Assembly (NCBI RefSeq): GCF_052324685.1
Contig: NW_027506980.1
Location: forward strand, 300,397-364,396
Direction of reading: 5' to 3'
Source: Brachyhypopomus gauderio
Lineage: Eukaryota > Chordata > Actinopteri > Gymnotiformes > Hypopomidae
DNA: 64,000 bases
The notes below the pieces were generated by a model. The model ran no database searches. It saw only the letters and a program-made list of their open reading frames with translations, and was not told where the DNA came from. Shown in pieces: positions 1 to 64,000 of the stretch. How positions within the stretch are numbered: position 1 is the first letter of the stretch; each line of letters starts with the position of its first letter. Both the position numbers and the translations under genes were made by a program.

Positions 1-699
1 AACAGTTATGTTCTCACCGGGCGTGTAAGAAGCAATGCTGTTTTTCACAAATTTATCAAATATCTCCGAGATCATAGCAAATTTATCAGTCGCAAGGCGG
101 GCAGCCCTTGTGCTCTTGTCATCAAAGCGCAGATAGCGCATGATATCTCTGAATGTCTGTCTAGACATTGTCTCTTTGAAAATGGGATTTCCTAAGTCAG
201 CAGACCAGTATTCATCAAGTTTCATGCTTTTACCGGCTGTTATACCTCTCAAATAAACGAGACCCACAAATGCTTTCAGTTCGTCAGCTGTTAGTTTGAA
301 CTGAGCATTATTTCGTTCAGCCTCTGCCTCTGTGTATTTCAGAATTGCGCCCCACATTTCTGTGTCAATCAAACACAGTAAGCTGGTCAGTGGACTTTTA
401 ATTTTGTCCTTGGCATAACACGTAGGCCCTGGGGTTTCTCTCACAATATTGCACTCTTGTGCTCTACCCCGAGGTTTGCCAGCAGTTTCAAACCACACCG
501 TACCGTCTTTGGCCTGAAATGAGTCACCACCACACTCAGTTTCAGAGTCCGATTCTGAATCAGATTCAAGATTCAGATCCATTTCACTTTCGCCCTCTCC
601 ATCCGACACCTCACATTGTTCGCCCTCCGATTCCATCTCATCAATATTGCACAGCATGTCCAGCACTTGCTTTGGGGTGTACATGATTCTCTGTGCCAT
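1..699 (-). CDS. piggyBac-type transposase (PGBD-like), N-terminal 233 codons, open at the left edge
   Basis: Uninterrupted minus-strand reading frame of 233 codons running off the window. Start chosen at 699 (ATGG with A at -3, a good Kozak context); an in-frame ATG at 684 is the alternative. Residues 21-54 are a Ser/Glu/Asp-rich acidic tail typical of piggyBac N-termini. The DDE_Tnp_1_7-type domain follows: LKAFVGLVYLRG (141-152), DEYWS (162-166), MSRQTFRDIMRYLRFDD (178-194) and YTPGENITV (225-233), all hallmarks of the family. The window ends just before the place where the family has the first catalytic Asp, so the DDD catalytic residues and the C-terminal cysteine-rich zinc domain cannot be checked. 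The protein would catalyse cut-and-paste transposition at TTAA in the nucleus. No stop or frameshift is seen in the visible part; whether the gene is intact is unknown. Confidence 0.88.
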   Translation of the reverse strand, partial: MAQRIMYTPKQVLDMLCNIDEMESEGEQCEVSDGEGESEMDLNLESDSESDSETECGGDSFQAKDGTVWFETAGKPRGRAQECNIVRETPGPTCYAKDKIKSPLTSLLCLIDTEMWGAILKYTEAEAERNNAQFKLTADELKAFVGLVYLRGITAGKSMKLDEYWSADLGNPIFKETMSRQTFRDIMRYLRFDDKSTRAARLATDKFAMISEIFDKFVKNSIASYTPGENITV

Positions 700-730
700 T
701 TTTATAATGCACTATGCAACCTTTCAAACG

Positions 731-1108
731 CCCAAACCGAGGAGTCACGCAAACTGTGTTGCTGTTCGATCACCCAAACCGAGCTTTCAAGCAAACTGTG
801 TTGCTGTTCAATCACCCAAACCGAGCTTTCAAGCAAACTGTGTTGCTGTTCAAACGCCCAAACCGAGGAGTCACGCAAACTATGTTGCTGTTCAAACGCC
901 AAAACCGAGCTTTCAAGCAAACTGTGTTGCTGTTCGATCGCCCAAACCGAGCTTTCAAGCAAACTGTGTTGCTGTTCAAACGCCCAAACCGAGGAGTCAC
1001 GCAAACTATGTTGCTGTTCAAACGCCAAAACCGAGCTTTCAAGCAAACTGTGTTGCTGTTCGATCGCCCAAGCAGAGTTTTCACTCAAACTGTGTAGCCG
1101 CGTCCCGA
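731..1108. repeat. 42-bp minisatellite, nine units, inside the transposon
   Basis: Units begin at 731, 773, 815, 857, 899, 941, 983, 1025 and 1067 (the last degenerate), each CCCAAACCGAG followed by a variable triplet region and CAAACTGTGTTGCTGTTC. Two main types occur: GAGTCACG and CTTTCAAG. The order is A-B-B-A-B'-B-A-B'-C, so the three units at 857-982 recur at 983, a 126-bp higher-order period. Because 42 is a multiple of 3 and the unit lacks stops in several frames, five overlapping reading frames stay open here; I do not regard them as genes. It lies just upstream of the transposase start. Confidence 0.92.
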
Positions 1109-1860
1109 CGAATTTATAGCTCACGTTGCCTCATGAATGCTATTGTGAATAAAGTGTTCATAACAGCACCGCCCATGCCATCATCTCAGTTTCGCTCGCA
1201 AAGGTATGCATTTACATACGTAACTTGCATTCTGCTTAATTCTTTTGTAATGCCAGTGTGTCAAAAGCAGCCATACATAATGTATGTATCTAACAGCTAG
1301 CCCTGGCGAAGAGGGATTATACCCGAGAGATCATTTCTTTGAGATATTGACTTGATAAGTAGGCTAATTACCATTCGCAGAATTCCTGCAAACTACTAAA
1401 GCATTTATTAGGCAAAGCAAGACGCTCTCACGGTTTGAAAACCATTGATGTAAACTTATATATAGTATATATTAAATAATATTAATAAATAAAGTATATA
1501 TTTTAAGACTTTGGAAAGTGAAACACTTTCACTTTCGTTCAACGGACGAATTCCGTTTTGTCTTTACACAATAATCAGTTTGAACTTTGAATAATTTAGT
1601 TTTGAAAACTATTGATCTTTATTTAGTTATACTAAATATTAAATGACATACGAATCTTTGCGACACCCGCTGGCAGAAAAGAGAATCACAGTCTTGAAGT
1701 GTAGGCGACGACGACAATATTACAGAGATACGAGCGAAATCGATTGAAACTAGCATGTGCAGGGTTTCTTTTAACAATGTAAAAATACTAGTTTATTAAA
1801 AGGACAATTCTGGGAAAAGTCATGAAAGGAGGGTTCTGAAATTGGATCCAGTGCAAAGAT
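1109..1860. other. unrecognised AT-rich stretch between minisatellite and transposon terminus
   Basis: No coding frame or RNA gene that I can recognise. It contains a very AT-rich tract at about 1455-1505, a short inverted repeat GAAAGTG/CACTTTC with a 3-base loop at 1514-1530, and a 6-base inverted repeat AACGGA/TCCGTT just after it. It may be 5' untranslated or intronic transposon sequence, or hold a nested insertion. Confidence 0.5.
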
Positions 1861-1882
1861 ATTATTATTTTTTGTGCTACTG

Positions 1883-1993
1883 CGGTCAAGTGACCGGTGC
1901 TCGGCGCTTCTAGGTATAATTAGGTCGACCAGAGGCGGCGCTTCTAGTAGACGTCACAGCGGTCAAATGACCGGAGCTTTGGCGCTTCTAGTG
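1883..1993. repeat. piggyBac terminal and subterminal repeat region
   Basis: The motif GGCGCTTCTAG occurs at 1903-1913, 1937-1947 and 1981-1991. A near-palindrome CGGTCA-NN-TGACCG occurs at 1883-1896 and 1960-1973, 77 bp apart, each followed by one GGCGCTTCTAG box about 7 bp on. The last box abuts the element end and the TTAA. By analogy with the family these are the terminal inverted repeat and internal transposase-binding repeats; binding itself is inference. Confidence 0.75.
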
Positions 1994-1997
1994 TTAA
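1994..1997. other. TTAA target site of the piggyBac insertion
   Basis: TTAA directly joins the transposon end (CACTAG on the minus strand) to array sequence GCTGCCTTCAGCTGATG. The same TTAA, preceded by AAAAAAGAAG, is found at the matching place in the other units. Confidence 0.82.
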
Positions 1998-2269
1998 GCT
2001 GCCTTCAGCTGATGTACTCAGACTAAAGGGAAACACTTTAAATCCCAAGGTGAAATGCACATGCTCAAAATTTTATCAGGACAGAGTACATGTTTTACTT
2101 TGATATTAAGAGCGATCACTAGATTGTCTTCCAGTAAATTAATGTTTTCTTCCGCTACAAAACGTTTTTCAACAACTATAAAGAGGTTATGCAACGAAAC
2201 TGAGCTGAGATGTCAAGTGCCTTTAATGGTACATTTTTGACCCCACTTCAAATGCTGCTGTTACCTGAC

Positions 2270-2280
2270 CAGTTCGATTG
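2270..2280 (+). other. Orphan B-box-like motif in the spacer, representative copy
   Basis: CAGTTCGATTG resembles the Pol III B box (GGTTCGANTCC) at its core TTCGA, but no tRNA fold surrounds it. It lies about 172 bp upstream of the Lys gene and recurs in every full-length unit. A role as an extra TFIIIC site is speculative. Confidence 0.25.
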
Positions 2281-2451
2281 TTAGTTTGCCAGATTCTCAA
2301 TCTCTGGGATGTGAGATCATGCACCAGGTTTAGTGAATGTTTAAGGGTGAAGGTCTTTAGTTTCTGCACAAATTCCACAAACATAGCTCAGGTCCTGCTC
2401 AACATGTCAACATGTGGCGACAGCAAGTGCCTTTGGGGTCCTACAAAAATC

Positions 2452-2524
2452 GCCCGGCTAGCTCAGTCGGTAGAGCATGAGACTCTTAATCTCAGGGTCG
2501 TGGGTTCGAGCCCCACGTTGGGCG
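2452..2524 (+). tRNA. tRNA-Lys-CTT: tRNA-Lys(CTT), unit 1
   Basis: 73-nt cloverleaf without intron. Acceptor GCCCGGC pairs with GTTGGGC (two G-U pairs), discriminator G. D stem GCTC/GAGC with G18G19 in the loop; anticodon stem TGAGA/TCTCA with loop CTCTTAA, anticodon CTT at 2485-2487; T arm GTGGG-TTCGAGC-CCCAC. It decodes AAG as lysine in the cytosol. The internal A box (TAGCTCAGTCGG) and B box (GGTTCGAGCCC) are the Pol III promoter. There is no T4 run downstream before 2761, beyond the opposing Asn gene; only TTTGTTT at about 2534-2540 could serve as a weak terminator. The unit has the ggtta marker upstream. CCA is not encoded, as expected in a eukaryote. Confidence 0.97.
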
Positions 2525-2587
2525 AGAGGCTGATTTGTTTGAGTGAAATGTTGAAATTTAGTTAATCTGTTTGCACAAAATACGTCT

Positions 2588-2593
2588 AAAAAA
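2588..2593 (-). terminator. Pol III terminator T6 of tRNA-Asn, representative copy
   Basis: On the minus strand a run of six T starts 21 nt past the Asn discriminator base; a T4 run follows at 2577-2580 as a possible backup. The same A6/A4 on the + strand is present in the gap of every unit. Confidence 0.85.
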
Positions 2594-2613
2594 GAAGAGA
2601 AAGGAACATACAT

Positions 2614-2640
2614 CGTCCCTGGGTGGGCTCAAACCACCAT

Positions 2641-2681
<41 letters not shown>

Positions 2682-2687
2682 AGAGAC
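2614..2687 (-). tRNA. tRNA-Asn-GTT: tRNA-Asn(GTT), unit 1, T56 variant, probably impaired
   Basis: 74-nt cloverleaf on the minus strand. Acceptor GTCTCTG/CAGGGAC, discriminator G, D loop with GG and one extra base, anticodon loop CTGTTAA with GTT at 2651-2653, T arm GGTGG/CCACC. It would decode AAC and AAU. Unlike the other 44 copies it has A at 2631 on +, turning T-loop C56 into T (TTTGAG). C56 pairs with G19 in the folded tRNA and is the key base of the B box, so transcription and folding are probably weakened. The change fits CpG deamination. It is the unit nearest the transposon. The T6 terminator is at 2588-2593. Confidence 0.93.
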
Positions 2688-2864
2688 CAGATGCTGCTGT
2701 GCTTACATAGTTCTTCCTCAAAAGAAAAACCCAACAAGCACATTCCTCCTGTTTGCTGGCTTTTGATGAAATGAGCCAATGCATAAAGGATGCAACATCA
2801 ATGTCACTCACACTTTTCTGCTAGCTTGTCTAAAATTCGCCCTTCCTTCAATTTCTCACTTGTC

Positions 2865-2880
2865 AAGACCTGCAGGTCTT
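2865..2880. repeat. Perfect 16-bp palindrome AAGACCTGCAGGTCTT in the spacer, representative copy
   Basis: Self-complementary over all 16 bases and present at the same place in most units. Units 10, 16, 41, 43 and 44 have a central G-to-C change (tccagg marker) that breaks the centre. No function known to me. Confidence 0.9.
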
Positions 2881-3841
2881 CAAACAAAAGGTCAGTTTGT
2901 AGACCCTTTTCCTGTCAAAGTTTTGATCCTTTTGTCCACCAGTCATCGGAATGTGTATGATTTTCACCAGTTTACACAGTGTAGCTCCCTTGCCTTCAGT
3001 TGCAGGGTTATGTCCTCTTAGATAAGACGCTTTTGAAATTATTTGTGAAAATGCACCCAAAACCTATTCAAAACAGATTTGATGGAAGCACTGCAGGAGC
3101 TGCTCCAAGACGCATTTTGTCCAGAAAATGTGCTATCATGAATGCATCCATATCACCAACACACATTTACAAACCAAACCATAGGCAATAAAATACATGA
3201 GTAAACTGATTTGTGGACCTTTGTGGCACTTGGTACTGCTGAGATCAGGATCATTACAGAGTTCAGCAATTATTTTCCCAACTAGGTCATTGATACATTG
3301 GAATCCCCAATGTTTTCTGGAACAGAATAGGCTATGCCTTTCGGATGAGAATAAAAAAAGACTTCAAGAACCAAAAAAGAAGTTAAGCTGCCTTCAGCTG
3401 ATGTACTCAGACTAAAGGGAAACACTTTAAATCCCAAGGTGAAATGCACATGCTCAAAATTTTATCAGGACAGAGTACATGTTTTACTTTGATATTAAGA
3501 GCGATCACTGGATTGTCTTCCAGTAAATTATAGTTTTCTTCCGCTACAAAACGTTTTTTCAACAACTATAAAGAGGCTATGCAATGAAACTGAGCTGAGA
3601 TGTCAAGTGCCTTTAATGGTACATTTTTGACCCCACTTCAAATGCTGCTGTTACCTGACCAGTTCGATTGTTAGTTTGCCAGATTCTCAATCTCTGGGAT
3701 GTGAGATCATGCACCAGGTTTAGTGAATGTTTAAGGGTGAAGGTCTTTAGTTTCTGCACAAATTCCACAAACATAGCTCAGGTCCTGCTCAACATGTCAA
3801 CATGTGGCGACAGCAAGTGCCTTTGGGGTACTACAAAAATC

Positions 3842-3914
3842 GCCCGGCTAGCTCAGTCGGTAGAGCATGAGACTCTTAATCTCAGGGTCGTGGGTTCGAG
3901 CCCCACGTTGGGCG
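3842..3914 (+). tRNA. tRNA-Lys-CTT: tRNA-Lys(CTT), unit 2
   Basis: Consensus sequence. The upstream spacer has the tatag marker and GGTACTAC, the background otherwise seen only in the G56 units 20-25; here C56 is intact, so this looks like the unmutated relative of that block. Confidence 0.97.
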
Positions 3915-4003
3915 AGAGGCTGATTTGTTTGAGTGAAATGTTGAAATTTAGTTAATCTGTTTGCACAAAATACGTCTAAAAAAGAAGAGAAAGGAACATA
4001 CAT

Positions 4004-4030
4004 CGTCCCTGGGTGGGCTCGAACCACCAT

Positions 4031-4071
<41 letters not shown>

Positions 4072-4077
4072 AGAGAC
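4004..4077 (-). tRNA. tRNA-Asn-GTT: tRNA-Asn(GTT), unit 2
   Basis: Consensus 74-nt gene, T loop TTCGAGC, acceptor fully paired apart from one G-U type pair. The gatta marker lies just upstream of the gene (to the right on +). Confidence 0.97.
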
Positions 4078-5231
4078 CAGATGCTGCTGTGCTTACATAG
4101 TTCTTCCTCAAAAGAAAAACCCAACAAGCACATTCCTCCTGTTTGCTGGCTTTTGATTAAATGAGCCAATGCATAAAGGATGCAACATCAATGTCACTCA
4201 CACTTTTCTGCTAGCTTGTCTAAAATTCGCCCTTCCTTCAATTTCTCACTTGTCAAGACCTGCAGGTCTTCAAACAAAAGGTCAGTTTGTAGACCCTTTT
4301 CCTGTCAAAGTTTTGATCCTTTTGTCCACCAGTCATCGGAATGTGTATGATTTTCACCAGTTTACACAGTGTAGCTCCCTTGCCTTCAGTTGCAGGGTTA
4401 TGTCCTCTTAGATAAGACGCTTTTGAAATTATTTGTGAAAATGCACCCAAAACCTATTCAAAACAGATTTGATGGAAGCACTGCAGGAGCTGCTCCAAGA
4501 CGCATTTTGTCCAGAAAATGTGCTATCATGAATGCATCCATATCACCAACACACATTTACAAACCAAACCATAGGCAATAAAATACATGAGTAAACTGAT
4601 TTGTGGACCTTTGTGGCACTTGGTACTGCTGAGATCAGGATCATTACAGAGTTCAGCAATTATTTTCCCAACTAGGTCATTGATACATTGGAATCCCCAA
4701 TGTTTTCTGGAACAGAATAGGCTATGCCTTTCGGATGAGAATAAAAAAAGACTTCAAGAACCAAAAAAGAAGTTAAGCTGCCTTCAGCTGATGTACTCAG
4801 ACTAAAGGGAAACACTTTAAATCCCAAGGTGAAATGCACATGCTCAAAATTTTATCAGGACAGAGTACATGTTTTACTTTGATATTAAGAGCGATCACTA
4901 GATTGTCTTCCAGTAAATTAATGTTTTCTTCCGCTACAAAACGTTTTTTCAACAACTATAAAGAGGCTATGCAACGAAACTGAGCTGAGATGTCAAGTGC
5001 CTTTAATGGTACATTTTTGACCCCACTTCAAATGCTGCTGTTACCTGACCAGTTCGATTGTTAGTTTGCCAGATTCTCAATCTCTGGGATGTGAGATCAT
5101 GCACCAGGTTTAGTGAATGTTTAAGGGTGAAGGTCTTTAGTTTCTGCACAAATTCCACAAACATAGCTCAGGTCCTGCTCAACATGTCAACATGTGGCGA
5201 CAGCAAGTGCCTTTGGGGTCCTACAAAAATC

Positions 5232-5304
5232 GCCCGGCTAGCTCAGTCGGTAGAGCATGAGACTCTTAATCTCAGGGTCGTGGGTTCGAGCCCCACGTTG
5301 GGCG
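5232..5304 (+). tRNA. tRNA-Lys-CTT: tRNA-Lys(CTT), unit 3
   Basis: Consensus sequence; default spacer on the left. Confidence 0.97.
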
Positions 5305-5393
5305 AGAGGCTGATTTGTTTGAGTGAAATGTTGAAATTTAGTTAATCTGTTTGCACAAAATACGTCTAAAAAAGAAGAGAAAGGAACATACAT

Positions 5394-5420
5394 CTTCCCT
5401 GAGTGGGCTCGAACCACCAT

Positions 5421-5461
<41 letters not shown>

Positions 5462-5467
5462 AGAGAC
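5394..5467 (-). tRNA. tRNA-Asn-GTT: tRNA-Asn(GTT), unit 3, A72/T65 variant
   Basis: T at 5395 changes C72 to A, opening the first acceptor pair G1-C72. A at 5402 changes C65 to T, a tolerable G49-U65 pair. The end-pair mismatch could affect 5'/3' trimming and charging. agag/ataac markers to the right. Shared with units 26, 31 and 34. Confidence 0.92.
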
Positions 5468-6621
5468 CAGATGCTGCTGTGCTTACATAGTTCTTCCTCA
5501 AAAGAAAAACCCAACAAGCACATTCCTCCTGTTTGCTGGCTTTTGATGAAATGAGCCAATGCATAAAGGATGCAACATCAATGTCACTCACACTTTTCTG
5601 CTAGCTTGTCTAAAATTCGCCCTTCCTTCAATTTCTCACTTGTCAAGACCTGCAGGTCTTCAAACAAAAGGTCAGTTTGTAGACCCTTTTCCTGTCAAAG
5701 TTTTGATCCTTTTGTCCACCAGTCATCGGAATGTGTATGATTTTCACCAGTTTACACAGAGTAGCTCCCTTGCTTTCAGTTGCAGGGTTATGTCCTCTTA
5801 GATAAGACGCTTTTGAAATTATTTGTGAAAATGCACCCAAAACCTATTCAAAACAGATTTGATGGAAGCACTGCAGGAGCTGCTCCAAGACGCATTTTGT
5901 CCAGAAAATGTGCTATCATGAATGCATCCATATCACCAACACACATTTACAAACCAAACCATAGGCAATAAAATACATGAGTAAACTGATTTGTGGACCT
6001 TTGTGGCACTTGGTACTGCTGAGATCAGGATCATAACAGAGTTCAGCAATTATTTTCCCAACTAGGTCATTGATACATTGGAATCCCCAATGTTTTCTGG
6101 AACAGAATAGGCTATGCCTTTCGGATGAGAATAAAAAAAGACTTCAAGAACCAAAAAAGAAGTTAAGCTGCCTTCAGCTGATGTACTCAGACTAAAGGGA
6201 AACACTTTAAATCCCAAGGTGAAATGCACATGCTCAAAATTTTATCAGGACAGAGTACATGTTTTACTTTGATATTAAGAGCGATCACTAGATTGTCTTC
6301 CAGTAAATGAATGTTTTCTTCCGCTACAAAACGTTTTTTCAACAACTATAAAGAGGCTATGCAACGAAACTGAGCTGAGATGTCAAGTGCCTTTAATGGT
6401 ACATTTTTGACCCCACTTCAAATGCTGCTGTTACCTGACCAGTTCGATTGTTAGTTTGCCAGATTCTCAATCTCTGGGATGTGAGATCATGCACCAGGTT
6501 TAGTGAATGTTTAAGGGTGAAGGTCTTTAGTTTCTGCACAAATTCCACAAACATAGCTCAGGTCCTGCTCAACATGTCAACATGTGGCGACAGCAAGTGC
6601 CTTTGGGGTCCTACAAAAATC

Positions 6622-6694
6622 GCCCGGCTAGCTCAGTCGGTAGAGCATGAGACTCTTAATCTCAGGGTCGTGGGTTCGAGCCCCACGTTGGGCG
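6622..6694 (+). tRNA. tRNA-Lys-CTT: tRNA-Lys(CTT), unit 4
   Basis: Consensus sequence; atga marker upstream. Confidence 0.97.
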
Positions 6695-6783
6695 AGAGGC
6701 TGATTTGTTTGAGTGAAATGTTGAAATTTAGTTAATCTGTTTGCACAAAATACGTCTAAAAAAGAAGAGAAAGGAACATACAT

Positions 6784-6810
6784 CGTCCCTGGGTGGGCTC
6801 GAACCACCAT

Positions 6811-6851
<41 letters not shown>

Positions 6852-6857
6852 AGAGAC
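6784..6857 (-). tRNA. tRNA-Asn-GTT: tRNA-Asn(GTT), unit 4
   Basis: Consensus sequence; default spacer to the right. Confidence 0.97.
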
Positions 6858-8011
6858 CAGATGCTGCTGTGCTTACATAGTTCTTCCTCAAAAGAAAAAC
6901 CCAACAAGCACATTCCTCCTGTTTGCTGGCTTTTGATGAAATGAGCCAATGCATAAAGGATGCAACATCAATGTCACTCACACTTTTCTGCTAGCTTGTC
7001 TAAAATTCGCCCTTCCTTCAATTTCTCACTTGTCAAGACCTGCAGGTCTTCAAACAAAAGGTCAGTTTGTAGACCCTTTTCCTGTCAAAGTTTTGATCCT
7101 TTTGTCCACCAGTCATCGGAATGTGTATGATTTTCACCAGTTTACACAGTGTAGCTCCCTTGCCTTCAGTTGCAGGGTTATGTCCTCTTAGATAAGACGC
7201 TTTTGAAATTATTTGTGAAAATGCACCCAAAACCTATTCAAAACAGATTTGATGGAAGCACTGCAGGAGCTGCTCCAAGACGCATTTTGTCCAGAAAATG
7301 TGCTATCATGAATGCATCCATATCACCAACACACATTTACAAACCAAACCATAGGCAATAAAATACATGAGTAAACTGATTTGTGGACCTTTGTGGCACT
7401 TGGTACTGCTGAGATCAGGATCATTACAGAGTTCAGCAATTATTTTCCCAACTAGGTCATTGATACATTGGAATCCCCAATGTTTTCTGGAACAGAATAG
7501 GCTATGCCTTTCGGATGAGAATAAAAAAAGACTTCAAGAACCAAAAAAGAAGTTAAGCTGCCTTCAGCTGATGTACTCAGACTAAAGGGAAACACTTTAA
7601 ATCCCAAGGTGAAATGCACATGCTCAAAATTTTATCAGGACAGAGTACATGTTTTACTTTGATATTAAGAGTGATCAATGGATTGTCTTCCAGTAAATTA
7701 ATGTTTTCTTCCGCTACAAAACGTTTTTTCAACAACTATAAAGAGGCTATGCAACGAAACTGAGCTGGGATGTCAAGTGCCTTTAATGGTACCTTTTTGA
7801 CCCCACTTCAAATGCTGCTGTTACCTGACCAGTTCGATTGTTAGTTTGCCAGATTCTCAATCTCTGGGATGTGAGATCATGCACCAGGTTTAGTGAATGT
7901 TTAAGGGTGAAGGTCTTTAATTTCTGCACAAATTCCACAAACATAGCTCAGGTCCTGCTCAACATGTCAACATGTGGCGACAGCAAGTGCCTTTGGGGTC
8001 TTACTAAAATC

Positions 8012-8084
8012 GCCCGGCTAGCTCAGTCGGTAGAGCATGAGACTCTTAATCTCAGGGTCGTGGGTTCGAGCCCCACGTTGGGCG
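8012..8084 (+). tRNA. tRNA-Lys-CTT: tRNA-Lys(CTT), unit 5
   Basis: Consensus gene. Upstream background: gatcaatg, ttaat and GGTCTTACTAAAATC. The A-to-T change close to the gene start is shared only with unit 36. Confidence 0.97.
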
Positions 8085-8173
8085 AGAGGCTGATTTGTTT
8101 GAGTGAAATGTTGAAATTTAGTTAATCTGTTTGCACAAAATACGTCTAAAAAAGAAGAGAAAGGAACATACAT

Positions 8174-8200
8174 CGTCCCTGGGTGGGCTCGAACCACCAT

Positions 8201-8241
<41 letters not shown>

Positions 8242-8247
8242 AGAGAC
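8174..8247 (-). tRNA. tRNA-Asn-GTT: tRNA-Asn(GTT), unit 5
   Basis: Consensus sequence. Confidence 0.97.
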
Positions 8248-9401
8248 CAGATGCTGCTGTGCTTACATAGTTCTTCCTCAAAAGAAAAACCCAACAAGCA
8301 CATTCCTCCTGTTTGCTGGCTTTTGATGAAATGAGCCAATGCATAAAGGATGCAACATCAATGTCACTCACACTTTTCTGCTAGCTTGTCTAAAATTCGC
8401 CCTTCCTTCAATTTCTCACTTGTCAAGACCTGCAGGTCTTCAAACAAAAGGTCAGTTTGTAGACCCTTTTCCTGTCAAAGTTTTGATCCTTTTGTCCACC
8501 AGTCATCGGAATGTGTATGATTTTCACCAGTTTACACAGTGTAGCTCCCTTGCCTTCAGTTGCAGGGTTATGTCCTCTTAGATAAGACGCTTTTGAAATT
8601 ATTTGTGAAAATGCACCCAAAACCTATTCAAAACAGATTTGATGGAAGCACTGCAGGAGCTGCTCCAAGACGCATTTTGTCCAGAAAATGTGCTATCATG
8701 AATGCATCCATATCACCAACACACATTTACAAACCAAACCATAGGCAATAAAATACATGAGTAAACTGATTTGTGGACCTTTGTGGCACTTGGTACTGCT
8801 GAGATCAGGATCATTACAGAGTTCAGCAATTATTTTCCCAACTAGGTCATTGATACATTGGAATCCCCAATGTTTTCTGGAACAGAATAGGCTATGCCTT
8901 TCGGATGAGAATAAAAAAAGACTTCAAGAACCAAAAAAGAAGTTAAGCTGCCTTCAGCTGATGTACTCAGACTAAAGGGAAACACTTTAAATCCCAAGGT
9001 GAAATGCACATGCTCAAAATTTTATCAGGACAGAGTACATGTTTTACTTTGATATTAAGAGCGATCACTAGATTGTCTTCCAGTAAATTAATGTTTTCTT
9101 CCGCTACAAAACGTTTTTTCAACAACTATAAAGAGGCTATGCAACGAAACTGAGCTGAGATGTCAAGTGCCTTTAATGGTACATTTTTGACCCCACTTCA
9201 AATGCTGCTGTTACCTGACCAGTTCGATTGTTAGTTTGCCAGATTCTCAATCTCTGGGATGTGAGATCATGCACCAGGTTTAGTGAATGTTTAAGGGTGA
9301 AGGTCTTTAGTTTCTGCACAAATTCCACAAACATAGCTCAGGTCCTGCTCAACATGTCAACATGTGGCGACAGCAAGTGCCTTTGGGGTCCTACAAAAAT
9401 C

Positions 9402-9474
9402 GCCCGGCTAGCTCAGTCGGTAGAGCATGAGACTCTTAATCTCAGGGTCGTGGGTTCGAGCCCCACGTTGGGCG
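9402..9474 (+). tRNA. tRNA-Lys-CTT: tRNA-Lys(CTT), unit 6
   Basis: Consensus gene. A private C-to-G change (TTAATGTG) lies in the gap towards the Asn gene. Confidence 0.97.
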
Positions 9475-9563
9475 AGAGGCTGATTTGTTTGAGTGAAATG
9501 TTGAAATTTAGTTAATGTGTTTGCACAAAATACGTCTAAAAAAGAAGAGAAAGGAACATACAT

Positions 9564-9590
9564 CGTCCCTGAGTGGGCTCGAACCACCAT

Positions 9591-9631
<41 letters not shown>

Positions 9632-9637
9632 AGAGAC
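9564..9637 (-). tRNA. tRNA-Asn-GTT: tRNA-Asn(GTT), unit 6, T65 variant
   Basis: A at 9572 on + gives C65 to T, a G-U pair at the base of the T stem that should be tolerated. agag/ataac markers to the right. Confidence 0.95.
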
Positions 9638-10791
9638 CAGATGCTGCTGTGCTTACATAGTTCTTCCTCAAAAGAAAAACCCAACAAGCACATTCCTCCT
9701 GTTTGCTGGCTTTTGATGAAATGAGCCAATGCATAAAGGATGCAACATCAATGTCACTCACACTTTTCTGCTAGCTTGTCTAAAATTCGCCCTTCCTTCA
9801 ATTTCTCACTTGTCAAGACCTGCAGGTCTTCAAACAAAAGGTCAGTTTGTAGACCCTTTTCCTGTCAAAGTTTTGATCCTTTTGTCCACCAGTCATCGGA
9901 ATGTGTATGATTTTCACCAGTTTACACAGAGTAGCTCCCTTGCTTTCAGTTGCAGGGTTATGTCCTCTTAGATAAGACGCTTTTGAAATTATTTGTGAAA
10001 ATGCACCCAAAACCTATTCAAAACAGATTTGATGGAAGCACTGCAGGAGCTGCTCCAAGACGCATTTTGTCCAGAAAATGTGCTATCATGAATGCATCCA
10101 TATCACCAACACACATTTACAAACCAAACCATAGGCAATAAAATACATGAGTAAACTGATTTGTGGACCTTTGTGGCACTTGGTACTGCTGAGATCAGGA
10201 TCATAACAGAGTTCAGCAATTATTTTCCCAACTAGGTCATTGATACATTGGAATCCCCAATGTTTTCTGGAACAGAATAGGCTATGCCTTTCGGATGAGA
10301 ATAAAAAAAGACTTCAAGAACCAAAAAAGAAGTTAAGCTGCCTTCAGCTGATGTACTCAGACTAAAGGGAAACACTTTAAATCCCAAGGTGAAATGCACA
10401 TGCTCAAAATTTTATCAGGACAGAGTACATGTTTTACTTTGATATTAAGAGCGATCACTAGATTGTCTTCCAGTAAATGAATGTTTTCTTCCGCTACAAA
10501 ACGTTTTTTCAACAACTATAAAGAGGCTATGCAACGAAACTGAGCTGAGATGTCAAGTGCCTTTAATGGTACATTTTTGACCCCACTTCAAATGCTGCTG
10601 TTACCTGACCAGTTCGATTGTTAGTTTGCCAGATTCTCAATCTCTGGGATGTGAGATCATGCACCAGGTTTAGTGAATGTTTAAGGGTGAAGGTCTTTAG
10701 TTTCTGCACAAATTCCACAAACATAGCTCAGGTCCTGCTCAACATGTCAACATGTGGCGACAGCAAGTGCCTTTGGGGTCCTACAAAAATC

Positions 10792-10864
10792 GCCCGGCTA
10801 GCTCAGTCGGTAGAGCATGAGACTCTTAATCTCAGGGTCGTGAGTTCGAGCCCCACGTTGGGCG
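10792..10864 (+). tRNA. tRNA-Lys-CTT: tRNA-Lys(CTT), unit 7, A52 variant
   Basis: A at 10843 replaces G52, giving an A-C mismatch in the T stem and altering the first G-rich part of the B box (GAGTTCGAG). Probably weaker. The same change is in unit 44. atga marker upstream. Confidence 0.9.
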
Positions 10865-10953
10865 AGAGGCTGATTTGTTTGAGTGAAATGTTGAAATTTA
10901 GTTAATCTGTTTGCACAAAATACGTCTAAAAAAGAAGAGAAAGGAACATACAT

Positions 10954-10980
10954 CGTCCCTGGGTGGGCTCGAACCACCAT

Positions 10981-11021
<41 letters not shown>

Positions 11022-11027
11022 AGAGAC
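10954..11027 (-). tRNA. tRNA-Asn-GTT: tRNA-Asn(GTT), unit 7
   Basis: Consensus gene. The spacer to the right holds private changes: TTGCATTCAG, TTTTCAAATT and GAATGCATACA. Confidence 0.97.
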
Positions 11028-12181
11028 CAGATGCTGCTGTGCTTACATAGTTCTTCCTCAAAAGAAAAACCCAACAAGCACATTCCTCCTGTTTGCTGGC
11101 TTTTGATGAAATGAGCCAATGCATAAAGGATGCAACATCAATGTCACTCACACTTTTCTGCTAGCTTGTCTAAAATTCGCCCTTCCTTCAATTTCTCACT
11201 TGTCAAGACCTGCAGGTCTTCAAACAAAAGGTCAGTTTGTAGACCCTTTTCCTGTCAAAGTTTTGATCCTTTTGTCCACCAGTCATCGGAATGTGTATGA
11301 TTTTCACCAGTTTACACAGTGTAGCTCCCTTGCATTCAGTTGCAGGGTTATGTCCTCTTAGATAAGACGCTTTTCAAATTATTTGTGAAAATGCACCCAA
11401 AACCTATTCAAAACAGATTTGATGGAAGCACTGCAGGAGCTGCTCCAAGACGCATTTTGTCCAGAAAATGTGCTATCATGAATGCATACATATCACCAAC
11501 ACACATTTACAAACCAAACCATAGGCAATAAAATACATGAGTAAACTGATTTGTGGACCTTTGTGGCACTTGGTACTGCTGAGATCAGGATCATTACAGA
11601 GTTCAGCAATTATTTTCCCAACTAGGTCATTGATACATTGGAATCCCCAATGTTTTCTGGAACAGAATAGGCTATGCCTTTCGGATGAGAATAAAAAAAG
11701 ACTTCAAGAACCAAAAAAGAAGTTAAGCTGCCTTCAGCTGATGTACTCAGACTAAAGGGAAACACTTTAAATCCCAAGGTGAAATGCACATGCTCAAAAT
11801 TTTATCAGGACAGAGTACATGTTTTACTTTGATATTAAGAGCGATCACTGGATTGTCTTCCAGTAAATTAATGTTTTCTTCCGCTACAAAACGTTTTTTC
11901 AACAACTATAAAGAGGCTATGCAACGAAACTGAGCTGGGATGTCAAGTGCCTTTAATGGTACCTTTTTGACCCCACTTCAAATGCTGCTGTTACCTGACC
12001 AGTTCGATTGTTGATTTGCCAGATTCTCAATCTCTGGGATGTGAGATCATGCACCAGGTTTAGTGAATGTTTAAGGGTGAAGGTCTTTAATTTCTGCACA
12101 AATTCCACAAACATAGCTCAGGTCCTGCTCAACATGTCAACATGTGGCGACAGCAAGTGCCTTTGGGGTCCTACAAAAATC

Positions 12182-12254
12182 GCCCGGCTAGCTCAGTCAG
12201 TACAGCATGAGACTCTTAATCTCAGGGTCGTGGGTTCGAGCCCCATGTTGGGCG
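12182..12254 (+). tRNA. tRNA-Lys-CTT: tRNA-Lys(CTT), unit 8, A18/C22/T65 variant, probably impaired
   Basis: Three changes: G18 to A (12199), losing the G18-T55 loop contact and altering the A box; G22 to C (12203), breaking the C13-G22 D-stem pair; C65 to T (12246), a wobble pair that fits CpG deamination. The anticodon CTT is intact. The same triple is in unit 39. The upstream spacer has ttaat and TTGATTTGCC, shared with unit 38. Confidence 0.88.
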
Positions 12255-12343
12255 AGAGGCTGATTTGTTTGAGTGAAATGTTGAAATTTAGTTAATCTGT
12301 TTGCACAAAATACGTCTAAAAAAGAAGAGAAAGGAACATACAT

Positions 12344-12370
12344 CGTCCCTGGGTGGGCTCGAACCACCAT

Positions 12371-12411
<41 letters not shown>

Positions 12412-12417
12412 AGAGAC
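12344..12417 (-). tRNA. tRNA-Asn-GTT: tRNA-Asn(GTT), unit 8
   Basis: Consensus sequence. Confidence 0.97.
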
Positions 12418-13571
12418 CAGATGCTGCTGTGCTTACATAGTTCTTCCTCAAAAGAAAAACCCAACAAGCACATTCCTCCTGTTTGCTGGCTTTTGATGAA
12501 ATGAGCCAATGCATAAAGGATGCAACATCAATGTCACTCACACTTTTCTGCTAGCTTGTCTAAAATTCGCCCTTCCTTCAATTTCTCACTTGTCAAGACC
12601 TGCAGGTCTTCAAACAAAAGGTCAGTTTGTAGACCCTTTTCCTGTCAAAGTTTTGATCCTTTTGTCCACCAGTCATCGGAATGTGTATGATTTTCACCAG
12701 TTTACACAGTGTAGCTCCCTTGCCTTCAGTTGCAGGGTTATGTCCTCTTAGATAAGACGCTTTTGAAATTATTTGTGAAAATGCACCCAAAACCTATTCA
12801 AAACAGATTTGATGGAAGCACTGCAGGAGCTGCTCCAAGACGCATTTTGTCCAGAAAATGTGCTATCATGAATGCATCCATATCACCAACACACATTTAC
12901 AAACCAAACCATAGGCAATAAAATACATGAGTAAACTGATTTGTGGACCTTTGTGGCACTTGGTACTGCTGAGATCAGGATCATTACAGAGTTCAGCAAT
13001 TATTTTCCCAACTAGGTCATTGATACATTGGAATCCCCAATGTTTTCTGGAACAGAATAGGCTATGCCTTTCGGATGAGAATAAAAAAAGACTTCAAGAA
13101 CCAAAAAAGAAGTTAAGCTGCCTTCAGCTGATGTACTCAGACTAAAGGGAAACACTTTAAATCCCAAGGTGAAATGCACATGCTCAAAATTTTATCAGGA
13201 CAGAGTACATGTTTTACTTTGATATTAAGAGCGATCACTAGATTGTCTTCCAGTAAATTAATGTTTTCTTCCGCTACAAAACGTTTTTTCAACAACTATA
13301 AAGAGGCTATGCAACGAAACTGAGCTGAGATGTCAAGTGCCTTTAATGGTACATTTTTGACCCCACTTCAAATGCTGCTGTTACCTGACCAGTTCGATTG
13401 TTAGTTTGCCAGATTCTCAATCTCTGGGATGTGAGATCATGCACCAGGTTTAGTGAATGTTTAAGGGTGAAGGTCTTTAGTTTCTGCACAAATTCCACAA
13501 ACATAGCTCAGGTCCTGCTCAACATGTCAACATGTGGCGACAGCAAGTGCCTTTGGGGTCCTACAAAAATC

Positions 13572-13644
13572 GCCCGGCTAGCTCAGTCGGTAGAGCATGA
13601 GACTCTTAATCTCAGGGTCGTGGGTTCGAGCCCCACGTTGGGCG
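13572..13644 (+). tRNA. tRNA-Lys-CTT: tRNA-Lys(CTT), unit 9
   Basis: Consensus sequence; default spacer on the left. Confidence 0.97.
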
Positions 13645-13733
13645 AGAGGCTGATTTGTTTGAGTGAAATGTTGAAATTTAGTTAATCTGTTTGCACAAAA
13701 TACGTCTAAAAAAGAAGAGAAAGGAACATACAT

Positions 13734-13760
13734 CGTCCCTGAGTGGGCTCGAACCACCAT

Positions 13761-13801
<41 letters not shown>

Positions 13802-13807
13802 AGAGAC
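13734..13807 (-). tRNA. tRNA-Asn-GTT: tRNA-Asn(GTT), unit 9, T65 variant
   Basis: C65 to T (A at 13742 on +). To the right: agag/ataac plus AGTCACCGG, shared only with unit 15. Confidence 0.95.
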
Positions 13808-14961
13808 CAGATGCTGCTGTGCTTACATAGTTCTTCCTCAAAAGAAAAACCCAACAAGCACATTCCTCCTGTTTGCTGGCTTTTGATGAAATGAGCCAAT
13901 GCATAAAGGATGCAACATCAATGTCACTCACACTTTTCTGCTAGCTTGTCTAAAATTCGCCCTTCCTTCAATTTCTCACTTGTCAAGACCTGCAGGTCTT
14001 CAAACAAAAGGTCAGTTTGTAGACCCTTTTCCTGTCAAAGTTTTGATCCTTTTGTCCACCAGTCACCGGAATGTGTATGATTTTCACCAGTTTACACAGA
14101 GTAGCTCCCTTGCTTTCAGTTGCAGGGTTATGTCCTCTTAGATAAGACGCTTTTGAAATTATTTGTGAAAATGCACCCAAAACCTATTCAAAACAGATTT
14201 GATGGAAGCACTGCAGGAGCTGCTCCAAGACGCATTTTGTCCAGAAAATGTGCTATCATGAATGCATCCATATCACCAACACACATTTACAAACCAAACC
14301 ATAGGCAATAAAATACATGAGTAAACTGATTTGTGGACCTTTGTGGCACTTGGTACTGCTGAGATCAGGATCATAACAGAGTTCAGCAATTATTTTCCCA
14401 ACTAGGTCATTGATACATTGGAATCCCCAATGTTTTCTGGAACAGAATAGGCTATGCCTTTCGGATGAGAATAAAAAAAGACTTCAAGAACCAAAAAAGA
14501 AGTTAAGCTGCCTTCAGCTGATGTACTCAGACTAAAGGGAAACACTTTAAATCCCAAGGTGAAATGCACATGCTCAAAATTTTATCAGGACAGAGTACAT
14601 GTTTTACTTTGATATTAAGAGCGATCACTAGATTGTCTTCCAGTAAATTAATGTTTTCTTCCGCTACAAAACGTTTTTTCAACAACTATAAAGAGGCTAT
14701 GCAACGAAACTGAGCTGAGATGTCAAGTGCCTTTAATGGTACATTTTTGACCCCACTTCAAATGCTGCTGTTACCTGACCAGTTCGATTGTTAGTTTGCC
14801 AGATTCTCAATCTCTGGGATGTGAGATCATGCACCAGGTTTAGTGAATGTTTAAGGGTGAAGGTCTTTAGTTTCTGCACAAATTCCACAAACATAGCTCA
14901 GGTCCTGCTCAACATGTCAACATGTGGCGACAGCAAGTGCCTTTGGGGTCCTACAAAAATC

Positions 14962-15034
14962 GCCCGGCTAGCTCAGTCGGTAGAGCATGAGACTCTTAAT
15001 CTCAGGGTCGTGGGTTCGAGCCCCACGTTGGGCG
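14962..15034 (+). tRNA. tRNA-Lys-CTT: tRNA-Lys(CTT), unit 10
   Basis: Consensus sequence. Confidence 0.97.
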
Positions 15035-15123
15035 AGAGGCTGATTTGTTTGAGTGAAATGTTGAAATTTAGTTAATCTGTTTGCACAAAATACGTCTAAA
15101 AAAGAAGAGAAAGGAACATACAT

Positions 15124-15150
15124 CGTCCCTGGGTGGGCTCGAACCACCAT

Positions 15151-15191
<41 letters not shown>

Positions 15192-15197
15192 AGAGAC
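15124..15197 (-). tRNA. tRNA-Asn-GTT: tRNA-Asn(GTT), unit 10
   Basis: Consensus gene; tccagg and tcgtc markers to the right, as in units 16, 41 and 44. Confidence 0.97.
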
Positions 15198-15523
15198 CAG
15201 ATGCTGCTGTGCTTACATAGTTCTTCCTCAAAAGAAAAACCCAACAAGCACATTCCTCCTGTTTGCTGGCTTTTGATGAAATGAGCCAATGCATAAAGGA
15301 TGCAACATCAATGTCACTCACACTTTTCTGCTAGCTTGTCTAAAATTCGCCCTTCCTTCAATTTCTCACTTGTCAAGACCTCCAGGTCTTCAAACAAAAG
15401 GTCAGTTTGTAGACCCTTTTCCTGTCAAAGTTTTGATCCTTTTGTCCACCAGTCATCGGAATGTGTATGATTTTCACCAGTTTACACAGTGTAGCTCCCT
15501 TGCCTTCAGTTGCAGGGTTATGT

Positions 15524-15539
15524 CGTCTTAGATAAGACG
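15524..15539. repeat. Perfected hairpin CGTCTTA-GA-TAAGACG (tcgtc marker), unit 10
   Basis: In most units this site reads CCTCTTAGATAAGACG. A C-to-G change in units 10, 16, 37, 41 and 44 extends the inverted repeat from 5-6 to 7 paired bases. It is a useful lineage marker; function unknown. Confidence 0.75.
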
Positions 15540-16351
15540 CTTTTGAAATTATTTGTGAAAATGCACCCAAAACCTATTCAAAACAGATTTGATGGAAGCA
15601 CTGCAGGAGCTGCTCCAAGACGCATTTTGTCCAGAAAATGTGCTATCATGAATGCATCCATATCACCAACACACATTTACAAACCAAACCATAGGCAATA
15701 AAATACATGAGTAAACTGATTTGTGGACCTTTGTGGCACTTGGTACTGCTGAGATCAGGATCATTACAGAGTTCAGCAATTATTTTCCCAACTAGGTCAT
15801 TGATACATTGGAATCCCCAATGTTTTCTGGAACAGAATAGGCTATGCCTTTCGGATGAGAATAAAAAAAGACTTCAAGAACCAAAAAAGAAGTTAAGCTG
15901 CCTTCAGCTGATGTACTCAGACTAAAGGGAAACACTTTAAATCCCAAGGTGAAATGCACATGCTCAAAATTTTATCAGGACAGAGTACATGTTTTACTTT
16001 GATATTAAGAGCGATCACTGGATTGTCTTCCAGTAAATTAATGTTTTCTTCCGCTACAAAACGTTTTTTCAACAACTATAAAGAGGCTATGCAACGAAAC
16101 TGAGCTGGGATGTCAAGTGCCTTTAATGGTACCTTTTTGACCCCACTTCAAATGCTGCTGTTACCTGACCAGTTCGATTGTTAGTTTGCCAGATTCTCAA
16201 TCTCTGGGATGTGAGATCATGCACCAGGTTTAGTGAATGTTTAAGGGTGAAGGTCTTTAATTTCTGCACAAATTCCACAAACATAGCTCAGGTCCTGCTC
16301 AACATGTCAACATGTGGCGACAGCAAGTGCCTTTGGGGTCTTACAAAAATC

Positions 16352-16424
16352 GCCCGGCTAGCTCAGTCGGTAGAGCATGAGACTCTTAATCTCAGGGTCG
16401 TGGGTTCGAGCCCCACGTTGGGCG
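16352..16424 (+). tRNA. tRNA-Lys-CTT: tRNA-Lys(CTT), unit 11
   Basis: Consensus gene; ttaat and GGTCTTAC upstream, as in units 17, 42 and 45. Confidence 0.97.
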
Positions 16425-16513
16425 AGAGGCTGATTTGTTTGAGTGAAATGTTGAAATTTAGTTAATCTGTTTGCACAAAATACGTCTAAAAAAGAAGAGA
16501 AAGGAACATACAT

Positions 16514-16540
16514 CGTCCCTGGGTGGGCTCGAACCACCAT

Positions 16541-16581
<41 letters not shown>

Positions 16582-16587
16582 AGAGAC
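16514..16587 (-). tRNA. tRNA-Asn-GTT: tRNA-Asn(GTT), unit 11
   Basis: Consensus sequence. Confidence 0.97.
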
Positions 16588-17741
16588 CAGATGCTGCTGT
16601 GCTTACATAGTTCTTCCTCAAAAGAAAAACCCAACAAGCACATTCCTCCTGTTTGCTGGCTTTTGATGAAATGAGCCAATGCATAAAGGATGCAACATCA
16701 ATGTCACTCACACTTTTCTGCTAGCTTGTCTAAAATTCGCCCTTCCTTCAATTTCTCACTTGTCAAGACCTGCAGGTCTTCAAACAAAAGGTCAGTTTGT
16801 AGACCCTTTTCCTGTCAAAGTTTTGATCCTTTTGTCCACCAGTCATCGGAATGTGTATGATTTTCACCAGTTTACACAGTGTAGCTCCCTTGCCTTCAGT
16901 TGCAGGGTTATGTCCTCTTAGATAAGACGCTTTTGAAATTATTTGTGAAAATGCACCCAAAACCTATTCAAAACAGATTTGATGGAAGCACTGCAGGAGC
17001 TGCTCCAAGACGCATTTTGTCCAGAAAATGTGCTATCATGAATGCATCCATATCACCAACACACATTTACAAACCAAACCATAGGCAATAAAATACATGA
17101 GTAAACTGATTTGTGGACCTTTGTGGCACTTGGTACTGCTGAGATCAGGATCATTACAGAGTTCAGCAATTATTTTCCCAACTAGGTCATTGATACATTG
17201 GAATCCCCAATGTTTTCTGGAACAGAATAGGCTATGCCTTTCGGATGAGAATAAAAAAAGACTTCAAGAACCAAAAAAGAAGTTAAGCTGCCTTCAGCTG
17301 ATGTACTCAGACTAAAGGGAAACACTTTAAATCCCAAGGTGAAATGCACATGCTCAAAATTTTATCAGGACAGAGTACATGTTTTACTTTGATATTAAGA
17401 GCGATCACTAGATTGTCTTCCAGTAAATTAATGTTTTCTTCCGCTACAAAACGTTTTTTCAACAACTATAAAGAGGCTATGCAACGAAACTGAGCTGAGA
17501 TGTCAAGTGCCTTTAATGGTACATTTTTGACCCCACTTCAAATGCTGCTGTTACCTGACCAGTTCGATTGTTAGTTTGCCAGATTCTCAATCTCTGGGAT
17601 GTGAGATCATGCACCAGGTTTAGTGAATGTTTAAGGGTGAAGGTCTTTAGTTTCTGCACAAATTCCACAAACATAGCTCAGGTCCTGCTCAACATGTCAA
17701 CATGTGGCGACAGCAAGTGCCTTTGGGGTCCTACAAAAATC

Positions 17742-17814
17742 GCCCGGCTAGCTCAGTCGGTAGAGCATGAGACTCTTAATCTCAGGGTCGTGGGTTCGAG
17801 CCCCACGTTGGGCG
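17742..17814 (+). tRNA. tRNA-Lys-CTT: tRNA-Lys(CTT), unit 12
   Basis: Consensus sequence; default spacer on the left. Confidence 0.97.
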
Positions 17815-17903
17815 AGAGGCTGATTTGTTTGAGTGAAATGTTGAAATTTAGTTAATCTGTTTGCACAAAATACGTCTAAAAAAGAAGAGAAAGGAACATA
17901 CAT

Positions 17904-17930
17904 CGTCCCTGGGTGGGCTCGAACCACCAT

Positions 17931-17971
<41 letters not shown>

Positions 17972-17977
17972 AGAGAC
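17904..17977 (-). tRNA. tRNA-Asn-GTT: tRNA-Asn(GTT), unit 12
   Basis: Consensus gene; gatta marker to the right. Confidence 0.97.
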
Positions 17978-19131
17978 CAGATGCTGCTGTGCTTACATAG
18001 TTCTTCCTCAAAAGAAAAACCCAACAAGCACATTCCTCCTGTTTGCTGGCTTTTGATTAAATGAGCCAATGCATAAAGGATGCAACATCAATGTCACTCA
18101 CACTTTTCTGCTAGCTTGTCTAAAATTCGCCCTTCCTTCAATTTCTCACTTGTCAAGACCTGCAGGTCTTCAAACAAAAGGTCAGTTTGTAGACCCTTTT
18201 CCTGTCAAAGTTTTGATCCTTTTGTCCACCAGTCATCGGAATGTGTATGATTTTCACCAGTTTACACAGTGTAGCTCCCTTGCCTTCAGTTGCAGGGTTA
18301 TGTCCTCTTAGATAAGACGCTTTTGAAATTATTTGTGAAAATGCACCCAAAACCTATTCAAAACAGATTTGATGGAAGCACTGCAGGAGCTGCTCCAAGA
18401 CGCATTTTGTCCAGAAAATGTGCTATCATGAATGCATCCATATCACCAACACACATTTACAAACCAAACCATAGGCAATAAAATACATGAGTAAACTGAT
18501 TTGTGGACCTTTGTGGCACTTGGTACTGCTGAGATCAGGATCATTACAGAGTTCAGCAATTATTTTCCCAACTAGGTCATTGATACATTGGAATCCCCAA
18601 TGTTTTCTGGAACAGAATAGGCTATGCCTTTCGGATGAGAATAAAAAAAGACTTCAAGAACCAAAAAAGAAGTTAAGCTGCCTTCAGCTGATGTACTCAG
18701 ACTAAAGGGAAACACTTTAAATCCCAAGGTGAAATGCACATGCTCAAAATTTTATCAGGACAGAGTACATGTTTTACTTTGATATTAAGAGCGATCACTA
18801 GATTGTCTTCCAGTAAATTAATGTTTTCTTCCGCTACAAAACGTTTTTTCAACAACTATAAAGAGGTTATGCAACGAAACTGAGCTGAGATGTCAAGTGC
18901 CTTTAATGGTACATTTTTGACCCCACTTCAAATGCTGCTGTTACCTGACCAGTTCGATTGTTAGTTTGCCAGATTCTCAATCTCTGGGATGTGAGATCAT
19001 GCACCAGGTTTAGTGAATGTTTAAGGGTGAAGGTCTTTAGTTTCTGCACAAATTCCACAAACATAGCTCAGGTCCTGCTCAACATGTCAACATGTGGCGA
19101 CAGCAAGTGCCTTTGGGGTCCTACAAAAATC

Positions 19132-19204
19132 GCCCGGCTAGCTCAGTCGGTAGAGCATGAGACTCTTAATCTCAGGGTCGTGGGTTCGAGCCCCACGTTG
19201 GGCG
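19132..19204 (+). tRNA. tRNA-Lys-CTT: tRNA-Lys(CTT), unit 13
   Basis: Consensus gene; ggtta upstream. With gatta downstream, the unit looks like the left of unit 14 joined to the right of unit 12. Confidence 0.97.
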
Positions 19205-19293
19205 AGAGGCTGATTTGTTTGAGTGAAATGTTGAAATTTAGTTAATCTGTTTGCACAAAATACGTCTAAAAAAGAAGAGAAAGGAACATACAT

Positions 19294-19320
19294 CGTCCCT
19301 GGGTGGGCTCGAACCACCAT

Positions 19321-19361
<41 letters not shown>

Positions 19362-19367
19362 AGAGAC
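19294..19367 (-). tRNA. tRNA-Asn-GTT: tRNA-Asn(GTT), unit 13
   Basis: Consensus gene; gatta marker to the right. Confidence 0.97.
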
Positions 19368-20521
19368 CAGATGCTGCTGTGCTTACATAGTTCTTCCTCA
19401 AAAGAAAAACCCAACAAGCACATTCCTCCTGTTTGCTGGCTTTTGATTAAATGAGCCAATGCATAAAGGATGCAACATCAATGTCACTCACACTTTTCTG
19501 CTAGCTTGTCTAAAATTCGCCCTTCCTTCAATTTCTCACTTGTCAAGACCTGCAGGTCTTCAAACAAAAGGTCAGTTTGTAGACCCTTTTCCTGTCAAAG
19601 TTTTGATCCTTTTGTCCACCAGTCATCGGAATGTGTATGATTTTCACCAGTTTACACAGTGTAGCTCCCTTGCCTTCAGTTGCAGGGTTATGTCCTCTTA
19701 GATAAGACGCTTTTGAAATTATTTGTGAAAATGCACCCAAAACCTATTCAAAACAGATTTGATGGAAGCACTGCAGGAGCTGCTCCAAGACGCATTTTGT
19801 CCAGAAAATGTGCTATCATGAATGCATCCATATCACCAACACACATTTACAAACCAAACCATAGGCAATAAAATACATGAGTAAACTGATTTGTGGACCT
19901 TTGTGGCACTTGGTACTGCTGAGATCAGGATCATTACAGAGTTCAGCAATTATTTTCCCAACTAGGTCATTGATACATTGGAATCCCCAATGTTTTCTGG
20001 AACAGAATAGGCTATGCCTTTCGGATGAGAATAAAAAAAGACTTCAAGAACCAAAAAAGAAGTTAAGCTGCCTTCAGCTGATGTACTCAGACTAAAGGGA
20101 AACACTTTAAATCCCAAGGTGAAATGCACATGCTCAAAATTTTATCAGGACAGAGTACATGTTTTACTTTGATATTAAGAGCGATCACTAGATTGTCTTC
20201 CAGTAAATTAATGTTTTCTTCCGCTACAAAACGTTTTTTCAACAACTATAAAGAGGTTATGCAACGAAACTGAGCTGAGATGTCAAGTGCCTTTAATGGT
20301 ACATTTTTGACCCCACTTCAAATGCTGCTGTTACCTGACCAGTTCGATTGTTAGTTTGCCAGATTCTCAATCTCTGGGATGTGAGATCATGCACCAGGTT
20401 TAGTGAATGTTTAAGGGTGAAGGTCTTTAGTTTCTGCACAAATTCCACAAACATAGCTCAGGTCCTGCTCAACATGTCAACATGTGGCGACAGCAAGTGC
20501 CTTTGGGGTCCTACAAAAATC

Positions 20522-20594
20522 GCCCGGCTAGCTCAGTCGGTAGAGCATGAGACTCTTAATCTCAGGGTCGTGGGTTCGAGCCCCACGTTGGGCG
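20522..20594 (+). tRNA. tRNA-Lys-CTT: tRNA-Lys(CTT), unit 14
   Basis: Consensus gene; ggtta upstream. Confidence 0.97.
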
Positions 20595-20683
20595 AGAGGC
20601 TGATTTGTTTGAGTGAAATGTTGAAATTTAGTTAATCTGTTTGCACAAAATACGTCTAAAAAAGAAGAGAAAGGAACATACAT

Positions 20684-20710
20684 CGTCCCTGGGTGGGCTC
20701 GAACCACCAT

Positions 20711-20751
<41 letters not shown>

Positions 20752-20757
20752 AGAGAC
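20684..20757 (-). tRNA. tRNA-Asn-GTT: tRNA-Asn(GTT), unit 14
   Basis: Consensus sequence. Confidence 0.97.
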
Positions 20758-21911
20758 CAGATGCTGCTGTGCTTACATAGTTCTTCCTCAAAAGAAAAAC
20801 CCAACAAGCACATTCCTCCTGTTTGCTGGCTTTTGATGAAATGAGCCAATGCATAAAGGATGCAACATCAATGTCACTCACACTTTTCTGCTAGCTTGTC
20901 TAAAATTCGCCCTTCCTTCAATTTCTCACTTGTCAAGACCTGCAGGTCTTCAAACAAAAGGTCAGTTTGTAGACCCTTTTCCTGTCAAAGTTTTGATCCT
21001 TTTGTCCACCAGTCATCGGAATGTGTATGATTTTCACCAGTTTACACAGTGTAGCTCCCTTGCCTTCAGTTGCAGGGTTATGTCCTCTTAGATAAGACGC
21101 TTTTGAAATTATTTGTGAAAATGCACCCAAAACCTATTCAAAACAGATTTGATGGAAGCACTGCAGGAGCTGCTCCAAGACGCATTTTGTCCAGAAAATG
21201 TGCTATCATGAATGCATCCATATCACCAACACACATTTACAAACCAAACCATAGGCAATAAAATACATGAGTAAACTGATTTGTGGACCTTTGTGGCACT
21301 TGGTACTGCTGAGATCAGGATCATTACAGAGTTCAGCAATTATTTTCCCAACTAGGTCATTGATACATTGGAATCCCCAATGTTTTCTGGAACAGAATAG
21401 GCTATGCCTTTCGGATGAGAATAAAAAAAGACTTCAAGAACCAAAAAAGAAGTTAAGCTGCCTTCAGCTGATGTACTCAGACTAAAGGGAAACACTTTAA
21501 ATCCCAAGGTGAAATGCACATGCTCAAAATTTTATCAGGACAGAGTACATGTTTTACTTTGATATTAAGAGCGATCACTGGATTGTCTTCCAGTAAATTA
21601 TAGTTTTCTTCCGCTACAAAACGTTTTTTCAACAACTATAAAGAGGCTATGCAATGAAACTGAGCTGAGATGTCAAGTGCCTTTAATGGTACATTTTTGA
21701 CCCCACTTCAAATGCTGCTGTTACCTGACCAGTTCGATTGTTAGTTTGCCAGATTCTCAATCTCTGGGATGTGAGATCATGCACCAGGTTTAGTGAATGT
21801 TTAAGGGTGAAGGTCTTTAGTTTCTGCACAAATTCCACAAACATAGCTCAGGTCCTGCTCAACATGTCAACATGTGGCGACAGCAAGTGCCTTTGGGGTC
21901 CTACAAAAATC

Positions 21912-21984
21912 GCCCGGCTAGCTCAGTCGGTAGAGCATGAGACTCTTAATCTCAGGGTCGTGGGTTCGAGCCCCACGTTGGGCG
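21912..21984 (+). tRNA. tRNA-Lys-CTT: tRNA-Lys(CTT), unit 15
   Basis: Consensus gene with C56 intact. The tatag marker upstream (as in units 2 and 20-25) is followed by a unit-9-like right half, so unit 15 is a chimera. Confidence 0.97.
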
Positions 21985-22073
21985 AGAGGCTGATTTGTTT
22001 GAGTGAAATGTTGAAATTTAGTTAATCTGTTTGCACAAAATACGTCTAAAAAAGAAGAGAAAGGAACATACAT

Positions 22074-22100
22074 CGTCCCTGAGTGGGCTCGAACCACCAT

Positions 22101-22141
<41 letters not shown>

Positions 22142-22147
22142 AGAGAC
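22074..22147 (-). tRNA. tRNA-Asn-GTT: tRNA-Asn(GTT), unit 15, T65 variant
   Basis: C65 to T (A at 22082 on +); agag/ataac and AGTCACCGG to the right, as in unit 9. Confidence 0.95.
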
Positions 22148-23301
22148 CAGATGCTGCTGTGCTTACATAGTTCTTCCTCAAAAGAAAAACCCAACAAGCA
22201 CATTCCTCCTGTTTGCTGGCTTTTGATGAAATGAGCCAATGCATAAAGGATGCAACATCAATGTCACTCACACTTTTCTGCTAGCTTGTCTAAAATTCGC
22301 CCTTCCTTCAATTTCTCACTTGTCAAGACCTGCAGGTCTTCAAACAAAAGGTCAGTTTGTAGACCCTTTTCCTGTCAAAGTTTTGATCCTTTTGTCCACC
22401 AGTCACCGGAATGTGTATGATTTTCACCAGTTTACACAGAGTAGCTCCCTTGCTTTCAGTTGCAGGGTTATGTCCTCTTAGATAAGACGCTTTTGAAATT
22501 ATTTGTGAAAATGCACCCAAAACCTATTCAAAACAGATTTGATGGAAGCACTGCAGGAGCTGCTCCAAGACGCATTTTGTCCAGAAAATGTGCTATCATG
22601 AATGCATCCATATCACCAACACACATTTACAAACCAAACCATAGGCAATAAAATACATGAGTAAACTGATTTGTGGACCTTTGTGGCACTTGGTACTGCT
22701 GAGATCAGGATCATAACAGAGTTCAGCAATTATTTTCCCAACTAGGTCATTGATACATTGGAATCCCCAATGTTTTCTGGAACAGAATAGGCTATGCCTT
22801 TCGGATGAGAATAAAAAAAGACTTCAAGAACCAAAAAAGAAGTTAAGCTGCCTTCAGCTGATGTACTCAGACTAAAGGGAAACACTTTAAATCCCAAGGT
22901 GAAATGCACATGCTCAAAATTTTATCAGGACAGAGTACATGTTTTACTTTGATATTAAGAGCGATCACTAGATTGTCTTCCAGTAAATTAATGTTTTCTT
23001 CCGCTACAAAACGTTTTTTCAACAACTATAAAGAGGCTATGCAACGAAACTGAGCTGAGATGTCAAGTGCCTTTAATGGTACATTTTTGACCCCACTTCA
23101 AATGCTGCTGTTACCTGACCAGTTCGATTGTTAGTTTGCCAGATTCTCAATCTCTGGGATGTGAGATCATGCACCAGGTTTAGTGAATGTTTAAGGGTGA
23201 AGGTCTTTAGTTTCTGCACAAATTCCACAAACATAGCTCAGGTCCTGCTCAACATGTCAACATGTGGCGACAGCAAGTGCCTTTGGGGTCCTACAAAAAT
23301 C

Positions 23302-23374
23302 GCCCGGCTAGCTCAGTCGGTAGAGCATGAGACTCTTAATCTCAGGGTCGTGGGTTCGAGCCCCACGTTGGGCG
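23302..23374 (+). tRNA. tRNA-Lys-CTT: tRNA-Lys(CTT), unit 16
   Basis: Consensus sequence. Confidence 0.97.
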
Positions 23375-23463
23375 AGAGGCTGATTTGTTTGAGTGAAATG
23401 TTGAAATTTAGTTAATCTGTTTGCACAAAATACGTCTAAAAAAGAAGAGAAAGGAACATACAT

Positions 23464-23490
23464 CGTCCCTGGGTGGGCTCGAACCACCAT

Positions 23491-23531
<41 letters not shown>

Positions 23532-23537
23532 AGAGAC
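23464..23537 (-). tRNA. tRNA-Asn-GTT: tRNA-Asn(GTT), unit 16
   Basis: Consensus gene; tccagg and tcgtc to the right, matching unit 10. Confidence 0.97.
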
Positions 23538-24691
23538 CAGATGCTGCTGTGCTTACATAGTTCTTCCTCAAAAGAAAAACCCAACAAGCACATTCCTCCT
23601 GTTTGCTGGCTTTTGATGAAATGAGCCAATGCATAAAGGATGCAACATCAATGTCACTCACACTTTTCTGCTAGCTTGTCTAAAATTCGCCCTTCCTTCA
23701 ATTTCTCACTTGTCAAGACCTCCAGGTCTTCAAACAAAAGGTCAGTTTGTAGACCCTTTTCCTGTCAAAGTTTTGATCCTTTTGTCCACCAGTCATCGGA
23801 ATGTGTATGATTTTCACCAGTTTACACAGTGTAGCTCCCTTGCCTTCAGTTGCAGGGTTATGTCGTCTTAGATAAGACGCTTTTGAAATTATTTGTGAAA
23901 ATGCACCCAAAACCTATTCAAAACAGATTTGATGGAAGCACTGCAGGAGCTGCTCCAAGACGCATTTTGTCCAGAAAATGTGCTATCATGAATGCATCCA
24001 TATCACCAACACACATTTACAAACCAAACCATAGGCAATAAAATACATGAGTAAACTGATTTGTGGACCTTTGTGGCACTTGGTACTGCTGAGATCAGGA
24101 TCATTACAGAGTTCAGCAATTATTTTCCCAACTAGGTCATTGATACATTGGAATCCCCAATGTTTTCTGGAACAGAATAGGCTATGCCTTTCGGATGAGA
24201 ATAAAAAAAGACTTCAAGAACCAAAAAAGAAGTTAAGCTGCCTTCAGCTGATGTACTCAGACTAAAGGGAAACACTTTAAATCCCAAGGTGAAATGCACA
24301 TGCTCAAAATTTTATCAGGACAGAGTACATGTTTTACTTTGATATTAAGAGCGATCACTGGATTGTCTTCCAGTAAATTAATGTTTTCTTCCGCTACAAA
24401 ACGTTTTTTCAACAACTATAAAGAGGCTATGCAACGAAACTGAGCTGGGATGTCAAGTGCCTTTAATGGTACCTTTTTGACCCCACTTCAAATGCTGCTG
24501 TTACCTGACCAGTTCGATTGTTAGTTTGCCAGATTCTCAATCTCTGGGATGTGAGATCATGCACCAGGTTTAGTGAATGTTTAAGGGTGAAGGTCTTTAA
24601 TTTCTGCACAAATTCCACAAACATAGCTCAGGTCCTGCTCAACATGTCAACATGTGGCGACAGCAAGTGCCTTTGGGGTCTTACAAAAATC

Positions 24692-24764
24692 GCCCGGCTA
24701 GCTCAGTCGGTAGAGCATGAGACTCTTAATCTCAGGGTCGTGGGTTCGAGCCCCACGTTGGGCG
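24692..24764 (+). tRNA. tRNA-Lys-CTT: tRNA-Lys(CTT), unit 17
   Basis: Consensus gene; ttaat and GGTCTTAC upstream, matching unit 11. Confidence 0.97.
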
Positions 24765-24853
24765 AGAGGCTGATTTGTTTGAGTGAAATGTTGAAATTTA
24801 GTTAATCTGTTTGCACAAAATACGTCTAAAAAAGAAGAGAAAGGAACATGCAT

Positions 24854-24880
24854 CGTCCCTGGGTGGGCTCGAACCACCAT

Positions 24881-24921
<41 letters not shown>

Positions 24922-24927
24922 AGAGAC
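24854..24927 (-). tRNA. tRNA-Asn-GTT: tRNA-Asn(GTT), unit 17
   Basis: Consensus gene; a private A-to-G change (ACATGCATCG) lies 5 bases beyond its 3' end. Confidence 0.97.
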
Positions 24928-26081
24928 CAGATGCTGCTGTGCTTACATAGTTCTTCCTCAAAAGAAAAACCCAACAAGCACATTCCTCCTGTTTGCTGGC
25001 TTTTGATGAAATGAGCCAATGCATAAAGGATGCAACATCAATGTCACTCACACTTTTCTGCTAGCTTGTCTAAAATTCGCCCTTCCTTCAATTTCTCACT
25101 TGTCAAGACCTGCAGGTCTTCAAACAAAAGGTCAGTTTGTAGACCCTTTTCCTGTCAAAGTTTTGATCCTTTTGTCCACCAGTCATCGGAATGTGTATGA
25201 TTTTCACCAGTTTACACAGTGTAGCTCCCTTGCCTTCAGTTGCAGGGTTATGTCCTCTTAGATAAGACGCTTTTGAAATTATTTGTGAAAATGCACCCAA
25301 AACCTATTCAAAACAGATTTGATGGAAGCACTGCAGGAGCTGCTCCAAGACGCATTTTGTCCAGAAAATGTGCTATCATGAATGCATCCATATCACCAAC
25401 ACACATTTACAAACCAAACCATAGGCAATAAAATACATGAGTAAACTGATTTGTGGACCTTTGTGGCACTTGGTACTGCTGAGATCAGGATCATTACAGA
25501 GTTCAGCAATTATTTTCCCAACTAGGTCATTGATACATTGGAATCCCCAATGTTTTCTGGAACAGAATAGGCTATGCCTTTCGGATGAGAATAAAAAAAG
25601 ACTTCAAGAACCAAAAAAGAAGTTAAGCTGCCTTCAGCTGATGTACTCAGACTAAAGGGAAACACTTTAAATCCCAAGGTGAAATGCACATGCTCAAAAT
25701 TTTATCAGGACAGAGTACATGTTTTACTTTGATATTAAGAGCGATCACTAGATTGTCTTCCAGTAAATTAATGTTTTCTTCCGCTACAAAACGTTTTTTC
25801 AACAACTATAAAGAGGCTATGCAACGAAACTGAGCTGAGATGTCAAGTGCCTTTAATGGTACATTTTTGACCCCACTTCAAATGCTGCTGTTACCTGACC
25901 AGTTCGATTGTTAGTTTGCCAGATTCTCAATCTCTGGGATGTGAGATCATGCACCAGGTTTAGTGAATGTTTAAGGGTGAAGGTCTTTAGTTTCTGCACA
26001 AATTCCACAAACATAGCTCAGGTCCTGCTCAACATGTCAACATGTGGCGACAGCAAGTGCCTTTGGGGTCCTACAAAAATC

Positions 26082-26154
26082 GCCCGGCTAGCTCAGTCGG
26101 TAGAGCATGAGACTCTTAATCTCAGGGTCGTGGGTTCGAGCCCCACGTTGGGCG
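26082..26154 (+). tRNA. tRNA-Lys-CTT: tRNA-Lys(CTT), unit 18
   Basis: Consensus sequence. Confidence 0.97.
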
Positions 26155-26243
26155 AGAGGCTGATTTGTTTGAGTGAAATGTTGAAATTTAGTTAATCTGT
26201 TTGCACAAAATACGTCTAAAAAAGAAGAGAAAGGAACATACAT

Positions 26244-26270
26244 CGTCCCTGGGTGGGCTCGAACCACCAT

Positions 26271-26311
<41 letters not shown>

Positions 26312-26317
26312 AGAGAC
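26244..26317 (-). tRNA. tRNA-Asn-GTT: tRNA-Asn(GTT), unit 18
   Basis: Consensus gene; gatta to the right, matching unit 12. Confidence 0.97.
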
Positions 26318-27471
26318 CAGATGCTGCTGTGCTTACATAGTTCTTCCTCAAAAGAAAAACCCAACAAGCACATTCCTCCTGTTTGCTGGCTTTTGATTAA
26401 ATGAGCCAATGCATAAAGGATGCAACATCAATGTCACTCACACTTTTCTGCTAGCTTGTCTAAAATTCGCCCTTCCTTCAATTTCTCACTTGTCAAGACC
26501 TGCAGGTCTTCAAACAAAAGGTCAGTTTGTAGACCCTTTTCCTGTCAAAGTTTTGATCCTTTTGTCCACCAGTCATCGGAATGTGTATGATTTTCACCAG
26601 TTTACACAGTGTAGCTCCCTTGCCTTCAGTTGCAGGGTTATGTCCTCTTAGATAAGACGCTTTTGAAATTATTTGTGAAAATGCACCCAAAACCTATTCA
26701 AAACAGATTTGATGGAAGCACTGCAGGAGCTGCTCCAAGACGCATTTTGTCCAGAAAATGTGCTATCATGAATGCATCCATATCACCAACACACATTTAC
26801 AAACCAAACCATAGGCAATAAAATACATGAGTAAACTGATTTGTGGACCTTTGTGGCACTTGGTACTGCTGAGATCAGGATCATTACAGAGTTCAGCAAT
26901 TATTTTCCCAACTAGGTCATTGATACATTGGAATCCCCAATGTTTTCTGGAACAGAATAGGCTATGCCTTTCGGATGAGAATAAAAAAAGACTTCAAGAA
27001 CCAAAAAAGAAGTTAAGCTGCCTTCAGCTGATGTACTCAGACTAAAGGGAAACACTTTAAATCCCAAGGTGAAATGCACATGCTCAAAATTTTATCAGGA
27101 CAGAGTACATGTTTTACTTTGATATTAAGAGCGATCACTAGATTGTCTTCCAGTAAATTAATGTTTTCTTCCGCTACAAAACGTTTTTTCAACAACTATA
27201 AAGAGGTTATGCAACGAAACTGAGCTGAGATGTCAAGTGCCTTTAATGGTACATTTTTGACCCCACTTCAAATGCTGCTGTTACCTGACCAGTTCGATTG
27301 TTAGTTTGCCAGATTCTCAATCTCTGGGATGTGAGATCATGCACCAGGTTTAGTGAATGTTTAAGGGTGAAGGTCTTTAGTTTCTGCACAAATTCCACAA
27401 ACATAGCTCAGGTCCTGCTCAACATGTCAACATGTGGCGACAGCAAGTGCCTTTGGGGTCCTACAAAAATC

Positions 27472-27544
27472 GCCCGGCTAGCTCAGTCGGTAGAGCATGA
27501 GACTCTTAATCTCAGGGTCGTGGGTTCGAGCCCCACGTTGGGCG
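27472..27544 (+). tRNA. tRNA-Lys-CTT: tRNA-Lys(CTT), unit 19
   Basis: Consensus gene; ggtta upstream, matching units 1 and 14. Confidence 0.97.
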
Positions 27545-27633
27545 AGAGGCTGATTTGTTTGAGTGAAATGTTGAAATTTAGTTAATCTGTTTGCACAAAA
27601 TACGTCTAAAAAAGAAGAGAAAGGAACATACAT

Positions 27634-27660
27634 CGTCCCTGGGTGGGCTCGAACCACCAT

Positions 27661-27701
<41 letters not shown>

Positions 27702-27707
27702 AGAGAC
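27634..27707 (-). tRNA. tRNA-Asn-GTT: tRNA-Asn(GTT), unit 19
   Basis: Consensus sequence. Confidence 0.97.
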
Positions 27708-28861
27708 CAGATGCTGCTGTGCTTACATAGTTCTTCCTCAAAAGAAAAACCCAACAAGCACATTCCTCCTGTTTGCTGGCTTTTGATGAAATGAGCCAAT
27801 GCATAAAGGATGCAACATCAATGTCACTCACACTTTTCTGCTAGCTTGTCTAAAATTCGCCCTTCCTTCAATTTCTCACTTGTCAAGACCTGCAGGTCTT
27901 CAAACAAAAGGTCAGTTTGTAGACCCTTTTCCTGTCAAAGTTTTGATCCTTTTGTCCACCAGTCATCGGAATGTGTATGATTTTCACCAGTTTACACAGT
28001 GTAGCTCCCTTGCCTTCAGTTGCAGGGTTATGTCCTCTTAGATAAGACGCTTTTGAAATTATTTGTGAAAATGCACCCAAAACCTATTCAAAACAGATTT
28101 GATGGAAGCACTGCAGGAGCTGCTCCAAGACGCATTTTGTCCAGAAAATGTGCTATCATGAATGCATCCATATCACCAACACACATTTACAAACCAAACC
28201 ATAGGCAATAAAATACATGAGTAAACTGATTTGTGGACCTTTGTGGCACTTGGTACTGCTGAGATCAGGATCATTACAGAGTTCAGCAATTATTTTCCCA
28301 ACTAGGTCATTGATACATTGGAATCCCCAATGTTTTCTGGAACAGAATAGGCTATGCCTTTCGGATGAGAATAAAAAAAGACTTCAAGAACCAAAAAAGA
28401 AGTTAAGCTGCCTTCAGCTGATGTACTCAGACTAAAGGGAAACACTTTAAATCCCAAGGTGAAATGCACATGCTCAAAATTTTATCAGGACAGAGTACAT
28501 GTTTTACTTTGATATTAAGAGCGATCACTGGATTGTCTTCCAGTAAATTATAGTTTTCTTCCGCTACAAAACGTTTTTTCAACAACTATAAAGAGGCTAT
28601 GCAATGAAACTGAGCTGAGATGTCAAGTGCCTTTAATGGTACATTTTTGACCCCACTTCAAATGCTGCTGTTACCTGACCAGTTCGATTGTTAGTTTGCC
28701 AGATTCTCAATCTCTGGGATGTGAGATCATGCACCAGGTTTAGTGAATGTTTAAGGGTGAAGGTCTTTAGTTTCTGCACAAATTCCACAAACATAGCTCA
28801 GGTCCTGCTCAACATGTCAACATGTGGCGACAGCAAGTGCCTTTGGGGTACTACAAAAATC

Positions 28862-28934
28862 GCCCGGCTAGCTCAGTCGGTAGAGCATGAGACTCTTAAT
28901 CTCAGGGTCGTGGGTTGGAGCCCCACGTTGGGCG
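28862..28934 (+). tRNA. tRNA-Lys-CTT: tRNA-Lys(CTT), unit 20, G56 variant, probably silent
   Basis: G at 28917 replaces T-loop C56 (TTGGAG). C56 is the most critical B-box base for TFIIIC binding (a C56G change is a classic promoter-down mutation in yeast tRNA genes) and it forms the G19-C56 pair at the elbow. The anticodon is intact. First of six consecutive units with this change; tatag and GGTACTAC upstream. Confidence 0.9.
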
Positions 28935-29023
28935 AGAGGCTGATTTGTTTGAGTGAAATGTTGAAATTTAGTTAATCTGTTTGCACAAAATACGTCTAAA
29001 AAAGAAGAGAAAGGAACATACAT

Positions 29024-29050
29024 CGTCCCTGGGTGGGCTCGAACCACCAT

Positions 29051-29091
<41 letters not shown>

Positions 29092-29097
29092 AGAGAC
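29024..29097 (-). tRNA. tRNA-Asn-GTT: tRNA-Asn(GTT), unit 20
   Basis: Consensus gene; the Asn partner is intact although the Lys gene of the same unit is damaged. Confidence 0.97.
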
Positions 29098-30251
29098 CAG
29101 ATGCTGCTGTGCTTACATAGTTCTTCCTCAAAAGAAAAACCCAACAAGCACATTCCTCCTGTTTGCTGGCTTTTGATGAAATGAGCCAATGCATAAAGGA
29201 TGCAACATCAATGTCACTCACACTTTTCTGCTAGCTTGTCTAAAATTCGCCCTTCCTTCAATTTCTCACTTGTCAAGACCTGCAGGTCTTCAAACAAAAG
29301 GTCAGTTTGTAGACCCTTTTCCTGTCAAAGTTTTGATCCTTTTGTCCACCAGTCATCGGAATGTGTATGATTTTCACCAGTTTACACAGTGTAGCTCCCT
29401 TGCCTTCAGTTGCAGGGTTATGTCCTCTTAGATAAGACGCTTTTGAAATTATTTGTGAAAATGCACCCAAAACCTATTCAAAACAGATTTGATGGAAGCA
29501 CTGCAGGAGCTGCTCCAAGACGCATTTTGTCCAGAAAATGTGCTATCATGAATGCATCCATATCACCAACACACATTTACAAACCAAACCATAGGCAATA
29601 AAATACATGAGTAAACTGATTTGTGGACCTTTGTGGCACTTGGTACTGCTGAGATCAGGATCATTACAGAGTTCAGCAATTATTTTCCCAACTAGGTCAT
29701 TGATACATTGGAATCCCCAATGTTTTCTGGAACAGAATAGGCTATGCCTTTCGGATGAGAATAAAAAAAGACTTCAAGAACCAAAAAAGAAGTTAAGCTG
29801 CCTTCAGCTGATGTACTCAGACTAAAGGGAAACACTTTAAATCCCAAGGTGAAATGCACATGCTCAAAATTTTATCAGGACAGAGTACATGTTTTACTTT
29901 GATATTAAGAGCGATCACTGGATTGTCTTCCAGTAAATTATAGTTTTCTTCCGCTACAAAACGTTTTTTCAACAACTATAAAGAGGCTATGCAATGAAAC
30001 TGAGCTGAGATGTCAAGTGCCTTTAATGGTACATTTTTGACCCCACTTCAAATGCTGCTGTTACCTGACCAGTTCGATTGTTAGTTTGCCAGATTCTCAA
30101 TCTCTGGGATGTGAGATCATGCACCAGGTTTAGTGAATGTTTAAGGGTGAAGGTCTTTAGTTTCTGCACAAATTCCACAAACATAGCTCAGGTCCTGCTC
30201 AACATGTCAACATGTGGCGACAGCAAGTGCCTTTGGGGTACTACAAAAATC

Positions 30252-30324
30252 GCCCGGCTAGCTCAGTCGGTAGAGCATGAGACTCTTAATCTCAGGGTCG
30301 TGGGTTGGAGCCCCACGTTGGGCG
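30252..30324 (+). tRNA. tRNA-Lys-CTT: tRNA-Lys(CTT), unit 21, G56 variant
   Basis: G56 at 30307; same tatag background as unit 20. Confidence 0.9.
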
Positions 30325-30413
30325 AGAGGCTGATTTGTTTGAGTGAAATGTTGAAATTTAGTTAATCTGTTTGCACAAAATACGTCTAAAAAAGAAGAGA
30401 AAGGAACATACAT

Positions 30414-30440
30414 CGTCCCTGGGTGGGCTCGAACCACCAT

Positions 30441-30481
<41 letters not shown>

Positions 30482-30487
30482 AGAGAC
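30414..30487 (-). tRNA. tRNA-Asn-GTT: tRNA-Asn(GTT), unit 21
   Basis: Consensus gene; gatta and ACACACTGTAG to the right, the latter shared only with unit 23. Confidence 0.97.
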
Positions 30488-31641
30488 CAGATGCTGCTGT
30501 GCTTACATAGTTCTTCCTCAAAAGAAAAACCCAACAAGCACATTCCTCCTGTTTGCTGGCTTTTGATTAAATGAGCCAATGCATAAAGGATGCAACATCA
30601 ATGTCACTCACACTTTTCTGCTAGCTTGTCTAAAATTCGCCCTTCCTTCAATTTCTCACTTGTCAAGACCTGCAGGTCTTCAAACAAAAGGTCAGTTTGT
30701 AGACCCTTTTCCTGTCAAAGTTTTGATCCTTTTGTCCACCAGTCATCGGAATGTGTATGATTTTCACCAGTTTACACACTGTAGCTCCCTTGCCTTCAGT
30801 TGCAGGGTTATGTCCTCTTAGATAAGACGCTTTTGAAATTATTTGTGAAAATGCACCCAAAACCTATTCAAAACAGATTTGATGGAAGCACTGCAGGAGC
30901 TGCTCCAAGACGCATTTTGTCCAGAAAATGTGCTATCATGAATGCATCCATATCACCAACACACATTTACAAACCAAACCATAGGCAATAAAATACATGA
31001 GTAAACTGATTTGTGGACCTTTGTGGCACTTGGTACTGCTGAGATCAGGATCATTACAGAGTTCAGCAATTATTTTCCCAACTAGGTCATTGATACATTG
31101 GAATCCCCAATGTTTTCTGGAACAGAATAGGCTATGCCTTTCGGATGAGAATAAAAAAAGACTTCAAGAACCAAAAAAGAAGTTAAGCTGCCTTCAGCTG
31201 ATGTACTCAGACTAAAGGGAAACACTTTAAATCCCAAGGTGAAATGCACATGCTCAAAATTTTATCAGGACAGAGTACATGTTTTACTTTGATATTAAGA
31301 GCGATCACTGGATTGTCTTCCAGTAAATTATAGTTTTCTTCCGCTACAAAACGTTTTTTCAACAACTATAAAGAGGCTATGCAATGAAACTGAGCTGAGA
31401 TGTCAAGTGCCTTTAATGGTACATTTTTGACCCCACTTCAAATGCTGCTGTTACCTGACCAGTTCGATTGTTAGTTTGCCAGATTCTCAATCTCTGGGAT
31501 GTGAGATCATGCACCAGGTTTAGTGAATGTTTAAGGGTGAAGGTCTTTAGTTTCTGCACAAATTCCACAAACATAGCTCAGGTCCTGCTCAACATGTCAA
31601 CATGTGGCGACAGCAAGTGCCTTTGGGGTACTACAAAAATC

Positions 31642-31714
31642 GCCCGGCTAGCTCAGTCGGTAGAGCATGAGACTCTTAATCTCAGGGTCGTGGGTTGGAG
31701 CCCCACGTTGGGCG
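31642..31714 (+). tRNA. tRNA-Lys-CTT: tRNA-Lys(CTT), unit 22, G56 variant
   Basis: G56 at 31697; tatag background. Confidence 0.9.
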
Positions 31715-31803
31715 AGAGGCTGATTTGTTTGAGTGAAATGTTGAAATTTAGTTAATCTGTTTGCACAAAATACGTCTAAAAAAGAAGAGAAAGGAACATA
31801 CAT

Positions 31804-31830
31804 CGTCCCTGGGTGGGCTCGAACCACCAT

Positions 31831-31871
<41 letters not shown>

Positions 31872-31877
31872 AGAGAC
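31804..31877 (-). tRNA. tRNA-Asn-GTT: tRNA-Asn(GTT), unit 22
   Basis: Consensus gene; no gatta marker, matching unit 20. Confidence 0.97.
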
Positions 31878-33031
31878 CAGATGCTGCTGTGCTTACATAG
31901 TTCTTCCTCAAAAGAAAAACCCAACAAGCACATTCCTCCTGTTTGCTGGCTTTTGATGAAATGAGCCAATGCATAAAGGATGCAACATCAATGTCACTCA
32001 CACTTTTCTGCTAGCTTGTCTAAAATTCGCCCTTCCTTCAATTTCTCACTTGTCAAGACCTGCAGGTCTTCAAACAAAAGGTCAGTTTGTAGACCCTTTT
32101 CCTGTCAAAGTTTTGATCCTTTTGTCCACCAGTCATCGGAATGTGTATGATTTTCACCAGTTTACACAGTGTAGCTCCCTTGCCTTCAGTTGCAGGGTTA
32201 TGTCCTCTTAGATAAGACGCTTTTGAAATTATTTGTGAAAATGCACCCAAAACCTATTCAAAACAGATTTGATGGAAGCACTGCAGGAGCTGCTCCAAGA
32301 CGCATTTTGTCCAGAAAATGTGCTATCATGAATGCATCCATATCACCAACACACATTTACAAACCAAACCATAGGCAATAAAATACATGAGTAAACTGAT
32401 TTGTGGACCTTTGTGGCACTTGGTACTGCTGAGATCAGGATCATTACAGAGTTCAGCAATTATTTTCCCAACTAGGTCATTGATACATTGGAATCCCCAA
32501 TGTTTTCTGGAACAGAATAGGCTATGCCTTTCGGATGAGAATAAAAAAAGACTTCAAGAACCAAAAAAGAAGTTAAGCTGCCTTCAGCTGATGTACTCAG
32601 ACTAAAGGGAAACACTTTAAATCCCAAGGTGAAATGCACATGCTCAAAATTTTATCAGGACAGAGTACATGTTTTACTTTGATATTAAGAGCGATCACTG
32701 GATTGTCTTCCAGTAAATTATAGTTTTCTTCCGCTACAAAACGTTTTTTCAACAACTATAAAGAGGCTATGCAATGAAACTGAGCTGAGATGTCAAGTGC
32801 CTTTAATGGTACATTTTTGACCCCACTTCAAATGCTGCTGTTACCTGACCAGTTCGATTGTTAGTTTGCCAGATTCTCAATCTCTGGGATGTGAGATCAT
32901 GCACCAGGTTTAGTGAATGTTTAAGGGTGAAGGTCTTTAGTTTCTGCACAAATTCCACAAACATAGCTCAGGTCCTGCTCAACATGTCAACATGTGGCGA
33001 CAGCAAGTGCCTTTGGGGTACTACAAAAATC

Positions 33032-33104
33032 GCCCGGCTAGCTCAGTCGGTAGAGCATGAGACTCTTAATCTCAGGGTCGTGGGTTGGAGCCCCACGTTG
33101 GGCG
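33032..33104 (+). tRNA. tRNA-Lys-CTT: tRNA-Lys(CTT), unit 23, G56 variant
   Basis: G56 at 33087; tatag background. Confidence 0.9.
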
Positions 33105-33193
33105 AGAGGCTGATTTGTTTGAGTGAAATGTTGAAATTTAGTTAATCTGTTTGCACAAAATACGTCTAAAAAAGAAGAGAAAGGAACATACAT

Positions 33194-33220
33194 CGTCCCT
33201 GGGTGGGCTCGAACCACCAT

Positions 33221-33261
<41 letters not shown>

Positions 33262-33267
33262 AGAGAC
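33194..33267 (-). tRNA. tRNA-Asn-GTT: tRNA-Asn(GTT), unit 23
   Basis: Consensus gene; gatta and ACACACTGTAG to the right, matching unit 21. Confidence 0.97.
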
Positions 33268-34421
33268 CAGATGCTGCTGTGCTTACATAGTTCTTCCTCA
33301 AAAGAAAAACCCAACAAGCACATTCCTCCTGTTTGCTGGCTTTTGATTAAATGAGCCAATGCATAAAGGATGCAACATCAATGTCACTCACACTTTTCTG
33401 CTAGCTTGTCTAAAATTCGCCCTTCCTTCAATTTCTCACTTGTCAAGACCTGCAGGTCTTCAAACAAAAGGTCAGTTTGTAGACCCTTTTCCTGTCAAAG
33501 TTTTGATCCTTTTGTCCACCAGTCATCGGAATGTGTATGATTTTCACCAGTTTACACACTGTAGCTCCCTTGCCTTCAGTTGCAGGGTTATGTCCTCTTA
33601 GATAAGACGCTTTTGAAATTATTTGTGAAAATGCACCCAAAACCTATTCAAAACAGATTTGATGGAAGCACTGCAGGAGCTGCTCCAAGACGCATTTTGT
33701 CCAGAAAATGTGCTATCATGAATGCATCCATATCACCAACACACATTTACAAACCAAACCATAGGCAATAAAATACATGAGTAAACTGATTTGTGGACCT
33801 TTGTGGCACTTGGTACTGCTGAGATCAGGATCATTACAGAGTTCAGCAATTATTTTCCCAACTAGGTCATTGATACATTGGAATCCCCAATGTTTTCTGG
33901 AACAGAATAGGCTATGCCTTTCGGATGAGAATAAAAAAAGACTTCAAGAACCAAAAAAGAAGTTAAGCTGCCTTCAGCTGATGTACTCAGACTAAAGGGA
34001 AACACTTTAAATCCCAAGGTGAAATGCACATGCTCAAAATTTTATCAGGACAGAGTACATGTTTTACTTTGATATTAAGAGCGATCACTGGATTGTCTTC
34101 CAGTAAATTATAGTTTTCTTCCGCTACAAAACGTTTTTTCAACAACTATAAAGAGGCTATGCAATGAAACTGAGCTGAGATGTCAAGTGCCTTTAATGGT
34201 ACATTTTTGACCCCACTTCAAATGCTGCTGTTACCTGACCAGTTCGATTGTTAGTTTGCCAGATTCTCAATCTCTGGGATGTGAGATCATGCACCAGGTT
34301 TAGTGAATGTTTAAGGGTGAAGGTCTTTAGTTTCTGCACAAATTCCACAAACATAGCTCAGGTCCTGCTCAACATGTCAACATGTGGCGACAGCAAGTGC
34401 CTTTGGGGTACTACAAAAATC

Positions 34422-34494
34422 GCCCGGCTAGCTCAGTCGGTAGAGCATGAGACTCTTAATCTCAGGGTCGTGGGTTGGAGCCCCACGTTGGGCG
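34422..34494 (+). tRNA. tRNA-Lys-CTT: tRNA-Lys(CTT), unit 24, G56 variant
   Basis: G56 at 34477; tatag background. Confidence 0.9.
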
Positions 34495-34583
34495 AGAGGC
34501 TGATTTGTTTGAGTGAAATGTTGAAATTTAGTTAATCTGTTTGCACAAAATACGTCTAAAAAAGAAGAGAAAGGAACATACAT

Positions 34584-34610
34584 CGTCCCTGGGTGGGCTC
34601 GAACCACCAT

Positions 34611-34651
<41 letters not shown>

Positions 34652-34657
34652 AGAGAC
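34584..34657 (-). tRNA. tRNA-Asn-GTT: tRNA-Asn(GTT), unit 24
   Basis: Consensus gene; no gatta marker. A private G-to-A change (GATATACTCAG) follows at the start of unit 25. Confidence 0.97.
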
Positions 34658-35811
34658 CAGATGCTGCTGTGCTTACATAGTTCTTCCTCAAAAGAAAAAC
34701 CCAACAAGCACATTCCTCCTGTTTGCTGGCTTTTGATGAAATGAGCCAATGCATAAAGGATGCAACATCAATGTCACTCACACTTTTCTGCTAGCTTGTC
34801 TAAAATTCGCCCTTCCTTCAATTTCTCACTTGTCAAGACCTGCAGGTCTTCAAACAAAAGGTCAGTTTGTAGACCCTTTTCCTGTCAAAGTTTTGATCCT
34901 TTTGTCCACCAGTCATCGGAATGTGTATGATTTTCACCAGTTTACACAGTGTAGCTCCCTTGCCTTCAGTTGCAGGGTTATGTCCTCTTAGATAAGACGC
35001 TTTTGAAATTATTTGTGAAAATGCACCCAAAACCTATTCAAAACAGATTTGATGGAAGCACTGCAGGAGCTGCTCCAAGACGCATTTTGTCCAGAAAATG
35101 TGCTATCATGAATGCATCCATATCACCAACACACATTTACAAACCAAACCATAGGCAATAAAATACATGAGTAAACTGATTTGTGGACCTTTGTGGCACT
35201 TGGTACTGCTGAGATCAGGATCATTACAGAGTTCAGCAATTATTTTCCCAACTAGGTCATTGATACATTGGAATCCCCAATGTTTTCTGGAACAGAATAG
35301 GCTATGCCTTTCGGATGAGAATAAAAAAAGACTTCAAGAACCAAAAAAGAAGTTAAGCTGCCTTCAGCTGATATACTCAGACTAAAGGGAAACACTTTAA
35401 ATCCCAAGGTGAAATGCACATGCTCAAAATTTTATCAGGACAGAGTACATGTTTTACTTTGATATTAAGAGCGATCACTGGATTGTCTTCCAGTAAATTA
35501 TAGTTTTCTTCCGCTACAAAACGTTTTTTCAACAACTATAAAGAGGCTATGCAATGAAACTGAGCTGAGATGTCAAGTGCCTTTAATGGTACATTTTTGA
35601 CCCCACTTCAAATGCTGCTGTTACCTGACCAGTTCGATTGTTAGTTTGCCAGATTCTCAATCTCTGGGATGTGAGATCATGCACCAGGTTTAGTGAATGT
35701 TTAAGGGTGAAGGTCTTTAGTTTCTGCACAAATTCCACAAACATAGCTCAGGTCCTGCTCAACATGTCAACATGTGGCGACAGCAAGTGCCTTTGGGGTA
35801 CTACAAAAATC

Positions 35812-35884
35812 GCCCGGCTAGCTCAGTCGGTAGAGCATGAGACTCTTAATCTCAGGGTCGTGGGTTGGAGCCCCACGTTGGGCG
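35812..35884 (+). tRNA. tRNA-Lys-CTT: tRNA-Lys(CTT), unit 25, G56 variant
   Basis: G56 at 35867; last of the six-unit run. Confidence 0.9.
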
Positions 35885-35973
35885 AGAGGCTGATTTGTTT
35901 GAGTGAAATGTTGAAATTTAGTTAATCTGTTTGCACAAAATACGTCTAAAAAAGAAGAGAAAGGAACATACAT

Positions 35974-36000
35974 CGTCCCTGGGTGGGCTCGAACCACCAT

Positions 36001-36041
<41 letters not shown>

Positions 36042-36047
36042 AGAGAC
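35974..36047 (-). tRNA. tRNA-Asn-GTT: tRNA-Asn(GTT), unit 25
   Basis: Consensus gene; gatta to the right with the ordinary ACACAGTGTAG, as in unit 2. Confidence 0.97.
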
Positions 36048-37201
36048 CAGATGCTGCTGTGCTTACATAGTTCTTCCTCAAAAGAAAAACCCAACAAGCA
36101 CATTCCTCCTGTTTGCTGGCTTTTGATTAAATGAGCCAATGCATAAAGGATGCAACATCAATGTCACTCACACTTTTCTGCTAGCTTGTCTAAAATTCGC
36201 CCTTCCTTCAATTTCTCACTTGTCAAGACCTGCAGGTCTTCAAACAAAAGGTCAGTTTGTAGACCCTTTTCCTGTCAAAGTTTTGATCCTTTTGTCCACC
36301 AGTCATCGGAATGTGTATGATTTTCACCAGTTTACACAGTGTAGCTCCCTTGCCTTCAGTTGCAGGGTTATGTCCTCTTAGATAAGACGCTTTTGAAATT
36401 ATTTGTGAAAATGCACCCAAAACCTATTCAAAACAGATTTGATGGAAGCACTGCAGGAGCTGCTCCAAGACGCATTTTGTCCAGAAAATGTGCTATCATG
36501 AATGCATCCATATCACCAACACACATTTACAAACCAAACCATAGGCAATAAAATACATGAGTAAACTGATTTGTGGACCTTTGTGGCACTTGGTACTGCT
36601 GAGATCAGGATCATTACAGAGTTCAGCAATTATTTTCCCAACTAGGTCATTGATACATTGGAATCCCCAATGTTTTCTGGAACAGAATAGGCTATGCCTT
36701 TCGGATGAGAATAAAAAAAGACTTCAAGAACCAAAAAAGAAGTTAAGCTGCCTTCAGCTGATGTACTCAGACTAAAGGGAAACACTTTAAATCCCAAGGT
36801 GAAATGCACATGCTCAAAATTTTATCAGGACAGAGTACATGTTTTACTTTGATATTAAGAGCGATCACTAGATTGTCTTCCAGTAAATTAATGTTTTCTT
36901 CCGCTACAAAACGTTTTTTCAACAACTACAAAGAGGCTATGCAACGAAACTGAGCTGAGATGTCAAGTGCCTTTAATGGTACATTTTTGACCCCACTTCA
37001 AATGCTGCTGTTACCTGACCAGTTCGATTGTTAGTTTGCCAGATTCTCAATCTCTGGGATGTGAGATCATGCACCAGGTTTAGTGAATGTTTAAGGGTGA
37101 AGGTCTTTAGTTTCTGCACAAATTCCACAAACATAGCTCAGGTCCTGCTCAACATGTCAACATGTGGCGACAGCAAGTGCCTTTGGGGTCCTACAAAAAT
37201 C

Positions 37202-37274
37202 GCCCGGCTAGCTCAGTCGGTAGAGCATGAGACTCTTAATCTCAGGGTCGTGGGTTCGAGCCCCACGTTGGGCG
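37202..37274 (+). tRNA. tRNA-Lys-CTT: tRNA-Lys(CTT), unit 26
   Basis: Consensus gene; a private T-to-C change (AACTACAAAG) upstream. Confidence 0.97.
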
Positions 37275-37363
37275 AGAGGCTGATTTGTTTGAGTGAAATG
37301 TTGAAATTTAGTTAATCTGTTTGCACAAAATACGTCTAAAAAAGAAGAGAAAGGAACATACAT

Positions 37364-37390
37364 CTTCCCTGAGTGGGCTCGAACCACCAT

Positions 37391-37431
<41 letters not shown>

Positions 37432-37437
37432 AGAGAC
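37364..37437 (-). tRNA. tRNA-Asn-GTT: tRNA-Asn(GTT), unit 26, A72/T65 variant
   Basis: A72 (T at 37365 on +) and T65 (A at 37372); agag/ataac to the right, matching unit 3. Confidence 0.92.
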
Positions 37438-38591
37438 CAGATGCTGCTGTGCTTACATAGTTCTTCCTCAAAAGAAAAACCCAACAAGCACATTCCTCCT
37501 GTTTGCTGGCTTTTGATGAAATGAGCCAATGCATAAAGGATGCAACATCAATGTCACTCACACTTTTCTGCTAGCTTGTCTAAAATTCGCCCTTCCTTCA
37601 ATTTCTCACTTGTCAAGACCTGCAGGTCTTCAAACAAAAGGTCAGTTTGTAGACCCTTTTCCTGTCAAAGTTTTGATCCTTTTGTCCACCAGTCATCGGA
37701 ATGTGTATGATTTTCACCAGTTTACACAGAGTAGCTCCCTTGCTTTCAGTTGCAGGGTTATGTCCTCTTAGATAAGACGCTTTTGAAATTATTTGTGAAA
37801 ATGCACCCAAAACCTATTCAAAACAGATTTGATGGAAGCACTGCAGGAGCTGCTCCAAGACGCATTTTGTCCAGAAAATGTGCTATCATGAATGCATCCA
37901 TATCACCAACACACATTTACAAACCAAACCATAGGCAATAAAATACATGAGTAAACTGATTTGTGGACCTTTGTGGCACTTGGTACTGCTGAGATCAGGA
38001 TCATAACAGAGTTCAGCAATTATTTTCCCAACTAGGTCATTGATACATTGGAATCCCCAATGTTTTCTGGAACAGAATAGGCTATGCCTTTCGGATGAGA
38101 ATAAAAAAAGACTTCAAGAACCAAAAAAGAAGTTAAGCTGCCTTCAGCTGATGTACTCAGACTAAAGGGAAACACTTTAAATCCCAAGGTGAAATGCACA
38201 TGCTCAAAATTTTATCAGGACAGAGTACATGTTTTACTTTGATATTAAGAGCGATCACTAGATTGTCTTCCAGTAAATGAATGTTTTCTTCCGCTACAAA
38301 ACGTTTTTTCAACAACTATAAAGAGGCTATGCAACGAAACTGAGCTGAGATGTCAAGTGCCTTTAATGGTACATTTTTGACCCCACTTCAAATGCTGCTG
38401 TTACCTGACCAGTTCGATTGTTAGTTTGCCAGATTCTCAATCTCTGGGATGTGAGATCATGCACCAGGTTTAGTGAATGTTTAAGGGTGAAGGTCTTTAG
38501 TTTCTGCACAAATTCCACAAACATAGCTCAGGTCCTGCTCAACATGTCAACATGTGGCGACAGCAAGTGCCTTTGGGGTCCTACAAAAATC

Positions 38592-38664
38592 GCCCGGCTA
38601 GCTCAGTCGGTAGAGCATGAGACTCTTAATCTCAGGGTCGTGGGTTCGAGCCCCACGTTGGGCG
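38592..38664 (+). tRNA. tRNA-Lys-CTT: tRNA-Lys(CTT), unit 27
   Basis: Consensus gene; atga upstream, matching unit 4. Confidence 0.97.
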
Positions 38665-38753
38665 AGAGGCTGATTTGTTTGAGTGAAATGTTGAAATTTA
38701 GTTAATCTGTTTGCACAAAATACGTCTAAAAAAGAAGAGAAAGGAACATACAT

Positions 38754-38780
38754 CGTCCCTGGGTGGGCTCGAACCACCAT

Positions 38781-38821
<41 letters not shown>

Positions 38822-38827
38822 AGAGAC
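38754..38827 (-). tRNA. tRNA-Asn-GTT: tRNA-Asn(GTT), unit 27
   Basis: Consensus sequence. Confidence 0.97.
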
Positions 38828-39981
38828 CAGATGCTGCTGTGCTTACATAGTTCTTCCTCAAAAGAAAAACCCAACAAGCACATTCCTCCTGTTTGCTGGC
38901 TTTTGATGAAATGAGCCAATGCATAAAGGATGCAACATCAATGTCACTCACACTTTTCTGCTAGCTTGTCTAAAATTCGCCCTTCCTTCAATTTCTCACT
39001 TGTCAAGACCTGCAGGTCTTCAAACAAAAGGTCAGTTTGTAGACCCTTTTCCTGTCAAAGTTTTGATCCTTTTGTCCACCAGTCATCGGAATGTGTATGA
39101 TTTTCACCAGTTTACACAGTGTAGCTCCCTTGCCTTCAGTTGCAGGGTTATGTCCTCTTAGATAAGACGCTTTTGAAATTATTTGTGAAAATGCACCCAA
39201 AACCTATTCAAAACAGATTTGATGGAAGCACTGCAGGAGCTGCTCCAAGACGCATTTTGTCCAGAAAATGTGCTATCATGAATGCATCCATATCACCAAC
39301 ACACATTTACAAACCAAACCATAGGCAATAAAATACATGAGTAAACTGATTTGTGGACCTTTGTGGCACTTGGTACTGCTGAGATCAGGATCATTACAGA
39401 GTTCAGCAATTATTTTCCCAACTAGGTCATTGATACATTGGAATCCCCAATGTTTTCTGGAACAGAATAGGCTATGCCTTTCGGATGAGAATAAAAAAAG
39501 ACTTCAAGAACCAAAAAAGAAGTTAAGCTGCCTTCAGCTGATGTACTCAGACTAAAGGGAAACACTTTAAATCCCAAGGTGAAATGCACATGCTCAAAAT
39601 TTTATCAGGACAGAGTACATGTTTTACTTTGATATTAAGAGTGATCAATGGATTGTCTTCCAGTAAATTAATGTTTTCTTCCGCTACAAAACGTTTTTTC
39701 AACAACTATAAAGAGGCTATGCAACGAAACTGAGCTGGGATGTCAAGTGCCTTTAATGGTACCTTTTTGACCCCACTTCAAATGCTGCTGTTACCTGACC
39801 AGTTCGATTGTTAGTTTGCCAGATTCTCAATCTCTGGGATGTGAGATCATGCACCAGGTTTAGTGAATGTTTAAGGGTGAAGGTCTTTAATTTCTGCACA
39901 AATTCCACAAACATAGCTCAGGTCCTGCTCAACATGTCAACATGTGGCGACAGCAAGTGCCTTTGGGGTCTTACAAAAATC

Positions 39982-40054
39982 GCCCGGCTAGCTCAGTCGG
40001 TAGAGCATGAGACTCTTAATCTCAGGGTCGTGGGTTCGAGCCCCACGTTGGGCG
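39982..40054 (+). tRNA. tRNA-Lys-CTT: tRNA-Lys(CTT), unit 28
   Basis: Consensus gene; gatcaatg, ttaat and GGTCTTAC upstream, matching unit 5 except for the A-to-T change near the gene start. Confidence 0.97.
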
Positions 40055-40143
40055 AGAGGCTGATTTGTTTGAGTGAAATGTTGAAATTTAGTTAATCTGT
40101 TTGCACAAAATACGTCTAAAAAAGAAGAGAAAGGAACATACAT

Positions 40144-40170
40144 CGTCCCTGGGTGGGCTCGAACCACCAT

Positions 40171-40211
<41 letters not shown>

Positions 40212-40217
40212 AGAGAC
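40144..40217 (-). tRNA. tRNA-Asn-GTT: tRNA-Asn(GTT), unit 28
   Basis: Consensus sequence. Confidence 0.97.
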
Positions 40218-41371
40218 CAGATGCTGCTGTGCTTACATAGTTCTTCCTCAAAAGAAAAACCCAACAAGCACATTCCTCCTGTTTGCTGGCTTTTGATGAA
40301 ATGAGCCAATGCATAAAGGATGCAACATCAATGTCACTCACACTTTTCTGCTAGCTTGTCTAAAATTCGCCCTTCCTTCAATTTCTCACTTGTCAAGACC
40401 TGCAGGTCTTCAAACAAAAGGTCAGTTTGTAGACCCTTTTCCTGTCAAAGTTTTGATCCTTTTGTCCACCAGTCATCGGAATGTGTATGATTTTCACCAG
40501 TTTACACAGTGTAGCTCCCTTGCCTTCAGTTGCAGGGTTATGTCCTCTTAGATAAGACGCTTTTGAAATTATTTGTGAAAATGCACCCAAAACCTATTCA
40601 AAACAGATTTGATGGAAGCACTGCAGGAGCTGCTCCAAGACGCATTTTGTCCAGAAAATGTGCTATCATGAATGCATCCATATCACCAACACACATTTAC
40701 AAACCAAACCATAGGCAATAAAATACATGAGTAAACTGATTTGTGGACCTTTGTGGCACTTGGTACTGCTGAGATCAGGATCATTACAGAGTTCAGCAAT
40801 TATTTTCCCAACTAGGTCATTGATACATTGGAATCCCCAATGTTTTCTGGAACAGAATAGGCTATGCCTTTCGGATGAGAATAAAAAAAGACTTCAAGAA
40901 CCAAAAAAGAAGTTAAGCTGCCTTCAGCTGATGTACTCAGACTAAAGGGAAACACTTTAAATCCCAAGGTGAAATGCACATGCTCAAAATTTTATCAGGA
41001 CAGAGTACATGTTTTACTTTGATATTAAGAGCGATCACTAGATTGTCTTCCAGTAAATTAATGTTTTCTTCCGCTACAAAACGTTTTTTCAACAACTATA
41101 AAGAGGCTATGCAACGAAACTGAGCTGAGATGTCAAGTGCCTTTAATGGTACATTTTTGACCCCACTTCAAATGCTGCTGTTACCTGACCAGTTCGATTG
41201 TTAGTTTGCCAGATTCTCAATCTCTGGGATGTGAGATCATGCACCAGGTTTAGTGAATGTTTAAGGGTGAAGGTCTTTAGTTTCTGCACAAATTCCACAA
41301 ACATAGCTCAGGTCCTGCTCAACATGTCAACATGTGGCGACAGCAAGTGCCTTTGGGGTCCTACAAAAATC

Positions 41372-41444
41372 GCCCGGCTAGCTCAGTCGGTAGAGCATGA
41401 GACTCTTAATCTCAGGGTCGTGGGTTCGAGCCCCACGTTGGGCG
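41372..41444 (+). tRNA. tRNA-Lys-CTT: tRNA-Lys(CTT), unit 29
   Basis: Consensus sequence. Confidence 0.97.
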
Positions 41445-41533
41445 AGAGGCTGATTTGTTTGAGTGAAATGTTGAAATTTAGTTAATCTGTTTGCACAAAA
41501 TACGTCTAAAAAAGAAGAGAAAGGAACATACAT

Positions 41534-41560
41534 CGTCCCTGGGTGGGCTCGAACCACCAT

Positions 41561-41601
<41 letters not shown>

Positions 41602-41607
41602 AGAGAC
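41534..41607 (-). tRNA. tRNA-Asn-GTT: tRNA-Asn(GTT), unit 29
   Basis: Consensus gene; a private C-to-A change (AGATGATGC) in its 5' flank, and gatta farther right. Confidence 0.97.
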
Positions 41608-42761
41608 CAGATGATGCTGTGCTTACATAGTTCTTCCTCAAAAGAAAAACCCAACAAGCACATTCCTCCTGTTTGCTGGCTTTTGATTAAATGAGCCAAT
41701 GCATAAAGGATGCAACATCAATGTCACTCACACTTTTCTGCTAGCTTGTCTAAAATTCGCCCTTCCTTCAATTTCTCACTTGTCAAGACCTGCAGGTCTT
41801 CAAACAAAAGGTCAGTTTGTAGACCCTTTTCCTGTCAAAGTTTTGATCCTTTTGTCCACCAGTCATCGGAATGTGTATGATTTTCACCAGTTTACACAGT
41901 GTAGCTCCCTTGCCTTCAGTTGCAGGGTTATGTCCTCTTAGATAAGACGCTTTTGAAATTATTTGTGAAAATGCACCCAAAACCTATTCAAAACAGATTT
42001 GATGGAAGCACTGCAGGAGCTGCTCCAAGACGCATTTTGTCCAGAAAATGTGCTATCATGAATGCATCCATATCACCAACACACATTTACAAACCAAACC
42101 ATAGGCAATAAAATACATGAGTAAACTGATTTGTGGACCTTTGTGGCACTTGGTACTGCTGAGATCAGGATCATTACAGAGTTCAGCAATTATTTTCCCA
42201 ACTAGGTCATTGATACATTGGAATCCCCAATGTTTTCTGGAACAGAATAGGCTATGCCTTTCGGATGAGAATAAAAAAAGACTTCAAGAACCAAAAAAGA
42301 AGTTAAGCTGCCTTCAGCTGATGTACTCAGACTAAAGGGAAACACTTTAAATCCCAAGGTGAAATGCACATGCTCAAAATTTTATCAGGACAGAGTACAT
42401 GTTTTACTTTGATATTAAGAGCGATCACTAGATTGTCTTCCAGTAAATTAATGTTTTCTTCCGCTACAAAACGTTTTTTCAACAACTATAAAGAGGCTAT
42501 GCAACGAAACTGAGCTGAGATGTCAAGTGCCTTTAATGGTACATTTTTGACCCCACTTCAAATGCTGCTGTTACCTGACCAGTTCGATTGTTAGTTTGCC
42601 AGATTCTCAATCTCTGGGATGTGAGATCATGCACCAGGTTTAGTGAATGTTTAAGGGTGAAGGTCTTTAGTTTCTGCACAAATTCCACAAACATAGCTCA
42701 GGTCCTGCTCAACATGTCAACATGTGGCGACAGCAAGTGCCTTTGGGGTCCTACAAAAATC

Positions 42762-42834
42762 GCCCGGCTAGCTCAGTCGGTAGAGCATGAGACTCTTAAT
42801 CTCAGGGTCGTGGGTTCGAGCCCCACGTTGGGCG
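42762..42834 (+). tRNA. tRNA-Lys-CTT: tRNA-Lys(CTT), unit 30
   Basis: Consensus sequence. Confidence 0.97.
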
Positions 42835-42923
42835 AGAGGCTGATTTGTTTGAGTGAAATGTTGAAATTTAGTTAATCTGTTTGCACAAAATACGTCTAAA
42901 AAAGAAGAGAAAGGAACATACAT

Positions 42924-42950
42924 CGTCCCTGAGTGGGCTCGAACCACCAT

Positions 42951-42991
<41 letters not shown>

Positions 42992-42997
42992 AGAGAC
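42924..42997 (-). tRNA. tRNA-Asn-GTT: tRNA-Asn(GTT), unit 30, T65 variant
   Basis: C65 to T (A at 42932 on +) without agag/ataac, a combination shared with unit 33. Private TGTGGGACT farther right. Confidence 0.95.
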
Positions 42998-44151
42998 CAG
43001 ATGCTGCTGTGCTTACATAGTTCTTCCTCAAAAGAAAAACCCAACAAGCACATTCCTCCTGTTTGCTGGCTTTTGATGAAATGAGCCAATGCATAAAGGA
43101 TGCAACATCAATGTCACTCACACTTTTCTGCTAGCTTGTCTAAAATTCGCCCTTCCTTCAATTTCTCACTTGTCAAGACCTGCAGGTCTTCAAACAAAAG
43201 GTCAGTTTGTAGACCCTTTTCCTGTCAAAGTTTTGATCCTTTTGTCCACCAGTCATCGGAATGTGTATGATTTTCACCAGTTTACACAGTGTAGCTCCCT
43301 TGCCTTCAGTTGCAGGGTTATGTCCTCTTAGATAAGACGCTTTTGAAATTATTTGTGAAAATGCACCCAAAACCTATTCAAAACAGATTTGATGGAAGCA
43401 CTGCAGGAGCTGCTCCAAGACGCATTTTGTCCAGAAAATGTGCTATCATGAATGCATCCATATCACCAACACACATTTACAAACCAAACCATAGGCAATA
43501 AAATACATGAGTAAACTGATTTGTGGACCTTTGTGGGACTTGGTACTGCTGAGATCAGGATCATTACAGAGTTCAGCAATTATTTTCCCAACTAGGTCAT
43601 TGATACATTGGAATCCCCAATGTTTTCTGGAACAGAATAGGCTATGCCTTTCGGATGAGAATAAAAAAAGACTTCAAGAACCAAAAAAGAAGTTAAGCTG
43701 CCTTCAGCTGATGTACTCAGACTAAAGGGAAACACTTTAAATCCCAAGGTGAAATGCACATGCTCAAAATTTTATCAGGACAGAGTACATGTTTTACTTT
43801 GATATTAAGAGCGATCACTAGATTGTCTTCCAGTAAATTAATGTTTTCTTCCGCTACAAAACGTTTTTTCAACAACTATAAAGAGGCTATGCAACGAAAC
43901 TGAGCTGAGATGTCAAGTGCCTTTAATGGTACATTTTTGACCCCACTTCAAATGCTGCTGTTACCTGACCAGTTCGATTGTTAGTTTGCCAGATTCTCAA
44001 TCTCTGGGATGTGAGATCATGCACCAGGTTTAGTGAATGTTTAAGGGTGAAGGTCTTTAGTTTCTGCACAAATTCCACAAACATAGCTCAGGTCCTGCTC
44101 AACATGTCAACATGTGGCGACAGCAAGTGCCTTTGGGGTCCTACAAAAATC

Positions 44152-44224
44152 GCCCGGCTAGCTCAGTCGGTAGAGCATGAGACTCTTAATCTCAGGGTCG
44201 TGGGTTCGAGCCCCACGTTGGGCG
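44152..44224 (+). tRNA. tRNA-Lys-CTT: tRNA-Lys(CTT), unit 31
   Basis: Consensus sequence. Confidence 0.97.
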
Positions 44225-44313
44225 AGAGGCTGATTTGTTTGAGTGAAATGTTGAAATTTAGTTAATCTGTTTGCACAAAATACGTCTAAAAAAGAAGAGA
44301 AAGGAACATACAT

Positions 44314-44340
44314 CTTCCCTGAGTGGGCTCGAACCACCAT

Positions 44341-44381
<41 letters not shown>

Positions 44382-44387
44382 AGAGAC
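44314..44387 (-). tRNA. tRNA-Asn-GTT: tRNA-Asn(GTT), unit 31, A72/T65 variant
   Basis: A72 (44315) and T65 (44322); agag/ataac to the right. Confidence 0.92.
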
Positions 44388-45541
44388 CAGATGCTGCTGT
44401 GCTTACATAGTTCTTCCTCAAAAGAAAAACCCAACAAGCACATTCCTCCTGTTTGCTGGCTTTTGATGAAATGAGCCAATGCATAAAGGATGCAACATCA
44501 ATGTCACTCACACTTTTCTGCTAGCTTGTCTAAAATTCGCCCTTCCTTCAATTTCTCACTTGTCAAGACCTGCAGGTCTTCAAACAAAAGGTCAGTTTGT
44601 AGACCCTTTTCCTGTCAAAGTTTTGATCCTTTTGTCCACCAGTCATCGGAATGTGTATGATTTTCACCAGTTTACACAGAGTAGCTCCCTTGCTTTCAGT
44701 TGCAGGGTTATGTCCTCTTAGATAAGACGCTTTTGAAATTATTTGTGAAAATGCACCCAAAACCTATTCAAAACAGATTTGATGGAAGCACTGCAGGAGC
44801 TGCTCCAAGACGCATTTTGTCCAGAAAATGTGCTATCATGAATGCATCCATATCACCAACACACATTTACAAACCAAACCATAGGCAATAAAATACATGA
44901 GTAAACTGATTTGTGGACCTTTGTGGCACTTGGTACTGCTGAGATCAGGATCATAACAGAGTTCAGCAATTATTTTCCCAACTAGGTCATTGATACATTG
45001 GAATCCCCAATGTTTTCTGGAACAGAATAGGCTATGCCTTTCGGATGAGAATAAAAAAAGACTTCAAGAACCAAAAAAGAAGTTAAGCTGCCTTCAGCTG
45101 ATGTACTCAGACTAAAGGGAAACACTTTAAATCCCAAGGTGAAATGCACATGCTCAAAATTTTATCAGGACAGAGTACATGTTTTACTTTGATATTAAGA
45201 GCGATCACTAGATTGTCTTCCAGTAAATGAATGTTTTCTTCCGCTACAAAACGTTTTTTCAACAACTATAAAGAGGCTATGCAACGAAACTGAGCTGAGA
45301 TGTCAAGTGCCTTTAATGGTACATTTTTGACCCCACTTCAAATGCTGCTGTTACCTGACCAGTTCGATTGTTAGTTTGCCAGATTCTCAATCTCTGGGAT
45401 GTGAGATCATGCACCAGGTTTAGTGAATGTTTAAGGGTGAAGGTCTTTAGTTTCTGCACAAATTCCACAAACATAGCTCAGGTCCTGCTCAACATGTCAA
45501 CATGTGGCGACAGCAAGTGCCTTTGGGGTCCTACAAAAATC

Positions 45542-45614
45542 GCCCGGCTAGCTCAGTCGGTAGAGCATGAGACTCTTAATCTCAGGGTCGTGGGTTCGAG
45601 CCCCACGTTGGGCG
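45542..45614 (+). tRNA. tRNA-Lys-CTT: tRNA-Lys(CTT), unit 32
   Basis: Consensus gene; atga upstream. Confidence 0.97.
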
Positions 45615-45703
45615 AGAGGCTGATTTGTTTGAGTGAAATGTTGAAATTTAGTTAATCTGTTTGCACAAAATACGTCTAAAAAAGAAGAGAAAGGAACATA
45701 CAT

Positions 45704-45730
45704 CGTCCCTGGGTGGGCTCGAACCACCAT

Positions 45731-45771
<41 letters not shown>

Positions 45772-45777
45772 AGAGAC
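45704..45777 (-). tRNA. tRNA-Asn-GTT: tRNA-Asn(GTT), unit 32
   Basis: Consensus sequence. Confidence 0.97.
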
Positions 45778-46931
45778 CAGATGCTGCTGTGCTTACATAG
45801 TTCTTCCTCAAAAGAAAAACCCAACAAGCACATTCCTCCTGTTTGCTGGCTTTTGATGAAATGAGCCAATGCATAAAGGATGCAACATCAATGTCACTCA
45901 CACTTTTCTGCTAGCTTGTCTAAAATTCGCCCTTCCTTCAATTTCTCACTTGTCAAGACCTGCAGGTCTTCAAACAAAAGGTCAGTTTGTAGACCCTTTT
46001 CCTGTCAAAGTTTTGATCCTTTTGTCCACCAGTCATCGGAATGTGTATGATTTTCACCAGTTTACACAGTGTAGCTCCCTTGCCTTCAGTTGCAGGGTTA
46101 TGTCCTCTTAGATAAGACGCTTTTGAAATTATTTGTGAAAATGCACCCAAAACCTATTCAAAACAGATTTGATGGAAGCACTGCAGGAGCTGCTCCAAGA
46201 CGCATTTTGTCCAGAAAATGTGCTATCATGAATGCATCCATATCACCAACACACATTTACAAACCAAACCATAGGCAATAAAATACATGAGTAAACTGAT
46301 TTGTGGACCTTTGTGGCACTTGGTACTGCTGAGATCAGGATCATTACAGAGTTCAGCAATTATTTTCCCAACTAGGTCATTGATACATTGGAATCCCCAA
46401 TGTTTTCTGGAACAGAATAGGCTATGCCTTTCGGATGAGAATAAAAAAAGACTTCAAGAACCAAAAAAGAAGTTAAGCTGCCTTCAGCTGATGTACTCAG
46501 ACTAAAGGGAAACACTTTAAATCCCAAGGTGAAATGCACATGCTCAAAATTTTATCAGGACAGAGTACATGTTTTACTTTGATATTAAGAGCGATCACTA
46601 GATTGTCTTCCAGTAAATTAATGTTTTCTTCCGCTACAAAACGTTTTTTCAACAACTATAAAGAGGCTATGCAACGAAACTGAGCTGAGATGTCAAGTGC
46701 CTTTAATGGTACATTTTTGACCCCACTTCAAATGCTGCTGTTACCTGACCAGTTCGATTGTTAGTTTGCCAGATTCTCAATCTCTGGGATGTGAGATCAT
46801 GCACCAGGTTTAGTGAATGTTTAAGGGTGAAGGTCTTTAGTTTCTGCACAAATTCCACAAACATAGCTCAGGTCCTGCTCAACATGTCAACATGTGGCGA
46901 CAGCAAGTGCCTTTGGGGTCCTACAAAAATC

Positions 46932-47004
46932 GCCCGGCTAGCTCAGTCGGTAGAGCATGAGACTCTTAATCTCAGGGTCGTGGGTTCGAGCCCCACGTTG
47001 GGCG
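46932..47004 (+). tRNA. tRNA-Lys-CTT: tRNA-Lys(CTT), unit 33
   Basis: Consensus sequence. Confidence 0.97.
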
Positions 47005-47093
47005 AGAGGCTGATTTGTTTGAGTGAAATGTTGAAATTTAGTTAATCTGTTTGCACAAAATACGTCTAAAAAAGAAGAGAAAGGAACATACAT

Positions 47094-47120
47094 CGTCCCT
47101 GAGTGGGCTCGAACCACCAT

Positions 47121-47161
<41 letters not shown>

Positions 47162-47167
47162 AGAGAC
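47094..47167 (-). tRNA. tRNA-Asn-GTT: tRNA-Asn(GTT), unit 33, T65 variant
   Basis: C65 to T (A at 47102 on +) without agag/ataac, matching unit 30. Confidence 0.95.
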
Positions 47168-48321
47168 CAGATGCTGCTGTGCTTACATAGTTCTTCCTCA
47201 AAAGAAAAACCCAACAAGCACATTCCTCCTGTTTGCTGGCTTTTGATGAAATGAGCCAATGCATAAAGGATGCAACATCAATGTCACTCACACTTTTCTG
47301 CTAGCTTGTCTAAAATTCGCCCTTCCTTCAATTTCTCACTTGTCAAGACCTGCAGGTCTTCAAACAAAAGGTCAGTTTGTAGACCCTTTTCCTGTCAAAG
47401 TTTTGATCCTTTTGTCCACCAGTCATCGGAATGTGTATGATTTTCACCAGTTTACACAGTGTAGCTCCCTTGCCTTCAGTTGCAGGGTTATGTCCTCTTA
47501 GATAAGACGCTTTTGAAATTATTTGTGAAAATGCACCCAAAACCTATTCAAAACAGATTTGATGGAAGCACTGCAGGAGCTGCTCCAAGACGCATTTTGT
47601 CCAGAAAATGTGCTATCATGAATGCATCCATATCACCAACACACATTTACAAACCAAACCATAGGCAATAAAATACATGAGTAAACTGATTTGTGGACCT
47701 TTGTGGCACTTGGTACTGCTGAGATCAGGATCATTACAGAGTTCAGCAATTATTTTCCCAACTAGGTCATTGATACATTGGAATCCCCAATGTTTTCTGG
47801 AACAGAATAGGCTATGCCTTTCGGATGAGAATAAAAAAAGACTTCAAGAACCAAAAAAGAAGTTAAGCTGCCTTCAGCTGATGTACTCAGACTAAAGGGA
47901 AACACTTTAAATCCCAAGGTGAAATGCACATGCTCAAAATTTTATCAGGACAGAGTACATGTTTTACTTTGATATTAAGAGCGATCACTAGATTGTCTTC
48001 CAGTAAATTAATGTTTTCTTCCGCTACAAAACGTTTTTTCAACAACTATAAAGAGGCTATGCAACGAAACTGAGCTGAGATGTCAAGTGCCTTTAATGGT
48101 ACATTTTTGACCCCACTTCAAATGCTGCTGTTACCTGACCAGTTCGATTGTTAGTTTGCCAGATTCTCAATCTCTGGGATGTGAGATCATGCACCAGGTT
48201 TAGTGAATGTTTAAGGGTGAAGGTCTTTAGTTTCTGCACAAATTCCACAAACATAGCTCAGGTCCTGCTCAACATGTCAACATGTGGCGACAGCAAGTGC
48301 CTTTGGGGTCCTACAAAAATC

Positions 48322-48394
48322 GCCCGGCTAGCTCAGTCGGTAGAGCATGAGACTCTTAATCTCAGGGTCGTGGGTTCGAGCCCCACGTTGGGCG
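48322..48394 (+). tRNA. tRNA-Lys-CTT: tRNA-Lys(CTT), unit 34
   Basis: Consensus sequence. Confidence 0.97.
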
Positions 48395-48483
48395 AGAGGC
48401 TGATTTGTTTGAGTGAAATGTTGAAATTTAGTTAATCTGTTTGCACAAAATACGTCTAAAAAAGAAGAGAAAGGAACATACAT

Positions 48484-48510
48484 CTTCCCTGAGTGGGCTC
48501 GAACCACCAT

Positions 48511-48551
<41 letters not shown>

Positions 48552-48557
48552 AGAGAC
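48484..48557 (-). tRNA. tRNA-Asn-GTT: tRNA-Asn(GTT), unit 34, A72/T65 variant
   Basis: A72 (48485) and T65 (48492); agag/ataac to the right, matching unit 31. Confidence 0.92.
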
Positions 48558-49711
48558 CAGATGCTGCTGTGCTTACATAGTTCTTCCTCAAAAGAAAAAC
48601 CCAACAAGCACATTCCTCCTGTTTGCTGGCTTTTGATGAAATGAGCCAATGCATAAAGGATGCAACATCAATGTCACTCACACTTTTCTGCTAGCTTGTC
48701 TAAAATTCGCCCTTCCTTCAATTTCTCACTTGTCAAGACCTGCAGGTCTTCAAACAAAAGGTCAGTTTGTAGACCCTTTTCCTGTCAAAGTTTTGATCCT
48801 TTTGTCCACCAGTCATCGGAATGTGTATGATTTTCACCAGTTTACACAGAGTAGCTCCCTTGCTTTCAGTTGCAGGGTTATGTCCTCTTAGATAAGACGC
48901 TTTTGAAATTATTTGTGAAAATGCACCCAAAACCTATTCAAAACAGATTTGATGGAAGCACTGCAGGAGCTGCTCCAAGACGCATTTTGTCCAGAAAATG
49001 TGCTATCATGAATGCATCCATATCACCAACACACATTTACAAACCAAACCATAGGCAATAAAATACATGAGTAAACTGATTTGTGGACCTTTGTGGCACT
49101 TGGTACTGCTGAGATCAGGATCATAACAGAGTTCAGCAATTATTTTCCCAACTAGGTCATTGATACATTGGAATCCCCAATGTTTTCTGGAACAGAATAG
49201 GCTATGCCTTTCGGATGAGAATAAAAAAAGACTTCAAGAACCAAAAAAGAAGTTAAGCTGCCTTCAGCTGATGTACTCAGACTAAAGGGAAACACTTTAA
49301 ATCCCAAGGTGAAATGCACATGCTCAAAATTTTATCAGGACAGAGTACATGTTTTACTTTGATATTAAGAGCGATCACTAGATTGTCTTCCAGTAAATGA
49401 ATGTTTTCTTCCGCTACAAAACGTTTTTTCAACAACTATAAAGAGGCTATGCAACGAAACTGAGCTGAGATGTCAAGTGCCTTTAATGGTACATTTTTGA
49501 CCCCACTTCAAATGCTGCTGTTACCTGACCAGTTCGATTGTTAGTTTGCCAGATTCTCAATCTCTGGGATGTGAGATCATGCACCAGGTTTAGTGAATGT
49601 TTAAGGGTGAAGGTCTTTAGTTTCTGCACAAATTCCACAAACATAGCTCAGGTCCTGCTCAACATGTCAACATGTGGCGACAGCAAGTGCCTTTGGGGTC
49701 CTACAAAAATC

Positions 49712-49784
49712 GCCCGGCTAGCTCAGTCGGTAGAGCATGAGACTCTTAATCTCAGGGTCGTGGGTTCGAGCCCCACGTTGGGCG
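49712..49784 (+). tRNA. tRNA-Lys-CTT: tRNA-Lys(CTT), unit 35
   Basis: Consensus gene; atga upstream, matching unit 32. Confidence 0.97.
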
Positions 49785-49873
49785 AGAGGCTGATTTGTTT
49801 GAGTGAAATGTTGAAATTTAGTTAATCTGTTTGCACAAAATACGTCTAAAAAAGAAGAGAAAGGAACATACAT

Positions 49874-49900
49874 CGTCCCTGGGTGGGCTCGAACCACCAT

Positions 49901-49941
<41 letters not shown>

Positions 49942-49947
49942 AGAGAC
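49874..49947 (-). tRNA. tRNA-Asn-GTT: tRNA-Asn(GTT), unit 35
   Basis: Consensus sequence. Confidence 0.97.
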
Positions 49948-51101
49948 CAGATGCTGCTGTGCTTACATAGTTCTTCCTCAAAAGAAAAACCCAACAAGCA
50001 CATTCCTCCTGTTTGCTGGCTTTTGATGAAATGAGCCAATGCATAAAGGATGCAACATCAATGTCACTCACACTTTTCTGCTAGCTTGTCTAAAATTCGC
50101 CCTTCCTTCAATTTCTCACTTGTCAAGACCTGCAGGTCTTCAAACAAAAGGTCAGTTTGTAGACCCTTTTCCTGTCAAAGTTTTGATCCTTTTGTCCACC
50201 AGTCATCGGAATGTGTATGATTTTCACCAGTTTACACAGTGTAGCTCCCTTGCCTTCAGTTGCAGGGTTATGTCCTCTTAGATAAGACGCTTTTGAAATT
50301 ATTTGTGAAAATGCACCCAAAACCTATTCAAAACAGATTTGATGGAAGCACTGCAGGAGCTGCTCCAAGACGCATTTTGTCCAGAAAATGTGCTATCATG
50401 AATGCATCCATATCACCAACACACATTTACAAACCAAACCATAGGCAATAAAATACATGAGTAAACTGATTTGTGGACCTTTGTGGCACTTGGTACTGCT
50501 GAGATCAGGATCATTACAGAGTTCAGCAATTATTTTCCCAACTAGGTCATTGATACATTGGAATCCCCAATGTTTTCTGGAACAGAATAGGCTATGCCTT
50601 TCGGATGAGAATAAAAAAAGACTTCAAGAACCAAAAAAGAAGTTAAGCTGCCTTCAGCTGATGTACTCAGACTAAAGGGAAACACTTTAAATCCCAAGGT
50701 GAAATGCACATGCTCAAAATTTTATCAGGACAGAGTACATGTTTTACTTTGATATTAAGAGTGATCAATGGATTGTCTTCCAGTAAATTAATGTTTTCTT
50801 CCGCTACAAAACGTTTTTTCAACAACTATAAAGAGGCTATGCAACGAAACTGAGCTGGGATGTCAAGTGCCTTTAATGGTACCTTTTTGACCCCACTTCA
50901 AATGCTGCTGTTACCTGACCAGTTCGATTGTTAGTTTGCCAGATTCTCAATCTCTGGGATGTGAGATCATGCACCAGGTTTAGTGAATGTTTAAGGGTGA
51001 AGGTCTTTAATTTCTGCACAAATTCCACAAACATAGCTCAGGTCCTGCTCAACATGTCAACATGTGGCGACAGCAAGTGCCTTTGGGGTCTTACTAAAAT
51101 C

Positions 51102-51174
51102 GCCCGGCTAGCTCAGTCGGTAGAGCATGAGACTCTTAATCTCAGGGTCGTGGGTTGGAGCCCCACGTTGGGCG
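51102..51174 (+). tRNA. tRNA-Lys-CTT: tRNA-Lys(CTT), unit 36, G56 variant on a different background
   Basis: G56 at 51157, the same change as units 20-25. The upstream spacer (gatcaatg, ttaat, GGTCTTACTAAAATC) is that of unit 5, which has C56. This suggests the mutation was moved by gene conversion or a crossover close to the gene. Confidence 0.9.
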
Positions 51175-51263
51175 AGAGGCTGATTTGTTTGAGTGAAATG
51201 TTGAAATTTAGTTAATCTGTTTGCACAAAATACGTCTAAAAAAGAAGAGAAAGGAACATACAT

Positions 51264-51290
51264 CGTCCCTGGGTGGGCTCGAACCACCAT

Positions 51291-51331
<41 letters not shown>

Positions 51332-51337
51332 AGAGAC
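51264..51337 (-). tRNA. tRNA-Asn-GTT: tRNA-Asn(GTT), unit 36
   Basis: Consensus sequence. Confidence 0.97.
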
Positions 51338-52491
51338 CAGATGCTGCTGTGCTTACATAGTTCTTCCTCAAAAGAAAAACCCAACAAGCACATTCCTCCT
51401 GTTTGCTGGCTTTTGATGAAATGAGCCAATGCATAAAGGATGCAACATCAATGTCACTCACACTTTTCTGCTAGCTTGTCTAAAATTCGCCCTTCCTTCA
51501 ATTTCTCACTTGTCAAGACCTGCAGGTCTTCAAACAAAAGGTCAGTTTGTAGACCCTTTTCCTGTCAAAGTTTTGATCCTTTTGTCCACCAGTCATCGGA
51601 ATGTGTATGATTTTCACCAGTTTACACAGTGTAGCTCCCTTGCCTTCAGTTGCAGGGTTATGTCCTCTTAGATAAGACGCTTTTGAAATTATTTGTGAAA
51701 ATGCACCCAAAACCTATTCAAAACAGATTTGATGGAAGCACTGCAGGAGCTGCTCCAAGACGCATTTTGTCCAGAAAATGTGCTATCATGAATGCATCCA
51801 TATCACCAACACACATTTACAAACCAAACCATAGGCAATAAAATACATGAGTAAACTGATTTGTGGACCTTTGTGGCACTTGGTACTGCTGAGATCAGGA
51901 TCATTACAGAGTTCAGCAATTATTTTCCCAACTAGGTCATTGATACATTGGAATCCCCAATGTTTTCTGGAACAGAATAGGCTATGCCTTTCGGATGAGA
52001 ATAAAAAAAGACTTCAAGAACCAAAAAAGAAGTTAAGCTGCCTTCAGCTGATGTACTCAGACTAAAGGGAAACACTTTAAATCCCAAGGTGAAATGCACA
52101 TGCTCAAAATTTTATCAGGACAGAGTACATGTTTTACTTTGATATTAAGAGCGATCACTAGATTGTCTTCCAGTAAATTAATGTTTTCTTCCGCTACAAA
52201 ACGTTTTTTCAACAACTATAAAGAGGCTATGCAACGAAACTGAGCTGAGATGTCAAGTGCCTTTAATGGTACATTTTTGACCCCACTTCAAATGCTGCTG
52301 TTACCTGACCAGTTCGATTGTTAGTTTGCCAGATTCTCAATCTCTGGGATGTGAGATCATGCACCAGGTTTAGTGAATGTTTAAGGGTGAAGGTCTTTAG
52401 TTTCTGCACAAATTCCACAAACATAGCTCAGGTCCTGCTCAACATGTCAACATGTGGCGACAGCAAGTGCCTTTGGGGTCCTACAAAAATC

Positions 52492-52564
52492 GCCCGGCTA
52501 GCTCAGTCGGTAGAGCATGAGACTCTTAATCTCAGGGTCGTGGGTTCGAGCCCCACGTTGGGCG
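52492..52564 (+). tRNA. tRNA-Lys-CTT: tRNA-Lys(CTT), unit 37
   Basis: Consensus sequence. Confidence 0.97.
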
Positions 52565-52653
52565 AGAGGCTGATTTGTTTGAGTGAAATGTTGAAATTTA
52601 GTTAATCTGTTTGCACAAAATACGTCTAAAAAAGAAGAGAAAGGAACATACAT

Positions 52654-52680
52654 CGTCCCTGAGTGGGCTCGAACCACCAT

Positions 52681-52721
<41 letters not shown>

Positions 52722-52727
52722 AGAGAC
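52654..52727 (-). tRNA. tRNA-Asn-GTT: tRNA-Asn(GTT), unit 37, T65 variant
   Basis: C65 to T (A at 52662 on +). To the right a private TTTCTGACTTG, then tcgtc without tccagg, so the unit is mosaic. Confidence 0.95.
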
Positions 52728-53881
52728 CAGATGCTGCTGTGCTTACATAGTTCTTCCTCAAAAGAAAAACCCAACAAGCACATTCCTCCTGTTTGCTGGC
52801 TTTTGATGAAATGAGCCAATGCATAAAGGATGCAACATCAATGTCACTCACACTTTTCTGCTAGCTTGTCTAAAATTCGCCCTTCCTTCAATTTCTGACT
52901 TGTCAAGACCTGCAGGTCTTCAAACAAAAGGTCAGTTTGTAGACCCTTTTCCTGTCAAAGTTTTGATCCTTTTGTCCACCAGTCATCGGAATGTGTATGA
53001 TTTTCACCAGTTTACACAGTGTAGCTCCCTTGCCTTCAGTTGCAGGGTTATGTCGTCTTAGATAAGACGCTTTTGAAATTATTTGTGAAAATGCACCCAA
53101 AACCTATTCAAAACAGATTTGATGGAAGCACTGCAGGAGCTGCTCCAAGACGCATTTTGTCCAGAAAATGTGCTATCATGAATGCATCCATATCACCAAC
53201 ACACATTTACAAACCAAACCATAGGCAATAAAATACATGAGTAAACTGATTTGTGGACCTTTGTGGCACTTGGTACTGCTGAGATCAGGATCATTACAGA
53301 GTTCAGCAATTATTTTCCCAACTAGGTCATTGATACATTGGAATCCCCAATGTTTTCTGGAACAGAATAGGCTATGCCTTTCGGATGAGAATAAAAAAAG
53401 ACTTCAAGAACCAAAAAAGAAGTTAAGCTGCCTTCAGCTGATGTACTCAGACTAAAGGGAAACACTTTAAATCCCAAGGTGAAATGCACATGCTCAAAAT
53501 TTTATCAGGACAGAGTACATGTTTTACTTTGATATTAAGAGCGATCACTGGATTGTCTTCCAGTAAATTAATGTTTTCTTCCGCTACAAAACGTTTTTTC
53601 AACAACTATAAAGAGGCTATGCAACGAAACTGAGCTGAGATGTCAAGTGCCTTTAATGGTACCTTTTTGACCCCACTTCAAATGCTGCTGTTACCTGACC
53701 AGTTCGATTGTTGATTTGCCAGATTCTCAATCTCTGGGATGTGAGATCATGCACCAGGTTTAGTGAATGTTTAAGGGTGAAGGTCTTTAATTTCTGCACA
53801 AATTCCACAAACATAGCTCAGGTCCTGCTCAACATGTCAACATGTGGCGACAGCAAGTGCCTTTGGGGTCCTACAAAAATC

Positions 53882-53954
53882 GCCCGGCTAGCTCAGTCGG
53901 TAGAGCATGAGACTCTTAATCTCAGGGTCGTGGGTTCGAGCCCCACGTTGGGCG
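53882..53954 (+). tRNA. tRNA-Lys-CTT: tRNA-Lys(CTT), unit 38
   Basis: Consensus gene although its upstream spacer (ttaat, TTGATTTGCC) is that of unit 8, whose Lys gene is mutated. Confidence 0.97.
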
Positions 53955-54043
53955 AGAGGCTGATTTGTTTGAGTGAAATGTTGAAATTTAGTTAATCTGT
54001 TTGCACAAAATACGTCTAAAAAAGAAGAGAATGGAACATACAT

Positions 54044-54070
54044 CGTCCCTGAGTGGGCTCGAACCACCAT

Positions 54071-54111
<41 letters not shown>

Positions 54112-54117
54112 AGAGAC
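54044..54117 (-). tRNA. tRNA-Asn-GTT: tRNA-Asn(GTT), unit 38, T65 variant
   Basis: C65 to T (A at 54052 on +). Its 5' flank is cut short by the junction at about 54172, leaving about 55 bp of normal upstream sequence. A private A-to-T change (GAATGGAAC) lies beyond its 3' end. Confidence 0.94.
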
Positions 54118-54159
54118 CAGATGCTGCTGTGCTTACATAGTTCTTCCTCAAAAGAAAAA

Positions 54160-54190
54160 CCCAACAAGCACACCAACAAGTGCCTTTGGG
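54160..54190. other. Rearrangement junction joining unit 38 to partial unit 39
   Basis: Unit 38 proceeds normally to AACCCAACAAGCACA (ending about 54172), then jumps back to the sequence just before a Lys gene, CAAGTGCCTTTGGGG. At the joint CCAACAAG appears twice (54161-54168 and 54173-54180). This could be short homology or filler copied from the neighbouring end, as seen in end-joining or template-switch repair. The result is Lys-Asn-Lys-Asn at 323-bp spacing. Confidence 0.85.
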
Positions 54191-54204
54191 GTCCTACAAA
54201 AATC

Positions 54205-54277
54205 GCCCGGCTAGCTCAGTCAGTACAGCATGAGACTCTTAATCTCAGGGTCGTGGGTTCGAGCCCCATGTTGGGCG
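54205..54277 (+). tRNA. tRNA-Lys-CTT: tRNA-Lys(CTT), partial unit 39, A18/C22/T65 variant, probably impaired
   Basis: Carries A18 (54222), C22 (54226) and T65 (54269), identical to unit 8. Only about 25-30 bp of native upstream spacer remains before the rearrangement junction. Confidence 0.88.
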
Positions 54278-54366
54278 AGAGGCTGATTTGTTTGAGTGAA
54301 ATGTTGAAATTTAGTTAATCTGTTTGCACAAAATACGTCTAAAAAAGAAGAGAAAGGAACATACAT

Positions 54367-54393
54367 CGTCCCTGGGTGGGCTCGAACCACCAT

Positions 54394-54434
<41 letters not shown>

Positions 54435-54440
54435 AGAGAC
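54367..54440 (-). tRNA. tRNA-Asn-GTT: tRNA-Asn(GTT), partial unit 39
   Basis: Consensus gene, 323 bp from the Asn gene of unit 38; normal spacer resumes to the right. Confidence 0.97.
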
Positions 54441-55594
54441 CAGATGCTGCTGTGCTTACATAGTTCTTCCTCAAAAGAAAAACCCAACAAGCACATTCCT
54501 CCTGTTTGCTGGCTTTTGATGAAATGAGCCAATGCATAAAGGATGCAACATCAATGTCACTCACACTTTTCTGCTAGCTTGTCTAAAATTCGCCCTTCCT
54601 TCAATTTCTCACTTGTCAAGACCTGCAGGTCTTCAAACAAAAGGTCAGTTTGTAGACCCTTTTCCTGTCAAAGTTTTGATCCTTTTGTCCACCAGTCATC
54701 GGAATGTGTATGATTTTCACCAGTTTACACAGTGTAGCTCCCTTGCCTTCAGTTGCAGGGTTATGTCCTCTTAGATAAGACGCTTTTGAAATTATTTGTG
54801 AAAATGCACCCAAAACCTATTCAAAACAGATTTGATGGAAGCACTGCAGGAGCTGCTCCAAGACGCATTTTGTCCAGAAAATGTGCTATCATGAATGCAT
54901 CCATATCACCAACACACATTTACAAACCAAACCATAGGCAATAAAATACATGAGTAAACTGATTTGTGGACCTTTGTGGCACTTGGTACTGCTGAGATCA
55001 GGATCATTACAGAGTTCAGCAATTATTTTCCCAACTAGGTCATTGATACATTGGAATCCCCAATGTTTTCTGGAACAGAATAGGCTATGCCTTTCGGATG
55101 AGAATAAAAAAAGACTTCAAGAACCAAAAAAGAAGTTAAGCTGCCTTCAGCTGATGTACTCAGACTAAAGGGAAACACTTTAAATCCCAAGGTGAAATGC
55201 ACATGCTCAAAATTTTATCAGGACAGAGTACATGTTTTACTTTGATATTAAGAGCGATCACTAGATTGTCTTCCAGTAAATTAATGTTTTCTTCCGCTAC
55301 AAAACGTTTTTTCAACAACTATAAAGAGGCTATGCAACGAAACTGAGCTGAGATGTCAAGTGCCTTTAATGGTACATTTTTGACCCCACTTCAAATGCTG
55401 CTGTTACCTGACCAGTTCGATTGTTAGTTTGCCAGATTCTCAATCTCTGGGATGTGAGATCATGCACCAGGTTTAGTGAATGTTTAAGGGTGAAGGTCTT
55501 TAGTTTCTGCACAAATTCCACAAACATAGCTCAGGTCCTGCTCAACATGTCAACATGTGGCGACAGCAAGTGCCTTTGGGGTCCTACAAAAATC

Positions 55595-55667
55595 GCCCGG
55601 CTAGCTCAGTCGGTAGAGCATGAGACTCTTAATCTCAGGGTCGTGGGTTCGAGCCCCACGTTGGGCG
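55595..55667 (+). tRNA. tRNA-Lys-CTT: tRNA-Lys(CTT), unit 40
   Basis: Consensus sequence. Confidence 0.97.
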
Positions 55668-55756
55668 AGAGGCTGATTTGTTTGAGTGAAATGTTGAAAT
55701 TTAGTTAATCTGTTTGCACAAAATACGTCTAAAAAAGAAGAGAAAGGAACATACAT

Positions 55757-55783
55757 CGTCCCTGGGTGGGCTCGAACCACCAT

Positions 55784-55824
<41 letters not shown>

Positions 55825-55830
55825 AGAGAC
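55757..55830 (-). tRNA. tRNA-Asn-GTT: tRNA-Asn(GTT), unit 40
   Basis: Consensus sequence. Confidence 0.97.
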
Positions 55831-56984
55831 CAGATGCTGCTGTGCTTACATAGTTCTTCCTCAAAAGAAAAACCCAACAAGCACATTCCTCCTGTTTGCT
55901 GGCTTTTGATGAAATGAGCCAATGCATAAAGGATGCAACATCAATGTCACTCACACTTTTCTGCTAGCTTGTCTAAAATTCGCCCTTCCTTCAATTTCTC
56001 ACTTGTCAAGACCTGCAGGTCTTCAAACAAAAGGTCAGTTTGTAGACCCTTTTCCTGTCAAAGTTTTGATCCTTTTGTCCACCAGTCATCGGAATGTGTA
56101 TGATTTTCACCAGTTTACACAGTGTAGCTCCCTTGCCTTCAGTTGCAGGGTTATGTCCTCTTAGATAAGACGCTTTTGAAATTATTTGTGAAAATGCACC
56201 CAAAACCTATTCAAAACAGATTTGATGGAAGCACTGCAGGAGCTGCTCCAAGACGCATTTTGTCCAGAAAATGTGCTATCATGAATGCATCCATATCACC
56301 AACACACATTTACAAACCAAACCATAGGCAATAAAATACATGAGTAAACTGATTTGTGGACCTTTGTGGCACTTGGTACTGCTGAGATCAGGATCATTAC
56401 AGAGTTCAGCAATTATTTTCCCAACTAGGTCATTGATACATTGGAATCCCCAATGTTTTCTGGAACAGAATAGGCTATGCCTTTCGGATGAGAATAAAAA
56501 AAGACTTCAAGAACCAAAAAAGAAGTTAAGCTGCCTTCAGCTGATGTACTCAGACTAAAGGGAAACACTTTAAATCCCAAGGTGAAATGCACATGCTCAA
56601 AATTTTATCAGGACAGAGTACATGTTTTACTTTGATATTAAGAGCGATCACTAGATTGTCTTCCAGTAAATTAATGTTTTCTTCCGCTACAAAACGTTTT
56701 TTCAACAACTATAAAGAGGCTATGCAACGAAACTGAGCTGAGATGTCAAGTGCCTTTAATGGTACATTTTTGACCCCACTTCAAATGCTGCTGTTACCTG
56801 ACCAGTTCGATTGTTAGTTTGCCAGATTCTCAATCTCTGGGATGTGAGATCATGCACCAGGTTTAGTGAATGTTTAAGGGTGAAGGTCTTTAGTTTCTGC
56901 ACAAATTCCACAAACATAGCTCAGGTCCTGCTCAACATGTCAACATGTGGCGACAGCAAGTGCCTTTGGGGTCCTACAAAAATC

Positions 56985-57057
56985 GCCCGGCTAGCTCAGT
57001 CGGTAGAGCATGAGACTCTTAATCTCAGGGTCGTGGGTTCGAGCCCCACGTTGGGCG
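56985..57057 (+). tRNA. tRNA-Lys-CTT: tRNA-Lys(CTT), unit 41
   Basis: Consensus sequence. Confidence 0.97.
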
Positions 57058-57146
57058 AGAGGCTGATTTGTTTGAGTGAAATGTTGAAATTTAGTTAATC
57101 TGTTTGCACAAAATACGTCTAAAAAAGAAGAGAAAGGAACATACAT

Positions 57147-57173
57147 CGTCCCTGGGTGGGCTCGAACCACCAT

Positions 57174-57214
<41 letters not shown>

Positions 57215-57220
57215 AGAGAC
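57147..57220 (-). tRNA. tRNA-Asn-GTT: tRNA-Asn(GTT), unit 41
   Basis: Consensus gene; tccagg and tcgtc to the right. Confidence 0.97.
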
Positions 57221-58374
57221 CAGATGCTGCTGTGCTTACATAGTTCTTCCTCAAAAGAAAAACCCAACAAGCACATTCCTCCTGTTTGCTGGCTTTTGAT
57301 GAAATGAGCCAATGCATAAAGGATGCAACATCAATGTCACTCACACTTTTCTGCTAGCTTGTCTAAAATTCGCCCTTCCTTCAATTTCTCACTTGTCAAG
57401 ACCTCCAGGTCTTCAAACAAAAGGTCAGTTTGTAGACCCTTTTCCTGTCAAAGTTTTGATCCTTTTGTCCACCAGTCATCGGAATGTGTATGATTTTCAC
57501 CAGTTTACACAGTGTAGCTCCCTTGCCTTCAGTTGCAGGGTTATGTCGTCTTAGATAAGACGCTTTTGAAATTATTTGTGAAAATGCACCCAAAACCTAT
57601 TCAAAACAGATTTGATGGAAGCACTGCAGGAGCTGCTCCAAGACGCATTTTGTCCAGAAAATGTGCTATCATGAATGCATCCATATCACCAACACACATT
57701 TACAAACCAAACCATAGGCAATAAAATACATGAGTAAACTGATTTGTGGACCTTTGTGGCACTTGGTACTGCTGAGATCAGGATCATTACAGAGTTCAGC
57801 AATTATTTTCCCAACTAGGTCATTGATACATTGGAATCCCCAATGTTTTCTGGAACAGAATAGGCTATGCCTTTCGGATGAGAATAAAAAAAGACTTCAA
57901 GAACCAAAAAAGAAGTTAAGCTGCCTTCAGCTGATGTACTCAGACTAAAGGGAAACACTTTAAATCCCAAGGTGAAATGCACATGCTCAAAATTTTATCA
58001 GGACAGAGTACATGTTTTACTTTGATATTAAGAGCGATCACTGGATTGTCTTCCAGTAAATTAATGTTTTCTTCCGCTACAAAACGTTTTTTCAACAACT
58101 ATAAAGAGGCTATGCAACGAAACTGAGCTGGGATGTCAAGTGCCTTTAATGGTACCTTTTTGACCCCACTTCAAATGCTGCTGTTACCTGACCAGTTCGA
58201 TTGTTAGTTTGCCAGATTCTCAATCTCTGGGATGTGAGATCATGCACCAGGTTTAGTGAATGTTTAAGGGTGAAGGTCTTTAATTTCTGCACAAATTCCA
58301 CAAACATAGCTCAGGTCCTGCTCAACATGTCAACATGTGGCGACAGCAAGTGCCTTTGGGGTCTTACAAAAATC

Positions 58375-58447
58375 GCCCGGCTAGCTCAGTCGGTAGAGCA
58401 TGAGACTCTTAATCTCAGGGTCGTGGGTTCGAGCCCCACGTTGGGCG
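58375..58447 (+). tRNA. tRNA-Lys-CTT: tRNA-Lys(CTT), unit 42
   Basis: Consensus gene; ttaat and GGTCTTAC upstream. Confidence 0.97.
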
Positions 58448-58536
58448 AGAGGCTGATTTGTTTGAGTGAAATGTTGAAATTTAGTTAATCTGTTTGCACA
58501 AAATACGTCTAAAAAAGAAGAGAAAGGAACATACAT

Positions 58537-58563
58537 CGTCCCTGGGTGGGCTCGAACCACCAT

Positions 58564-58604
<41 letters not shown>

Positions 58605-58610
58605 AGAGAC
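58537..58610 (-). tRNA. tRNA-Asn-GTT: tRNA-Asn(GTT), unit 42
   Basis: Consensus gene; CCAACCCACAT to the right, shared only with unit 45. Confidence 0.97.
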
Positions 58611-59764
58611 CAGATGCTGCTGTGCTTACATAGTTCTTCCTCAAAAGAAAAACCCAACAAGCACATTCCTCCTGTTTGCTGGCTTTTGATGAAATGAGCC
58701 AATGCATAAAGGATGCAACATCAATGTCACTCACACTTTTCTGCTAGCTTGTCTAAAATTCGCCCTTCCTTCAATTTCTCACTTGTCAAGACCTGCAGGT
58801 CTTCAAACAAAAGGTCAGTTTGTAGACCCTTTTCCTGTCAAAGTTTTGATCCTTTTGTCCACCAGTCATCGGAATGTGTATGATTTTCACCAGTTTACAC
58901 AGTGTAGCTCCCTTGCCTTCAGTTGCAGGGTTATGTCCTCTTAGATAAGACGCTTTTGAAATTATTTGTGAAAATGCACCCAAAACCTATTCAAAACAGA
59001 TTTGATGGAAGCACTGCAGGAGCTGCTCCAAGACGCATTTTGTCCAGAAAATGTGCTATCATGAATGCATCCATATCACCAACCCACATTTACAAACCAA
59101 ACCATAGGCAATAAAATACATGAGTAAACTGATTTGTGGACCTTTGTGGCACTTGGTACTGCTGAGATCAGGATCATTACAGAGTTCAGCAATTATTTTC
59201 CCAACTAGGTCATTGATACATTGGAATCCCCAATGTTTTCTGGAACAGAATAGGCTATGCCTTTCGGATGAGAATAAAAAAAGACTTCAAGAACCAAAAA
59301 AGAAGTTAAGCTGCCTTCAGCTGATGTACTCAGACTAAAGGGAAACACTTTAAATCCCAAGGTGAAATGCACATGCTCAAAATTTTATCAGGACAGAGTA
59401 CATGTTTTACTTTGATATTAAGAGCGATCACTAGATTGTCTTCCAGTAAATTAATGTTTTCTTCCGCTACAAAACGTTTTTTCAACAACTATAAAGAGGC
59501 TATGCAACGAAACTGAGCTGAGATGTCAAGTGCCTTTAATGGTACATTTTTGACCCCACTTCAAATGCTGCTGTTACCTGACCAGTTCGATTGTTAGTTT
59601 GCCAGATTCTCAATCTCTGGGATGTGAGATCATGCACCAGGTTTAGTGAATGTTTAAGGGTGAAGGTCTTTAGTTTCTGCACAAATTCCACAAACATAGC
59701 TCAGGTCCTGCTCAACATGTCAACATGTGGCGACAGCAAGTGCCTTTGGGGTCCTACAAAAATC

Positions 59765-59837
59765 GCCCGGCTAGCTCAGTCGGTAGAGCATGAGACTCTT
59801 AATCTCAGGGTCGTGGGTTCGAGCCCCACGTTGGGCG
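59765..59837 (+). tRNA. tRNA-Lys-CTT: tRNA-Lys(CTT), unit 43
   Basis: Consensus sequence. Confidence 0.97.
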
Positions 59838-59926
59838 AGAGGCTGATTTGTTTGAGTGAAATGTTGAAATTTAGTTAATCTGTTTGCACAAAATACGTCT
59901 AAAAAAGAAGAGAAAGGAACATACAT

Positions 59927-59953
59927 CGTCCCTGGGTGGGCTCGAACCACCAT

Positions 59954-59994
<41 letters not shown>

Positions 59995-60000
59995 AGAGAC
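59927..60000 (-). tRNA. tRNA-Asn-GTT: tRNA-Asn(GTT), unit 43
   Basis: Consensus gene; tccagg without tcgtc to the right, plus private ATTTATGAAA and GTCCAGGAAA. Confidence 0.97.
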
Positions 60001-61154
60001 CAGATGCTGCTGTGCTTACATAGTTCTTCCTCAAAAGAAAAACCCAACAAGCACATTCCTCCTGTTTGCTGGCTTTTGATGAAATGAGCCAATGCATAAA
60101 GGATGCAACATCAATGTCACTCACACTTTTCTGCTAGCTTGTCTAAAATTCGCCCTTCCTTCAATTTCTCACTTGTCAAGACCTCCAGGTCTTCAAACAA
60201 AAGGTCAGTTTGTAGACCCTTTTCCTGTCAAAGTTTTGATCCTTTTGTCCACCAGTCATCGGAATGTGTATGATTTTCACCAGTTTACACAGTGTAGCTC
60301 CCTTGCCTTCAGTTGCAGGGTTATGTCCTCTTAGATAAGACGCTTTTGAAATTATTTATGAAAATGCACCCAAAACCTATTCAAAACAGATTTGATGGAA
60401 GCACTGCAGGAGCTGCTCCAAGACGCATTTTGTCCAGGAAATGTGCTATCATGAATGCATCCATATCACCAACACACATTTACAAACCAAACCATAGGCA
60501 ATAAAATACATGAGTAAACTGATTTGTGGACCTTTGTGGCACTTGGTACTGCTGAGATCAGGATCATTACAGAGTTCAGCAATTATTTTCCCAACTAGGT
60601 CATTGATACATTGGAATCCCCAATGTTTTCTGGAACAGAATAGGCTATGCCTTTCGGATGAGAATAAAAAAAGACTTCAAGAACCAAAAAAGAAGTTAAG
60701 CTGCCTTCAGCTGATGTACTCAGACTAAAGGGAAACACTTTAAATCCCAAGGTGAAATGCACATGCTCAAAATTTTATCAGGACAGAGTACATGTTTTAC
60801 TTTGATATTAAGAGTGATCAATGGATTGTCTTCCAGTAAATTAATGTTTTCTTCCGCTACAAAACGTTTTTTCAACAACTATAAAGAGGCTATGCAACGA
60901 AACTGAGCTGGGATGTCAAGTGCCTTTAATGGTACCTTTTTGACCCCACTTCAAATGCTGCTGTTACCTGACCAGTTCGATTGTTAGTTTGCCAGATTCT
61001 CAATCTCTGGGATGTGAGATCATGCACCAGGTTTAGTGAATGTTTAAGGGTGAAGGTCTTTAATTTCTGCACAAATTCCACAAACATAGCTCAGGTCCTG
61101 CTCAACATGTCAACATGTGGCGACAGCAAGTGCCTTTGGGGTCCTACAAAAATC

Positions 61155-61223
61155 GCCCGGCTAGCTCAGTCGGTAGAGCATGAGACTCTTAATCTCAGGG
61201 TCGTGAGTTCGAGCTGTTGGGCG
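61155..61223 (+). pseudogene. tRNA-Lys(CTT) pseudogene, unit 44, T arm deleted
   Basis: Acceptor, D and anticodon arms are intact, but the T arm is broken. CCCAC after the T loop is replaced by a single T (61214-61215), a net loss of four bases, so the T stem cannot form. G52 is also A (61206), as in unit 7. The remaining T could be the T65 of units 8 and 39. It accounts for the 1386-bp unit length. A functional tRNA is very unlikely. Upstream markers are gatcaatg and ttaat with GGTCCTAC. Confidence 0.93.
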
Positions 61224-61312
61224 AGAGGCTGATTTGTTTGAGTGAAATGTTGAAATTTAGTTAATCTGTTTGCACAAAATACGTCTAAAAAAGAAGAGAA
61301 AGGAACATACAT

Positions 61313-61339
61313 CGTCCCTGGGTGGGCTCGAACCACCAT

Positions 61340-61380
<41 letters not shown>

Positions 61381-61386
61381 AGAGAC
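61313..61386 (-). tRNA. tRNA-Asn-GTT: tRNA-Asn(GTT), unit 44
   Basis: Consensus gene; tccagg and tcgtc to the right, matching unit 41. Confidence 0.97.
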
Positions 61387-62540
61387 CAGATGCTGCTGTG
61401 CTTACATAGTTCTTCCTCAAAAGAAAAACCCAACAAGCACATTCCTCCTGTTTGCTGGCTTTTGATGAAATGAGCCAATGCATAAAGGATGCAACATCAA
61501 TGTCACTCACACTTTTCTGCTAGCTTGTCTAAAATTCGCCCTTCCTTCAATTTCTCACTTGTCAAGACCTCCAGGTCTTCAAACAAAAGGTCAGTTTGTA
61601 GACCCTTTTCCTGTCAAAGTTTTGATCCTTTTGTCCACCAGTCATCGGAATGTGTATGATTTTCACCAGTTTACACAGTGTAGCTCCCTTGCCTTCAGTT
61701 GCAGGGTTATGTCGTCTTAGATAAGACGCTTTTGAAATTATTTGTGAAAATGCACCCAAAACCTATTCAAAACAGATTTGATGGAAGCACTGCAGGAGCT
61801 GCTCCAAGACGCATTTTGTCCAGAAAATGTGCTATCATGAATGCATCCATATCACCAACACACATTTACAAACCAAACCATAGGCAATAAAATACATGAG
61901 TAAACTGATTTGTGGACCTTTGTGGCACTTGGTACTGCTGAGATCAGGATCATTACAGAGTTCAGCAATTATTTTCCCAACTAGGTCATTGATACATTGG
62001 AATCCCCAATGTTTTCTGGAACAGAATAGGCTATGCCTTTCGGATGAGAATAAAAAAAGACTTCAAGAACCAAAAAAGAAGTTAAGCTGCCTTCAGCTGA
62101 TGTACTCAGACTAAAGGGAAACACTTTAAATCCCAAGGTGAAATGCACATGCTCAAAATTTTATCAGGACAGAGTACATGTTTTACTTTGATATTAAGAG
62201 CGATCACTGGATTGTCTTCCAGTAAATTAATGTTTTCTTCCGCTACAAAACGTTTTTTCAACAACTATAAAGAGGCTATGCAACGAAACTGAGCTGGGAT
62301 GTCAAGTGCCTTTAATGGTACCTTTTTGACCCCACTTCAAATGCTGCTGTTACCTGACCAGTTCGATTGTTAGTTTGCCAGATTCTCAATCTCTGGGATG
62401 TGAGATCATGCACCAGGTTTAGTGAATGTTTAAGGGTGAAGGTCTTTAATTTCTGCACAAATTCCACAAACATAGCTCAGGTCCTGCTCAACATGTCAAC
62501 ATGTGGCGACAGCAAGTGCCTTTGGGGTCTTACAAAAATC

Positions 62541-62613
62541 GCCCGGCTAGCTCAGTCGGTAGAGCATGAGACTCTTAATCTCAGGGTCGTGGGTTCGAGC
62601 CCCACGTTGGGCG
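62541..62613 (+). tRNA. tRNA-Lys-CTT: tRNA-Lys(CTT), unit 45
   Basis: Consensus gene; ttaat and GGTCTTAC upstream, matching unit 42. Confidence 0.97.
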
Positions 62614-62702
62614 AGAGGCTGATTTGTTTGAGTGAAATGTTGAAATTTAGTTAATCTGTTTGCACAAAATACGTCTAAAAAAGAAGAGAAAGGAACATAC
62701 AT

Positions 62703-62729
62703 CGTCCCTGGGTGGGCTCGAACCACCAT

Positions 62730-62770
<41 letters not shown>

Positions 62771-62776
62771 AGAGAC
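62703..62776 (-). tRNA. tRNA-Asn-GTT: tRNA-Asn(GTT), unit 45
   Basis: Consensus gene; CCAACCCACAT to the right, matching unit 42. Confidence 0.97.
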
Positions 62777-63930
62777 CAGATGCTGCTGTGCTTACATAGT
62801 TCTTCCTCAAAAGAAAAACCCAACAAGCACATTCCTCCTGTTTGCTGGCTTTTGATGAAATGAGCCAATGCATAAAGGATGCAACATCAATGTCACTCAC
62901 ACTTTTCTGCTAGCTTGTCTAAAATTCGCCCTTCCTTCAATTTCTCACTTGTCAAGACCTGCAGGTCTTCAAACAAAAGGTCAGTTTGTAGACCCTTTTC
63001 CTGTCAAAGTTTTGATCCTTTTGTCCACCAGTCATCGGAATGTGTATGATTTTCACCAGTTTACACAGTGTAGCTCCCTTGCCTTCAGTTGCAGGGTTAT
63101 GTCCTCTTAGATAAGACGCTTTTGAAATTATTTGTGAAAATGCACCCAAAACCTATTCAAAACAGATTTGATGGAAGCACTGCAGGAGCTGCTCCAAGAC
63201 GCATTTTGTCCAGAAAATGTGCTATCATGAATGCATCCATATCACCAACCCACATTTACAAACCAAACCATAGGCAATAAAATACATGAGTAAACTGATT
63301 TGTGGACCTTTGTGGCACTTGGTACTGCTGAGATCAGGATCATTACAGAGTTCAGCAATTATTTTCCCAACTAGGTCATTGATACATTGGAATCCCCAAT
63401 GTTTTCTGGAACAGAATAGGCTATGCCTTTCGGATGAGAATAAAAAAAGACTTCAAGAACCAAAAAAGAAGTTAAGCTGCCTTCAGCTGATGTACTCAGA
63501 CTAAAGGGAAACACTTTAAATCCCAAGGTGAAATGCACATGCTCAAAATTTTATCAGGACAGAGTACATGTTTTACTTTGATATTAAGAGCGATCACTAG
63601 ATTGTCTTCCAGTAAATTAATGTTTTCTTCCGCTACAAAACGTTTTTTCAACAACTATAAAGAGGCTATGCAACGAAACTGAGCTGAGATGTCAAGTGCC
63701 TTTAATGGTACATTTTTGACCCCACTTCAAATGCTGCTGTTACCTGACCAGTTCGATTGTTAGTTTGCCAGATTCTCAATCTCTGGGATGTGAGATCATG
63801 CACCAGGTTTAGTGAATGTTTAAGGGTGAAGGTCTTTAGTTTCTGCACAAATTCCACAAACATAGCTCAGGTCCTGCTCAACATGTCAACATGTGGCGAC
63901 AGCAAGTGCCTTTGGGGTCCTACAAAAATC

Positions 63931-64000
63931 GCCCGGCTAGCTCAGTCGGTAGAGCATGAGACTCTTAATCTCAGGGTCGTGGGTTCGAGCCCCACGTTGG
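63931..64000 (+). tRNA. tRNA-Lys-CTT: tRNA-Lys(CTT), unit 46, cut by the window edge
   Basis: The first 70 of 73 bases are visible and match the consensus; the last three bases lie beyond the window. Confidence 0.95.

Follow-up and report, generated by a model that had tools for sequence, protein, structure and literature searches.

A probably silent tRNA-Lys allele and its probable local amplification in a tandem tRNA gene array of Brachyhypopomus gauderio

Tandem tRNA arrays and the locus studied

Each unit of the Xenopus oocyte 5S repeat contains a pseudogene. A human tRNA variable-number tandem repeat at 1q23.3 has been described as unstable, with 9–43 units per allele (PMC4041453), and the isodecoders present early in zebrafish development have been reported to be encoded in repetitive regions (PMC11417395). 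The window analysed here, a stretch of 64,000 nucleotides from Brachyhypopomus gauderio, contains a tandem array of 1390-bp units with Lys-CTT and Asn-GTT genes, which are convergent and 89 bp apart (Table 1). The unit also contains a relic of an older Lys gene, identical to the current Lys gene at 44 of 73 positions in an ungapped comparison of the unit consensus. The window does not delimit the array: the contig ends inside it, at window base 64000, and unit 1 is not its start, being preceded by a 5.3-kb piggyBac-like insertion beyond which the array resumes on the same contig, to the left of the window.

Table 1. Features of the tRNA array (window coordinates)
Feature	Coordinates	Strand	Variant base	Remarks
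Tandem array	1996..64000	+		45 units visible, last cut by window end
Units 2–5	3385..8944	+		Haplotypes D, C, A, B, in the order of units 25–28
Units 20–25	28405..36744	+		Six consecutive 1390-bp units, all Lys G56, D haplotype
Relic of older Lys gene	28673..28745	+		Unit-relative 269–341, unit 20 as example
Lys-CTT G56, unit 20	28862..28934	+	28917	
Consensus Asn-GTT, unit 20	29024..29097	-		Units 21–25 alike; T6 run begins 21 nt downstream
Lys-CTT G56, unit 21	30252..30324	+	30307	
Lys-CTT G56, unit 22	31642..31714	+	31697	
Lys-CTT G56, unit 23	33032..33104	+	33087	
Lys-CTT G56, unit 24	34422..34494	+	34477	
Lys-CTT G56, unit 25	35812..35884	+	35867	
Lys-CTT G56, unit 36	51102..51174	+	51157	Seventh copy, B haplotype

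G56 Lys genes and the block of units 20–25

The first-pass annotation stated that the Lys genes of units 20–25 all carry G at mature position 56 whereas their Asn genes are consensus. Both statements were borne out: the C-to-G change is the only one in these Lys genes, and the six Asn genes have the highest score in the window with the Rfam tRNA model (68.4 bits). The copy in unit 36 was absent from its list, and G56 is thus found in 7 of the 45 full Lys genes. The substitution lowers the Rfam score from 65.1 bits for the Lys consensus to 60.6 bits. All seven copies retain the cloverleaf and the CTT anticodon and are called by both ARAGORN and Rfam; all seven lack the B-box C56 and the G19–C56 pair. 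G19 is kept in the D-loop, so C56G is uncompensated, and the gene has lost an invariant promoter and tertiary base, as expected of a pseudogene. Intact Lys genes account for 34 of the 45 in the window, and variant copies are similar in number for Asn (12/45, mostly mild) and Lys (11/45).

In yeast SUP4, C56G has been reported to lower TFIIIC binding 370-fold (cited in PMC11811891) and, in Dictyostelium, to abolish TFIIIC-dependent integration of TRE5-A (PMC5391098). Given this evidence from two other organisms, promoter death of the G56 Lys gene is plausible, and G56 would be expected to block TFIIIC in B. gauderio. The intact remainder of the gene, still scoring 60.6 bits, would fit a TFIIIC that tolerates the change and G56 genes that are still transcribed and used. 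However, both experimental systems argue against continued use, as does the presence of a second lesion, G30C, on 18 G56 copies, and we consider it very unlikely.

The units of the block share a D haplotype defined by A126G A147T T148A C201T C446A. Units 20, 22 and 24 are identical, as are units 21 and 23, and dimer 20–21 is identical to dimer 22–23; unit 25 is two bases off each of the other block units. The parallel previously drawn between units 1, 2, 3, 4, 5 and units 19, 20, 26, 27, 28 holds, with 2, 2, 1, 0 and 1 differences, respectively. None of 20,000 random five-pair sets matched the sum of 6, in a test that is post hoc because the pairs had been picked by the first-pass annotation.

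G56 on other units, contigs and backgrounds

Exact G56 copies were found at least 44 times in the genome, on four contigs (C136, 27; C1, 11; C255, 4; C319, 2; the first 10 kb of each of the last two were read), with no match for a reversed control pattern. These copies, together with that of unit 36, rule out an allele private to units 20–25. Exact pattern scans of further genome-contig and viral-contig collections gave no match. The 42 copies read had 12 upstream backgrounds, which, when sorted by hand, formed about seven clearly different haplotype groups (the raw tally was 13 backgrounds, including two left-cut pieces of the largest group), and, among readable units, both C and G occur at position 56 within four upstream backgrounds. 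The numbers of copies, contigs and haplotype groups therefore indicate that G56 moves around within the array family; the number of backgrounds rules out recurrent mutation as the origin of every copy. The copies are also clustered: the 27 copies on C136 form 15 runs over 176 unit pieces, with unreadable units taken as not G56 (shuffle mean 23.0; 0/5000 shuffles with as few).

The first-pass annotation had interpreted the block as an in-place expansion of the position held by unit 2. The flank parallel and the identities among units 20, 22 and 24 and between units 21 and 23 support local multiplication, but a G56 confined to the block and amplified there from a C56 unit is not supported, since the allele is present at least 44 times across four contigs. 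An origin of G56 at the place of unit 2, followed by multiplication there while unit 2 retained the old base, would account for the flank order and the small distances, unit 2 being of D type, with C56 and only two differences from every block unit. However, the haplotypes of units 20–24, including those of units 20 and 21, recur with G56 units 40–65 kb upstream, and G56 is also present in a third D-C-A-B context, which lies upstream of the window at C136:263758, so unit 2 is not necessarily the unmutated ancestor. With these observations and the approximately seven haplotype groups against it, an origin at unit 2 is improbable, and G56 was probably not born in the block, judging from the distribution of its copies. 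In unit 36, the 3908 bp before the G56 base exactly repeat window positions 4159–8066, ending in unit 5, and the exact repeat of units 33–36 against units 2–5 stops at the G56 base.

An assembly artefact, in which the block or its copy number would reflect misjoined haplotypes or over-expanded repeats, would be compatible with the perfectly identical dimers, with the contig end within the array, and with the haplotypes shared by C255 and C319, contigs that might be alternative versions of a single locus. Nevertheless, G56 is found with differing linked variants on several contigs, so the base is not one consensus error, and we regard such an artefact as unlikely.

Genes outside the window were scored in readable unit pieces, 94 of the 221 pieces being left out. 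G30C is joined to C56G in 18 copies, all outside the window, the double mutant scoring 50.4 bits, and one G30C copy was found without G56. On C136 beyond the window, the readable Lys genes number 44 and every one of them is altered, so this set has been shaped by readability.

We consider it probable, with some confidence, that the block arose when unequal exchange locally amplified a unit in which an old, probably silent C56G allele was probably already present. Some of the amplification steps would have been two units long, and gene conversion or crossing over would move G56 through a large, multi-contig tRNA array. The most likely explanation is ordinary concerted evolution in which a Lys allele that is probably silent is carried along, with weak selection per copy. 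One dead copy would cost little, because many intact Lys copies remain (34/45 in the window), and the number of dead copies would therefore drift like a spacer variant; we would attribute the G56 copy number to drift rather than to selection.

Selection on Lys copies and comparison with known systems

Unequal exchange and conversion, which define concerted evolution, are apparent in this array: 14 exact repeats of at least 2000 bp link different array positions, and of the 496 informative-site pairs in the window, 79 show all four gametes, so units exchange sequence frequently. The Lys gene is at least as variable as the spacer. Polymorphic sites in the window number 6/73 for Lys and 39/1243 outside the genes (p 0.034), with 9/147 for Lys and Asn pooled, not significantly above the rest (p 0.088). 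Over 217 unit pieces, the values are 13/73 and 87/1243 (p 0.0024), one of the two wider site counts omitting four divergent pieces from the left end of C136. Polymorphic sites in Lys being no rarer than those in the spacer, the weak selection per Lys copy proposed earlier is supported, which suggests that single Lys copies in the array may be hardly shielded by selection. Some Lys variants nevertheless seem to maintain the tRNA structure, and these speak against an absence of selection on the sequence: compensated stem pairs (G49A+C65T in three copies, G52A+C62T in one) and G5A, which converts a G-U into an A-U pair and, scoring 67.7 bits against 65.1 for the consensus, is ruled out as a lesion. 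The variability of Lys exceeds that expected under plain neutrality from the spacer. Transcription-linked mutation can raise the variability of tRNA genes; it could account for this excess, which would imply that Lys genes are transcribed.

The excess of polymorphic Lys sites would also fit a selective advantage of units with a silenced Lys gene. In the three units examined, the first T4 downstream of Lys is at +237, with none for 236 nt, whereas a T6 is found at +21 downstream of Asn; Lys transcripts from the convergent gene could therefore read through Asn, and a dead Lys would free Asn output. In a 14-unit stretch of C1, Lys is below consensus in 11 units (58.8 or 50.4 bits) and Asn in one (66.2 bits), but this stretch was picked for its G56 match and copies within a run are not independent. 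Moreover, carriers per variant do not differ significantly between Lys and spacer (median 6 vs 2.5, p 0.14), and the majority of intact Lys genes in the window also argues against such selection, which we consider highly improbable. We likewise consider it highly improbable that several Lys lesion alleles, C56G above all, are spreading under selection because loss of the poorly terminated Lys gene shields Asn transcription or adjusts the Lys to Asn ratio; were this so, Lys/Asn units would be becoming Asn-only, much as the unit lost its older Lys copy in the past.

Six sites with a Lys 3' end followed by T4 were considered as dispersed Lys genes with terminators, but ARAGORN found a tRNA gene at none of them. 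CCA follows the Lys end in all six, five have nearly equal flanks, and they resemble primer-binding sites of LTR elements. A second supply of Lys has therefore not been demonstrated.

A literature search on tRNA pseudogene arrays in fish returned no match. The array resembles the human 1q23.3 repeat in its tandem tRNA units, but the human unit is 7.3 kb long, and a dead allele spreading through units is not described in the available text of that report (PMC4041453). Zebrafish arrays are likewise high-copy tRNA repeats in a vertebrate, the corresponding text describing no position-56 variant (PMC11417395). tRNA genes also lie in tandem units in Entamoeba, which is, however, a protist with short tandem repeats between its tRNA genes (PMC2652664).

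The array provides a natural set of near-identical units differing at a B-box base the loss of which cripples TFIIIC binding in yeast. Because sequence distinguishes probably dead from live copies, the used copy number and per-copy selection are measurable. Gene counts from tRNA finders include such copies, since ARAGORN calls the G56 gene and Rfam still gives it 60.6 bits. In the Xenopus 5S repeat, as for the relic Lys gene here, a dead copy is kept in the unit by concerted evolution; that repeat is of 5S rather than tRNA genes, whereas C56G is still polymorphic among the units of this array.

Unit structure and growth of the G56 block

The window, which forms the final 64 kb of its contig (C136) in an assembly of 796.5 Mb (840 contigs), contains 45 visible tandem units of 1390 bp, the last truncated at the window end. 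Each unit carries one Lys-CTT gene (+) and one Asn-GTT gene (−), convergent and separated by 89 bp. TTTT is absent for 236 nt past the Lys gene in units 20, 2 and 39; in the same units, Asn has six T beginning 21 nt downstream.

The replacement of Lys C56 by G (G56) in units 20–25, reported in the first-pass annotation, was confirmed, with position 56 numbered within the 73-nt gene as delimited by Rfam, and no other Lys change was found in these units. Units 20, 22 and 24 were identical, as were units 21 and 23; the two types differed by 2 bases, and unit 25 differed by 2 bases from each. Two-unit steps therefore account, at least in part, for the growth of the block. The flanks reproduced the succession seen in units 1–5 (2, 2, 1, 0 and 1 differences), supporting the proposal that the block expanded locally, at the position held by unit 2.

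Unit 36 also carried G56, but on a haplotype different from that of the block. From unit 33 to the base preceding this G56, 3908 bp were identical to the stretch ending in unit 5. The closest left marker separating unit 36 from the block haplotype lay 62 bp away, and its G56 is therefore most simply explained by short-tract conversion, with another G56 unit as donor.

Positions of features in the window, on C136 and within the unit
Feature	Position	Observation
G56 block	window 28405..36744	units 20–25
Unit 1 Asn	window 2614-2687	C to T at base 2631, B-box position 56, the key base also changed in Lys G56
Region past Lys, unit 20	window 28935-29170	no TTTT
Unit 38	window 53425-55137	internal 323-bp duplication giving a second Lys/Asn pair; second Lys with G18A, G22C, C65T, as in unit 8
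Unit 43 Lys	window 61155-61223	four T-arm bases missing, plus G52A and C65T; allele shared with C255 and C319 (a single copy read per contig)
piggyBac-like transposon	window 1-1995 + C136:297118-300396	5.3 kb; splits the array
Stretch with similar ends	C136:105-110 kb vicinity	ends like those of the piggyBac-like transposon
Paired insertions	C136 ~171-178 kb, ~195-202 kb	~7 kb each
Unit 20 haplotype	C136 274878	recurrence
Unit 21 haplotype	C136 273488	recurrence
D unit of third D-C-A-B order	C136 263758	G56
Lys relic	unit 269-341	ungapped

The piggyBac-like DNA transposon, inserted at a TTAA at a unit junction, has TTAA at either end, 15-bp inverted ends and a single 542-codon open frame, with PF13843 in its within-window part. 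The paired insertions share the same ends and unit context, and are apparently one insertion copied together with its neighbours. Six sites where CCA follows a Lys 3' end (L035-L040) were ruled out as tRNA genes; their flanks were nearly alike in five of the six, and we take them to be, probably, primer-binding sites of LTR elements.

G56 across the array family

A 34-base G56 pattern yielded 44 exact matches genome-wide (27 on C136 and, on other contigs, 11 on C1, 4 on C255 and 2 on C319), a search that misses copies with additional changes inside the pattern; the reversed control pattern had no genome match. The window and the stretches read (C136:100397-300396, C1:205001-245000 and the first 10 kb each of C255 and C319) covered 42 of the 44 copies. 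The 13 upstream haplotypes counted became 12, with two left-cut copies joining the largest type, and were grouped by hand into about seven groups: C424T on the B' spacer-marker type (22 copies), the D type or near (14 copies), the consensus haplotype (2 copies) and singletons (four copies). A third D-C-A-B order of spacer markers was found on C136, besides those of units 2–5 and 25–28. Local expansion is thus supported as part of the history of G56, but confinement to the block does not, as the allele is present throughout the array family. G56 is probably older than the block, and unit 2, with C56, may represent the older state or have been converted back.

G30C, which disrupts one anticodon-stem pair, was a second change in 18 of the 42 copies, the double mutant scoring 50.4 bits; one readable unit had G30C without G56. 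G30C may be later than G56, since C424T accompanies G56 without G30C on C255 and C319.

Variability of the Lys genes

All genes within the window were readable, and polymorphic sites numbered 6/73 in Lys, 3/74 in Asn and 39/1243 in the rest (Lys versus rest, p 0.034; both genes versus rest, p 0.088). In 217 unit pieces, the counts were 13/73, 8/74 and 87/1243 (Lys versus rest, p 0.0024); adding four edge pieces gave 100/1243 for the rest (p 0.008), and sites with at least two carriers numbered 12/73, 3/74 and 50/1243, respectively, all for sites not fully independent, with several cuts tried and outside-window Asn taken from readable units only. Carrier number showed no significant excess for Lys over spacer variants (p 0.14). 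Purifying selection on individual Lys copies is therefore not visible.

Window genes departing from consensus were 11/45 for Lys and 12/45 for Asn, the latter comprising C66T alone, giving a G-U pair (seven), C66T with a broken first pair (four) and the unit 1 B-box change. In a fully readable 14-unit stretch of C1, picked because G56 matched there, Lys carried G30C + C56G in nine (50.4 bits), G1T + G5A in two (58.8 bits) and G5A in three (67.7 bits, higher than consensus); Asn scored 68.4 bits in 13 and 66.2 bits in one.

Probable silence of G56 Lys and known tRNA repeats

The unit contains an older Lys relic (44/73 identical to Lys), its identity matched by 0/500 shuffles and its local score by 0/3000, so that the units have already harboured a dead Lys copy in the past. 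C56G in yeast SUP4 is reported to lower TFIIIC binding 370-fold (human TFIIIC paper, PMC11811891) and, in Dictyostelium, to abolish TFIIIC-dependent integration (PMC5391098), and the B box in yeast is reported mainly to hold TFIIIC (PMC11724288). Because of these effects, we infer that G56 Lys is likely silent.

No report of a spreading C56G allele was found in the searched open-access literature, surveyed mostly at listing level. High-copy tRNA repeats are described for zebrafish (PMC11417395) and a variable tandem tRNA repeat for human (PMC4041453); the present array is probably a clean case of concerted evolution spreading a tRNA allele, itself probably silent.
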